Below are positions 1-64,000 of a stretch of DNA of 64,000 nucleotides, piece by piece. Numbering within the stretch: position 1 is the first letter of the stretch; each line of letters begins with the position of its first letter. The notes below the pieces were generated by a model. It was not told the origin of the DNA. It saw nothing but the letters and a program-made list of their open reading frames with translations, and searched no databases. Source of the DNA: Tillus elongatus (Eukaryota; Arthropoda; Insecta; Coleoptera; Cleridae); NCBI GenBank assembly GCA_964006375.1, contig OZ023262.1:55627366-55691365 (forward strand), given 5' to 3'. A program made the position numbers and the translations under genes.

Positions 1-1004
1 ATTTCGTTTTTAAGAACTGACATTAGTTTTAACAAGTGTTCCAATTTTGAAAATTCACGATAACTGTTGTAGAGACAGCTATCTTTATGCCTTTGAGGTA
101 AAACATATTATTTTGTACGTCTGCATAAAACACAAAATTATTTCAATCAGTTTATATTTCAATATTTTTTAGTCTAGCTATAAGGGGCTGTAGCATTATT
201 TAAATATTTTTTTAGTATAGGAATTGTATTGTTATTGGCCTTAAACATAGTGCGACGGTTTTTACTTATTGTTTATAATACTTTTTGGGGATAAGTGTAC
301 TTGCTGTTTCCAATTTTTGTACGTTTCATTATTTTAATGCAACAAGTAGAGCTGCCTTGTCAGAATTGGGCCTGTGGTGTTGCATATCTTTTTTGAGTTC
401 TACTTACTTTCCATTAGGTGCTACTTAGATTTAATGATTTCTAAGCCACTTTGTTAATTTATGTTTTAATTTGCATTTATACTGATTGCCACTTCTTTTT
501 AGTAATATGCGAAAAAAATTATTTAAATTTCAATATAACACTGAAATAAGGTAAGGTGGGGTAACTATCCTATAACTTCAATTGATGAAATTTCATGGGT
601 CCTAAAATAATAGCAATGGACCCTAAGACTGTGAATTTGTTTCTTGTAGGGCTGAAAAAATGTCTGATTCTACTCAGATTTTTCTTTCTATTATTTATAT
701 AATATATTCTTATACCGTTCCCATAGGTCGGATTTGAAGCCCCCCCCCCCAGCGTCGTCGGTTATATAGACAAAGAGCAAGAAGTTTGGTACGGTTTTTG
801 TGTGCTATGGAGTTTCCATCACTGCTTGTGTAACCCCCCCCCCCCCCCCCTTATTAATCCGCCTTTGGCTGTGCTGATGTCAATAGTCCAGGCTAGCCCT
901 GCTTGATGGGACAAGATCATTCTATGCCTTGAGGCTTGAGAAGCTAATGGACGACTGGAGCTAGCGCAATATATTTTAATATTTTGAGTATAAAATCCTT
1001 TTTT
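1..1004. other. intergenic, no gene seen
   Basis: AT-rich sequence with no convincing coding region on either strand. Two pure C tracts stand out, at 740-750 and 834-850 (17 C). The reading frame that crosses the second tract on the minus strand is a by-product of it. Confidence 0.6.
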
Positions 1005-1014
1005 ATTCATATAT

Positions 1015-1534
1015 AAAAAGTTGCATAGATCAGAACTCTCCCACCTACGGTGGAGCACATCGTTCTGCAGGACTAGAGAATCCCACTGTGCCAGGTAGGC
1101 TTTTACTCTGGGGTCCAGTGGTGTTACTTCAAAAGGCTCGGGACGTTCTCTAGTATGTAGCCATGAAATAACTGGCTGTAACACAGGGTCATTATCTTGT
1201 TGCCTTCGGATGTCATCCAATGGGAGCCATAAGTGTCCACCACGATCTATCTGCACTGTTGTGGCTCTGGCGGCAGCCTCTTTCACTTCTTGCCTCACGC
1301 AGTGACTACACTGGTTGGCCTCACAGGGTCTGCGTGACAGGGCATCGGCATTGCCATGTTTCTTCCCAGCTCTGTGTTTAATCTGGAACGTATATTGTTG
1401 TAAACGCTCGAGGCATCGTGCAATCTGTCCCTCAGGATTTCAGAAATTCATCAGCCAATTGAGGGCGGCATGATCGGTTCTCAGCACAAACTCTCTTCCA
1501 TAAAGGTAGTGGTGGAAGTGCTCGATGGCCTATT
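1015..1534 (-). pseudogene. Ty3/gypsy pol fragment (RNase H end to integrase N-terminus), broken
   Basis: Reading the minus strand from about 1531 gives the end of a Ty3/gypsy RNase H domain (LYGREFVLRTDHAALNWL), then the connection ending in NADALSRR, a Cys-rich CSHC stretch, and the start of the integrase zinc-finger region (WDSLVLQNDVLHRRWE). An in-frame TGA at 1440-1442 interrupts the RNase H part. Reverse transcriptase, integrase core and LTRs are absent, and similarity stops near 1020. It belongs to a different gypsy lineage from the element at 34.6-39.4 kb, judging by the motifs. It is a dead fragment lying just outside the virus-like element. Confidence 0.8.
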
Positions 1535-1897
1535 ACTATTATATTACTTGGAGGGAAAACTCTATAAAAAAAACATGAATTATAAAAGCATAGTATCTTC
1601 TGGGAAAATAAGAATACATATTAATTTCAGTTCCTGAATATCAACTGGATTGTCAAATATCCAGATTTTCTATGGTTTTTAAAAGTTTCAATTTTGGCTG
1701 CATCAACATTTCTTCAATATCCAAGACATTGATTACACAGTTGTCATTTCATCCATTTTGAATTCGGTATTGTTCTTAAATTTTTAGATCAACTCCATCA
1801 TCAATCATCTTTTTGATGGCACATATTTGCAAATGTTTTTTTTCCCTGAAAACTTCTCCATTACAAAATTGCCTTCTTGGATCCTCTGCATTAATTC
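1535..1897. other. intergenic, no gene seen
   Basis: AT-rich sequence between the gypsy fragment and the virus-like element; nothing recognisable. Confidence 0.5.
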
Positions 1898-1903
1898 CTT
1901 TCC
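1898..1903. repeat. 6-bp target-site duplication, left copy
   Basis: CTTTCC lies directly outside the left terminal inverted repeat and is repeated exactly outside the right one (12394-12399). A 6-bp duplication is the length made by Polinton/Maverick-type integrases. Confidence 0.88.
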
Positions 1904-1932
1904 AGTAGGTAATGCGGCACTTTGAGCAGACA

Positions 1933-1957
1933 GTGACGTCACAGGAAGTGACGTCAC
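1933..1957. promoter_or_regulatory. CRE-ETS-CRE cluster in left TIR
   Basis: Two perfect GTGACGTCAC palindromes (1933-1942, 1948-1957) flank AGGAA, together forming CRE/ATF sites around an ETS-type GGAAGTG. The same cluster is mirrored at 12340-12364, and another GTGACGTCAC lies near 2200. Binding is inferred from consensus only. Confidence 0.5.
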
Positions 1958-1958
1958 T

Positions 1959-2143
1959 GGCGCCGGCGCCACGCCCTGGCGCCGGCGCCACGCCCTGGCG
2001 CCGGCGCCACGCCCTGGCGCCTGCCCTGGCGCCGGCGCCTGCCCTGGCGCCTGCCCCAGCGCCTGCCCCGGCGCCTGCCCCGGCCCCGGCGCCTAGCCAC
2101 ACCCCGGCGCCAGCCCCGGCGCCGGCGCCCAGCCACGCCCTGG
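1959..2143. repeat. GC-rich GGCGCC tandem array, left
   Basis: Degenerate tandem units of CTGGCGCCGGCGCC / CACGCC / CTGCC type in an otherwise AT-rich region. GGCGCC is self-complementary, so the array can fold into many hairpins. Open frames across it (Ala-Pro or Gly-Ala-Arg repeats) are composition artefacts. Mirrored at 12147-12339. Confidence 0.85.
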
Positions 2144-2293
2144 GCCAGACAGTCACATCCGTGTTATTCCTAAGGTCATTGACCTGTCTAGGAAACTGTG
2201 ACGTCACACGACTTGGGCCAGACAGTCACATGCAAACATTTCAAAAGTGTCTAACCTATTACTTCAAATTATTATATTTTGAAAAAAACCATT

Positions 2294-2367
2294 TGGTGCA
2301 GGTGAGTTTCGAACCCGGGGCATTCAGATGGGAGGCAACGATGCTACCCGTTGAGCTAAGCAGACGC
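2294..2367 (-). other. tRNA-like sequence inside left TIR
   Basis: The minus strand carries an A-box match (TAGCTCAACGGG), a B-box match (GGTTCGAAACT) about 43 nt further on, a CTCCCAT stretch resembling a tRNA-Gly(CCC) anticodon loop, and an encoded 3' CACCA. Acceptor and anticodon stems pair only partly, so this is unlikely to be a working tRNA. A pol III promoter, a tRNA-derived (SINE-like) relic or a structural mimic is more likely. An identical copy sits in the right TIR at 11919-11992. Confidence 0.6.
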
Positions 2368-2699
2368 TTATTAATTTATTGTTTTAGGTTGGTATATATA
2401 TATATACGACTACAAACAAACCATACATGTAATAGAATTAAAGTTTATTATTAGACAAATGGATGATTTACAAAATAATGTTTAATATTAGAGGCGGAAC
2501 CAAAACGGAAGAACCAAAATGGCGGAATGAAAGATGGAAGCCTGTGATACCTTAAGCTGACATTATAAAAAATGGCGGCTTTCTTTCTTAAAGATGGTGC
2601 CTTTCGCTGATAAAGATGGTTGAAGACTTATTTAAAAATAACACACAGAGGTCGTTAGCAAACAAAAGAAGGAAGTTCAGAAACATACTGTAGGGGGCC

Positions 2700-3143
2700 C
2701 CTTGATGGGTAAATGGTATTCGTGTTTGAGCTTGTCTAGAATACAGCCATTAGAAGTATGACATCATCCACAAACCTGTTCCACAAACCTGTTTGAGTTT
2801 TGTCTGTACGGTTGTTATCTAGTGTAATTTCCGTTGAATGACATCACCCCATTATTTGTGTTTAAACTTGTCTGTGTATCTGTTTAATATACGCAAGAGA
2901 GAGGCCCGCTTAGGGTAAATAACGTGTCAGTTGATGACTTTGGTGAATGTTATCTTGTGTTATATCTGTTCAATCACCCCATTACTCGTGTTTGAGCTTG
3001 TCTAGTACAAACCGAAAGGATGACATCATCCATGTAAATTGTTCACTACACACTGTTAAACTCATTCAAAATTTAGTTATCGTAGAGGTAAGACGTGCTT
3101 CAGTTAACTCTAACGTATCCAAGTGCTCAGTAGTGTGTTTAAA
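2700..3143. promoter_or_regulatory. upstream region of KilA-N gene with degenerate direct repeats
   Basis: No gene. Three imperfect copies of a segment reading CGTGTTTGAGCTTGTCT (near 2720, 2860 and 2988) are spaced about 130 bp apart, two of them followed by ATGACATCATCC. A TCAGT initiator-like sequence lies at 3127-3131, just before the KilA-N ATG. The region is likely promoter or enhancer for the rightward gene. Confidence 0.4.
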
Positions 3144-4082
3144 ATGGCTACATTAAATGATGTGTGCTACCAGCAAATTAAAGACAACTTCTGGTATGGT
3201 TTATTTGCAGACTTTCAATTAATTATTGATAAAAACACTGGTTATTTTAATGCGACTAAGCTGTGTAAAGATGGTGAGAAAAGATTCAGACATTGGTTGG
3301 AAAATAAGAAAACTAAAGAGTTGATTACCTATTACAACGGTCAGGCGAAGAAACATTTAGGTAGCCAGAATACCGATTACCTTAATATTTCAACCGAAGA
3401 TGTCCACTTAGAGTCACATCTAGGGGGCCGGAATTCCGGCCCCCTAGATGTGCTGGAAGCAACATCTCAACTAACACCTACAACCGCTACATACTTGGTG
3501 GACTTTGGTGGAACACAGACTGAAAACAACTTGATATCTGGTACATATGTCTGTAAAGATTTGATATTAAATTTGGCTTGTTGGATATCCAATAGTTTCT
3601 ATGAAAAGTGCAACCAAATTATTTTTGATTTTTTCGTAAGTGAATTTAATCAAAAATACAAGGATAACCTCAAAGAAATTGAAGTGAAATTAATGGAGAT
3701 AGATCATGAAGTGCAGCGTATGCGAGAAACAAATGCTAAAATCACAGAACATTTAGAAGATATATCTCCAAAACCAAGCAACCCTGGAAAACTTTGTGTT
3801 TTTGGTTTGCTTTCAAGAAATGAGAAGGATACTACCTATCCATATCATGCTGTAAGGACTCAGAAGAAAAGTTTTAAAAGAGCTGTCAAGAACTTTAAAA
3901 ATAAACACCCTGATTCCGAAGTAGTTTTAAACATGTTGTATGATCCAAATTCTGTAAATCTCTTTAACAGAATAAAGACCGAAGTCGAATACCTCAAGGC
4001 GAAGAGAAACGATCTACAGATAGCAGATGTACCTCAGGAGAAGTTTATTCAGGATATTATTGATTTACGATATAAATTGTAA
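3144..4082 (+). CDS. KilA-N / MSV199-type DNA-binding protein
   Basis: A 312-residue protein. An N-terminal KilA-N-type domain covers roughly residues 16-165 (WYGLFADFQLIID..TGYFNATKLCKDG..FRHWLENKKT, then ISGTYVCKDLILNLACWIS). A coiled coil follows at about 170-205. The C-terminal domain (216-312) resembles the DUF3627-type tail found with MSV199/KilA-N in iridoviruses and poxviruses (LCVFGLLSRNEKDTTYPYHAVRTQKKS). Such proteins are nuclear or virosome DNA-binding factors of large DNA viruses. The frame is open from a GTG at 3123, but ATG at 3144 is chosen as the eukaryotic start. An unusual 38-bp perfect palindrome encodes residues 91-103 inside the KilA-N domain, probably an insertion. It is the only gene on the left rightward arm and may be the early regulator; that role is inferred. 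Confidence 0.85.
   Translation: MATLNDVCYQQIKDNFWYGLFADFQLIIDKNTGYFNATKLCKDGEKRFRHWLENKKTKELITYYNGQAKKHLGSQNTDYLNISTEDVHLESHLGGRNSGPLDVLEATSQLTPTTATYLVDFGGTQTENNLISGTYVCKDLILNLACWISNSFYEKCNQIIFDFFVSEFNQKYKDNLKEIEVKLMEIDHEVQRMRETNAKITEHLEDISPKPSNPGKLCVFGLLSRNEKDTTYPYHAVRTQKKSFKRAVKNFKNKHPDSEVVLNMLYDPNSVNLFNRIKTEVEYLKAKRNDLQIADVPQEKFIQDIIDLRYKL
3415..3452. repeat. 38-bp perfect palindrome inside the KilA-N gene
   Basis: Two 19-bp arms meet with no spacer at the central GAATTC of GGCCGGAATTCCGGCC. The sequence stays in frame, encoding residues 91-103 between the two halves of the KilA-N domain. It is much more GC-rich than the gene around it. Confidence 0.9.
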
Positions 4083-4192
4083 TTGTTCACTTAGCTTAAT
4101 TGTATGTAACCAGATGAAAAAATAAAATAACATTATTTTAATTAAAGACTTTTATTTTATTCTAAGTACATTAATACATTAAATATATAAGC
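4083..4192. terminator. convergent polyadenylation region
   Basis: Between the stops of the KilA-N gene (+) and the chromodomain ORF (-). AATAAA occurs on the plus strand near 4121, and on the minus strand (TTTATTTT on plus) near 4150-4160, giving each transcript its own signal within 110 bp. Confidence 0.55.
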
Positions 4193-4318
4193 TTATTTAA
4201 CATCATCTGAATTTATCCAAGAATTCTGAGATTTATCAAAACCCAGCCATTTTACATAGAGCTGCTTGCCTTTCTTCCTCAAGATGCGTTCAACCAGATA
4301 GATGTCTGTTTGTTTCAT
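4193..4318 (-). CDS. free-standing 41-residue chromodomain peptide
   Basis: A short ORF from ATG at 4318 to TAA at 4193-4195. It encodes 41 residues with a chromodomain pattern: YLVERIL (strand 1), a basic RKKGKQ turn, LYVKWLGF (the YxVKWxG strand that supplies aromatic-cage residues) and SQNSWINSDDV (the NSWxxxxDV element). This matches the short chromodomain at the C-terminus of Polinton and LTR-retrotransposon integrases, which guides integration to modified histones. Here no integrase core precedes it: the upstream DNA is the fibre-like gene in another frame, and the ATG overlaps that gene's stop (ATGA). It may be the last remnant of a lost integrase or a separate tethering peptide. The small size lowers certainty that it is translated, but the match is distinctive. 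Confidence 0.72.
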   Translation of the reverse strand: MKQTDIYLVERILRKKGKQLYVKWLGFDKSQNSWINSDDVK

Positions 4319-4764
4319 GGCGATGTTGGATTTAAAAGTATCCACTTATCATGTAAATCTTTTAGTTTGCTGTCTATTTCTCCCAGCTTATTCTTTAGCT
4401 TATTATTCTTTAATACATCAACATCTTTTAAAACTTGAGCAGTTATGTTCTTAGCTAAAATTTTCAATTTATTTTCAAATTCGTTTTTTAAATCTTCCAA
4501 CTCAGGTTTGTGTACAGCTTCAAGTAGTATGGCAATGATTCTTTGTGTTACCTCATCTTTGTTCTTCTGATAGTCGTCTATCCATACATCAACAAATTTT
4601 TTATTTACACCATCTGTTGCATCGACTGGATCAGCTATGTTACACAATCTATGGCTTTGCAAATCAAAATCACCACTAGTAGTTCTTGGGAAAATCTCTC
4701 TTTCAATAATTTTAAACTTAGAACCTTTATTGGATTGGGAACGTCCGAACTTATCGATAGACAT
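4315..4764 (-). CDS. tail-fibre-like / trimeric coiled-coil attachment protein
   Basis: A 149-residue protein starting at ATG 4764 (MSIDKFGRS). Residues 32-59 contain DFDLQSHRL followed by NIADPVDATDGVNKKFVD, the classic phage tail-fibre repeat (NxADPxDxxDAVNKKYVD). Residues 60-149 are charged and predicted coiled coil (EDLKNEFENKLKILAK, LGEIDSKLKDLHDKW). A fibre or shaft with a coiled-coil stalk is the likely role; there is no obvious globular receptor-binding head, so it may act with another protein or be a short fibre. An in-frame TTG extends the frame to 4830, but the MSIDKFGRS start is supported by the usual N-terminus of this family. The stop overlaps the ATG of the chromodomain ORF, and the gene lies 50 bp downstream of the conserved protein on the same strand. 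Confidence 0.7.
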   Translation of the reverse strand: MSIDKFGRSQSNKGSKFKIIEREIFPRTTSGDFDLQSHRLCNIADPVDATDGVNKKFVDVWIDDYQKNKDEVTQRIIAILLEAVHKPELEDLKNEFENKLKILAKNITAQVLKDVDVLKNNKLKNKLGEIDSKLKDLHDKWILLNPTSP

Positions 4765-4813
4765 TTTTATACTAAGCACTAAGGTAGGTATATCTTTGAT
4801 ATATGTAGGTATA

Positions 4814-5965
4814 CTAGGCGATAACACCAACCTCCTTCAGTTCTTCAATGATTGACTGAATTTCATTGTTATGAGCATTATTACCAGCAGCCTGGGAAGC
4901 TACTAAAAGTCTAAGTCTATCAACCAGCTCATTTATGTCATCCCAATAGACATATTCTATTTGTTTGTTATTTTGTAGCATATAGTTGTTAGTGTTGCTG
5001 CTTACATTCTGAGCTCTAGGTTCAGTTTTTTGTTCTGCGTTATGATGTGTGTCGTAACCAAATCCTTGAGGAGTTGAGGATCTACGACCTCGTGGATTTA
5101 TCACCGGTTTTATTAGAGTCAGGTACTTTTCAGAGGAACAACCCTTGGTTCGTGCGTTAGGATCATAGTTCATTTTATGCACACTAGTTGCTTCTAGAAT
5201 ATCTCTATAGTGTTGAAGATCGTCATAGGTATACCCTCTAGGTGTTTTCATAAATATCAATTCTAGCAGACCTTGTGTTTGCGGATATCTCCGTTGACCT
5301 AGTCGAATGTCATTATCAGTAAAATCCAAGTGTTTATTGCCAAGACTCCAGCTACCGGTATCTTTAGCGTAGCGAGCACCATACGTTTGATCAATGGTAG
5401 CGAGCCTTGGTGGTTCAGTAAAATACTTGTCTACATAATATCGAACTCGTTCAGGATATTGCTCCAAAAATTCTTGATATGCAGGGTTGGATGTGACAGT
5501 TTGTAGATCTGCCTCAAGCTCTTCAAATGTTGGGATATCCTCATCGGAACTTGTCTCCTCAGCCTCTTCCCTAGGTTCAGCTTCAAAAACTTCATGGTCT
5601 TTAAGGAACTGTACTTGGGGTTTCGTTTCTGGTACCACTTCTTCTTTGATTTGTTCAGCCTTTGGTTGTTGCTGGGGCTGCTGCTGCTGCTGTGCTGCTG
5701 TGTTTTTAGATATTTCACTTAGGGGCTCAACAAGTGGTTTATATAAACGTTGCAGAGCATCATCATTCTCGGCTCTGTTAAGTTTAAGCATTAAATGTTT
5801 TTTTCGAATATTGTCAGCAAGTTGTAAAATCCTTTTCTTAACTTTTCGCTCTTCCTTACCCAACACTTCCATTGTGCTACAACTGGTCGGTATTACCAGC
5901 TGGTCTAATAATTTGTTTGAGCGATACAGGTTGTGTGGTGGTTTAACATATACTGACTCCTTCAT
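4814..5965 (-). CDS. conserved uncharacterised Polinton-associated protein
   Basis: A 383-residue protein from ATG 5965 (MKESVYVKPPHNLYRS); a GTG eight codons upstream is open but not used as start here. Residues 36-75 are basic and helical (GKEERKVKKRILQLADNIRKK). A Q-rich stretch follows at about 92-100, then an acidic linker (EAEETSSDEDIPTFEELE). The second half is the conserved part, with LLELIFMKTPRGYTYDDLQHY and a C-terminal block YVYWDDINELVDRLRLLVAS..GNNAHNNEIQSIIEEL. I recognise this C-terminal block from uncharacterised proteins linked to virus-like elements in invertebrate genomes, but I know of no assigned function. The acidic and basic composition would suit a scaffold or DNA-associated virion protein; that is inference. 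It lies in a minus-strand run with the packaging ATPase. Confidence 0.65.
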   Translation of the reverse strand: MKESVYVKPPHNLYRSNKLLDQLVIPTSCSTMEVLGKEERKVKKRILQLADNIRKKHLMLKLNRAENDDALQRLYKPLVEPLSEISKNTAAQQQQQPQQQPKAEQIKEEVVPETKPQVQFLKDHEVFEAEPREEAEETSSDEDIPTFEELEADLQTVTSNPAYQEFLEQYPERVRYYVDKYFTEPPRLATIDQTYGARYAKDTGSWSLGNKHLDFTDNDIRLGQRRYPQTQGLLELIFMKTPRGYTYDDLQHYRDILEATSVHKMNYDPNARTKGCSSEKYLTLIKPVINPRGRRSSTPQGFGYDTHHNAEQKTEPRAQNVSSNTNNYMLQNNKQIEYVYWDDINELVDRLRLLVASQAAGNNAHNNEIQSIIEELKEVGVIA

Positions 5966-6003
5966 GGTACATGCCTTCTTATTTATCACGATGTCTGGCT
6001 GTC

Positions 6004-6160
6004 TTGTTAGACAGCTGTGTTAGACAGCTGTGTTAGACAGCTGTGTTAGACAGCTGTGTTAGACAGCTGTGTTAGACAGCTGTATGACAGCTGTATGACA
6101 GCTGTGTTAGACACTTGTATGACATCTGTGTTAGACACCTGTGTTAGACAGCTGACTGTC
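6004..6160. repeat. 13-bp tandem repeat with CAGCTG core
   Basis: About eleven units of GTTAGACAGCTGT, the first six near perfect and the rest degenerate (TATGACAGCTG, TTAGACACTTG). Each has a palindromic E-box (CAGCTG). The array fills the gap between the end of the ATPase gene and the start of the conserved protein gene, so it may be that gene's promoter or a replication-related site. Confidence 0.85.
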
Positions 6161-6177
6161 CTGTCTATCATCGTTTG

Positions 6178-6873
6178 TTAGAATAATATATATCTATCGA
6201 ATCCTTTTCTATATCGACCTTTGTGTACATCGTTTTCCTTCACAATCACCAACACACCATACTTATTATCTTTCCAGCATTGGTGGCAGATAGTTTTAAA
6301 TTGTTTAAAGTCCATATCGGTGGTCACATGATCGTCGTACACATGTTTTAAATTGGTTTCATCTTGCTTGAATAACACAATAACATTGGTGTTGTCACGT
6401 ACCAGATGTTTGGGTATTCGTGTATATGTTTGACAGAGATAGAATGAATCAATATTCTTATGTCTGCCCATACTGAAGTATGCTCTTATTTTATCTTGTT
6501 TGTCACAAGCTACATCATCAAATATAAACACAGAGTTGTCCTTGGCATCTTCCGGATCTAATATTTCATCGTTTTCTCGATAAGGATAGTAACCAACACC
6601 TTTTGTGGCATTCATCACCTCCTTTAACATCTTGTATTTCGGTTGATACAGAGACTTTGAATACACATACACGTTATCAAATTTTAAACCGTTTGCTTCA
6701 AACAACAAACTCAGCATGACATTAGTTTTACCACACCCACTGGGACCACATATGATACAGCGAACGGTGTTTGGAAAGAGAGGACCATGCCTCAGTTGTT
6801 GTTGAGCTGTGTCCGTAACAACATCGTCTATATTTGTAATGGGTAAGGCAGAAGCGTGTTTGCTGGTACGCAT
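6178..6873 (-). CDS. A32/FtsK-HerA-type genome packaging ATPase
   Basis: A 231-residue P-loop ATPase. Walker A is GPSGCGKT at residues 43-50, Walker B is SVFIFDD at 114-120, and the polar sensor segment is YLCQTYTRIPKHLVRDN (Q148). The tail VTTDMDFKQFKTICHQCW is typical of the Polinton/poxvirus A32 family. The enzyme pumps viral DNA into preformed capsids. Length and motif order fit the family, and all catalytic residues are present. The gene starts at ATG 6873 and is read leftward, back to back with the capsid operon-like run that starts at 7032. It is the clearest sign that the element is or was able to make virions. Confidence 0.92.
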   Translation of the reverse strand: MRTSKHASALPITNIDDVVTDTAQQQLRHGPLFPNTVRCIICGPSGCGKTNVMLSLLFEANGLKFDNVYVYSKSLYQPKYKMLKEVMNATKGVGYYPYRENDEILDPEDAKDNSVFIFDDVACDKQDKIRAYFSMGRHKNIDSFYLCQTYTRIPKHLVRDNTNVIVLFKQDETNLKHVYDDHVTTDMDFKQFKTICHQCWKDNKYGVLVIVKENDVHKGRYRKGFDRYILF

Positions 6874-7031
6874 CTTAACTTAAACTAAACTATATTTTAT
6901 TTGGGTGTGTATATATATGAATGCAAGTGAGACACCCAGTCAGTATGCATGTTGGTGTCACAGAGTGAGGGCTGTTATTAACAAAGACAGATACAGGTTT
7001 TGCTGAAACGTTGCGGGGCGTTACAAACACC
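6874..7031. promoter_or_regulatory. divergent promoter between ATPase and capsid genes
   Basis: For the rightward genes, TATATATA at 6910-6917 lies 32 bp upstream of a TCAGT initiator (A at 6942), the ideal spacing for arthropod pol II, giving an ~90-nt leader before the ATG at 7032. For the leftward ATPase, AAATATAG read on the minus strand (about 6890-6897) could serve as a weak TATA, but it is very close to the ATG at 6873. Confidence 0.55.
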
Positions 7032-7544
7032 ATGAAAGTTAACAGAAAACTTAATGAGGGGTTTTATGTAATCAACTCGAAGCCAAAAAAGAAGGTTCCC
7101 TTTAAAAACATACTAAGTCTGATTGAGGAAGTTATAAAAGATAGAAATCTTATTCCAACAGCGAACGCCGTATTTGATATAGCTCATACAATCGTTAGAA
7201 ACATTGGTGGGCGTAAGAATGTGCAGAAACCTCGAGTTATTCCAATACCTAAAAGTGGAGGCTTCCTTCCGCTGTTGCCTCTGATATTTGGTGGGCTGTC
7301 AGCACTAGGAGCTCTGGGTGGTGGTGCTGCAGGTATTGCCAAAGCCGTGAACGATGCCAAGTCTGCGAAACAGAAACTAGAGGAGGAAGAACGGCACAAC
7401 AAAACAATGGAAGCCATCGCGATGGGTAGGAGAGGGAGTGGCTTGAAATTTAAGCCAAAATGCAAGAGACTGGGCACAGGCATGTATCTCAAGAAACAGC
7501 GCTCCGGTTATGGGTTGTATCTGCAGAAACCAAAAAACGAGTAA
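7032..7544 (+). CDS. minor capsid protein (GYGLYL-type, adenovirus pVI/pX-like)
   Basis: A 170-residue basic protein from ATG 7032; the frame is open from a TTG at 7011, which is not a likely start. A basic N-terminal half is followed by a Gly/Ala/Leu-rich membrane-active-looking segment at about 77-107 (GGFLPLLPLIFGGLSALGAL, GGGAAGIAKAV), a charged helix (KQKLEEEERHNKTMEAIAM) and a C-terminus with repeated glycine-tyrosine motifs (GTGMYL, SGYGLYL). This layout is typical of the minor capsid or core protein that accompanies the ATPase, protease and hexon in Polintons and adintoviruses. The repeated G-x-G sites are candidates for maturation cleavage by the adenain-like protease encoded next. 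The last 85 bp overlap the protease frame. Confidence 0.7.
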   Translation: MKVNRKLNEGFYVINSKPKKKVPFKNILSLIEEVIKDRNLIPTANAVFDIAHTIVRNIGGRKNVQKPRVIPIPKSGGFLPLLPLIFGGLSALGALGGGAAGIAKAVNDAKSAKQKLEEEERHNKTMEAIAMGRRGSGLKFKPKCKRLGTGMYLKKQRSGYGLYLQKPKNE

Positions 7545-7912
7545 GATGTTTACCAGCAAGACCTCTAACAAATGAAGACCTTGTGAAATTTGCTGGTAAA
7601 ATGAAAATTCCATATTTTAGAGGTGTATACATGCGAGATACTTTGCCATCGAATGGGCCACGCAAGAATGAATCACTTATCATGAATTTGCAAACAAACA
7701 AGGAACCTGGCAGTCATTGGGTTGCAGTTAAGAAACGTGGTGACACAGCCGTGTACTTTGACTCATATGGAAACTTGAAACCACCAGTTGAGCTGCAGCG
7801 TTACCTTAAAAACTCTACTTTAATGTACAATCATGATGTGTATCAGAAATATAATACTTATAATTGTGGTCACTTATGTTTAAAATTTTTAAATAAAAGC
7901 CTTAAACAGTAG
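7460..7912 (+). CDS. adenain-like cysteine maturation protease
   Basis: A 150-residue frame. The conserved domain starts near residue 36 (PLTNEDLVKFAGKMKIPYFRGVYMRD), and the catalytic pattern is clear: His86 in GSHWVAV, Asp101 in YFDSYGN, and Cys136 in NCGHLC, matching the His-Asp/Glu-Cys order of adenovirus protease and Polinton homologues. It processes precursor capsid proteins during virion maturation. The start is uncertain: the only in-frame ATG upstream of the domain is at 7460, inside the minor-capsid gene and in another frame, while the next (7603) would cut into the domain. Either the overlap is real, or leaky scanning, splicing or an unrecognised start is used. An AATAAA lies at 7892-7897 inside the gene. 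Confidence 0.85.
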   Translation: MQETGHRHVSQETALRLWVVSAETKKRVRCLPARPLTNEDLVKFAGKMKIPYFRGVYMRDTLPSNGPRKNESLIMNLQTNKEPGSHWVAVKKRGDTAVYFDSYGNLKPPVELQRYLKNSTLMYNHDVYQKYNTYNCGHLCLKFLNKSLKQ

Positions 7913-7928
7913 CCTGTGTGTATCAGTC

Positions 7929-8639
7929 ATGGCGCACACCTTTGTGTTGAAAGACCGCAGCTCCCATCTGTCGTCAGACTACCATCCACCAATTGTTTTG
8001 GATGGTAATTATGCTGTTGCCTTGATAGGCTTTCACACCTACAACAACATACCCAACATCTATGAAGGTAAAAACAAATTTCATGTAAAAGAAGGAACCG
8101 GTTGGCGAACCATCACGATACCCACCGGTGCTTATGAAATAACACACTTGGAAGAGTTACTTCAAAATGAACTTGTTGGTGCTACAGCAACACACGAACA
8201 AAAGCAACAGGCTCTGCTTCTGAGACCTAATCCGAACACCATCAAATGTAGACTAAAGTGTTATACAAATGTCAGTTTTGAATTTGATGGTTCGATTGGG
8301 CGAATGTTGGGCTTTTCAAAACAAGTTCTTCAGCCGGACACCTTTTATGAATCTGATTTACCTGTTGATATAGTGGATGTTAGACAGATTCGCATCGAAA
8401 CCAATATTGTGTCTGGTTCCTATTATAACGGACAACCCTCACATACGCTGTATGAGTTTGCTCCGATGGTTGATCCTGGCTACGCAATCGACATAGAACC
8501 TAACAATTTAATTTACTTGCCGGTGAACAAGCAAGAGATTTCCAATATAAGTATCGACATCGTCGACCAAGATTCAGTTCCTGTCAACTTTCAAGGTGAA
8601 GAGGTGTCTGTTCGCTTAAAACTTATAAAAGTTGCTTAG
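7929..8639 (+). CDS. penton-like minor capsid protein
   Basis: A 236-residue protein from ATG 7929, 16 bp after the protease stop. It is beta-rich with few charged helices, and contains LDGNYAVALIGFHTYNNIPNI, GWRTITIPTGAYEITHLEELLQNEL and LPVDIVDVRQIRIETNI..SYYNGQPSHTLYEF. Size, composition, and position between protease and major capsid fit the single-jelly-roll penton protein of Polinton-like viruses, which fills the capsid vertices. I recognise the family by layout and style rather than by a catalytic motif. It could carry the attachment surface together with the fibre-like protein. Confidence 0.7.
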   Translation: MAHTFVLKDRSSHLSSDYHPPIVLDGNYAVALIGFHTYNNIPNIYEGKNKFHVKEGTGWRTITIPTGAYEITHLEELLQNELVGATATHEQKQQALLLRPNPNTIKCRLKCYTNVSFEFDGSIGRMLGFSKQVLQPDTFYESDLPVDIVDVRQIRIETNIVSGSYYNGQPSHTLYEFAPMVDPGYAIDIEPNNLIYLPVNKQEISNISIDIVDQDSVPVNFQGEEVSVRLKLIKVA

Positions 8640-8640
8640 T

Positions 8641-8802
8641 ATGTTGGTCTTCAAGGATATAAAATCAAGTGCATCTACCACATCAAATTCAGTTGAGTCA
8701 GACACGTCAAAGGGTACGCTTCGTCCCGATAATATTGAGTTCCTGCAAAGCCTGGGTTATCATGTCGTCAAAACTAGAAATATTCAAAGAACCCGTGTTT
8801 GA
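8641..8802 (+). CDS. small conserved ORF upstream of major capsid
   Basis: A 53-residue frame opening with ATG at 8641, one base after the penton stop codon, and ending at TGA 8800-8802. It overlaps the first 41 bp of the major capsid gene in another frame. It contains a Ser/Thr-rich N-terminal half and the segment RPDNIEFLQSLGYHVV. A short xxNxEFLxSLGxxV-type peptide before the hexon gene is something I associate with Polinton-like elements, so I think it is real. Function is unknown; a small virion or assembly peptide is possible. Confidence 0.5.
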   Translation: MLVFKDIKSSASTTSNSVESDTSKGTLRPDNIEFLQSLGYHVVKTRNIQRTRV

Positions 8803-9967
8803 TGATGGCATCGATCGAGAAGAGCTGCGTTCTTACTATTCACCAACTAAATCGTTTGGTAACAGCGATGAAATTGAAATAGCCATCAACCAACAAGATG
8901 CGTTCGTATGTCTGGCCGAGTCAGCTCTAATAATCGAAGGTGCTCTGGAACCTGTAGCAATCCAAAATGCCACTGGTGCTTGTTATCTGTCAAATAATGG
9001 AGGAGCAGCTCTGTTTGAATCAATGACCTATGAGTTAAATAACAAGGAAGTGGAACGAGTGCGAGACCCATACACCACAACCATCATCAAAAGTCTGCTA
9101 TCGTTCAGTAAGAATGAAGCCCAATCTCTTAGCAACGCCGGTCTGAATGTGTCGTCGGAGCACATCACCTTAAATGATAACAAGTTTCACATGCTCATAC
9201 CTGTCTGGTTCCTCTTCAGTTTCTTTCATCATTTCAAAGGAGTTCTCTGTGGCAAACATACTTTCCGCTTTACAAGAAGTCGAAACGATTCCAACGGCTA
9301 TTACAGCACAGGTACGGCACGAGCAAAAATTACCGTAACCAATATGTTTTTAAAGGTAAAACATGTATTTCCCAATGATAAAATGAAATTGGAACTGATG
9401 GATAAAATAGCCAAAGACACCTCTATATTTCTCGCATACCGTAAATGGGACATATACGAGTTACCAGCACTCAGAGATATCAACAGAGATGTGTGGGCTG
9501 TTAAAACTGCAACCAACTTGGAAAGACCTCGATATGTGATTATAGCATTTCAAACAGATCGTAAGGATAACGTGAAGAAGAGGTCAGACTATTTCGATAA
9601 CATTGGTATGTTGGACCTCAGAGTGTTTCTAAATTCAGAATGCTACCCTTATGAATCTATGAATATGGATTTTGAGAAATCGAAATATGCAGAAGCCTAT
9701 AACATGTATACAGATTTTCAAAAAAGCTTCTGTTATAAAAACATGTCGGAGCCTATCTTGAATTATGACGAGTTTAAAGACAGAGCTCTATTTGTGATTG
9801 ACTGTCAGTACCAGAACGAGTCAATCAAGTCTTCAACGGTGGACATTAAGGTGGAGTTTATGAGTCACGCCAACTTCCCAAAAAATACTCGTGTTTATTG
9901 TCTGGTTATTCATGACAGTGTAATGGAATATAAACCTCTAACGGGTATCGTTAGAGCCATTATGTAA
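8762..9967 (+). CDS. major capsid protein, double-jelly-roll type
   Basis: A 401-residue protein from ATG 8762 (MSSKLEIFKEPVF); an in-frame GTG at 8669 is ignored. Recognisable blocks are EIEIAINQQDAFVCLAESAL, ALFESMTYELNNKEVERVRD, HMLIPVWFLFSFF, FRFTRSRNDSNGYY, DVWAVKTATNLERPRYVIIA followed by FQTDRK, LDLRVFLNSECYPYESMNMD, and IKSSTVDIKVEF near the end. Two beta-rich halves are consistent with the double-jelly-roll hexon fold that builds icosahedral shells of Polintons, adintoviruses and virophages. The sequence belongs to the short (about 400-residue) arthropod-associated group rather than the longer Polinton hexons. Its 5' end overlaps the small ORF by 41 bp. Confidence 0.8.
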   Translation: MSSKLEIFKEPVFDDGIDREELRSYYSPTKSFGNSDEIEIAINQQDAFVCLAESALIIEGALEPVAIQNATGACYLSNNGGAALFESMTYELNNKEVERVRDPYTTTIIKSLLSFSKNEAQSLSNAGLNVSSEHITLNDNKFHMLIPVWFLFSFFHHFKGVLCGKHTFRFTRSRNDSNGYYSTGTARAKITVTNMFLKVKHVFPNDKMKLELMDKIAKDTSIFLAYRKWDIYELPALRDINRDVWAVKTATNLERPRYVIIAFQTDRKDNVKKRSDYFDNIGMLDLRVFLNSECYPYESMNMDFEKSKYAEAYNMYTDFQKSFCYKNMSEPILNYDEFKDRALFVIDCQYQNESIKSSTVDIKVEFMSHANFPKNTRVYCLVIHDSVMEYKPLTGIVRAIM

Positions 9968-10027
9968 TAATAGTATGTCATTTATGTATGTCATTTATGT
10001 ATCAATATGTACAACTTAATTAATCCT

Positions 10028-10033
10028 AATAAA
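10028..10033 (+). terminator. polyadenylation signal after major capsid gene
   Basis: AATAAA 61 bp after the capsid stop codon, followed by a T-rich stretch (TTTTTATTG). It probably ends the rightward capsid transcripts. Confidence 0.6.
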
Positions 10034-10470
10034 TTTTTATTGTATGTAAATCAGTTGTTTTATTTTTATTTTGTTGCATTTTTATTAACCCCTTTCTGTA
10101 AGGTTAACAACTGTAAAAAACGTTGTTTATCCTTTGTAAGACCCCCTCTCTCTTACATCAGTTTGTTTCCTCAATACAAGAGAGAGAGACACTTGTTCAG
10201 TATGTGTTAAGTCGTGAAACAAGGATGACGTGTCTTGCTGTATGTAAGTACACTCTTCTTATTATGTCTGTTTGTATTCAAATAACAAATACAAACATAA
10301 CCTTACTAACAATTGGATGGCAGGGTAATCAGCCTGTACAAGAGAGTGTGTGTTGGTTTTAGGTGTTAATACAGCTTGTTCTAACTTACTTAAATATTAT
10401 ATTTCTTCTGTTCAACAAGACGATTATTTTGATGTGTCACACATGTATGTAGCTCTAAGAATAGCTATAC
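10034..10470. other. non-coding stretch inside the element
   Basis: No convincing gene; short frames here lack conserved motifs. It contains a CTCTCTCT/AGAGAGAG inverted pair (about 10145 and 10181), which could form a hairpin. Confidence 0.5.
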
Positions 10471-11660
10471 CGGAAGTGTCTACCGGAAGTAACATTTTTA
10501 TTGAATATGCTTATAGAGTTTGCTTTGCTGAACAGCGTGTATGTATTGATTCTATCGTACATCTCACGGATCTTCCGCGATAAGGGTTTGAAGTTTTTTA
10601 TCTCAGTTTCTTGTAGACCTTGTTACGAAACATACATTTTTGAAGTCGGTTCCTTTCTATCACTTTCCATTGAAAAGATATAACGATTTAAAGTTTTAGA
10701 CCGGAAGTGGCCATTTTATTGTATATTCCAATTTGATTTGGCCTCCTTAACACCGTGCATGTATTGGTTCCAGCGTACATCTCACGGATCTTCCGCGATA
10801 AGGGTTTAAAGTTTTTTATCTCAGTTTCTTGTAGATCTTGTTACGAAACATACATTTCTGAAGATAGTTCCTTTCTATCACTTGTCGTTGAAAAGATACA
10901 AGGATTTAAAGTTTAGACCGGAAGTGGCCATTTTATTGTATATTCCAATTTGATTTGGCCTCCTTAACACCGTGCATGTGTTGGTTCTCTCGTACATCTC
11001 ACGGATCTTCCGCGATAAGGGTTTAAAGTTTTTTATCTCATTTTCTTGTAGAGCTTGTTACGAAACATACATTTTTGAAGTCGGTTCCTTTCTATCACTT
11101 GTCGTTGAAAAGATATAACGATTTAAAGTTTAGACCGGAAGTGGCCATTTTATTGTATATCCCAATTTGATTTGGCCTCCTTAACACCGTGCATGTGTTG
11201 GTTCCATCGTACATCTCACGGATCTTCCGCGATAAGGGTTTAAAGTTTTTTATCTCATTTTCTTGTAGAGCTTGTTATGAAACGATATATTTTTAAAGTC
11301 AGTTCATTTCTATCACTTGTCGTTGAAAAGATATAACGATTTAAAGTTTAGACCGGAAGTGGCCATTTTATTGTATATTCCAATTTGATTTGGCCTCCTT
11401 AATACCGTGCATGTATTGGTTCCTGCGTACGTCTCACGGATCTTCCGCGATAAGGGTTTAAAGTTTTTTATCTCAGTTTCTTGTAGACCTTGTTATGAAA
11501 CATACATTTTTTAAAGTCAGTTCATTTCTATCACTTGTCCTTCAAAAGATATAACGATTTAAAGTTTAGACCGGAAGTGGCCATTTTATTGTATATTCCA
11601 ATTTGATTTGGCCTCCTTAACACCGTGCATGTATTGGTTCCATCGTACATCTCACGGTTG
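10470..11660. repeat. 217-218 bp tandem repeat array
   Basis: Five full units, marked by CTCACGGATCTTCCGCGATA at 10563, 10781, 10998, 11215 and 11433, then a sixth partial start at 11651. A decayed half unit precedes the first. Each unit holds ACCGGAAGTGGCCATTTT, that is an ETS consensus (CCGGAAGTG) next to a YY1-like site, plus the small palindrome TTCCGCGATAAGGG. The array abuts the right TIR and has no coding capacity. It could be an enhancer, homologous-region or replication-origin structure. Confidence 0.9.
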
Positions 11661-11918
11661 AACCTGTTGTCTATTTTGTTTCTGAACTTCCTTCTCTTTA
11701 AGAAAGAAAGCCGCCATTTTTATAATGTCAGCTTAAGGTATCACAGGCTTCCATCTTTCATTCCGCCATTTTGGTTCTTCCGTTTTGGTTCCGCCTCTAA
11801 TATTAAACATTATTTTGTAAATCATCCATTTGTCTAATAATAAACTTTAATTATGTTACATGTATGGTTTGTTTGTAGTCGTATATATATATACCAACCT
11901 AAAACAATAAATTAATAA

Positions 11919-11992
11919 GCGTCTGCTTAGCTCAACGGGTAGCATCGTTGCCTCCCATCTGAATGCCCCGGGTTCGAAACTCACCTGCACCA
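11919..11992 (+). other. tRNA-like sequence inside right TIR
   Basis: Same sequence as 2294-2367 in opposite orientation: A box at 11928-11939, B box at 11971-11981, terminal CACCA at 11988-11992. Both copies would be transcribed towards the element's end. Confidence 0.6.
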
Positions 11993-12146
11993 AATGGTTT
12001 TTTTCAAAATATAATAATTTGAAGTAATAGGTTAGACACTTTGAAATGTTTGCATGTGACTGTCTGGCCCAAGTCGTGTGACGTCACAGTTTCCTAGACA
12101 GGTCAATGACCTTAGAATGCAGAATAACACGGATGTGACTGTCTGG

Positions 12147-12339
12147 CCCAGGGCGTGGCTGGGCGCCGGGGCTGGCGCAGGGGCTTGGCGCCGGGGGCCG
12201 GGGCGTGGCTAGGCGCCGGGACCGGCGCCGGGGCAGGCGCCAGGGCAGGCGCCAGTGCAGGCGCCGGCGCCAGGGCGTGGCTAGGCGCCGGCGCCAGGGC
12301 AGGCGCCAGGGCGTGGCGCCAGGGCGTGGCGCCGGCGCC
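12147..12339. repeat. GC-rich GGCGCC tandem array, right
   Basis: Mirror of the left array (1959-2143) but with a different number and order of units, as expected of a slippage-prone repeat. Confidence 0.85.
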
Positions 12340-12364
12340 GTGACGTCACTTCCTGTGACGTCAC
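12340..12364. promoter_or_regulatory. CRE-ETS-CRE cluster in right TIR
   Basis: GTGACGTCAC at 12340-12349 and 12355-12364 flanking TTCCT; mirror of 1933-1957. Confidence 0.5.
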
Positions 12365-12393
12365 TGTCTGCTCAAAGTGCCGCATTACCTACT

Positions 12394-12399
12394 CTTTCC
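12394..12399. repeat. 6-bp target-site duplication, right copy
   Basis: CTTTCC, identical to 1898-1903. Confidence 0.88.
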
Positions 12400-12469
12400 T
12401 ACTGGTTCAGTGAATGTTCTTAATCACTGGTGATTCCATGGTCATCACCAGGATCATTTTCCGATCACT

Positions 12470-13105
12470 CCTATGTTATGTTCTCTACAGCCAGATTAAC
12501 CAGATATGTGCCCAAATGAGTTGCGTGTCCATTATATATTACAACTACTGGATGATTGTCAGTCAGTATGTGGTAAGAACCATTCTGTCATTACTAGCAT
12601 CATTTTCCCAAGATTTCGTTGCTTTCTAAAATACCGTCCTCGAACCTTGTTTTGAGTACAGATTTCTCTTAGCATCTTGGAGAAGACATTGGAAATTTCA
12701 TGTTTTTTCTTAGCTATTCAAAGAGTTTTGTGTCCCAATGAGATTCTAGGTAGTGGAAAAGTCATAAATCTACTGACTAAAGCAGTTGGCTTGTGTGAGG
12801 TGGAAGCTTAAGAATGGTTATGTTCTCTACAGCCACATGACTTATTCTGCGCCCAAATGAGTTGTATGTCCATCATGTATTACAACTACTGGACGCTGGT
12901 TGCCAGTATGTGGTAAGAATCATTCTATCATTACTAGGATCATTTTCCCATTACTCTTCGCTGCTCTCGGAACTACTATTGTCGAGTCTTCTTTTCATCC
13001 AGATTTCTCCTAGCAGCCTGGAGAAGACATTATTTGGATATTTCACGTTTTTTCTTTGCCATTCAACGATTTTTGTGTCCCAATGAGATTCTAGGGTGCA
13101 GAAGG
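12470..13105. repeat. two direct ~345-bp satellite-like units
   Basis: The segment starting ATGTTCTCTACAGCCA near 12476 recurs near 12821. Matching blocks include GCCCAAATGAGTTG, TATTACAACTACTGGA and GTGTCCCAATGAGATTCTAGG. The units are diverged but colinear. No coding potential. Confidence 0.8.
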
Positions 13106-15035
13106 TACATATTGTCATACTTAACAAACAACACAAGTCGAATGTTAATAGTTTAAACAATTATGGTCTATCCTATCAGTTACACACAACTGTTATTAAC
13201 ATATGCCGATTTAACAGAATCTTGTTCACTAGTGATACCACCACAGTGGTAGATAGCCCCACCTAACCTTTTGTCAAAGTTTGTTTCACAAAAAATATAT
13301 ATTTTTGTAATATTAATGATAATTGGATAGTATAATAAATTGACTTATGTGATTCAATCCCCCTCCACCTCCGCCGCTAGCATTATATTCGAGGAGTAAC
13401 TTTGACCGCTGCGTTAGCTCTAAAACAGAAGGCTCAAATTGTTTTTGGGCAGCACTCTTTATCTTTTTTTTTTTAAGGAGCCACTACCGTTAGAATTAAT
13501 AAAATGGGTATTTTTAGCTCTTTAGCGGTAGGAAAAAAAGAGCTTTGATCTTGGAAACAGCTTATAGGCACAATAAGTAAATGTGTTCTGCTAGGTAGTT
13601 AGTGGATTTAGGATTATAAATAAATATTCAAGCAGATTACCAGTACGGAATATTAAAATGATTTTTTTCAATGCAATTTTAGGTTGTTACCTTAATATGA
13701 TTAAAAAAAAACAACAAATATTTATAAAAGCGTTGTATTCACACACAATCTGCTATTTTTCTTCAGATTTGTTATCTTTAGTTTGTGCCTTTACAATACC
13801 TTTATATAGTTGAAGAAGGCCACAGAATAAAGTTGATTGTTGATTATTGTTGAAATACTTACTTGCTGCTGAATGAAATCAAGATCACATTCCATTGTCG
13901 GGCTGCAGAAAGCATTTGTTAAATAATAATTAATGTGACGTTGGTTAATAATTAGTTTAAACGGGCAATCACAGACTGATTCAGTTTTGTTGCCATGACA
14001 ACCAAATATATTGAAGTTGCGATTGGTTGTTTTGATAAGTGATTAACCAACATGACATTAAAGGCTTTCAGCATCTGGGTACAGTTTTATTTTGTAAAGT
14101 TCATCCACCAATTTGAGCCCATGTTTAATTATACCATCTTAAATGCAAACTGCCAGCTTTAACATTAAAAACAAAAATGCAGTGTTTGTTTGTACCTTTA
14201 TAATTCAGTGTGTTCTTAGATAGCTTAATTAATTTGTTTAATCGCATGATTGCATCTACATCAGGGGTTATGTGATAAAGAAAACATTAACGTGGGTCAA
14301 TCAAAATGAGGTTATTGCACAAAGGGAAAAATTGCAAACAGTAAATAAAACAGGAGCAATGTAATACAAAATAAAACATACTTTACCTAACCATTTGCAG
14401 TTTCTTGTCTCGGGTGATGTCTGTTGGTTGAACTGGTCTTCGGGAACAACCCTTCTTCACAGAGTGGAATTTAATAGTAGGAGAGTAAGGAACAGCCTCG
14501 CTCTGTGATCCACATGGATTGAAACACTTTTCAGAAAAAGAATGAGGACTAGCCTCGTTCCTAGATCCACGTGGTTGCTACGGACAGTGTTTTCCCAAGG
14601 GGCCGACTAGACGATCAAATTGATGAAGTCCACGGCACTATAGTACGATCATCGGTCAAATACCCCTTTTGCAGTGTTCTTGACGCTGAAGTCTTCCTGA
14701 TTCCAGGCGTCGAGAAGGGGTTGGCGGCTTGTCTCGCCAATCAGGCTGTCATTCAAGAGCACTCTTACGGTTCTGATTGGCTGAAAAGGTAAATCTCAAG
14801 AGCAACATCTTTGGGTGGACCAAAGGTTGAGGTTGCTCAGGGTGACCAACTGTATTTTAGTGTCCATAGTCGGAATGTGCGTTGGCAGAAAAATGTTTCT
14901 AAAGAACATTGTTACTAAACAAAACAGAAATACTCTGTCAATAGGTGCATTTAAAAAACTCGACAATTGAGTTTGTGAAGTTAAGTACACTGGATCCTAA
15001 AAGTTAATCGTGGTGATTTTCACTTGTTGGGATTT
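13106..15035. other. intergenic, no gene recognised
   Basis: AT-rich. A 73-codon open frame at 14571-14792 has no recognisable motif. Two related segments with CTAGATCCACGTGG and TGTGATCCACATGG (14500-14575) suggest a diverged repeat. Confidence 0.45.
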
Positions 15036-15039
15036 TGAT

Positions 15040-16060
15040 TGGTACAGTATTGTTCAAATTAATGTGAACACAGGCAAACTTATGTTAAATATCGTTTGAA
15101 AGACAAAAAATGCAAATAGTAATAGTTTATAAATCTTTTAGTATTCTTCGGTAGGGTATATGACCCCATTTTGGCTTTTATTACAGCTTCAACTCGTTTT
15201 GACATTGAATCAATTTTTTACAATCTCGAAACCACATCTGAATGACAGCCTCAATAATCTTACTTTTTGTTGTACAATCTATTTTTAACAATCTGGCCTT
15301 ACATATAGATCACAAGCTCTCAATAGGATTCAAGTCCGGTGAGTTGCCAGGTCGGTCTAGAAGGATAATCATTTTGTGCTTCAAATATTTCACCATCTTC
15401 TTGGAAACATGACACGGTGCAAAATATTGCCTAAAGATTGGTTTGCCAACTGCTTGAACTTTTCCAGTTCTCTGGACAAACACATTTCTAACATCTCTTT
15501 ATACTTGTCACTGTTCATCATGCCTTCGATCTGTATAAGTTTCCCTCTTCCCATATATAAAAAACAGCCCCAGAACATCTTTTTGACTGGATGTTTTACT
15601 GTCTGGGCTAAGTGAGCTGCAATTAACTTTTCCTCCACACCTTTTATCACAAATTTTAATCAGTCCCCCTGCACCAACTGTGTCTCATCTGAGAATATGA
15701 CATATCTCCAGTGTTCTTCTGTCCAATGGGCACATTTTTTTGTCCAAACCAGTATTTTTTTCATCATAGCCTGCATCAGAAGCTGTTTCTTTTGACCCCT
15801 GATAGCTTTCCTTCATCCCTCCAAAAGGCATCTGCGATTTGTAATTGTGAATTTTCCACTCCACCCTTTTAAGTCTTACTGAAGGTATTAGCTTGTGTTT
15901 CTGGGGTTCAGCTCATTTATCAAAGTGTCTCTGCAGCTTGGACGTGTACTCACTAAGTGTAATTATCCTTTCTCTTTTCCTTCACATAATCTTTATGATG
16001 CAAAAAACACGAAAAATTAACAAAAATGTGCTATATCTCCAAAACCTGAAAAACACATGT
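15040..16060 (-). pseudogene. Tc1-like transposon relic
   Basis: On the minus strand the transposase core can be followed: FSDETQLVQGD (first catalytic Asp region, with a stop directly after), then HLAQTVKHPVKKMFWGCF and GRGKLIQIEGMMNSDKYKE, which is the Tc1 catalytic-domain signature. After 15390 the frame breaks and decayed C-terminal sequence continues to about 15170. Plus strand 15045-15075 (GTTCAAATTAATGTGAACA) resembles a Tc1 inverted-repeat end. No intact transposase. Confidence 0.75.
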
Positions 16061-17898
16061 AACTTAATCACAATAACCGTAAACTGACTGATATCAATAA
16101 ATTATTTTATAAAAGTCTGTGGCTAATGGAACCTGCTTTCCGAGACTAACACACACACACACACGACTGATATAAACAATAACTTAATGCAGAATGACAG
16201 GTTATAGGATATGTAGATAAACACCTGTCGCAAATGTTACAGCAATGTTGCCATGTTGTAATAATACAGAAACTCCCAATCTACACACTACTTTTCACAA
16301 CACTGTAAGTAGAATAAACTGTAAGTTTAGGCAACGGCCACTTGGTATTTCTGTAGTCAACAAGAGTTCGCCCACATTCAACATGTCTAGTTCCACTCTG
16401 ACAGAAACATTTTTACATTGCAGATCTGTAATTGAGTTATCTGTAAGCACCCAGCAAGTTTAATCAATGTTAAACTCTGAAAAATGGTAAATATTTTGTT
16501 CTTTCTCCATTGTGTATACAATGCTGGATAGATATGTGTTGTTTTTGATCAGTTTTGATAGTGATTTATTTATTGTTCTGTTGACAAAGTAAAGACTGTG
16601 ATGTTTAATATAAAAGCTGTGAAATAGTTGATAATAACGAATTAAAAATTACTTCAGGTTCCTGCTGGAACTTTAAAAGAAAATCCCATCTGTACTGATA
16701 GTTTGCTTCGACCTTGTGTTGATCGAAAATTATAATTTATTGAGCTCTTTTGAACTCGAACTTAGAGCATATCATACAATGTTTATACCTAAATTATCCT
16801 TGCATATGTATATCTGGTGTTATTCAAATTTTATTTATTAATTATTTACATGAAACCCCCATTTTACAATTACATAATAAATAACATATAAAAACAGTGA
16901 TACTTTACAATCACCAAAATAAACAATATCTGCCATTAGTATATCAACAAATTATACACAGTTAAATAAAATACAAATAATAGTACTGCATACCCCTTAA
17001 CTAAGTAATCCACCCACCAAGTCACCAAAATTGAACCAATAAAAAAATATTTGGACCCTAAATAAAATGACCACATATAATCAAATATCGTGAACAACAC
17101 TGCAATTTGAGATTGAGAATCTCATCCAGTTTCACTTTAAGTTAATTAAATGTGGTAAAATCACAGCCCACTTGTAAATATTTGGTGTAGCTACATTTTA
17201 CCTTTGTATTAAGCATTGTACCAGATAATTCCTAACATTTTGGAAAAATTGACTTGGGTGACTTGTTTTTCCATTCTATATACTTATCCACCTTTGTTAA
17301 ACCATTAACATAAATTATCTATAAGAGAGGTCCCAGTATAGATTCATGTAAGACACATCTACATTTAGCTGGAATTATTCTTCTCAACACGGTATTTAAA
17401 TTGAAATCGCAATTGATAATAACTTGTTTTACTAAAAGTTACCAAGTGAGACTATGGGTCAACATTGTATAGTTACTTGCAGTATTGGGTATCTCTAATC
17501 TTTCAAATGGGTGGTTATAGTTCTCCTTGGTACTATATGGTTTCAAAAACTGAGTAATTACAAAAAAAAATTAAATCTAAGGTAAAACGTGTTTCTTTCC
17601 AAGCTCAGCGTGCAAGAAAAGATATCGACTTCATCACAATACTTGTTCCATATATCACACATACAATTTTTATTTGATTTTTTACAACATATTTTTTCTT
17701 TATTTTTTACGATATTTGGTGTTTATATTTTGCCTTTTTATTGTTTAGGCAATATACAAAAGGTGAATGAATAAAAAAAAGCTTCATCTAAAAACCGCTA
17801 ACAGAAAATCATTTATTATTGTACAGAAACTGGAGAAAGTTACATTCATTGATTGTTGTTGCCCTTACTTGGTGTAACTTGTCCATACTACATACAGA
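16061..17898. other. intergenic, no gene seen
   Basis: AT-rich, with a short CA microsatellite at 16151-16163. Nothing else recognisable. Confidence 0.5.
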
Positions 17899-18216
17899 CT
17901 TGGAGACTACTTCTCTGGCTTCACTGTTGGTTTATGTAGGTGAAGGACGTAGCCAGCGCGTGAGCTAACTGGAGCAAGTGGCCCTTCGAATTCTGGAAGT
18001 TCTAGGATGTTCTTCAATGCTTCTGTGACTATAGTTTCGCTGCTTGACAGCATTCTCAGACAGAAAGTGCTATCAAGCAGCGAAAATATAGTCATAGAAG
18101 CATTGAAGAACATCCTAGAACTTCCAGAATTCGAAGGGCCACTTGCTTCAGTTAGCTCACGCGCTGGCTACGTCCTTCACCTACAAAAACCAACAGTGAA
18201 GCCAGAGAAGTAGTCT
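17899..18216. repeat. ~320-bp near-perfect palindrome with mirrored ORFs
   Basis: Arms of about 155 bp (17899-18054 and 18063-18216) are inverted copies with few mismatches and a loop of under 10 bp. Each strand encodes the same ~68-residue frame (17907-18113 minus, 18007-18213 plus), ending ELPEFEGPLA..SSRAGYVLHL. I do not recognise this peptide. The structure would give a long hairpin RNA if transcribed. Confidence 0.85.
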
Positions 18217-19300
18217 CCAAGTCTGTATGTAGAAAGTTACATTGCAAAGGTTTCATTGTGTGAAATGTTCCAAGAGACATGTAATTTTAGATCAACACAT
18301 TAGAAGATAAGTTAGTAGATTAGTGTACGCACAGTATGTGTTGAAGTTATAAAAATGTATTAGTGTATACTCATAAAAATAATGATAATAAAAGTAATAA
18401 TAATTGTAATAATTTCTCTGTACTAATCAATCTCAGGCTCAACTGTGGTAGCTTTTAGATTACCAGTTCAAAGTGATTTTTATTGTTTTTTCTAATGCCA
18501 TTTGGAGAGAAAAAAAACTTGGAATCACAGTCGTTTCATGACTCTTTTTGGCATTGCATCGTTATAAACAATAAATTATCACGAGACCATTGCTGTTTAC
18601 TGTTACCAAAGCTTTTGTTGAGTTCAGGTGTGAGAATAGATCAAAATCAATAGACTGAACCTGCAGATAAACTTGTGCCTTAAAGGGTGTGAAAACCTGT
18701 CTTATCAAGTAACCTGTTTCTGAAACAATAGCGAGCAAAAAAGTTGTATTATTTGTTTGTAATCATATAGCTGGCTGGACTTTTCAAAGTATTAAGCTAC
18801 ACAAGTAAGTTATTATTTTTATACACATTTTTTATCTTTAGGATTTGAAGTTTGTATTACAGGTGCTGTTTAATACATATTTAACCAGTATAAATGTTGT
18901 ATTTGATTTTGATTACCTCAGTATCGAAGGCCTATCAGCTAACCTGGCAGGCGATCCCTTTTGATACTTCTTCTGATTTAGATCTGGACCTAACACAATC
19001 CTAGGTCCTAGTTTCAGCTGAAACCAAAATTGCTCCCTCCGTAATGTCACTGCATATTCTGTGCTTTAGGTATGAACTTCATGATGGTCTCTAGTTAGAG
19101 TAACCTGGTATTAAGTACACTTGGAGAACCCAAATCACCAAAACACATTTTAACACATCCTAATGATCATTTCATTAGCCAGGTTTTTAGTGAATTTTCT
19201 TTTTAAAAAACAATGGGGGAGATCGTGACTTTTGAATTTTGAAAATTTTTCTTCAAATGAGCCCGAACTAGGCCCCCTATAACACATATCGGGGGTCAGT
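18217..19300. other. repeat-derived, no gene; Penelope-like end fragment near 19105
   Basis: No coding region. TTAAGTACACTTGGAGAACC at 19110-19129 followed by CACCAAAACACATTTT resembles the terminal repeat of the Penelope-like insertion at 32577-33520. Sequence from about 19160 joins the TA-bearing dispersed repeat family (inverted orientation). Confidence 0.45.
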
Positions 19301-19304
19301 TTCA

Positions 19305-19307
<3 letters not shown>

Positions 19308-19381
<74 letters not shown>
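19308..19381. repeat. (TA)n microsatellite
   Basis: About 37 uninterrupted TA units; encoded Ile-Tyr frames are artefacts. Confidence 0.97.
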
Positions 19382-19385
<4 letters not shown>

Positions 19386-20790
19386 CTACGGTGGATATGG
19401 CGTCCATACATTAGCATTTACGGTAGATCCGGCGTCCGCTGCGATATGGTGTCCGTATACCGGACGTCATATCGCATTGTTAATTTTTTGGGTTCTATGA
19501 TCATTTTAAACTTTTATGAAGTGATTCTGAGATTTTTATTTTGACGCCATAAACCCGGATTTTTAATGAAACTGTATATCTTAGTTCAAGCTTCTACCGC
19601 TTGTTATTAGCGGCGCCATCAAAAATCAATATACGCGACGTATATATTTGAACAGTCAACGTTTACTTTATAGTGGATACAGCGTCCAGGTATTGGCAAC
19701 GTGGCTTATCGTTTGTTCTGCTTAAGATTTCAAGTTATACAGTTCACTCTACGTTATTAGCATAAAAAGGACTTCCGCCTCTTTATAATATGTTATGGGT
19801 CTTCTGGAGTGTTTGTTTAAATGTGTGACATTCTATATTTAACTGACGTTTTTCAAGAATATTTACATGGAACACTTTATTAAAATGATTTTAGAGAACA
19901 GCCCTAATAAGCAAATCGCAAATAATAAATAAACAAATTCATTTTAATTTTCTATTGTTTTAAATTAGTTTTATTAAGGAATGTACATTTAAAGATTGTT
20001 TAGGCAAATAAAATGTAAAAAAAATAGGGTGAGAATATGAAAGTATGTGGAAGTTTGATTGTGTTGAACTTAGTTGTTTTAATAAATGCAGGAAGATAGA
20101 AAAGTACTGTATCGTTTAAAATTTTGAATTTTCTTTAATTTAATACACTAATATAGTTTATCAACACAACTTTTCTAAAACCTCTGATTTCACCTAAATA
20201 TTTCATGCAAGGTTCTGGTACAAACTCAGATAGGTTCTTGAGTAAATGAAAATATAAGTATAAAAATACTTAACTTTTTGAGAAGCCTTGCGATAAAAGT
20301 GTGAGTGTACCTGTGTGCATGCGTGCGAGAGCGCGCGCGCGTTTGTGTGTGTGTGCGTGCGTAGTTGAATGTGCCTGTGTAGCACAATTTTGTACACAAG
20401 ATAACTTTGAAAAGCATGAAGGTTATTTATGACTTCATTTTTGGTATATGAAATTCTTGGAAGCGTAAAATAAAGTTATTAAAAAAACCTGTCCTATCGT
20501 AATAGCCTTTAAGTTTTTTTGTTTTGTCTTTAAAATAGAAAACATTGCTTAGTTAATTATTCAGCAAATCGTTAAAATGTGTTTTGAGATGGTCTTTAAA
20601 AACTTAAATAAATAGCTTGTAATTTTTTACTGAACCGGTCGATTTCAAAACGGCGGCAAGTGTTTCTTAACAAAATTTTACTGTCACTATTTGACAAAAT
20701 TTAAAGAAAAAATATATCTATAACAAAATAGCAGTCATTCATAAAAAATATCTTATTAGTTAAAATAACCTCGTTCAAACATGTCAAATA
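19382..20790. other. repeat-derived, no gene; hairpin and alternating GT/GC tract
   Basis: TGCGATATGGTGTCCG and CCGGACGTCATATCGCA (19439-19476) form a hairpin. The motif GGATACAGCGTCC / GGATATGGCGTCC recurs here and, inverted, near 25922 and 26182, marking a dispersed repeat. At 20295-20365 alternating purine-pyrimidine (GT)n and (GC)n could adopt Z-DNA. Confidence 0.5.
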
Positions 20791-20792
20791 TG

Positions 20793-21105
20793 CAATGTGG
20801 TTTTTTGTTTTTCTGGCATGTATCTATTGACACTTGCTATAATTTATTATAAATATGCAGTAGCAAATGCATACCTCCTTATCAGAAACGTCTATAAAAC
20901 CTAACCAAGGTAAAAATTATATTGGATGTTAAAATGTAAAACTTCAGCAACGTCGAATGTGGTTTTTTGTTTTTCTGGCATGTATCTATTGAAACTTGCT
21001 ATAATTTATTATAAATATGCAGTAGCAAATGCATACCTCCTTATCAGAAACGTCTATAAAACCTAACCAAGGTAAAAATTATATTGGATGTTAAAATGTA
21101 AAACT
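20793..21105. repeat. 162-bp tandem duplication
   Basis: The block beginning AATGTGGTTTTTTGTTTTTC at 20794 is repeated with almost no change 162 bp further on, up to ATGTTAAAATGTAAAACT. The near identity points to a recent duplication. Confidence 0.9.
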
Positions 21106-22059
21106 GGATATTAGAAATACATATTGCAGATAAATGCCTACTGTATGTTTACATGGTATGTTCTTTAAAACAGGCCAGATATAATCCAAAACAATAATGA
21201 ATAATACGATTACTTGTATAATCAAAAATGTGTTTGTGAATCCTATCAGTTGCCGATTTTTTTAAATTCCAATAATATAACTGTCTAGGCTTTGATACCG
21301 CTAGGTTGACTTACCTATTTTTCAGTTGGTTAAAAAAGTTATACAAAATATTTTAGGTTCATATTTAAAAAACTCTTGTTTATTGTGTTATTTTTTTATT
21401 TTGTAAAAGTTTTTTTTAATTGAAATTAAGTAAGCTGAAAACTTGATTCATTTATACCGAAATCTCGCAAAATTTGGTATTGTGTTAATTGGCAAACCAT
21501 TTTTTTGCTTAGAGGTAAAGTATAAAAATTAATAATGTATTATCAAAATAACAAATAAACGATATATTTATACATCATAGAACAACTCCCTACTGAATAT
21601 ATTTAGGATGAGTATCAGCTTGAAGATAAATCCAGTTTATTTGAACTATTTCCAACACTTCATAATTAATTTAACAAAGAACATATTAAGAGCCAGGGAA
21701 TTTATTTTATTTCAGTCCCAATAATTTTAGTAATAATATTCAGATTGGGCTGCCTAAGTGTTTTCCAGCTGTATCTATTCACGATCGGCATAATCTCAAA
21801 AATAACTTTACTTCCCACTAAATGAAGTTTTATTTTAAAATTTTTTCTTTTTATGATAAAGTTCATGTAAGGTAAAGCTAGTTATGTGTCCCCAAGACAT
21901 CATGAAATTGATTGTTCTGCCACATGATGGGTGTTTACTCGCTTCTTAAATAGTTAGGTTATGTCTCCGGAAATATGTCTGCTGGGAGGGCATTCGAAAG
22001 CTTAGATGGTCTAGGAGAGAACAAAGATTCGTAACGAACCGTTCGACAAGTAGATAATT
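21106..22059. other. intergenic, no gene seen
   Basis: AT-rich; nothing recognisable. Confidence 0.5.
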
Positions 22060-23190
22060 TGACACTAGAAGCGTGTGTTTTTTGACTAAAACGGGTTGGC
22101 CGATTAAAGGTTACAAGCGGAGGTACCAACGAAGCAATTTCTAAAGAGCAACGTTGGTAGTAATATCAATAGAAGAGGCAGATATCTCAAACCATTCTTT
22201 TGTGGTCGAGAGAAGTGAGATTGCCTGTGATATAATGAATCTCCTATAAAGCGAACAGCTCGTTTCTGAATAGAATATAGGAGGGACAAGTTGCTTTTGG
22301 GGCAGCCTCCCATACATGCAATCAGTATACCAACTGTGGATGTATCTGGGCTTTATACAGGATGAAAGCAAACTTTTCACCTAAAATAGACACCCAAGCT
22401 TTTTTGTTGCTGATGCTTTTAGGTGCCAGCAAAGATCATCTGCAAAAGTTATATATGTAGAGATTGTGGATTTTTAGGCAGTATTTTGCCAGCCGTCTGG
22501 GCCCAGAATGTCACCCTTCCTAGAGGAGAGGCAATTCTGTGTTTATCAAGCATTAAACATAACCAAATTTGCAGACCCTCAGCTGAGAATCTTAGACGGT
22601 TTATCATTTAGGGAGTTGGTTACTTTAACTCTTAATGATAAGGAGCTATAAGCAGATATTGGGCGCATCGATAAGAACGTGCTGCGAAGAGTACTATCAT
22701 CAGCAAAGCTGTGGATTGGATTGTTGGTTTATATGCAAAGGAAAAAGTGTGGGAGCTAAAATGACCTCTGCAATCAGTATGATGAAAGTTTATTGAGGAG
22801 TGCCGCATGCCAGATCCGATCCAGGAAGATGCGACTCCTCCATTTTATAGGACTTTGAAAGGAGGCGACATAAAATTGGAGTCAGTTCAGGAGCACACAT
22901 TTTAGGAACTATTGCTGAGATTCTATCGGGTCCTGCAAAACAAGCCTGGAATTAGAAGCAAATTACGGACGAATAGATCGGCCTTTCTTCTGAAGATACG
23001 GCGAATACTCCATTATTTGATGCCAGGGGAGAAAAGGAGCTGCTGGTGAAATTTCTACCTAAAATTTTTGTCATAAGCCAGAAACGTCGGATATTGTTTG
23101 GACAAGAGATGGCTTTGTCACTTACTGATTGGTGGAAATCACTTTTGGCTCGATCGATTGTCTGTTTGGTTCCTTGCTGATGCAAAGGTG
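22060..23190 (-). pseudogene. non-LTR retrotransposon reverse transcriptase remnant (Jockey/CR1-like)
   Basis: Read on the minus strand in broken frames: AKSDFHQSVSDKAISCPNNI with FWLMTKILG (the linker between endonuclease and RT), then GPDRISAIVPKMCAPELTPI (start of RT), a FADDSTL version of the catalytic YADD box near 22690, and the C-terminal GGCPKSNLSLLYSIQKRAVR block near 22240-22310. Pieces lie in correct order but with internal deletions, stops and frameshifts. No intact domain remains. Confidence 0.75.
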
Positions 23191-23376
23191 GCGTGAGTTT
23201 TGTTGCTAGGGTTTTTGCGCCAAAGTTTGTAGGCAGAATTTGCGGTAACTACTGCTTTTCGGCAACCTTTATTTTGATTTCGAATCGACATGTTTTGATG
23301 AATGAGGAATATAGGTTTCTATGCATAATAAAATAATTACTGTAATGGAGTTGACGCATTCTGTGGGATTATTATC

Positions 23377-23514
<138 letters not shown>

Positions 23515-23689
23515 ATATAATTTTTACTTTATCACTAATGGACTTAATTTCCAATTTAATGAAACACATATGTATCCTGCTTTATTTAATATGCTGCTGT
23601 TTACACTACTATGTTCAGTTATCACTAATAGAAGTCCTTTTTTTTTAAAGAGTAATAAGTAAATGATAATTCACAAATGGCTTTACCTC

Positions 23690-24540
23690 CCTCTGAAGGC
23701 AGGAGCATAAAAGCATTTTACTTTTACCTATTAACTTTTGAAACGTTATATTCGGTTATATTAGTCGAGTTTTATTGAAAAAAATTCAATTTTCACCAAA
23801 TCATCCCTTATTTATCCCCTACCCCCTGAAGCGATCTTACCCAAAAACAAATCGAAGCGTTCCTTTATCGGGTGCTAACCGGATACCAAATTTGAAGATG
23901 ATATCCCAATTCGTTCGAAAGTTATTGGGCCTATTAACAGACGTACATGCAGACAGACCGACCGATCGACAGGCAAAAAAAAATTCGTTCCAGAATCAAG
24001 TTTTCTATAGTTTTTTAGACTTTTTACGCTGTTTTAGGAAAAAAATCTGAAATTTTTGTCAACAATATTTCACCCCCACAGATTCAACCCATAATTTAAT
24101 TTCAGCACAGAATACCACATGTTTGATGAGATTAAATGTTTTCTAATAAATAAACCCTAAACGGTCATATTACTCGAGTTTTAACGAAAAAATGTAAATT
24201 TTCTCCAAATCACACTCCCTCCCATTCATCCCCTACCCCCTAAAGCAATTTTACGCAAAAACAACCCGTACTGTTCGTTTGTCCACTGCTAACTGTATAC
24301 CAAATTTGAAGACGATATCTCAATTCGTTCTAAAGTTATTGTGGCTACAAACAGACATACAGACCGACAGACAAAAACAAATTTCGTTCCGAAATCATGT
24401 TTTATACATGTTTTGATAATTTTTACGACTTTCAAGCAAAAAAAAATTTGTCACCGATGCGATACTTCCACACGTCTCTATGTGGAAGTAATAGCTAATT
24501 TGATAGAACAGTGTTTTACATTTTAACATAATTAGATTAA
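23690..24540. repeat. dispersed repeat with ACAGACNGACCGAC and GGATACCAAATTTGAAGA motifs, two units
   Basis: Two colinear units (about 23740-24165 and 24165-24480) share TTATTCGAGTTTTA-type starts, ACCAAATTTGAAGATGATAT, CCCAATTCGTTCGAAAGTTATT and ACAGACAGACC runs. Inverted relatives occur at 52600-53340 and 60600-61600. No coding capacity, origin unknown. Confidence 0.75.
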
Positions 24541-24560
24541 CTGTGTTGAGTAAAAAAAAA

Positions 24561-26379
<1,819 letters not shown>

Positions 26380-26739
26380 CTGTTCCATCGGTGTGAGCAC
26401 GGAAGATAGCTCCTCACTGAGGCTATATTTTAAAATACGGTTTTCTCGAGGCGATAGATGTTCCACGAGTGTTAATAACGGAGTGTTGCACCAAACTTAA
26501 TTTTTTTTTAATGGAACACCTATATATTATGGCATTTTTGGAAAGCCACGTCAACGATGATTAAACTGATACCATATTGTTTTGCGTTATTTTCAACCGT
26601 TCTCCAACTACAGGGAGTTAAATGTAAAAAAAAGTGGCCTACTTTAGACGTTTGTATCGATCGACAAGTTTGAGATATTAATATCGGGTTTTGTCATAAT
26701 AATTGTTTTTCTAGTGTAGATTGCGTTGATGCATGTTAA

Positions 26740-26877
26740 TAATGACAATTTATTTTTTAGTGAATTTTCATTATGAAAATTCAATAATAGAGAGGTATCG
26801 ATGGTGAAACTTTCGGAAAATTCCTTCAAATGAGCGCGAATTAGCCCCTGGAACCCATTTCCATGGTCAGCTAAAAT

Positions 26878-26939
<62 letters not shown>
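26740..26939. repeat. inverted TA-bearing repeat copy with (TA)n at 26881-26939
   Basis: TTAGTGAATTTTCATTATGAAAATTC followed by TTCAAATGAGCGCGAATTAG and about 29 TA units: the right end of the dispersed repeat family, next to its microsatellite. Confidence 0.65.
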
Positions 26940-26942
<3 letters not shown>

Positions 26943-27540
26943 AACACACACATGTATCTAACGGCTAACTCAAAAAATACTTTACTGATTTGGACCATAT
27001 TTGGGAATTACCCTTATTTGGTTAATAGCTTGGATGAGTTCATTCATCACATCTCAATGTCCAACTGTTCTTAACAAAAAATTTAAAAATAGTTTGTAAA
27101 ACGCAATGTCTCTCAAATTCTTTAAGTGATTGAAATGAAAATTTACAACCTAAAATAGACAGACATGGTTCTGTACCAATTTTCAAGTCTTTTTATCAAA
27201 GAAAAATAATGTTATTCGAAATTAAAATAATCATTGACATCACTTCAGATTCTGTAGTGCAATATCTACAATGTTGGACAAAGACAGATGATGTTACTTA
27301 TACTGCTATCCTATTTCGCCAGATATAATCAATAAACAAATCCTGTACAGTTGGGAGGATGACATCTATATCATGCAAATAGATGAAATTAAAACTTTGA
27401 TAATTTTCTGTAACACAAACAGGATATAGTCTTTAACCCCTGAAGATAGTTTGGATGAACCGAAACACGTAGGGTTAAAAATAAATACATTGTCTGATAG
27501 AAAAAAGCCCTTAATTCTCATTCTTTTTGAATCATACCTT
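26940..27540. other. no gene; Penelope-like 3' end motif at 27440
   Basis: AT-rich. CCCCTGAAGATAGTTTGGAT followed by GAACCGAAACACG (27438-27472) has the CUGAAGA-stem-GAAAC layout seen at the ends of Penelope-like insertions elsewhere in this window. Confidence 0.4.
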
Positions 27541-27652
27541 GCACCTCTGCACCTCTGAAGTTTTTCCGGCCTTAGGTTAGGTTTGTATGTGAGTGGGCCA
27601 TATCGGTCCCTCCACCGCGACCTTAAGGTCTATTGTGGCTCACGCCTAAAGT

Positions 27653-28750
27653 CTATATTTCGCTCAACAAATCCAGCCTCCTGCAGAGGTCGATAATCTT
27701 TGTGGGCGAAAGTTGATCCAGTTCTTCTAGAGCAAGCTTTACCTTGCCAAAGAGCAGGTATCTAGTCCTGTCCGCTGCGGGACAGTAACACGGCACGTGC
27801 TCTGCTGTTTCTTCATTCTCCATACACAGCCGGCACTCTGTCTCCTGACCGACCCCAATGCGGTGCATGTGGTGCCGCAAGCGGCAGTGTCCTGTATACA
27901 GACTGACTAGAGTACTCAGTTGTTGTCTGTTCATCTCTAGAAGTTTTTTAGCCCTTGACTCAGACAGGTCATTTATGAAGGCCTTAGAGTGAGCTAATCC
28001 TGGAATATTTTGCCGATATTGGATTGTCATTCTTTCTGTCCAAGTCTTTAAGGTGCGTTTTGTTGTGCAAGATGTTATCCCCAGCACCGGTTCTGGTCCA
28101 ACAAAGTCACTCTGGGCCCCACTCCTGGCAAGCGCGTCGGCCGCAACGTTGCCGTCATGGTCCGAGTGACCCGGTATCCAGACCAGCGACACCTCATTAC
28201 AGCTGCTGAATTCGTTAAGGGCAGATTTACAACTCCATACCGTCTTTGAATTACACCGGTAGGAACCAAGAGCCTTTATTGCAGCTTGGCTATCTGCATA
28301 TATCTTTATCGATTTGTGTGTATCCAGGTTTTTTAAACTTTCCCTTGCACACATCTCGATGGCATATACTTCTGCCTGGTGTATGGTTGTAGCTGATAGT
28401 CTAGCATCAGTGCTGCCCCCATATACGCCAGCTCCTACTCCCAAATTGGTTTTGGAGCCGTCAGAGTACCAGCAGAGGTCCGCTCTCAACATAGTCGTTT
28501 GATTTCGGTCCCAGTCCTCCCTTTCCGGGAGGACGATCTTGAAAGACAGATCTCTGCTGTTCCTTGTAGGCATCAAATCTGAGACCATTCCCAGAATCCC
28601 GTGACCATCAATGTCATCAAGGAGTCCGGATCCTCCCAGACTGACTTCCTTCGGCATGCTGTCTGCCGTTTGCTTTAGTCTGTACGTTGTCCACCTCGCC
28701 ACCCTCTCCATATATCCATCATATGTGAAGAGGGGGAATTTTCCGGCCCT
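27653..28750 (-). pseudogene. LINE 3' part: RNase H domain and zinc-binding tail, 5' truncated
   Basis: A long open frame on the minus strand. The first ~12 codons (from 28783) are flanking DNA. RNase H residues are all present: Asp108 in WYSDGSK, Glu138 in HQAEVYA, Asp164 in YADSQAA, and His206 and Asp216 in IPGHSDHDGNVAADALA. It ends with a Cys-His cluster (CRLCMENEETAEHVPCYCP). RNase H in this position is typical of I/LOA-type LINEs. Reverse transcriptase and endonuclease are missing, as expected for 5' truncation on insertion. The frame is unbroken, so insertion is fairly recent. 3' UTR-like sequence continues to about 27560. Confidence 0.85.
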
Positions 28751-29487
28751 ACAACTATTAACTAATAAATAAATAAAACACATTAATTTTTATTGTGATT
28801 GTCTTTATTCACAGTTATTTAGTATACACAACACTGCCTTAGCAAATAATGAAATCATCACAAATCTTCATTGACAAACACAGCGTTATTGAATCATAAT
28901 AGTAGATATTTAATAAAACTGCAAGCAAGGGATTAAAAACCTGGATTGTCTGTAAAATGTATCAGAAGCTATTTATAATTTTCATTATTATATGCACAGT
29001 CAAATTTTTTTCTTGTGTCCACTTATTTACACATATAAGCATAGGTACTTACAAAGAGATCTATTTATGTATTATAATATTGTAAAGGTAGATACTAAAA
29101 GGAACTTAAAACAATGTTAAAACCTTATATATCAACATTACATTATTTACAGTGGTTTAATTTAATAAAAATCTATGTACAAAAATAATTACCTATAACA
29201 ATTTAATCAGCATTTTTAGTTTGTTATGTAAGGTATGTCTCAAAAGGAATGAAGGCGCAACTGTCAAGTTAAAAATGGCAAATTGAGCCAATCAATTGAT
29301 GAAGCTTTGTTATATTTAGAAAAGTATGATCCTGCAGTAGTTTAAATATAACTCAGAGTGTTGGTTTCCTTTCTGTGGGCGATGAATCCTTTGTTTTTTA
29401 ACGAATTTCCATTAAGAAAATTTTGCTTATAGAGAGCCAAAAACTTTCTAATTATTGACTTTTTTTTTCAAACGAGCATGTACAAAG
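28751..29487. other. intergenic, no gene seen
   Basis: AT-rich; nothing recognised. Confidence 0.5.
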
Positions 29488-31644
29488 TGGGCTAGATTGT
29501 TGACTTTTAAAGGGAAACTCCTATTTCTAAATGAGATAGGCGAAAACTAATGTCGGTGTCTGAGGTTCAATTTTCATGGCAAATATGATGAAAACTGCAT
29601 ATCGATGTCTATCACCGTTTGAGAGATACAGGGTGTTTGAAAATGAGAATTTTTGGAAAGGGGCTTTCGTTTTTTCCCATTGAATTTTATTTTTCTGAAA
29701 ACATTTCTAAAGCACTTTTTACGTGTAATTCAATAGTGTAAATTACATTTTTTTAAATTTATATTTATGTGGTTATAAACAGAAAAATCATTTTTTTAAA
29801 TATTGTCTGGCATATTTGAGTAAAACTTAGAATTACCGCTTCCAAAATATAGCACGCTTGATGTTTTGCACAACTCTTCTTTGAAAAATAGAGCATCAAA
29901 GTTCTTAAGTATAACTTGTAAAAAGCATAATTTGACAAGTAGCCTTTGGACGACGCGGCAACAAAATATAGTGGCACTGTTTATTGCTAGCTGTCAAATT
30001 TTTAATTAGATAAAAAAGACGATTTTTGTTTCTTGGCTTTTGTTCAATTTTCAAATTAAATTTGTCATGGAATTCCAAAATTATGAAAGATGGGACATAA
30101 TTGTTTCATACAAGCAAATGTGAATGCAGGGGCTAGAAGTGATTTGTACCACGAGCGGTATCCAGAGAGGAGACAACCATTCAAAGATATTTTCGCAAGA
30201 TTTCCACAAAATATAATTAACAATGGTCAATTTGAGAACAAAATACATAAAAGTAGTGGTTACAAGAAATAGTAATTTTAGGAGCTGTCGAAAATAATCA
30301 GAGAAGCTCAACGCGAAAGTTAACGATATCAACAGGATTACCAAGAACTAATGTTAGACGGATATTGAAAAAGCACAAATTTAAGTCATACAGGACTAGA
30401 AACGTTCATGACATTAAACCAGTGGATTTTGAATGCCTGATGGAGTTTTGTCAATGGTTCTTATAGAAAATTGTAACCAAAAGCATGATTTTCTGTTGAA
30501 CTGTATTTGGACAGACAAAGCTTATGTAAGTAGTGCTGGTAGTTTCAACCACCCATTGTTATACTTGGGCACAAGAAAATCCTCATTCAATTTTGGAGCA
30601 GAGAAATCAAGGAAGATTTGGGTTTAGTGTGCGGACATGTATTTTCAGGGGTTGGATTATTGGTCCGGTTATTTACAATGGCCCGGTCAACTTCTAGACG
30701 TATCTGCAAATTTTGGGGCAACAAATCTATTGTTGACGAACAGCTGTTGATTTTCAGCAGCAGATTTTTTCAGCAAGACGGGCACCGCCCCACAATGCTG
30801 CAATTGTTATCAATCTTTTTGACAATCAATTTTTGCAATAATTGGATAGCTAACCAAAGTCACCGGACTTAATGTGTGGACTTTTATCTTTGGGGAAGGT
30901 TGAAAGACCTAATTTTTCAATTCGCCTCTAGACAAGACTTAGAACTGACGGTGTTGCAAGCTTTTGCACTTCTCACCCCCATTGAACTCATTAACTGAGC
31001 AAGACATGTTTAGAAAATATGCCGTTTGTGCATATGCAGAAACGGTCGACATTTTGAAAACCTCTTGAATTATAGGTAATTAGCCCCATTGCTTCCTCCA
31101 TAAAATTCTAGTTTCCTGTTTATTGTTGATGTTTAGTTTCGGTACTAGTTATTAGTTTTGTTAATTAATTTTTATTTTAAATATTCGTTAAGAGATAGAT
31201 TTAGCTGTAGCTCTTACTATAAACATGAGATGTAATTACTTCTGTGAACCGCTTTATTCTAATATTTTTGGAATGGTAAATTAAAGCTTTACTCAAATAT
31301 GCCAAAATAGAGAGGTGTCTCATTTGAAAGTGATTTTTCTTTTTAGCTACAAAAATATAATTAAGAAAAAATGTAATCAATCTAACCATTGAATTACACA
31401 TAAAAAAGTGCTTTAGAAACAATGCAATAGAAATTTAAAAAAATCAATAGCAAATAAGTTATAACCACTTTCCAAAAATGCACAGTTTAAAAAAATACAC
31501 TATATCTCTGAAACAGTGATAGATATCAATATGGGATCTTCACCATTAAGTTTGTCATAAAAATTTACCTTAGACGACACCAGTTTTCGCCTATAGTATT
31601 TAGAAATAGGAGTCTTCCTTTAAAAGTGAGCAATTTGCCCAGTC
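29488..31644. mobile_element. DNA transposon with ~400-bp inverted repeats and broken transposase
   Basis: 29488-29880 and 31260-31644 are inverted, diverged copies. Shared blocks include ACTCCTATTTCTAAAT, GGCGAAAACTNNTGTCG, GATNTCTATCACNGTTT, CTAAAGCACTTTTT and TGGCATATTTGAGTAAA. A Tc1/mariner-like transposase relic lies between them (30067-31070). The long inverted repeats are unlike typical short mariner ends. Confidence 0.75.
30067..31070 (+). pseudogene. transposase relic (helix-turn-helix plus DDE, IS630/Tc1-mariner-like)
   Basis: Frames on the plus strand read MEFQNYERWDII, then (frameshift near 30100) HERYPERRQPFKDIFARFP, TRLPRTNVRRILKKHKFKSY, FCQWFL, FLLNCIWTDKAYVSSAG (first Asp), LVCGHVFSGVGLL, FSSRFFQQDGHRPTM (second Asp) and VDFYLWGRLKDLIFQ. 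Several frameshifts and stops break it. The recognisable order makes the family clear, but it cannot encode an enzyme. Confidence 0.75.
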
Positions 31645-32068
31645 ACACTGAATAAAATTCCAAACTACATTTTATCTGAATAAAATATAAGTAGGGGAGA
31701 GTGGGGCACATGTGGACAGTTGGTTTTTTTCTGTCCAGTTTTTTTCCGAATTGTTCTAATTCGGTGGTTTTGTTATTTCTGTGGCGTGAAAGTAAATATT
31801 CAGTTTTTTAGAGATTTTCGTATTATTCAGTCACATTCTGTGTTTCCTTATGAAGTGGATAACTATCATATTTGATATTAGGTAAGTTCCTACAGTTTTG
31901 TTATAGTCATAATCAAAAAAATATATATCCGCCATTCTTGAGAAACAATACATATGGGGCAGATGTGGACATCAAGGTTGGGGTACAAGTGAAGAGTGTC
32001 CACTTGTGCCCCATATGTTTTTCCGTAATAAAACAATGTAGATAGTGTTTTTTATTTATCTTAAAGGT

Positions 32069-32248
32069 CGAAACATTGTGAGAACAAGAACATACATCAG
32101 ACAAACTGATAGAACTAATATTTCTGAAAACGTGGTAGTATATCACGATATAAGAAATTGTAATGGGTCAATAAGAAACATAGCACAAAAATATGGATTG
32201 AAGAAGTCCATGTTACATAAAAGACTTAAAAAACTTAACAAAATATAA
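32069..32248 (+). pseudogene. pogo transposase N-terminal psq/CENP-B-like helix-turn-helix
   Basis: Encodes RTYIRQTDRTNISENVVVYH followed by GSIRNIAQKYGLKKSMLHKR, the pattern of the psq HTH of pogo transposases. The frame ends at a TAA at 32246 shortly after; downstream sequence is decayed. Confidence 0.7.
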
Positions 32249-32576
32249 TTTATATGGAAATACCAGACATACAGTTTACATCAAAATTTACAACACCGCA
32301 GATTTTTTTAAATGAAGAAGAGGTGCATAGTAAAGTATAATCTTCAATCTTCGAAGTTACAATATGGATTAACCTACTTTTAAATTCGAACATTTGCCTA
32401 TGAGTATGTGTTGAAAAAAATGTTCCAAAGTCATGGTCAGAAAGTTGGAGTTGATTAAATGAAACGTTTCATGAAGCGTCACAATAATTTAGCTTATCGA
32501 AAACCGGAGTTCACGAGTCTAGAAACATGAGTTTTAATAAAGTTAATGTAGACATCTTGTTTGATAACCTAGAGAG

Positions 32577-33520
32577 TCACCCAAATCACCACAACACATA
32601 TTTCAGAGACCTTACGATCGTTTCGTTGACAAAGTTGATATGGTACGGTGGACAAATCATGTGTGGCACAACATATATGGGATAATAACCACCACATTGA
32701 CAAACAAAATTTGAAACTTGTCAAAAATGTCAGACATCAAACTATGCTTGATTCATTAGAAATTATTTTTATATTACGGTCTATTAAGAACAAAACTTCA
32801 TTAAATCGTGCGGCACCTGTAATTTCTAGCCCTTTGTTTTCTCTTTGCATTTGACCGCTTAAATACTCCTAATTTGTCTGGTAGAATAATAAATTATTGT
32901 CAATAACTCGACCGGTTTATACATATACTAATCACTATGTTTGTCTTGATTTAAATACCTGTTCGGTTTTTTGTATCTGTGTAGTCAATATAAATATTTT
33001 CACGTAGAATTAAAATCAATATAAATATAGTTTTTATGTAGTATTTTAGTTGAACTAATTTTCTTTGTTAAAGTTAACACGGTGAGACAGACATCTGGGT
33101 TTTTTGTTTTCTATTTTTAAAAGAGATGAGTTGAGTTGACGTTGTTTATCTCACCAGATGTCTTTATCGGCATGAACCAATATCCACATAGTAAATTTCT
33201 AAATCGAAAGGAAACGTGCTGACTCTTTAAAGAACTCTGGTCCTTTTAATACCTATATTAGATAAGGGTCATAAATTTGTCGACCAAAAGATTAAAGCAG
33301 GTCTCCGACCTGTTTCACTGCGCGATAAACAAACGATCGTTCTTGGACGACAACTTTACTTCGGACTAATTCGTTTATCTGCACGTGATATAAATATACA
33401 GGATCTAGTTTTTTATGCTAGAATTTTCTTCCTCTGAAGATGTTGACTTTGTCAACAAAATGATCGTAAGGTCTCTGAAATATGTGTTGTGGTTGATTTT
33501 GGTGTTCTCCAAGTGTACTT
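32577..33520. mobile_element. Penelope-like element fragment with 12-bp target duplication
   Basis: AACCTAGAGAGT occurs on both sides (32565-32576 and 33521-33532). The insert starts and ends with inverted copies of a ~75-bp repeat (CACAACACATATTTCAGAGA, CCTTACGATCGTTTCGTTGA). Near the left end the plus strand encodes VAQHIWDNNHHIDKQNLKLV and LDSLEIIF, matching the end of the GIY-YIG endonuclease of Penelope-like elements. The right repeat, read forward, has CTGAAGA, a GTTGAC/GTCAAC stem and an AAAATG version of GAAAC, i.e. a worn hammerhead-like motif. Confidence 0.7.
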
Positions 33521-33540
33521 AACCTAGAGAGTGTTTACCA

Positions 33541-34106
33541 AAAATGGTCATAAATAAAGGCTGTCAGCACGTGGGACAAGCAGTTGGGTCAGAAAGAGGT
33601 GAGCAAGTGACTTTTGTTGAAATAATCATTGCCAGTGTACATGCTATTCCACCTGTTTATATCTTCCCACGAGTGATATTGAAAGAGTCATTGATCATAG
33701 CTCCAGAAGGCAGCATTGGTATTGTTTCTTGAAGCAGTTGGATGTCCAACGAGGGATTCCTATAAGTTGTAAAACATTAAAAAAAAACATGCATGCTTCT
33801 AAGGAAAACCCTGCCTTAATACATTTGGATAACCATAATACACATGCAAAGTTAGATGTTATATTGTATTGCAAAGAAAATGGTTTAGTAATCTTGACGT
33901 TTCCTCCCCACACAACACATTGTTTAACAGCCTCTAGATGTGTATTTGTGCCTTTTAAAGCTCGTCATGCAGCATTCAACTTATGGATTTCTAAACATCT
34001 GGGAAAAGTTATTACAATTTATGATATTGCACATTTAACGGCTCCAGCCATTAATAGAAAAAAACATTTCTTCTGGGTTTTTAAAAACTGGTTGTTATCC
34101 CTTTAA
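33541..34106 (+). pseudogene. pogo transposase DDE fragment
   Basis: VINKGCQHVGQAVGSERGEQ and IPPVYIFPRV precede a frameshift near 33730. HASKENPALIHLDNHNTHAK carries the DNHxxH second catalytic Asp, and LTFPPHTTHCL, FVPFKARHAAFN and LGKVITIYDIAHL follow. The region then runs to 34630, where the gypsy element interrupts it; the remaining C-terminal DNA resumes after 39455. Stops and frameshifts make it inactive. Confidence 0.8.
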
Positions 34107-34625
34107 TAAAAATATACTTTCCTCTGAAGATTTGGTTGGAGCTGAAGTTATTGAAGTCAGCGATGTATCGCAACAAGATAACACAAGTGATGTTTGCCCA
34201 AATTCCTTTACCTTGTCTAACTGCGAAATGTCTTTTACTTCATTAGCTAATTTTCAATCACGACTCAACATTAGTTTACCTGTTTTAACTACCAAAAAAC
34301 AATGTTCCCAAATTGTAATTATTTCAGATGTAAAGCTTACTTCAGAAGAGGTCCGTCCTGTGAGAGTGTTCTAGGAAAGGAAGAAAGAAAAAATAGACCA
34401 TCCTGACCAATACACCAGAAAAAATAGATTAGAGAATGAAATAAGAGAAAACCGAAAAAACAGACACTGGCTGAAGAAAGAAAGGCAGGAAGTATACAAA
34501 AAAAGCCTAATTCCATATTCAAATAGTTTTTGATGAGAAAATCTCAGAAAGTGAAATTGAGAATTATTGCAAAGAATCAGATAATAGTCTTATGGAATCT
34601 GAGACTGAAGATAGTAAAGATTTTG

Positions 34626-34630
34626 GATAG
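34626..34630. repeat. 5-bp target duplication of gypsy element, left
   Basis: GATAG, repeated exactly at 39450-39454 after the right LTR. Confidence 0.85.
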
Positions 34631-34845
34631 TGACATGTATGTGAATGTCAGTTGTCATATGTACGAGCATGCGCCCTCCAGCGCAGCGTCGACGCATTGT
34701 CACAGCTCGACCATCGCCACTTGCTACCTAGCTGACGGTAAGTCAACATCGTCATTATTATTAAGTTGTTATTCTGTGTTAATAAATAGTTAGTTATTAA
34801 ACCAGTGTTATTAATCCTTGCACAAACCCACTTACAGACTTATCA
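34631..34845 (+). repeat. gypsy 5' LTR
   Basis: Starts TGACATGTATGTG, ends ACAGACTTATCA. Contains AATAAATAG as a possible polyadenylation signal near 34781. Compared with the 3' LTR, its first bases lack CG (TGACATG versus TGCGACATG). Confidence 0.9.
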
Positions 34846-35106
34846 TTGGCGACGAGGATAACTAATGTGCAAGTGAAACGGTACCGTAAAATCAAAAATA
34901 ATAAACGGAAACCGCATGGTGAGAGCCTAGTCGCGTGTGTAAAAATTGTAACTTTCCCTCCTTTTAGTCTACACGAAGAAAAATTTGTGTTGAACGCGCT
35001 TAAAACAAATAAGTTTTGTGTCGAACAGCAATAAAATTTTAGTGTTCCGCGGATATTTGAATCGAAACCACGTGCATCTGTTAATACGCAAATACAACAT
35101 TTAATA

Positions 35107-35268
35107 ATGGCGGCGATCGGAAGTATGTCGGAATACAATAACGGAGAAGACTTCAGCGTGTACGAAGAAAAACTATCCCAATATTGTAAGGCAAACAAGG
35201 TCGACAGCGATCTCAAAGTAGCCATGTTAATTAGCCTTATAGGTACACATAGGTATAGGTACATATAA
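35107..35268 (+). pseudogene. gypsy gag N-terminal part, cut off by frameshift
   Basis: From ATG 35107 the frame encodes a typical gag start (NNGEDFSVYEEKLSQYCKAN, then DSDLKVAMLISLIGT) and stops at TAA 35266-35268. Gag continues in another frame immediately downstream. The cause is a 16-bp insertion at 35248-35263 that repeats the neighbouring AGGTACA-type sequence. Confidence 0.85.
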
Positions 35269-35269
35269 A

Positions 35270-38200
35270 GTGCTACGAGATTTATGTTTCCCTACCTTGC
35301 CACAGGATAAAACATACGATGAACTATGTGCAATCCTAAAAAAGCAATTCAGCCTGCCAATCAACGTTTTCAGGGAAAGAATAGCGTTCTTTAAAGCTCA
35401 GCAAGTCAGTCACGAATCCTGTTGTGAGTGGTACGCGAGAATTAAGCGTTTGGCATCAAGTTGTAAGTTTGAACACTTAGTTGATACCCTGCGTGACAAA
35501 TTCATTTGTGGCATGTTACCTGGACCAGTATTGGATCGTCTTGTAGAAGAGTCCCACACAAGGAAGATGGAAGAACTTCTAGAAATCGCCGTAGCCAGAG
35601 AAGCAACCATCTTAAATTCGTCCGAAAATTCAAATTCGGTCAACGCCAACAATGGAATCCATTATTACGGAAATCGGAAACAAGAGTCAGCGCCATCAAG
35701 TTCGAACTACAATTCAACGCATGACTGTAGCGGCGCCTCCAAACGTCAACTTCAAACGAACCAAAGATTTGACAACAACAATGGCGGACGAGAGCGACAA
35801 CAGCAGGATCACAGGAAAATGAAGTGTTCAACTTGTGGGAAAAAACACTTTGGCGAGTGTAAGTACGCCAATTACCGTTGTGTGAAGTGCGGTAAGATAG
35901 GACATCTGGTAAGTGTATGTAAAAACTCTAATAAGATGACCGTTAATAATGTTGATTATGAACAGGTCTCAGAAAATGAACTTCCAATTTGTAATTTAGA
36001 TATGTTCAGTTCAATTTCAGGCCCTATGCTAATTGCAGTTAAGTTAAATAATAAGACATTTTCTTTGGAGCTAGATTCGGGTTCTGCAGTATCAACTTTA
36101 AAATATGACTGTTTTAAGAAAAATTTCAATCATATTCCCCTCCACAATACAACCTTAACTTTTAAAGGTTACACTGGTGAGATGATTTTACCTGAAGGTT
36201 TTGTCAATCTCAAGGTAGAATATTTAAATAAGAGTGTAGTAATGAAATTTTTCGTAGTTAAAAATGCAACCACTGGTTTGCTAGGCCGTTATTTTATTTG
36301 TAAATTTAATTTGACACTAGTCCCTTCTATAAACTCGACCTGTATAAGCGAGTTAAAAGAGACATTGATCAAGCAGTTTCCAGAAGTTTTTGATGGAAAA
36401 TTAGGGTGTTTTAAGTATGCAAAGATAAGCTTACATCTAAAGCCTGATGCGGTTCCGCATCATCATAAGCCCAAACCTGTCCCATTAGCGTTACAGCACA
36501 AAATTGAACACAAGTTAAACCGCATGGAGAGCAACGGTATCATAACTCCCGTTATTTCTAGCCCCTGGTCATCATACACAGTACCTGTAATGCGTAAAAA
36601 TGGAACAATACGTATTTGTGGCAGCTATATTAAATTAAACAAACAGCTAGAGTCATACTACTATCCATTGCCAAGCATTGATAGTCTCTTTGCAAAACTG
36701 CATGGTTGCATTAAATTTTCAAAAATTGATCTAAGCGACGCTTACATGCAGTTTCAGCTAGATGAGAAATCAAAATGTTTAGCAACTATATCTACGCATA
36801 AAGGACTGTATATGATGAATCGGATGCCCTTTGGAATTAAGTGTGCAAGTTTTTATTTTCAAAAGTATATTGACCAGTTGTTCCAAGGAACAAACAACAT
36901 ATTTACATTTCAAGATGATATCTTAATTGGGCATCGGGAGCATGACAACCATTTAAAAGTACTTCAAAGCGTATTCAAAATATTGTCTGAAGCAGGACTA
37001 AAGGTGAATATTGAAAAATGTAAATTTTTTGAAGACAAGGTATCTTATTTGGGGTTTGTTTTGTCTAAAGAAGGCATTTCCAAATGTGAAACCAAAATTC
37101 GAGCCATCAAAGATGCTCCTAAACCAACAAATCTCACACAATTAAAGTCGTTTTTGGGTTTAGTTAATTTTTATTCGAGATATATACCTTTAGCTCATTT
37201 AGCTGCTCCGTTATATAAGCTTTTAAAGAAGAACTCTCAATTCCACTGGTCTTCGGAATGTGAGAAAGCGTTTAGGCATATAAAAAGTCTGTTGTCATCT
37301 GATCAAGTACTGGCATACTTTGATCCGAAGTTACCAATCTTTGTAACAACGGATGCATCTGAAAACGGCATTGCAGCAGTCCTAACTCATAGGATGCATG
37401 ACGGATCAGAAAAAATGGTCGCATGTGTCTCACGCACATACAGCAAAGCTGAACAAAACTATGCCACAGTACACAAAGAAAGTCTTGCGTGTTACTATGG
37501 TGTAAGGAAATTTGAGCAATACCTGTATGGTGTGAAGTTCACACTTCGCACTGATCAAAAAGCACTTGTTTCTATTTTGAGCAATAAGAAAGACACTAAT
37601 CAGACATGTGCAAATCGTTTAAAAAGGTATGCCTTATACCTGTCTAATTTTGACTACGAAGTGGTTCACATAAGCGGAAATCAAAATATTATTGCGGACT
37701 GTTTGTCAAGGTTGCCAGTTTCTGAATCTCTGCCAGAAGACACAGACTGGGAAGACCGTATCTATTTTATGGACTTCATGGATCATACACCAATAAGTAA
37801 CCAAACGGTAAAAACCCACACCGAAAATGATAGCATTCTACAAACCGTGATTCGTTGTGTGAAAAGTAATTGGCCTCGGGATATTATATCAGATTTGAAA
37901 CCATTCTTTCACCGAAAACATCATTTGAATGTGATCAACAAATGTTTATTTTGGGGAGATAGAATAGTTATTCCTACCTCATTGCAGTCGTTAGTGCTAA
38001 GAGAACTGCACAATACTCACCAAGGGGTAGTGAGAATGAAATCTCTAGCCAGGCAGTATATGTGGTTTCCTGGGATTGATAAAAGAATCGAGAACTTAGT
38101 TGCATCATGCACAAAGTGTTTACAGACACGTGCAGATCCACCGAAGCAATCAGTTCCCTGGCCCTTAGCCCAAAAGCCATTTGAGACTGTACACATAGAC

Positions 38201-39190
38201 TTTTTCTCTGTATATAATAGAAGCTACTTAATCTTAATCGATTCATACTCAAAATGGATAGAAGTATACCCAATGAATGACATGACTTCTGACAACACCA
38301 TAGCAGCGCTGCGAAATTGTTTCACAAGGTTTGGTCTTCCTAATACTGTCGTATCTGATAATGGACCCTCACTAGTGTCCAACCAGATGCAGAATTTTTA
38401 TAAAAACAATGGAATTAGTCATATAACAATTCCTCCGTTTAATCCCCAGAGTAATGGGTTAGCGGAAAATGCAGTTCGCATTATAAAACATAAGTTGACA
38501 ACAGAGATAGCCAATCTCAAAAGAGCAACGAACGAAGTAGACACAATATTAAGTAGGATATTGTTTATGTACCGATCTACTCCTCATGCAACAACTAAGG
38601 TATCACCAGCTGAACTTATGCTGGGTAGAAAACTAAGGACAAGATTAGATCTACTTAGAGATCTACCCGTGCCACAGCCACAAAGTGATCATACAAAACT
38701 TCGAAGAGCGCACTTGCCTGGAAAAATTGTAATGGTCAGGGATTATCGAGTACAGAATAAAAAAGGGTGGGCCTTAGCAACTGTGGTTAAGCGTATTGGT
38801 GGAGCAGTTTATATTTGTAGGACAAATGAAGGCCATGTCTGGAAAAGGCATGTCAACCAGATAATAAGTACTGAAATAGATCCTGTCTCTTTTAACCGAG
38901 CATACCCTAATCTTAGTATTAATGTAGATAAATCTAGTACAATAATTGTAAATAGCTGTAATAAAAACATTGTAGAGAATAGTGTAAGTCCTCAGGCTAG
39001 TGCTCCAGACTCACCAAATGAAGTCGCGAGCGACACTACGGATGGTTGTAATGTAGACATAAGTAGTTCTAAGGAATACACTCACAAGGAACTATTGGAA
39101 ATCATAGGTTTACCCCATGATTATTGTAAGTCAAAGCCAATTCGCCCTAAGCGAAATATTAAACCACCCCTAAGGTATGGTCATGACTAG
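35270..39190 (+). CDS. gypsy gag-pol polyprotein (open frame, lacks its own gag start)
   Basis: A 1306-codon open frame. In order: rest of gag (residues 1-180), two zinc knuckles (CSTC..C and CVKCGKIGHLVSVC, ending near 217), an aspartic protease with DSG at 269-271, and a reverse transcriptase with PLPSIDSLFAKLHGCIKFSK and a FQDD catalytic box at 547-550 in place of the usual YxDD. RNase H has TTDASE at 693-698. The integrase has its HHCC finger (H914/H917, C947/C950) and catalytic D977, D1030 and E1066 (D-x52-D-x35-E). All catalytic residues are present. The first codon in the frame is a GTG at 35270, so without the missing upstream gag part the protein would not be made normally. It is one of the best preserved coding regions in the window. 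Confidence 0.9.
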   Translation: MLRDLCFPTLPQDKTYDELCAILKKQFSLPINVFRERIAFFKAQQVSHESCCEWYARIKRLASSCKFEHLVDTLRDKFICGMLPGPVLDRLVEESHTRKMEELLEIAVAREATILNSSENSNSVNANNGIHYYGNRKQESAPSSSNYNSTHDCSGASKRQLQTNQRFDNNNGGRERQQQDHRKMKCSTCGKKHFGECKYANYRCVKCGKIGHLVSVCKNSNKMTVNNVDYEQVSENELPICNLDMFSSISGPMLIAVKLNNKTFSLELDSGSAVSTLKYDCFKKNFNHIPLHNTTLTFKGYTGEMILPEGFVNLKVEYLNKSVVMKFFVVKNATTGLLGRYFICKFNLTLVPSINSTCISELKETLIKQFPEVFDGKLGCFKYAKISLHLKPDAVPHHHKPKPVPLALQHKIEHKLNRMESNGIITPVISSPWSSYTVPVMRKNGTIRICGSYIKLNKQLESYYYPLPSIDSLFAKLHGCIKFSKIDLSDAYMQFQLDEKSKCLATISTHKGLYMMNRMPFGIKCASFYFQKYIDQLFQGTNNIFTFQDDILIGHREHDNHLKVLQSVFKILSEAGLKVNIEKCKFFEDKVSYLGFVLSKEGISKCETKIRAIKDAPKPTNLTQLKSFLGLVNFYSRYIPLAHLAAPLYKLLKKNSQFHWSSECEKAFRHIKSLLSSDQVLAYFDPKLPIFVTTDASENGIAAVLTHRMHDGSEKMVACVSRTYSKAEQNYATVHKESLACYYGVRKFEQYLYGVKFTLRTDQKALVSILSNKKDTNQTCANRLKRYALYLSNFDYEVVHISGNQNIIADCLSRLPVSESLPEDTDWEDRIYFMDFMDHTPISNQTVKTHTENDSILQTVIRCVKSNWPRDIISDLKPFFHRKHHLNVINKCLFWGDRIVIPTSLQSLVLRELHNTHQGVVRMKSLARQYMWFPGIDKRIENLVASCTKCLQTRADPPKQSVPWPLAQKPFETVHIDFFSVYNRSYLILIDSYSKWIEVYPMNDMTSDNTIAALRNCFTRFGLPNTVVSDNGPSLVSNQMQNFYKNNGISHITIPPFNPQSNGLAENAVRIIKHKLTTEIANLKRATNEVDTILSRILFMYRSTPHATTKVSPAELMLGRKLRTRLDLLRDLPVPQPQSDHTKLRRAHLPGKIVMVRDYRVQNKKGWALATVVKRIGGAVYICRTNEGHVWKRHVNQIISTEIDPVSFNRAYPNLSINVDKSSTIIVNSCNKNIVENSVSPQASAPDSPNEVASDTTDGCNVDISSSKEYTHKELLEIIGLPHDYCKSKPIRPKRNIKPPLRYGHD

Positions 39191-39232
39191 AATTTTATGT
39201 AACTGAAATAATTTCAAATTTAAAGGGAGAGA

Positions 39233-39449
39233 TGCGACATGTATGTGAATGTCAGTTGTCATATGTACGAGCATGCGCCCTCCAGCGCAGCGTCGACGCA
39301 TTGTCACAGCTCGACCATCGCCACTTGCTACCTAGCTGACGGTAAGTCAACATCGTCATTATTATTAAGTTGTTATTCTGTGTTAATAAATAGTTAGTTA
39401 TTAAACCAGTGTTATTAATCCTTGCACAAACCCACTTACAGACTTATCA
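39233..39449 (+). repeat. gypsy 3' LTR
   Basis: Starts TGCGACATGTATG, ends CTTATCA; follows the purine tract and precedes the GATAG duplication (39450-39454). Nearly identical to the 5' LTR. Confidence 0.9.
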
Positions 39450-40132
39450 GATAGGATCTTCGAAATTCCAGAAAGGAGATTTTGTTCTCGTTAAATTTGT
39501 GACAAAGAAAACACTTAAATTCTTTGTTGGTCAGATTAAAAACTGACAGTCTAAATTTTTGGTACATTTATAAAAAATGACACCACGACAAAAGTTTGTA
39601 TTTCCAGATCAGAAGGACAACAGTCATCTTTCTGCAGACGATATTGTGCGAAAATTTCCAGCCCCTGAAACGAAAAGTGAAACAGCAATATCTAGGTAGC
39701 TCTTTTTTAAAGCTGTCTGTTAAATTTCAGGGTTATACTATGAGTTAATGTAACATAAACATTAAAAATTGGAGTTGCGGGAAACTTATTAATTGTATTC
39801 ATCAATACCTGTGTCCACATGTGCCCCGCAGAAAATAATGTCTTATGTCCACATGTGCCCCCTTAGGGGACATGTGGACAAATTATAATGCACATGCTCC
39901 AAATAATTTAATTTTTGGAAAATTCAAATGCACATAGAGATTGACAAATATATGAGTGTTACATTGAAGAACTCAACACTTTGCAACGAACCCCATTGTG
40001 CGACAGAAAAAAATTACTGAAATTTGTCCACATGTGCCCCCTCTCCCCTAAAGCGATATTATTCAAAATAGTAAAGTTGTATTCTATCAGTTTGTAGCCG
40101 GGGCCTAAATCAAAATTATAATAAAGCCATAC

Positions 40133-40412
40133 AACATTGTGGGATGTATGACAGGGTTGCCATCTCGGTGCAAAACCAGATAGTATGTTGTCACGACAGT
40201 TCCAAATAACACAAAGTGTTATAAATAGAGACTATGTACAACCAACCAACAATTTTCGTAAATTGTCGGCCCTGGCCCATTTCTTCCCTAATACTGGGAC
40301 ATTATCTCTATTTATAACACTTTGTGTTAATTGGAGCTGTAGTGACAACATACTGAAAAGGTTGGTTGGTTGCGCAGCAAGATGGCGACCCTGTCGTATA
40401 TCTCACAATGTT
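40133..40412. repeat. fold-back element, ~280 bp
   Basis: ACATTGTGGGAT..GACAGGGTTGCCATC at the left is inverted as GATGGCGACCCTGTC..CACAATGT at the right. Inner blocks TAGTATGTTGTCAC, AACACAAAGTGTTATAAAT and ACAACCAACCAAC also pair. The central ~60 bp is unique. It directly precedes the hammerhead-like cassette. Confidence 0.8.
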
Positions 40413-40462
40413 CTAGGAGGCTGGCTACCATAGCCGTATTACTTTATAGGTGTGTTCTCGCT

Positions 40463-40527
40463 GTAATTAGTATATCATACTGATGAGCTCTACCTAGAGC
40501 GAAACCGGTCTGCGTTTCTAATTATGA
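40463..40527 (+). ncRNA. hammerhead ribozyme-like motif
   Basis: Conserved core in order: CTGATGA (40480-40486), a 5-bp stem II GCTCT/AGAGC with loop ACCT (40487-40500), GAAA (40501-40504), ACCGGT with a GTC cleavage triplet ending at 40510. An outer helix can form between TAATTAG (40464-40470) and CTAATTA (40518-40524). Stem III (ACC/GGT) has no loop but is self-complementary, so two RNA copies could pair, as in minimal dimeric hammerheads of Penelope-like elements. A second, damaged copy is at 62219-62282. Activity is inferred. Confidence 0.65.
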
Positions 40528-40869
40528 TGAGAATACATCTAGCCTTATAAACAAAGCCATAATAAAATTTTGCATCTACTCAGTCATAAAAAAATAATTT
40601 AATTTTTTTTGTAACTCAAGACAAAAATATTTTAGATGCGTACAAATTGCAAATGCTTAATTTCACCCTGTATCTTTAGAATAAAACAAAGTTTTTGAAT
40701 TCCGTGCATACTATGATGAATAGCTCTAAAATCGAGCTCATGGCTGCTACATTAGTTTTGTCTTAAAGCCATTGACTACTGAAACACCCTGTAAATAACA
40801 AATTTTGAATACCTGTACAAACTAAGCACCAAACTTCCCTACCTGACTATGAAAGAAACAACGCAGACT

Positions 40870-41930
40870 CACAATTAAATTTTATTTTTCAATATAGTCC
40901 TCCCTAACATCAATGCACTTATTACATCGTTTCAGCAACAATTCGATACCCCTATAAAGATATTATTTCGGTTTGTCGTTGTAATGTGCCCAAACTGCAG
41001 CTCGCACCTCTTCGTCGTCACTGAAATGGCGCCCGTGTAGGTCCTTTCTCAAATTTCCAAATTGTTAGTAGGCACTGGGGGCCCTATATGGACTATACGG
41101 AACGGATTTTTTTGAAACCGCGGTCACGAATTGCGGCTTGTGTAATTTCAGCAGTGTGCACAGGTGCATTGTGACGGAGCAAACACACGCCTTTGGTCAG
41201 TTTCTCACGTCTTTTCTCCAGAACATTTTGTCGTAACTTATGCAGGAGTGTTGTATAATATGCCCTGTTGGCTGTGGTGTTGCGTTCTTTGAAGTTTTTG
41301 AGAAGAATACCGTCACAATCCCAAATAATCGTAATCATCACTTTTTTTGATGACTGATAAGACCTTGAACTTACCTGGCGGTGCTCCTCCTTTACGCCTC
41401 CATTCCATCGACTCCATTTTGCACAAAGGATCATTGTCTTCAACACATCCACAGGGTTTTCTCCATAAAGGCTCAAAAAGGATCGGGCACTTTCAACACG
41501 ACGCTGGTGCGGAGCTGATGAAAGATATTTGGGGACCTACCCTGCGCTAACTTTATTTGTGCCTGAATGTTCGTGGATGATTCAGCAAAGGCTTGTATCT
41601 GAAAGTCCTGACATTTTTGACAATTCGCTTAATACGAGATCCTCAACAACGGAAATCTTGTTGTCTGCCACCACTTCCACCATCCTTCAAGTTCTTGCAT
41701 TATCTTCCAGAGATTCCTGCCTCATTAGAAACCATGTTGGCCAATCTTTTACTATAGAATAAGACCGAGAATTTTCCCGCTATAGGTACCCCCTCCAACT
41801 GATCTTTGCTGGTTTGAGGTGGAAGACCTTCTCGAGTAAGGAATTTGACAGCTCTATAGGTACTCAATTTTCGTGACTTCTGACATCTTGATGAACAAAT
41901 GTCAGTTACAAGAAAACTAATTGACATATA
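40870..41930 (-). pseudogene. mariner transposase relic
   Basis: On the minus strand, in broken frames: YSTVKDWPTWFLMRQESLED, then IIHEHSGTNKVSAG and, in one longer frame (41093-41476), KKVMITIIWDCDGILLKNFK, REKLTKGVCLLRHNAPVHTA. These are standard mariner landmarks (linker, WDxxG, HNAPVH). Several stops and frameshifts; no clear TIR pair could be fixed by eye. Confidence 0.8.
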
Positions 41931-42618
41931 AAATCCATTTTTGTTTTTCCAAGGCTAATAAGACTTGAACCAATGTTTTACAAAAATTTGATAGGCTGTG
42001 ATACCCTTGATCTATGTCAAGTGGGGAAATCTTGGCGCTTACTTTATATATCTAAACCAAATAATCATTAGCGAATTTCCTTAGTTACTTCAGAAACATA
42101 CCCTGTCTAAGTCATACAGTTAATTATAATTATGCATTATTTAATTGAAAATTTGTCAATTGACAGCAATATTTTTGGCCAGTGTATTTTAGCACAGTGA
42201 TATGTAGGAGATTTAAAAAACATAAAACACTATTTTACTTTTTTAAGCATATAAATAAATATCCTGTGACTATTTTATTGCATCTGCAAACTACTGTTTA
42301 ATCTCTCATTGACTTTTATAAACGAAAATAAAAAATAAATTTCTAAAAACCAAATTCATACAGCGTATACACCAAAAAGCTTAGCCACTGTAGAAACTTG
42401 TTTGTTGTTTCTCTATGGCATCAGAAAAATGCTCAAAAACATTATACAAACTTTCTGACTGGACACTGCAACTATCTGGGCAATAAAATTTAAGTACAAT
42501 GGTAAATATATATCATCAGTTCGTACACACCAATCAAAATAAAATTTAAAACACACATTAAAACAAACAAAAAACATACAAAACATAAAAGGAAACAACA
42601 AAAAACGTTTTGCCTGTA

Positions 42619-43518
42619 TTAAGCATAACTTTGACTATGTTCTAAAGCAAGACCGGTCAGTTTGCTTCCCTGATCCACCCAATTTTTCAGTCGTCCTCTC
42701 AGTTCTTCCAAACTCTTTGATTTCGCTTTGTTTATACGTTTATACTTGACATCTTTAGGTTTTGTGACAGATCTATGGTTCGACATAACCCTATTGTAAG
42801 TCTTCACTTGTTTTCCTCCACTGTTTTCATCTGGACTGTCTTCAGAGTTATTAGGATTCTTCTCTTTGTCAGGTTCATATGGCCATTTAGGTATACTGCA
42901 AATCTTCTCTTCCATCGATTTGTTTTTCTCGTTAGAGCTATCTTCATTGGAGCCTATATTACAAGGTGATTTTCCTCTGTGAGCGAACGCATCTCGTTTT
43001 TTATTGGCTTCACTTTTGCTATCACTGGATAGGTCGTTGTCTGCATCTTCTTCCACGCTGTAGACGGTTTCTAATATTTCTGGACGTTTAAGAAAGCCAT
43101 TGCTTCGTCGGAATGTGTATTTCAAGTTAGGGTCTATTGCATCCGAGATGGATCTAACAACTGTGATGCAGTCAGAACTTCCAGATCTAAATCTAGGAAT
43201 ATGGTATATGTTACTGTCTGAATCTATGTCTTCCATCACTACAGCGCTATCTGAATCGTTCAAGGACTCCAAATCCGGCAAATGGGTCTCTAGTTCTGCA
43301 AGTTCCTGTTGAGGGACTTCTAGGCCGTTGTCGATCAGTCTGTTGGTTAACGCTTCGATTGTTCTTTGTTGACGATGTATGAGGTTTTCTCTAATATTTA
43401 ACATTGTCGAAATATCTTTCTGTTTCCTTATTAGTCTCGACTCAAATAAGAGGATCTTTGAACTTAATGCTTTCAGCATATCACAGTTTTCTCTTTGCAT
43501 CCGTGAAATCAGGAGTTC
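42619..43518 (-). CDS. terminal exon of a host coiled-coil protein gene
   Basis: An exon on the minus strand beginning after a good acceptor (CTATTCTTGCAG, AG at 43519-43520) at phase 0 with GAACTCCTGATTTC and ending at a TAA at 42619-42621; about 299 residues. The first ~70 residues are coiled coil (MLKALSSKILLFESRLIRKQ, then LIHRQQRTIEALTNRL). The rest is acidic, Ser/Asp/Asn-rich and probably disordered (DLESLNDSDSAVVMEDIDSD), with a basic Lys-rich tail. It joins in phase with the exon at 49814-50012, giving the junction AYKMQ/ELLISRMQ, which keeps the coiled-coil pattern. I do not recognise the protein with certainty. An AATAAA on the minus strand lies near 42275. This is one of two convincing host genes in the window. 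Confidence 0.75.
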   Translation of the reverse strand, partial: ELLISRMQRENCDMLKALSSKILLFESRLIRKQKDISTMLNIRENLIHRQQRTIEALTNRLIDNGLEVPQQELAELETHLPDLESLNDSDSAVVMEDIDSDSNIYHIPRFRSGSSDCITVVRSISDAIDPNLKYTFRRSNGFLKRPEILETVYSVEEDADNDLSSDSKSEANKKRDAFAHRGKSPCNIGSNEDSSNEKNKSMEEKICSIPKWPYEPDKEKNPNNSEDSPDENSGGKQVKTYNRVMSNHRSVTKPKDVKYKRINKAKSKSLEELRGRLKNWVDQGSKLTGLALEHSQSYA

Positions 43519-44569
43519 CTGCAAGAATAGAAAAGTTATTTAGTTTTGCATTATAGCTTCAAATAGGAAGAATTCGTTTAAATGTATCTCCAATTTAAAT
43601 ATGAAATGGGAAGATTAGTTATTGTTTACAACTGTCACAAAGTACATAGGCAACAGTCCAACAGGTAGTAGAGCTTTTATAAATAGGGCGTTAAAGTCAA
43701 TGATCCTAAAAATGTATATTTGCTACCCATGCACATTGGTAAAAAATCAACACATTTAAAAAGCCAGTGATCATATTAGGAATTAAATTGGATTATGATA
43801 AAACAAAAAGTTAAGGTGACTATTATAAGTTTCTGGAAAATACAGATGCAAGCATGCATGAGTTTTATCTTTTGTGGCGTAGCGCGGGTAACGTGGCGGT
43901 GGGCTTTTAGACAGTCTCTGCATCTTTGTCTAAAAATTGCCAATTTTGACGTTTCAAATAACGACTTTGGCGTTTGAAGAAAAAAGTTATAAAATTTTCG
44001 AAGTAATTTTTCTGGAATTTTTTGACGTTTTTGCGCCATAAAAACTTAATCATTGTCTGCAATATTTAATAGATTTTGTTAACCACACAAAATCTTTTGG
44101 TCTTGTGTTATTCACTGGTCACCAGTGACACCCAAACTTTTTTCCTTTTAATGATAATAACTATATTTTCTTTTACCTTAAAGATCTGAATCTTTGTATG
44201 TATGATACGTTAGAAACTTGCGTACTAAATTTGGTTGTCATAGCTTTGTTATTTTTGAAGATACAAAAATCTTCTAAAAGAAAAGCTAACGTTTTCCGGG
44301 AAAAACCACGTCAATTTTCCTAGCCAACGACTTATCCAAGCCAATTACAAAAAGAACGTACCTACCAAATTTTATAAAAATCGACTTACTGATTATTTTT
44401 TGAGTTATCGTATGCCACACTGTAACGCCTTACACGTTTCTCTCTATTTTCCACTGTTATATTTCCAATCATAAACACAATTGTCATCTATGACGTCATC
44501 ACTTTTGTCCATCGAATAACTGAATACTCTGTGGTTTAATACAGAAATAATAAAATATTAAATTAATGT

Positions 44570-44577
44570 GATTCTAT
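44570..44577. repeat. SINE target duplication
   Basis: GATTCTAT, repeated at 44924-44931 on the other side of the SINE. Confidence 0.6.
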
Positions 44578-44923
44578 CTTTTTTTTCTTTAACGTCGTTC
44601 TATTTCTGCTACTATGGCCAATCACCGACGTCAGGGAGCAGGTTCACCTCACTATGCTCGCAATTTTGCCAAACCCCTGCCTTTGTGTGAGGGTAGATAT
44701 TTTTAACGTGCCAACATCGCATGGACACGGGACCGACGGCTTTAAGCCCCCTCCGATGGGCGGAACGTAAAGACATTAAACTTGCTCAAATACAATGCCA
44801 CAACCTCGGTTGATGTTAATTGTGCAGTATGTACTGAAAGCGCGAAAGGAGAACCCTGGAATCGAACCCAGTAGCCTTTGGTTCAGAGGCACACGTTCTT
44901 ACCATTGAAACACTGAGGCTCTA
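44578..44923 (-). mobile_element. tRNA-derived SINE, full length (346 bp)
   Basis: Minus-strand element. Its 5' head (44849-44922) is tRNA-like, with an A-box region TTCAATGGTAAGA and a perfect B box GGTTCGATTCC. The body contains CCGTCGGTCCCGTGTCCATG and TCGGTGATTGGCC, and the tail is GTTAAAGAAAAAAAAG. An 8-bp duplication flanks it. The head shows pol III promoter structure. A second, 5'-truncated copy lies at 54051-54270. Confidence 0.85.
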
Positions 44924-44931
44924 GATTCTAT

Positions 44932-45420
44932 GTTCTACTGTTCTAAAAATAACTGACGTCACTTATCTCCGACACCGACGACGAAAAATTTACCGGGTTC
45001 CTCTTTTATCGCACTTAAATTACATTTTAACATCTAGTGTGCAAAACGAGTAGAATGCTGCCAGAGGCTTGATATTGGAGTTCCATCCAGGTATGAAACA
45101 CTTTCATTTTACGATGTACAATCTGTATTAACCTAAAATGTATTTTCTCCTAGTTTTTAGTGTTTTAGATGTGCTCTAATCTGCCTGCTTATTTCTTTAT
45201 GTATAATTGATTATTTTTATTAAACATATTTTGTAATGCTGTAGATGCTTCATGACACTTGCTTCCGAAATTTCTCGTGAGTTTTTGGAGAATTATTTGC
45301 TGTACCTGTAATCATTTAGCTTCAAATTAAGCAGAGTTTTACTTGATTTAATGAACGGACACGTTGCCACGAAGCATCACAGTATAACCATAAAACAGCT
45401 TGTTTCAGGAGAAAGTCTCT
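44932..45420. other. intronic, no gene seen
   Basis: AT-rich sequence inside the 6.3-kb intron of the host coiled-coil gene. Confidence 0.45.
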
Positions 45421-45439
45421 TCCTTTTGTTTAGAACATC

Positions 45440-45590
45440 CCCGTCAGCGCAGGGGGCAGATGTCACCAGCCCCGTACACAACACCGTTCGGAGCCGGGCG
45501 TAAATGTCACTAGCCCTGTAGAAGAATAATACACCACCGTTCGGAGCAGGGGACGAATATCACCAGCCCCGAAAGTAACACCCTTCAAGA
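45440..45590. repeat. degenerate ~53-bp minisatellite
   Basis: Three units around GTCACCAGCCCCG / ACACCGTTCGGAGC (about 45457, 45508 and 45558). Function unknown. Confidence 0.65.
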
Positions 45591-46155
45591 AGACGGCCCA
45601 TGAAGCTGCAGAATGCCTGTAATTTTACAGGGCAGCACCCAGCTGGGCTCAAAATCATCTTAAGAAGTTTTACCAGCTCTGAGTGGTAATTTCGTTCTGG
45701 AAATGAAGCCCTGTCACACCCGCTAAATGTCAACACCCAACGTTAAATAAAATTGGCTTAATTTTTTGGTTTTTCTTACATTTATATTTCAATTTATATT
45801 GCAATAACATTTCACTTTATATTTCAATTTATTTAGAGTTATAATTTAAATTTTCACAGTTTGTCATCAAGTATCATATTGCTCTGTTAATTAATTACAT
45901 TGTCAACGTTCAATATTTTATTTTACAATAAATGATGTAAACCAGACCTCTCTTTTTCTAATAGTGCTACCCCACATATAGATAACAATGGCGAGAATTT
46001 ACGTCCTATTTAATTTATATCTTATGCTGAAGTTACTTATCTTTAATCTATTTATTAACTATTTTGTTTTTCTTGCTGTACTGTGTGTGCCTGGAAGCTG
46101 CTGTGGAAGCCTGAAACCTTCACAACACCAGACATGGCGCTATGCGCTATTCTCC

Positions 46156-46159
<4 letters not shown>

Positions 46160-46240
<81 letters not shown>
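46160..46240. repeat. (TA)n microsatellite
   Basis: About 40 units followed by (CATA)n. Confidence 0.97.
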
Positions 46241-46245
<5 letters not shown>

Positions 46246-46289
46246 CATACATAGATATACACCAACACTACCTCACTACTGACTGACTA

Positions 46290-48510
46290 ATTCCATCTGC
46301 GGCTCCTCTATTTATATTGTTCATAGAGATTCTAGACCTTTCTGCATTGTTCTATCATTTCTGAACGTCACACCGTCTGGGATTACCATAATTAAACGTT
46401 GAATGTAGCGGCTTCTCCTCCAGACACCAAAATTTACTTTACTCCCGACGCGTTTCGACCCTCAAAGAGGTCATCCTCAGGGGAAAATTTGAACAATTCT
46501 CAAAAAATTGAACTCGAAACTATACATGAAGGTTTTCACAGGTCACAACTTCATCCATTGTGCCAGGGGGCGTGTAATAATACCTCTGCATAATGCCAGA
46601 AAAATTGACTTGAACGACAAGAATCAATGCGAAGTTCACATAATGGCCGCCCTTCATCATGTTTGTTAAAATCGCCGATCTTTCACATTGATTCTTGCCG
46701 TTGAAGTCATTTTTTCTGGCATTATGCAGAGGTATTATTACACGCCCCCTGGCACAATGGATGAAGTTGTGACCTGTGAAAACCTTCATGTATAGTTTCG
46801 AGTTCAATTTTTTGAGAATTGTTCAAATTTTCCCCTGAGGATGACCTCTTTGAGTGTCGAAACGCGTCGGGAGTAAGAGAAATCCTAAGTAAATTTTGGT
46901 GTCTGGAGGAGAAGCCGCTACATTCAATGTTTAATTATTGCATTGTTCTACACCTGTCACTTCTGGTTCCTTATAGAAATATAATTCCAGAGTGTTCGCT
47001 TTTACCAACACACTTTACAAAGTTCATAGACTTAATTTTCATAGATACGGATGTGACACTGTCCCCTTCTTACATTCGACTGTCCCAGTCGAATTCTGAC
47101 ATTTCTTGGTATGGCGTGAGCCTGTGCATATGGACCACCTTCGTATTGCTCCTTGGACATCTCTGTATGCGATAGACAACATCATTGATCTATTTGACCA
47201 TCTTGTACGGACCTTCCCATAATTTCTGTAGTTTCGGTGACCGTCCTTTGCATCGAACTGGATTGTCAAACCACACCCGATCTCCCTTTTTGAAACCAAA
47301 GGGCTTAGTTCGCACGTCATAACGGGCCCTCATGCGGTCGCTCTCTACTCGTATATGCATTCTGACAGCCGAATGGGTGGCTCCCTTCTCTATCATTTCG
47401 GAGCTCTCTTTGAGAAAACTTCTTATGTTGCACTGCTTCTTTCGCACAATTGTTCTTGTCCTGATGTTTATATTCGAAACAAAATCTCTGTAGGCCCCAT
47501 TCTTCCCCTCGACATCAGATCTATACCGACAAATGTGTTCATTGACCTTTTTGTGGGTTTGCTTCACACCTGCATGGTCTATACATGGTTCGCCTTGTAT
47601 TTCTACCATATTTTTAGTAGTTGCTTCTGGCTGAATAAGTGGGTCGTCTTTCCGCTCTCAGCTCTCTTCACTGAAATGGCACTTTCCTAGCAGAAGTTAA
47701 AGTTGCTATTTTCCTCGATAGTGATTTTACACACTATCAGATTATTGCCAGACGACATTACTATTTCTGCACCGCCGATAGTCAGGATGTTAGTGCCAAG
47801 ATCAAGTTTAACGCACTGACCTTGGAGAATGTCCAATCCAATTATGATCTAATATGGCGGCGACTATGGCTTTCTGCTTTGCCATGTCCCAATTTGCAGC
47901 TCGACGTCAGTTTCGCCAAATACCTGGATCCGATCACCACCGGCTGCATTTACTCTGTACACTCTTCCTTGCTCTCTCACTCGCCATCTTGGAATCATGT
48001 CGCGGCAAATATTCGTCCTAGGTGCGCCTGGGTCAACAACCACCTAGGTCTTATTACCGATTACGTATCCGTCTACGGCGAGAGCGGTGCTATAATCGCT
48101 ACCCTGAGAAACGGTTACCGGCCTTCACTTTCTCCCTTGCGCGTGATCTAAGAGCCCAACATTCGCCCCTTATATGTCCCACCTTACCGCAGTTCCAGCA
48201 ACGCAAGGCATTTGAACGGTGAGCTCTTATTGGTTCCCCATAAGACGTAGGCTTTATCCGTTCTACTATATTCTCTAGCAGCTGCATGACCTTAGATAAA
48301 TTTGTTTTATTTTCTTCTCGTACTTGGAGACCGCGAACTCTGACATGGCTTTCTGACGCTTGTTATCCTCAGGGTCTGTTGGCTGTCGGTATCCCTGATG
48401 CCGTCAATAAAGGTTTGTAGCGACAGCTGGTTCGGAAATTCTATCGGGGCCATGGGGATACCAATCGTGCCAGTCTGACAACGTCAGCATGGAGTCGACG
48501 TCACTCATGA
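46290..48510 (-). mobile_element. gypsy copy A, internally deleted and 5' truncated
   Basis: Minus strand. LTR sequence (46290-47060) is interrupted by a palindromic insertion (46355-46938). Next comes an integrase C-terminal remnant (47190-47609: RARYDVRTKPFGFKKGDRVW, RCKGRSPKLQKLWEGPYKMV), then directly a protease remnant (47720-48080) and a gag end with one zinc knuckle, CWNCGKVGHIRGEC, at about 48180-48240. RT, RNase H and the integrase core are missing. The order and the deletion point match copy B at 55.9-58.7 kb. Similarity to copy B ends near 48510. Confidence 0.82.
46355..46938. mobile_element. palindromic Penelope-like insertion (584 bp) with 12-bp target duplication
   Basis: TGCATTGTTCTA flanks both sides (46343-46354 and 46939-46950), splitting the gypsy LTR. 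From about 46398 to 46925 the insert is a near-perfect inverted repeat with ~260-bp arms around a short centre near 46660. Each arm holds CCCCTGAGGATGACCTCTTT and GTCGAAACGCGTCGGGAGTA, the Penelope-type CTGAxGATG-stem-GAAACG motif. The 12-bp duplication length equals that of the Penelope-like fragment at 32577. Confidence 0.8.
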
Positions 48511-49534
48511 TATAAATAACGAGTCATTATATCATGGACGTCACTAACGCCGATCGAGGTACTATACAATATCGATAAACAACTGTTTATTTTCTGTCAT
48601 AATGTACAAAAATAGGTAATCTATCATTTGGTGCCAGTTGTTTCTATAGAAATGATTATCCACATGTTGCATGATAAAATAAGTTCACTGTGTAAGATAG
48701 TTGTATCTTTTATATACTTTCTACGCAAAACTTAGCAATTTTGTTGTGATAATGTATCCGTTGACCAGTACCGTTGAGTTTTAGCTCGAACTCAACTGGT
48801 GCCGATACTTCAAAGCGGAATTAATTTTCGCTAACTCAATATAATACTCGACTCAAGTATCCACCAAATATTCTGAATTTGTCTTTTTTGCTGGTCTTCT
48901 TTGTAATTCTCAATTTATAGAAAGTTGATCAAGAAATTCTATAAAATGGTTATGAAAATCATCTGGAGTGTAGTTTGATATTATATCCTCGTTACAATTA
49001 TTTTTCTCGTTGAATCGGTTCTTTCTGGCGATACTATTCACAAAGCGTGGTAACTTACAAATGCTTACCACAACCTTACATAAGTTACCATAAAACAAGT
49101 TAGGTATGTAAAATTTCTAAATACTTGCAATCAAAAAACCACTGCAAACATACAAAAAAAAGTTTGACATAACTTTCAAATGTAATATCTCCTTTGCCAG
49201 CTCGTTGTTTTCCCCCATTTGTAATCTCCCGTAAAGTTACAATTGTTTCTGAGAGTCTAATTTAATTTGGAAACGTTTAATATCTACTGACTGAGCTAAA
49301 TTTTTTATCGCCAATTCTGTCACATTGCTATGGAGTAGATCATCAGCTAATTCTTTCAGAATGAGGTTTATGAGATGATCATTATTTTCATTATCCATTG
49401 TCAATTTTAAAACTTTTTAAATATTGCTGTTATATGAGTTTATGACTACAGACAAAACGCGTAATTTTAAATAGACAGGAAATACTGTTTGAAGTCAACA
49501 ACGCATTCCTACGATTTTCAACTGAATGCTTATA
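48511..49534. other. intronic, no certain gene
   Basis: A 53-codon minus-strand frame at 49237-49398 (MDNENNDHLINLILKELADD) and another at 48910-49098 are open but have no recognised domain. A 13-bp inverted pair (TGATATAA / TTATATCA) lies near 48510-48533. Confidence 0.35.
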
Positions 49535-49813
49535 TCAGCATTCAAAAGATGACAACTTAAATTTAGCCAGTGGCGCCTGGTAAACGCAACCAATATCTCG
49601 GTGTCGAGGTTCATAGATTGTCTTCCATGGTGTAATTTCTAAAGTCTTCAACAATTTTGGATTCAGATGGAATTTATTTAAAAACCCAATGAAAATGCCC
49701 ACTGGATACATTATAAGGCTCCGCGAGTCTGATGTATCGCTGATGCGGTCTATTATAGAATTAAGTAGGTATGGCGTATTAAGAGCTGCCAATAAAGAGG
49801 ACTGATAACTCAC

Positions 49814-50012
49814 CTGCATTTTGTAGGCCCTTTTCCACGCCAAGATCTGTTGGGCTTGTGACCTGGTTCTTTGTCGTAGATCTCGTATTAACTTGCGAGC
49901 ATCTTCAATGTTATCCACATCCGGACCACAGTATTCGGTGCTGCCCAACGTTCCGCTGTCTATTAGGTTTCCAGACTGAAGAATAGCGCTCCTGGAGCCA
50001 AGACTTCCCGAC
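49814..50012 (-). CDS. internal exon of host coiled-coil protein gene
   Basis: A 199-bp minus-strand exon. The acceptor is ATATTATTTTCCAG (AG at 50013-50014) and the donor CAG/GTGAGT (GT at 49812-49813). It encodes GSLGSRSAILQSGNLIDSGT, then a coiled-coil start DARKLIRDLRQRTRSQAQQI and LAWKRAYKMQ. It ends at phase 0 and fits the exon at 42619-43518. Upstream exons are not identified in the window and may lie further right. The 3.9-kb and longer repeats in the following intron do not disturb the splice sites. Confidence 0.75.
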
Positions 50013-50064
50013 CTGGAAAATAATATGAGATTTAGAAAAATGAAGTAAATAAAGGAGAAAAATC

Positions 50065-50730
50065 TGGACACAGCAAGTGCGTTATGGAAGTGAATTTTAT
50101 AAAAATGCCTTGAATAGCAAATATGTCTTTTTAATGCAAGCAGTCATCAATTTGGTCACCGGTATAACCTATATAGTAGAAACAATGTGCCATATATTAT
50201 CAAAATAACTAATTGTTTGAAAATGTACAACAATTTTCCGACAATAAACTTTAGATGTTGGTTTCCTAGCCAACAAACCTTAGGTTAATAGCAAATTGTG
50301 TTATTGAAATTTGAAGTATTTAATGAAAATTTGCTACCAAAACGCACTTACTGCGTCTCGATTTTTTTTATTACAAACATATTTCGATAAAAAATGTAAT
50401 AAAATAATGGTGTTCGAAAAAAATAATTGTAGGGATCACCAACGACTTATGGGCCAGTGATTGTCAAAATAATTTTATAAGATGCAGCTCGACACCCTAT
50501 AATTAACTTATACAATTTTTTCTCGTCTCTTGCATAACAATAATTATATTGAGCTTTACCGTAGAAATGCGCCACCCTGTATATATGTAAAAAGATAAAA
50601 ACTGAACGTAAACCCGGATATGGATTCAAGGGGGGCTAGTTTGCGCTCATTTGAAGAAATCTTTTTAACATTTTAAAGTCGCGGTCTCTTCATTAACGAA
50701 TTTTTTGTACGAAAATAAACTAAAAATTAT
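50065..50730. repeat. TA-bearing dispersed repeat relatives, no gene
   Basis: TCTGGACACAGCAAGTGCGT at 50066 starts a diverged copy; 50610-50700 (GGATATGGATTCAAGGGG, GCTCATTTGAAGAAATC) matches the right end. The TA run is missing from this copy. Confidence 0.55.
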
Positions 50731-51149
50731 GGACCGTTAAACCATAAACTAACTAAAATTACTGCCAAAGCATCAGAGAGAAAATAATTAACCTGTTGCA
50801 TATCAGCCTCTTTTGTAAAACTTCGATCTTTTATATGTGTTGAAAAACATCACAAACACTGTTTAGTCCACCCACTAACATTAATAAAATCGAAAAGGAA
50901 TAATTTGCACCTGTATATTAAAATTCCCAAATAACACAAATAATTTGTCAACTGAAATTGAAAACAGGTAAACGATCTAATAATATACGATAAACGTGAG
51001 TTACAGCGTTTAACTAACCTGCGCAATGATATGAAATGTTCTGTTGCTAGGTAACGGCTCAGACATACTAGATATCATATGCTTATAAACAAGTTTTTAC
51101 CATTGTTAATAAAAGCAGTGATATTAAATATAAATGTTTCAAATTTGAA

Positions 51150-51420
51150 TAGCTTAGTTTTCTGTAAACCTAGAAAGCTGAAGTTTGGCTCATACTTAGG
51201 TCTTTCCCAAAGCAATATGTCCACCAAATTTCATCGAAATAACTTTGTAATTTTCGGAGAAAAAAATTTTTTTTGGAAAGAAAACTCAAAATTTTCCCGG
51301 AAAACCTTGTCCGATTTTTCTGGCTAACGAACTCATCAAAGCTATTAATAAAAGAAAGGCACCTGCCGAGTTTCATATAAATCGGTTAATTACTCTTTGA
51401 GTTATCGGTTGGATACACCA
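51150..51420. repeat. partial copy of TA-bearing dispersed repeat
   Basis: Contains TTTTCCCGGAAAACCTTGTC and TTTGAGTTATCGGTTGGATA, the subunit found in the 24.6-kb copy. Confidence 0.6.
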
Positions 51421-51823
51421 AATTTGATGCCTACTTTCATTACAAAAAGACATATTTGCTATTAAAAACATTGTTATGTAAATTCACGCACATGATGCGT
51501 CGAGACTTTTTTTGTTATTGATGTATTCATTTGCCCGTAATATTTCATCAAAGGACGGAAATTAAATGCCAAAGGCAACAGTAAATTAAGGGATGCTCTA
51601 GAATTACCTGTGATGTGTCCATCATTTCATTAATTCGAAAGAGCGTTTGTAAAGGCATTGTTATTTGAAATAGATTAAAGCGAGCGCAAATTAATAAAGA
51701 CTGTAAATGATTAAGGGGATTTAAGAGCTAATGGTTCCGATCTGGTTCCCAGTCTGTTATGTATTATAACTCGTACCTAATCGATCATGATCACCGCCTA
51801 AAGGCGACGTCGCCTCGCATGTT

Positions 51824-51924
<101 letters not shown>

Positions 51925-51953
51925 CTGAGTTTTCCGGTAGGCTACTTCTGCGA

Positions 51954-52602
51954 GGGTACAATACAGAGTACAAAAGATAAAATGAGGCGACAAAAAGCCT
52001 ACCTCAACATTAAGTCAAGAGTTATAAATCTAAAACTGCCTAACTGAACACCTACCAGAGATTACAAGTTAACATTTATACACTACTACATGCAATAAAA
52101 GTAAATACAAGTCCAATTGAATTGCAAGAGAAGTTAATTTGTCTCGAGATTTAAAAAACTCACAATAAATCTAAATCTAAAAGCTTTTAAAAAGTCATAA
52201 AAAAGCTACCCTCTGAAAAGTGTCTTAAGTTAAGCTGAAGGTAATAATTGAAGTAACAGCACACAGCACAAACATTAGCAAGCCAACTTTTAGAGAATAT
52301 TACAACCTATTAACTGAATGAGAGTGAAATTTGAAACGAATTTTAATTATTTTTTTTTTGAAAAAATGAAAACGCCAAAATGGCGATCTATTTATTTGTG
52401 CGTTATTAAACAGAATTAACTTTTCTTACAGTTCAATTTGACTTGTGTTTACTTTTATTGCATGTAGTAGTGTATAAATTTGACTTGTAATCTTTGGTAG
52501 CTGTTTAGTTAGACAGTTGTAGCTTTTTAACTCTTGACTTAATGTTGAGGTCAGCTTTTTGTCGCCCCATTTTATCTTTTGTACTCTGTATTGTACCATC
52601 GT
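51954..52602. mobile_element. long-TIR MITE / fold-back element (~650 bp)
   Basis: 51954-52130 and 52425-52602 are inverted copies: GTACAATACAGAGTACAAAA at the left end against its complement at the right, followed by shared blocks around AACATTAAGTCAAGAGTT and ACTACTACATGCAATAAAAG. The centre is AT-rich without coding capacity. Confidence 0.8.
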
Positions 52603-53345
52603 CAATACGTGTGGAAAGAATATGGCATCTGCGACAAAATTTAAAAAAAGTTTTTTTCGCCTAAACGCCGTAAAAAGTATCAAACATATAAAAAACATAA
52701 TTTGGGAAAGAATTTTGTTGTCTGTCGGTCTGTATGTTTGTCTGTAGCCACGATCACCTTAGAACGAATTGAAATATCGCCTTCAAATTTTGTATACAGT
52801 TAGCACCCGACAAACGATCGGTTCGGATTGTTTTTGGGTAAAATCGCCGCAGGGATGGTTTGGTGAAAATGGGCATTTTTTCGTTAAAACCCAAGTAACA
52901 TAACGTTTTAGGGTTTGTTTATTAGAAAACTTTCCATTTCATCAAAGATCTAGCTTTGTGCTGAAATTAAATTAGGGGTTGAATGTGTGGGGTGGAATAT
53001 CGGTGATAGAAATTTTGAAAATAGTTTTTTTGTTGCTAAAACGGCGTAAAAAGTCTCAAAATGTATAGAAAACTGGATTCTGGAGCGAATTTTTTTGTCT
53101 GCCGGTCGGTCGGTCTATCGGCCTGTACGTCTGTCTGTTAGTAGGTGCAGTAACCTTTGAACGAATTGAGATATCATCTTCAAATTTGGTATCCACTTAG
53201 CACCCGACAAAGGAACGCTTCGAATTGTTCTGGAGTAGGATCGCTTCAGGGGGTAGGGGATAAATGAGGGTTGATTTGGTGAAAATTGACATTTTTTCGT
53301 TGAAACTCGAGTAATATAACGTTTCAGAAGTTTATGGGTACAGGA
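52603..53345. repeat. dispersed GTCTGT/CAAATTTGGTAT repeat, two units, inverted
   Basis: Two units with GTCTGTCGGTCTGTATG, AACGAATTGAGATATC and ACTTAGCACCCGACAAAGGA; inverted relative of 23690-24540. Confidence 0.75.
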
Positions 53346-54039
53346 ATACGAATATTTCCTTTGTGGTCAAGTCATGGACCCGAAATTAATTTCATGAGAA
53401 TGTCTTTCTGAGGAGCCTAGATTATCACAGCTATGTGGAAGTATGATTCAATTTGCAGCACCATTTAAATGACCGAGGCAATAAATTTCTGACCACTGAC
53501 ATTTATACGGATAAATTAGGCCACCTAGCTTAAATTCCCTTCTAGATGCGCAACTTAAAGGTCTTACGACTTCGTTGTTCTTTTTTTAATTTCTCAAATA
53601 TTTTTTCACACAGTTTCATATAAAGAACAGGTGAAAACATGTCCCCGCTCCTGCAATGTTATTTCGTGGAATAGGTATTTGATTAAATTCAATTTATATC
53701 TGCAGCTATAAGCATTCTTCATGCTGTATGAATAGAAGCGATAACAAAAGCCATTTATTTCAGAATTCCAGCACGATGCTATTAACATTTAGTCATTGCT
53801 ATTTGCTATTACTATATCGATGATTGCACTTTAAACATCTGAGTGGGTTGCTGCATGAGCTTTGAAAATGAAATAAAGGGCCAAGAGAATCGTTGGGTTA
53901 GAATATGGCATCAATAACTCTGCTCAATAATTTTATTTTACGAGTTTCTTTTTCTCCTTTATTGTTCTTAAATCATTTAATTTCCCAAAGTTATAATAAT
54001 CGTCTTCGGATGTGATTTGATTTGTGTTTATAAGTTATT
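53346..54039. other. intergenic, no gene seen
   Basis: AT-rich; nothing recognised. Confidence 0.5.
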
Positions 54040-54050
54040 GAAGATAATAC

Positions 54051-54270
54051 ACATCAACCGATGATGTGGCAGTGTATTTGAGCAAGTCGAATGTCACGTT
54101 CGTAAAGCCGTCGGTCCCGTGTCCATGCGATGTTGGGCATGTTAGAGATACATGCCATTTTTACAGAAAGGAAAGAGGTTCGGCCAAATTTGCAGCATAG
54201 TGAGGCGAAACTGCCCCCTGGTGTCGGTGATTGGCCACAGTCGCAGAAATAGGCCGACGTTAAAAAAAAA
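54051..54270 (+). mobile_element. tRNA-derived SINE, 5' truncated copy
   Basis: Same body as 44578-44923 (CGTCGGTCCCGTGTCCATGC, GTCGGTGATTGGCCAC, ending GACGTTAAAAAAAAA) but without the tRNA head. A clean 11-bp duplication, GAAGATAATAC, flanks it (54040-54050 and 54271-54281). Truncation plus duplication indicates LINE-driven target-primed insertion. Confidence 0.88.
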
Positions 54271-54405
54271 GAAGATAATACGTTTCGCTATTTAAGGTTT
54301 GGTGCATATAGAATACAACAAAAAATAATAAACTGGGCGCAGCAAGTGAGTTATCGTAGCGAATTTTAATACAAACGTTCAAATTAGAGTGATATGTTTT
54401 AAATA

Positions 54406-55467
54406 AGGTCCGTTTTTAATAAGAATAAAAATACTGTAAATATCATTAAATTATATATTAAAATATATTTCTTTACCTATTCTACATACTTTAATCTACT
54501 GTTCTACATAATTTCCATTTTCGTTCAAATATCCGTCATACCGTTCAATAAGTTTTTGAATTCTCGATCCATGACTGTACTTTTCACTTCTTTGTCGTCG
54601 TCGAGCTGTTGACGACCAAGGCACTCCGGTAAGTACTGAAACAAGTGAAAATTACTCAGTACAAAATCTGGACTGTAAGGTGGATGCTCCAGTTGTTCCC
54701 ATCCAAAAGACTTAATTGGACCTTGTGTTTGTGCAGAAATCCCTTTTCTGTCCCAAAAGACAGTTGCCATGACCTTTCGTGCTGAAATTGTCTGTTTGGC
54801 TTTCACTTTGGTTGGAGACGATGTGTGTCGCCATTCTGCGACTGTTGCTTGGACTCAGATGTCATGTAAAACATCTACGTGTCATCTCCTGTAACGATGT
54901 AGTCTAAAAATCCATTTCCTTCCTGATTGATCGAGCCAATCGTCAGAAAGCAGTCTTGGAACTCACCGACAACACACTTTAGGTGATTCAGTTTCTCCGA
55001 AACAATGGTGTACAAAACTGACCTTGAAACCTGTGGTAAATCAATCGATAACTTTGTAATCGTGTATCGCCCGTCATCCCGAATTTTGTTTTCCATATCA
55101 CGAACCAAATCTTCAGAAAACAGAGAAGGCCGCCTAGGGTGTGACTCATCATGCAAATTAACCCGCCTGTACTTAAAAATTCTCGCCCACTTTCGAGTTT
55201 TACTGTCAGTCATAGCACTATCACCGTAAACTTAACAAATCTGACGCTGCTGCCAAGTTTCTCGCACTCAAGAATCGAATTACAGATCGTATTTCATAGT
55301 CGGCGGGCGACTCAATTTTGTTAACATTATAAACTTCTGCAGCTCAGCACACAGACAGACGACGGCTGTAAATGGCGTCTAAACGCGCGCAAAGCCTGCT
55401 GGGAGCAGACGCGTATGCGCACTGCGTTGACCGCGCGTCATTCTCACTCTCATTAAAAAACGGACCT
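54406..55467 (-). mobile_element. mariner element with TIRs and broken transposase
   Basis: Ends AGGTCCGTTTTTAAT and its complement, flanked by TA (54404-54405 and 55468-55469); total 1062 bp. On the minus strand 54875-55213 encodes the linker and HTH half (WARIFKYRRVNLHDESHPRR, DGRYTITKLSIDLPQVSRSV, ending VTGDDT). 54525-54806 encodes the catalytic half (KVMATVFWDRKGI, EHPPYSPDFVLSNFHLFQYL). A frameshift and small deletion separate them, and the middle Asp region is lost. Confidence 0.88.
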
Positions 55468-55477
55468 TATTTTAAAA

Positions 55478-55770
55478 GTCTGGACGCAGCAAGTGCGTTA
55501 TGGTAGTAAATTTTCATATATTTTTTTAATGGCAAATATGTCTTTTTAAATAAAAGGCACAAAATTTGGCAGAACCCACATATAGTAGAAACAATGTACT
55601 TTATTTCATCAAAATAACTTCATTGTTTGAAAAAGTACAGTAATATTCCGAAAATACACTTAAAATGTTCCCGAAAAAACTGGTCCGATTTTCCTGGATA
55701 ACGAGCCTCTTCTAGTTATTTACACATCTACTAAAATATAAGTATCCACAAAAAGCTTTTAGACAAAAAT
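55478..55770. repeat. partial copy of TA-bearing dispersed repeat
   Basis: Starts GTCTGGACGCAGCAAGTGCG beside the mariner end; the rest is diverged and there is no TA run. Confidence 0.55.
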
Positions 55771-55949
55771 TTAAAAAAAAAATGTGTGCATGAAAAGTTG
55801 TAACAATTTTTTTAACGAAAATTGACATTCTCTTTACAAAGATTGGTTAAAGTAATGATACACGAAAATTATGCTTTTTTACGAAAATTTGCTAAACCAT
55901 AATTGTTTACGAAAATGTGCCTAAGGGACGTAGCGCAATAGCCAATATG

Positions 55950-56605
55950 GGTACCCACCTATTAGATTTGATGAAAGAAATGAAAGAAGAAGTCAGAAAA
56001 GGAGATGAAGAAGCCAGAAAAAGGAGATGAAGAAACCAGAAAAAGTGATGAAGAAGTGAAAGAAGAGTTGAGAAAAAGAGATGAAGAAGTGAAAGAAGAG
56101 TTGAGAAAAAGGGATGAAGAAGCCAGAAAAAGAGATAGAGAACCTAAAGAAGAGTTTAGACAAAGAGACGAAGAAGCCAGGAAAAGAAAGGAAGAAGCGA
56201 AATAAGAACTGAGAAAAAGAGACGAAGAGACAAGAGAGGAACTGAGATAAAGAGACGAAGAAACCAAGAAAATTCTGCAAGAACCCGCCAGCAGAATTGA
56301 GAACATTACTTCATGTGTAGACGAGCGAATGCAGCAGGTAAAAGACGATATCTTTCAGCAAGTAGAGAGCCGAGTAAGGAGTGTCAGTGACGATGTACAT
56401 GACAAGCTGACGACCATGCAAGAGTTACAAAGGAAAGTACAGCAAAAATTGCAATCACTAGAAAAGAAGTGTGAGACCCTGGTAAAATGAAACATCAGAC
56501 TCGAAGATAGTCCCGTCGTAAGAATTAAGGTTTCCACATTTCTTATCTCAGTTCCATGGAGTATTTATCTACGCCAGTTTGAACTCGCTGTAACACCAAA
56601 TGGTT

Positions 56606-56666
<61 letters not shown>

Positions 56667-58740
56667 CTCGTTTGTAGCACTCAGGGGAGATGCTCTAGAT
56701 GTGCTCCAAGGTATTCCGAGCGAAGAACAGTTGAGTTTTGACAGTATTAGACATCAATTAGAGATGAGGTTTGGCGACCAGAATTTACAACAGCTGTATC
56801 GATTCCAGTTGAAAAATCGTTGTCAGAAACCGGGCGAAAGTCTTCAACATCTCCACGCTGACGTTGTCGGACTCAGGCGATTAGCCTACGCATAGCACCG
56901 ATGGACTTTTTAAACCAGCTGTCGCTGCAAACCTTCATTGACGGCATCAGATATATCGACACCCAACGGGCGCTGAGGATGGCGATACACAAAAACTTGA
57001 ACGATGCTTTGGCATATTTCTTGGAGTTCGAAGCGACAAAGAAAGCGCTAGAAAGTCATATGGAAGTTCGCAGTCTCCAAGTCCAAGAACAAAATAAAAC
57101 AGATTCATCCAAGGTCATGCAGCTACTAGAGAAACTAGCAGAACAAATAAGGCCAGCGTCTGATGGTCACCCAATAAGAGCTCACCGTGCAAATGCTTTG
57201 CGTTGCTGGAACTGCGGCTAGGTGGGACATATACGAGACGAATGCTGGGCTTTAAGATCACGCGCGTGGGAGAAAGCAAAGCTAAGGCGGGTAACTGTAT
57301 CTCAGCTAGCGATTCTGGCAGCGCTCCCGTCGTACATGGATACATGAGCGGCAATAAGACCCAGATGGTCGTCGACACTGGCGCACCTAGGACGATTATT
57401 AGCCGCGACGTGGTGACAAGGTGTACAGAGTAAATGCAGCCAATGGTGATCGGATCCAGGTATTTGGCGAAGCTGACGTCGAGCTGCAAATTGGGACATG
57501 GGAGGCAAAACAGAGAGCCATAGTCGCCGCTATAGCTGACCCGATTATAATTGGCTTAGACATACTTCAAAGTCAGTGCGCTAAACTTGATCTTGGCACT
57601 AACATCTTGACTATCGGCGGTGAAGAAATAATAATGTTGCCTGGCAGTAACCTGGTAGTGCGGTAAATCATCATAGAGGAAAATATAAACATCTGCCGTG
57701 AAATTATCATTTCACTGAAGAGAGCTGTGAGAGGAAGGGACTACCCAGTCAGAGGCAAGTAGAAAATAAATTTTGGGAGAAGTGCAATACGAAGGGTGTA
57801 AAGACCATGTAAGTGTGAAGCCAGCCTTGAAAAAGATCAGTGAACACACTTGTTGGAACAGACCTGATGTATGCAGGAAGAATAGGGCCTGCAGAGATAT
57901 TTGTCTAAGTATAAACACCAGAACAAGAGGAATTGTGCTTACCAGTGCAACGTAAGAAATTCGCTTGAAAAGAGCTCCGACATATTGACGAGAAGGAAAG
58001 CCATCCCTTCTGCTGTCCGAATGCACATGAGAGTAGAAAGTCCACGCGTGAAGACCGGTTATGACGTGCGAGCTAATTCAGCTGGTTTTACAGGAGATCG
58101 TGAGTGGTTTTAGAATCCAGTACGACGCAAGGGACGGTTACCGAAACTACAGAAACAATGGGAAGGTCGTCAAAAGCATCAATGGCGTTGTTTATCGCAT
58201 TCAGAGGAGCCCGAAGACCAAGATGAAGGTGATCCATATGCACAGGCTTACGCCATACCAAGAAATGTCGGAATTCGACCAGGGTGATCGAATTTAAGAA
58301 GGGCGCAGTGTCACATCCGTCTTTATGAGAATTAAGTTTATGAACATTGTTACTTCTATGGTCAGAGGCCGGTTATAGTGTGTTGGTAACAGAGAACACT
58401 CTGGAATTATATTTCTACAAGAGACCAGAAGTGACAGGTGTAGAACAGTGTAGAGGGTTCTAGAATCTCTATGGACAGTATAAATAGGCTACCTGCACAT
58501 AGAGTAAGTTAGTTCAGTATTGAGTTAGTGCTGGTGCAGAATAAGTGATCATAGAGTATTAAGCGAATGAGTGTAGTGTGAATTAGTAGAGGCGAGAATA
58601 AACTCGACATTTAGTAATAGAGAGAAATATTTTAGTTGATGGTGGTGTTGGAAAACAGCTGGTTATAATAAATTAGTAGTTTGAAAAGCTGTGTTTTGTT
58701 AGTCAAAAAATCCAGAACCCCGTAGAACGTAACAATATAT
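55950..58740 (+). mobile_element. gypsy copy B, internally deleted
   Basis: Plus strand. Gag with a Lys/Glu repeat coiled coil (EELRKRDEE units, 55990-56280), a capsid-like part (SIRHQLEMRFGDQNLQQLYR; FIDGIRYIDTQRALRMAIHK), a zinc knuckle CWNCG..GHIRDEC broken by a stop at 57220, protease DTGAPRTI (57375-57400) with GLDILQSQ, then a jump to an integrase C-terminal remnant (57760-58290) and an LTR-like region (about 58300-58740). RT, RNase H and the integrase core are absent, and several stops break gag. No 5' LTR was found. Same deletion structure as copy A. Confidence 0.82.
56609..56658. repeat. (GA)n microsatellite inside gag
   Basis: About 25 GA units within the gag reading region, likely a later expansion. 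Confidence 0.95.
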
Positions 58741-58907
58741 GGTGTGCGGCAGTTGCCCCGCCTATAGGGGGTAAATGCACCAGCTACTAATTAAAAAAAA
58801 TATAAAATTTGTTAACAAAATCAATTTATTACAAATGGAATATACACAGCGTAATGCTCAAACTATTACCTTTATCGATGCAAATACAAAATACACTATA
58901 TACATAC

Positions 58908-59742
<835 letters not shown>

Positions 59743-60348
59743 ATGAGTGGAATAACGATAGAAAAAACTAAATATGAGTGTGCTGCATTACCTAAGCGAT
59801 GGCAAAGAGAAGACGTATTAAGAAAAACTGGCATATCTGTTGGTAAAGTTGATGTAATGTATTACAGTCGGGGTGTTCGCAATGATGCATCTCTTGTGCC
59901 ACCCATCAGACAAACGGCATCAATATTCAAACAACCCGTGACCGTTTACAAAACACAAGAAAGTAAAGTAAAATCAGATTATAAAAGTGGCAATCAAGAG
60001 AAGCCCAAACAGTTGATATGGGAGAAACGACTCGAGGGTCTTCGAGCTTGTGATATCGATGGAACTGAGTTCGATGCAATGGAACTTCCCAGAGGTCTCA
60101 AACCAGTGGGTCCAAATGTGAATGAAGAGACCATTATACAGAGTGTTGCTACAGCATTGCACGTGTCTACACAGCCTGTGACTGGACAGACAGGTGTGAA
60201 AACGAACCTGGAGAAGAATCCGGGTGTGTTTTTAGATCCAAAACAGCCTCTTGTACAGAATGTTAACATATCGGAAGATGATATTAGGAGGCAAGAAGAG
60301 CGAGTTGCTGCTGCTAGACGAAAATTACAAGAGGCATTGAAAATGTGA
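59743..60348 (+). CDS. MBD2/3: MBD2/3-like NuRD subunit, intronless, MBD shortened
   Basis: A 201-residue protein from ATG 59743. Residues 11-42 match the start of a methyl-CpG-binding domain (ECAALPKRWQREDVLRKTGI, then GKVDVMYYS). The sequence then passes straight to the post-MBD region (RGVRNDASLVPPIRQTASIF), skipping the second half of the MBD (the KKFRSKPQL-type segment). Residues 85-165 are the MBD2/3 C-terminal domain (LIWEKRLEGLRACDI; GLKPVGPNVNEETIIQSVAT; LEKNPGVF). Residues 176-200 are the coiled coil (SEDDIRRQEERVAAARRKLQ) that binds p66/GATAD2 in NuRD. The frame is intact without introns, and AATAAA lies at 60446. This suggests a retrocopy of a spliced mRNA, perhaps of the short insect isoform that lacks this exon, or a genuine single-exon gene. 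Without the full MBD it should not bind methylated DNA but could still bind NuRD partners. Confidence 0.88.
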   Translation: MSGITIEKTKYECAALPKRWQREDVLRKTGISVGKVDVMYYSRGVRNDASLVPPIRQTASIFKQPVTVYKTQESKVKSDYKSGNQEKPKQLIWEKRLEGLRACDIDGTEFDAMELPRGLKPVGPNVNEETIIQSVATALHVSTQPVTGQTGVKTNLEKNPGVFLDPKQPLVQNVNISEDDIRRQEERVAAARRKLQEALKM

Positions 60349-60599
60349 AGTGACTTAAATTCTGTTTTTGTACGTATCTACTAAGTGTTCAAGTATTATG
60401 ATTATACTTTTAAGTTTATTTAAAAAGAAATAGTGTTTATATGTTGAATAAATACTGCAAGGTTATGTTTTGTTTTTGGTAGCATATAAGATACCTGATT
60501 TATCAATTTCTTTTTTATGGGGTATGAGAGACCCTTTTGTAAATAATCAGAGAAATATATAGTAGATAGGTATGCATCTCTCATAAAAATGTGCTGCAA

Positions 60600-61600
60600 A
60601 TTGAATCATAACTTCCACATACTTGTGATAATTTACTCTCCCCAGAAAGATATTCTCATGAAATGAATTTATGGTCCATATTCCTGTACCCAAAGTGATA
60701 TGTTACTGTGTTCTAAAGTGATTGCCCCTACTAACAGACAGACTAAAAAGTTTTCATTCCAGAACCAAGTTTTCTATGTGTTTTGAGACTACGCCGTTTT
60801 GGCAAAAAAAAAATCAAAATTTCTTACCGTCCTTAAATGTGCCTACTAATATGTATAAAATTTAAATCCTTTTAGTTTATCTTATGTTCAGCAAATTATT
60901 ATTATTAACTATTTGCTAAAAATTATACATATGGCAGTATAAGAAAATCGTAGGACTTACCTAATGGTACTTTATGACAAAATTTAATAAGATTCTTGCA
61001 AAGTTGGTTTTGATAATTTTTTTCCAAAACTTCAATCACTTAAAATTTTCACTTAAATGTCATAAAGTGTCAAAACATATAGAAAACATGATTTGGAGAC
61101 GGACATTTTTTTTGTCTGTTGGCCTGTATGTCTGTTAGTAGCCACGACAACTTTTGATTGAATTGAGATATCTTCTTCAAATGTGATATTCAGTTAGCAC
61201 CCGACAAATGAACGTTTCAGATTGTTTTTGGATAAAATCGCTTTAATTTCATCTGGTATTCTGTGCTGGTGCTGAAATTAAATTCGGGGTGGAATATCGA
61301 TGACTAAAATTTCGATATTCTTTTGCTAAAACGCAAACATTATTTCGGAACGAATTTTTTTTTCTGTCGTTTGGTCTGTATGTCTGTTTGCTAGTAGGCA
61401 TAATAACTTCCTAACGAATTGATATCTTCTTCAAATTTAGTTTACAGTTAGCACCTGAGCAACGAATGGTTCGGGTTACTTTTGGGTAAAGCCAGGTTGT
61501 AAGCGATAAATGAGGGGTGATTTGGTGAAAATTGATATTTTTTTGTCAAAACTCGAGTAATATAATGTTTCAGGGTTTGTGTATTAGAAAACCTCCAATT
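60600..61600. repeat. dispersed GTCTGT/AGTTAGCACCCGACAAA repeat, two units
   Basis: Diverged units with CCTGTATGTCTGTTAGTAG, TTGAATTGAGATATCTTCTT and AGTTAGCACCCGACAAATGA. Same family as 23690-24540 and 52603-53345. Confidence 0.7.
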
Positions 61601-61603
61601 CCA

Positions 61604-62170
61604 TCACTCATCTAATCTTCTGTGATGAAATTGAAGTAGGGGTTGAATGTGTGTGTGTGGGGTGGGGTGGTGTTGGTGGGGGGTGAATATAAATTTGAAT
61701 ATGAACACACTGCTCTCGTAGTTACTTTCAATAGACTTCCCTACATTAGATTCGCAAAGAACCCATACATTTCTATCTCTGTCTTTCCTTGACTTACCTG
61801 TCGTTCCTCTAAGGTATTCCATTTCAACAGTCTTCAATTTTCTTAGATGCTTTGCCTGACACAGAAAACTTTCAGACCTATATAAAACAGTTGGTACCAG
61901 TATGCTGTTATATACAGCCATTTTGGCCTCTTTAGATACACATTCACTCCTAGCTACAGTGATCATAGCTCCAAGCACCTTTCTGCCTGCATTTACAATA
62001 TTTTGTATCTAATCATCTATTGTCTTCCGTCGTTTGAAAACAGTCTTTCTGGATATCTATATTTATTCACCTTCTCTACTAAATTACCATTTATCAAGAG
62101 ACTTCACTTACTCGTTCCACCCTCTTTATCAACACCATAACTTTAGTCTTCTCTAAGTTATTGAGAACAT
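61604..62170 (-). pseudogene. non-LTR retrotransposon RT C-terminal fragment
   Basis: On the minus strand: NLEKTKVMVL with VEKVNKYRY upstream in broken frames, then VLGAMITVARSECVSKEAKM, AVYNSILVPTVLYRSESF and HLRKLKTVEMEYLRGTTGKS. This is the segment after the RT active site of RTE/jockey-like LINEs. Stops near 62080 and 62020 break the frame. Confidence 0.75.
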
Positions 62171-62218
62171 TGTTGAGGCTGGCTACCTCACCCGAATTAC
62201 TTTAGGCGTATTTTCGCT

Positions 62219-62282
62219 GTAATTTGTATAGCGCACTGACGAGCTCTAATGAGAGCGAAACCAATATGCATTTCTAATTATG
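62219..62282 (+). ncRNA. degenerate hammerhead ribozyme-like motif
   Basis: CTGACGA (62236-62242), stem II GCTCT/AGAGC with loop AATG, GAAA (62257-62260), then ACCAATA where the intact copy at 40501-40510 has ACCGGTC. Stem III pairing and the usual GTC triplet are lost, although ATA still fits NUH. Shared flanks with the other copy (GGCTGGCTACC upstream, TTTCTAATTATG downstream) show both belong to one repeat family. Confidence 0.55.
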
Positions 62283-63186
62283 GTCACAATTGCATCTTTA
62301 CTTAAATATTATACAAACTGCCAAAAACCGACTATTTAAAATGAATGTTATAAGCAAACATGTTAATTAAATGAAGAAAAGTAACATTTGAAATAGAGAT
62401 TTAAGATCCTGCAAAATATATTTCACGCCACATCTATCCTTCATACAAAATGCACCCGCACCAGAATCTTTGTTTAAAAAATCACCAACTTTGACATTTA
62501 ATTGTGACTGATCGTCTATTTTAGATCATTTAATTCGTTTCAGTTTAGACATTGTAAAATATTGTTTATAAAAAGTCCGAACACAGTAAGTGCGTTATGA
62601 TAGCGAATTTATTTCAAATTAATAACTAATTTTGTATTAACATCGCGACTTTAATTTTAGTATGTGCATAAATTTATAATTAGGCCACATGTGTACCTAC
62701 CAAATTCCATCAAGACAGATACATTATTTTCGGACATATAAATTTTTTTCGAAAAAAAAAACGATTTCCTTGCGAAAAACTGGTCCGATTCTGTTGATTA
62801 AATGAACTCGTCTAACAAATTTAGAAAAGGCTTTATCAAAGTGCCATGACGTGCTCCCTATGAGCTTCATTATGTATGTAGAAATTATATACTTTTACCA
62901 ATAAAAAATATTTAGAGACAGCTAGTGACGTAAGTATCCTGTAATAATCTCTAAATTATGTCTTTGGCTTCAAACTGAAATTATGGCTTTCTGTAAAAAC
63001 AGTTCACAGAGACAATAGCATTTAATCAGAAAGCAATTAGAGCATTTATAGCCATTTCATTTGCAATATCAGTTACCTTTGAGAATATTTCAAGACTATT
63101 CGTCTGTAAATTAAATTTCATTTATAAAGGTAGCCACATTGTGAAATCAACTGTTAATGAAACCAATGTGACTTAATAATAAAATT
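62283..63186. repeat. intergenic; partial TA-family repeat at 62570
   Basis: No gene. AGTCCGAACACAGTAAGTGC at 62573 opens a diverged copy of the TA-bearing repeat that runs to about 62830 and lacks the microsatellite. Confidence 0.5.
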
Positions 63187-63706
<520 letters not shown>

Positions 63707-64000
63707 ATGTCTGCTGAAACTTATAAATTCAGACTCAAAAGTGACACAGGATTATTTTTTTTTAAACATGCATCATATTTCGATGAAAGATGCAAAAATG
63801 TAATAATAAAAGGAATGTACGAAAAAAAAATGTAGGTATCACCAACGACAGGCACACTCAGTACGTGATTGACAAAATAATTTTCTTAGATGCAGCTTAA
63901 GACACCCTATAATTAACGTAGGTATACAAATTTTCCTCGTATCTTGCATAATAACAATTAAAGTGACCTTTACGGTAGAAATGTGTATATAGGTACACAA
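63707..64000. other. intergenic, no gene seen
   Basis: AT-rich. The stretch with TTGACAAAATAATTTTCTTAGA and GCAGCTTAAGACACCCTATAAT matches 50450-50520 in inverted sense or as a direct relative, marking another dispersed repeat. Confidence 0.4.

What the first reader, a model, noticed from the sequence alone, without database searches (positions are those of the whole stretch)
1904..12393. Compact virion-encoding Polinton/adintovirus-like element lacking both polymerase and integrase
Seen: 0.69-kb TIRs, a perfect 6-bp duplication, and a full assembly set (packaging ATPase, adenain-like protease, minor capsid, penton-like, major capsid), all open from ATG to stop. Known: Polintons and adintoviruses carry PolB and a DDE integrase. 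Neither is encoded in any frame here. Inference: an element that packages itself but borrows replication and integration, i.e. a satellite-type member or a distinct small lineage. At 10.5 kb it is markedly smaller than usual Polintons (15-20 kb).
Basis: partly seen in the sequence, partly recalled or inferred. Interest (0 to 1): 0.92.

Follow-up and report, generated by a model that had tools for sequence, protein, structure and literature searches.

The report
Capsid-only Polinton with matching partners
A virus-like mobile element that carries shell and packaging genes but no copying or inserting enzyme sits in many near-identical copies in one large genome, beside other elements with the same ends, one of which carries the missing polymerase, so it probably spreads with their help.

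Summary
In detail: a 10,490-bp unit (A) with 0.69-kb TIRs, a 6-bp duplication and open virion genes, no PolB and no integrase core found. New: A keeps a 39-codon remnant of a Polinton integrase chromodomain, so its integrase was lost by deletion. The 1.72-Gb genome holds 447 exact copies of A's 39-bp end and at least 103 stop-free capsid matches. The same ends bound other element types. B (18,600 bp, own duplication) carries PolB and a matrix metalloproteinase; no capsid, ATPase, protease or integrase gene was found in the parts scanned, and A and B align only in the ends. F (about 18.8 kb) carries another capsid protein (41-43% identical). Of 42 end pairs examined, 15 hold a listed A capsid, 9 an F capsid, 1 a listed PolB, none both; the PolB list is incomplete. 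A stop-free rve/chromodomain integrase lies beside a third capsid gene in 36 of 49 copies checked. Best reading: a recently amplified virion element whose replication and integration are supplied in trans, possibly part of a split-genome virus. Open: whether F carries PolB and integrase, which would make A its satellite.

The parts
1898..1903 (.). target-site duplication, left (CTTTCC)
   Evidence: read directly
12394..12399 (.). target-site duplication, right (CTTTCC)
   Evidence: read directly
1904..2594 (+). left terminal inverted repeat; outer 54 bp perfect, GC-rich 12-bp minisatellite inside
11695..12393 (-). right terminal inverted repeat
10415..11732 (.). six copies of a 217-218-bp subterminal tandem repeat, shared with B at 90-97%
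3144..4082 (+). KilA-N + DUF3627 protein, 312 aa
   Evidence: Pfam 8.7e-24 and 3.6e-20
4193..4309 (-). remnant of a Polinton-type integrase: last 39 codons (chromodomain); not a gene
   Evidence: tblastn 2e-13, 64% identity to the integrase of L069; Pfam Chromo 2.3e-6
4315..4764 (-). 149-aa fibre-like ORF (weak T7 tail-fibre match); 40 nt at its end match the DNA just ahead of the integrase start in L069
4814..5965 (-). 383-aa ORF, no match
5990..6167 (.). 13-bp tandem repeats between two genes
6178..6873 (-). A32/FtsK-type packaging ATPase, 231 aa
   Evidence: Pfam Pox_A32 6.1e-9
7032..7544 (+). 170-aa ORF, position of a minor virion protein (inference)
   Evidence: no Pfam family
7460..7912 (+). 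C48/adenain-type maturation protease, 150 aa
   Evidence: Pfam Peptidase_C48 1.4e-4, above cut-off
7929..8639 (+). 236-aa ORF, penton candidate by position; homologue upstream of a second capsid family (65% over 63 aa, 36% over 116 aa)
   Evidence: fold model useless (pLDDT 35)
8762..9967 (+). double-jelly-roll major capsid protein, 401 aa
   Evidence: Pfam PF21738 1.7e-76

Best explanation
The unit (A) is a virion-gene element of a Polinton/adintovirus-like system. Its genes suggest capsid, protease and packaging ATPase (inferred); its integrase is gone but for a remnant (shown) and no polymerase was found (shown within the limits of the scan). It persists because its ends are the same as those of other elements, at least one of which carries a PolB (shown for B). 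PolB made elsewhere primes on A's ends (inferred), an integrase made elsewhere inserts A with a 6-bp duplication (duplications shown, source inferred), and A's capsids can package DNA with these ends (inferred). The functions of one virus are thus spread over several elements that complement each other in trans, the ends being the common cis signals, and the ends are exchanged between elements.
For: B shares with A the outer 54 bp (100%), the inner arm (95% over 388 nt) and the tandem repeat (90-97%), and in 500-bp pieces nothing else. B is a clean insertion, C4:44305075-44323674, GTCATC on both sides, with PolB (1.8e-21, 2.8e-21) and MMP; no homologue of P0001-P0008 in L019/L020. 447 exact ends; the 42 pairs from the first 100 listed ends cluster at 10.2-11.5 kb (14) and 18.2-19.2 kb (12). 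15 of 42 pairs hold a listed A capsid hit, 9 an MCP3 hit, 1 a listed PolB hit, 0 both capsid and PolB. A on C1: 0 of 31 listed copies with a listed PolB within 25 kb or a listed integrase of the L069 kind within 12 kb. Four more A copies caught at both ends each have their own 6-bp duplication. A copies with near-identical bodies have different end variants; one variant also closes a B- or C-type element. An open rve integrase (3.7e-11) lies within 12 kb, median 5.3 kb, of 36 of 49 MCP2 copies.
Against: No transcription, packaging or trans-activity is shown. The PolB list is the best 77 scored of 809 candidates, so 'no PolB nearby' is weak. PolB with these exact ends is rare in what I saw: 1 of 42 pairs (plus B on C4); two other 18-kb pairs match B only at their right probe, the left probe being F-like in one and unassigned in the other, so they are mosaics, not plain B. 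F was probed at two places only and could hold PolB and integrase. The integrase found lies in MCP2 elements whose ends I did not see. Other PolB families exist in the genome.
Confidence: 0.55

Rival explanations
1. Satellite of a complete virus: F (about 18.8 kb, same ends) is a complete adintovirus with its own capsid, PolB and integrase, and A is a parasite with its own capsid set that uses F's enzymes, comparable to a virophage relying on a larger virus.
For: F is the commoner 18-kb kind with the exact 39-bp ends (8 of 12 pairs) and has open capsid frames (149 of 150 listed MCP3 hits without stops; Pfam 3.3e-31). A's capsid protein is only 41-43% identical to F's, so A is not a recent deletion of F.
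Against: No listed PolB hit within 20 kb of any of the 31 listed MCP3 copies on C1 (PolB list incomplete). If F's ends are as long as B's, little room is left for a PolB gene of B's length (inference).
Confidence: 0.3
2. Ordinary non-autonomous deletion copies of one formerly complete element, propagating by chance.
For: Integrase remnant; pairs of 6.5-8.3 kb and mosaic class C elements exist.
Against: All eight remaining genes of the window copy are open; the listed capsid copies (103 of 103; a score-ranked list that favours intact ones) have no stop; A forms a size class of its own; B, the PolB carrier, shares no coding sequence with A.
Confidence: 0.1
3. Host-used or dead viral fossil amplified by genome duplication.
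For: Very high copy number.
Against: Own 6-bp duplications in 5 of 5 A copies seen at both ends, window included; 98.8-99.9% identity over 4.2 kb in seven other copies points to recent mobility.
Confidence: 0.03

Closest known systems
Polintons/Mavericks (Eupolintoviridae)
   Same: AG...CT ends with 6-bp duplications (recalled as the family's mark), A32-type ATPase, C48-type protease, double-jelly-roll capsid
   Different: No PolB, no integrase; 10.5 kb against 15-20 kb as given in PMC4028283 (passages read)
Capsid-less Polintons
   Same: B resembles the nine elements that PMC4028283 reports as lacking capsid, protease and ATPase genes together (passage)
   Different: Here a capsid-less and a capsid-only kind share ends in one genome; in B no integrase was found, and it carries an MMP
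Adintoviruses
   Same: B's PolB type (adintovirus-like is my reading of the alignment, not a test), integrase with C-terminal chromodomain in the MCP2 elements (Chromo 0.005, under cut-off), virion gene set
   Different: Defined by PolB, hexon and integrase in one genome (PMC11071296, passage); A has only the hexon-type capsid
Bidnaviruses
   Same: Genome divided over segments, up to twelve in some, PolB of adintovirus class (PMC11071296, passage)
   Different: Parvovirus-like capsid and ssDNA (passages); here double-jelly-roll capsid and integrated dsDNA units
Virophages and PLV satellites
   Same: Small, encode own capsid, depend on another replicating element (general knowledge; PMC11172284 and PMC9952930 seen only in listings)
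   Different: Here the presumed helper is of the same kind and has the same ends, not a giant virus

Membership tests
Polinton/Maverick | long TIRs and 6-bp target-site duplication | tested here: met
Polinton/Maverick | protein-primed PolB in the element | tested here: not met
   0 of 91 ORFs of 40 aa or more; a PolB is in B
Polinton/Maverick | rve integrase in the element | tested here: not met
   0 of 91 ORFs with rve; remnant of 39 codons only
Polinton/Maverick | packaging ATPase, protease, double-jelly-roll capsid | tested here: met
   the protease match is weak
Adintovirus | PolB and hexon and chromodomain integrase together | tested here: not met
   hexon-type capsid only
Satellite virus / virophage-like | dependence on a helper for replication | not testable with these tools
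   inferred from missing genes
Segmented (multipartite) virus | parts with different genes and common ends | tested here: met
   A against B
Segmented (multipartite) virus | no element holds the whole gene set; all parts needed | tested here: inconclusive
   0 of 42 end pairs with both listed capsid and listed PolB, but F not read through and PolB list incomplete

The most novel reading that the evidence does not exclude
A segmented, integrating double-jelly-roll dsDNA virus of an animal: capsid segments (A, F), a polymerase segment (B) and probably an integrase-bearing segment share ends, are inserted in many copies, and exchange ends and halves, with defective mosaic segments (class C) riding along.
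Probability: 0.27. Interest if true: 0.92.

Novelty: new variant of a known kind. Interest (0 to 1): 0.72.

Why it matters
Polintons are described as self-synthesising: one element carries polymerase, integrase and, often, capsid. Here a capsid-bearing and a polymerase-bearing element with common ends are found apart in one genome, with many recent, open copies of the capsid kinds. That makes testable how Polinton-type genomes divide into parts, how satellites with own capsids arise within one virus group, and how bipartite relatives such as bidnaviruses could have started.

Tried and rejected
Rejected: A as a recent deletion of B (no shared coding DNA) or of F (capsid 41-43%). Class C (9-10 kb pairs) as an integrase segment: a mosaic of fragments of A and B; longest listed frames 145 and 211 aa. 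PF00665 over the genome: 150 of 11563 candidates scored, many in frames of about 1,180 aa as in LTR elements, no use. Capsid copies L001-L008: 7 synonymous, 0 nonsynonymous segregating sites, but the search ranks by protein identity, so this is no test of selection. Structure of the 236-aa ORF: pLDDT 35. IMG/VR and the phage collection: no relative confirmed. Of 14 probes, 12 lay in six 18-kb pairs: 2 matched B (right probes only), 8 matched each other and were shown to be F, 1 was F-like (L057), 1 stayed unassigned (L059); the other 2 lay in 10.7-10.8-kb pairs and matched A and class C. In print: searches showed no split-genome Polinton in their listings or in the passages that I read (PMC11071296, PMC11071308, PMC12567637, PMC4028283, PMC6431247: passages only); subscription papers are not covered.

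Full report
What is there. The window (C1:55627366-55691365 of a 1.72-Gb, 30-contig assembly) holds at 1904-12393 a 10,490-bp unit, here called A. Its arms align over 691/699 nt at 92.4%; the outermost 54 bp are perfect inverted copies, inner stretches are 99-100% identical, and a GC-rich 12-bp minisatellite between them differs. CTTTCC flanks both sides. Six 217-218-bp tandem repeats lie inside the right end only. Eight ORFs are open from ATG to stop. Pfam supports KilA-N/DUF3627, A32 ATPase, C48 protease (weakly) and double-jelly-roll capsid, and hints at a fibre-like ORF; minor capsid and penton names rest on gene order and recall.

What is missing. A scan of the 91 ORFs of at least 40 aa within 2150-12200 found neither PolB nor an rve core. 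It found a chromodomain (2.3e-6). Against an open integrase recovered later from the same genome (L069; rve 3.7e-11, Chromo 0.005), window 4309-4193 (-) is 64% identical over the last 39 residues (E 2e-13), and 40 nt at 4314-4353 match at 92.5% the DNA just ahead of that integrase's start. So an ancestor of A probably had an integrase behind the fibre-like gene, and all but its tail is gone. I describe this only.

Copies. The capsid protein has at least 103 scored matches, all without stops; the list is ranked by score and so favours intact copies. Seven other fetched 4.2-kb loci are 98.8-99.9% identical to the window. For six other A copies I fetched the predicted ends: four were caught at both ends and each has its own 6-bp duplication; two were caught at one end. 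The exact 39-bp end occurs 223 + 224 times, control 0.

A partner with the same ends. B, on C4, spans 44305075-44323674 (18,600 bp) with GTCATC on both sides. It shares with A the outer 54 bp (100%), the inner arm (95% over 388 nt) and the tandem repeat (90-97%), the latter at both of its ends; cut into 500-bp pieces, A matches B nowhere else. B encodes PolB in a frame fetched in two pieces (L019/L020, Pfam 1.8e-21 and 2.8e-21); a further stretch after a repeat-filled gap carries the YDTDS motif by eye (no Pfam match), so an intron is likely. It also encodes a matrixin with hemopexin (1.4e-28). Of the 65 small ORFs listed outside the main genes, 36, plus the last PolB stretch, were scanned and gave no capsid, ATPase, protease or integrase; 29, mostly in the terminal repeats, and overlapping frames of the main genes were not. 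Two other PolB loci, on C7 and C10, have largely the same layout at 93-99%, the 5' part of PolB being 87% identical on C7.

Size classes. From the first 100 listed ends (90 on C1, 10 on C2; 447 in all) 42 pairs form: under 9 kb 6, 9-10.2 kb 4, 10.2-11.5 kb 14, 11.5-18.2 kb 6, 18.2-19.2 kb 12; 16 C1 ends stayed unpaired. Listed A capsid hits fall in 11 of the 14 at 10.2-11.5 kb, in 3 of 6 at 11.5-18.2 kb and in 1 of 6 under 9 kb. Of the 12 at 18.2-19.2 kb, 8 hold a capsid gene of another family (MCP3; element type F), 1 holds a listed PolB, 3 hold neither; one further MCP3 hit is in the 16.9-kb pair. Of these 3, one is F-like at its left and B at its right probe, one is unassigned at its left and B at its right probe, and one was not probed. 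No pair of 42 holds both a listed capsid and a listed PolB hit. One 10.8-kb pair without a listed capsid matches class C at a probe.

Other families. MCP3 is 41-43% identical to A's capsid over 166 aa and about 71% to a copy of MCP2. 138 MCP2 matches (135 without stops), 150 MCP3 matches (149) and 124 integrase matches (119) were scored, again by rank. Of the 49 (of 138) listed MCP2 copies on C1, C3 and C4, 36 have a listed integrase within 12 kb, median spacing 5,343 bp, and none has a listed PolB within 25 kb. PolB matches come from 77 scored of 809 candidates; two families form near-perfect palindromes, with arms of 6.9 and 7.5 kb.

Class C. Interior stretches of two elements of 9.2 and 10.0 kb with the same ends hold no long intact gene but pieces of A (KilA-N gene in both orientations, protease 3' part, repeats at 5996-6154) and an N-terminal PolB piece that B also holds in spare copy. 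They look like defective or satellite derivatives, with inverted gene pieces that could make hairpin RNA (inference).

Exchange of ends. The A copy on C8 differs from the window at 5 of 4,203 bases around the capsid gene yet at 6 of 27 in the outermost end. The A copy at C1:259628313 has an end variant that also closes a B- or C-type element on C2. Bodies and ends thus move independently.

Reading. Shown: A lacks detectable polymerase and integrase, keeps a piece of the latter, is recently amplified by insertion, and shares its ends with a PolB element in which no capsid gene was found. Inferred: that PolB acts on A in trans, that integrase comes from MCP2 or F elements, and that A's capsids serve the set. 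Against it: PolB with exactly these ends is seldom seen in the listed pairs, and F, the commoner 18-kb kind, was read at two 0.5-kb places only. If F is complete, A is a satellite; if not, the genome is split. I put helper-dependence in one form or the other at about 0.85, the split-genome form at about 0.27.

Noticed in passing
L020:7279-8961 (C4 element B): Matrix metalloproteinase with hemopexin domain inside a Polinton-type element, also in the C7 copy and in part in the C10 copy; possibly a captured host gene.
   Followed up: partly
L035/L036 (C2:60858532-60877073) and L037/L038 (C6:128643472-128659350): PolB elements that are near-perfect palindromes (arms 6.87 kb at 99.8%, 7.5 kb at 99.6%), with PolB in both arms.
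   Followed up: partly
L053 and L054 (C1:179545500-179551500, C1:113304000-113310000): Mosaic elements with the same ends made of inverted fragments of A's KilA-N and protease genes and of PolB; could make hairpin RNA against A and B.
   Followed up: partly
C1:59203243-59222019 and C1:192474325-192492701: Elements whose right probe is B while the left probe is F-like or unassigned: mosaics between the same ends.
   Followed up: no
C1:120454480-120454686: Two ends only 207 bp apart: an almost end-only element.
   Followed up: no
L059 (C1:192479520-192480020): 106-aa ORF in an 18.4-kb element with the same ends; no match to A, B or F probes, no Pfam family.
   Followed up: partly
L025:945-1700: Open frame matching NADH:quinone oxidoreductase (Proton_antipo_M, 1.5e-50); perhaps a nuclear copy of mitochondrial DNA.
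   Followed up: no
window 59671-60348 (+): Single-frame MBD2/3 protein (MBD_C 2.7e-35, MBDa 3e-26, MBD 3.1e-9), which points to an animal host.
   Followed up: partly
window 35243-39190 (+) and 27653-28789 (-): A 1,315-aa frame that looks like an LTR retroelement polyprotein (by eye) and a frame with RNase H (6e-12).
   Followed up: no
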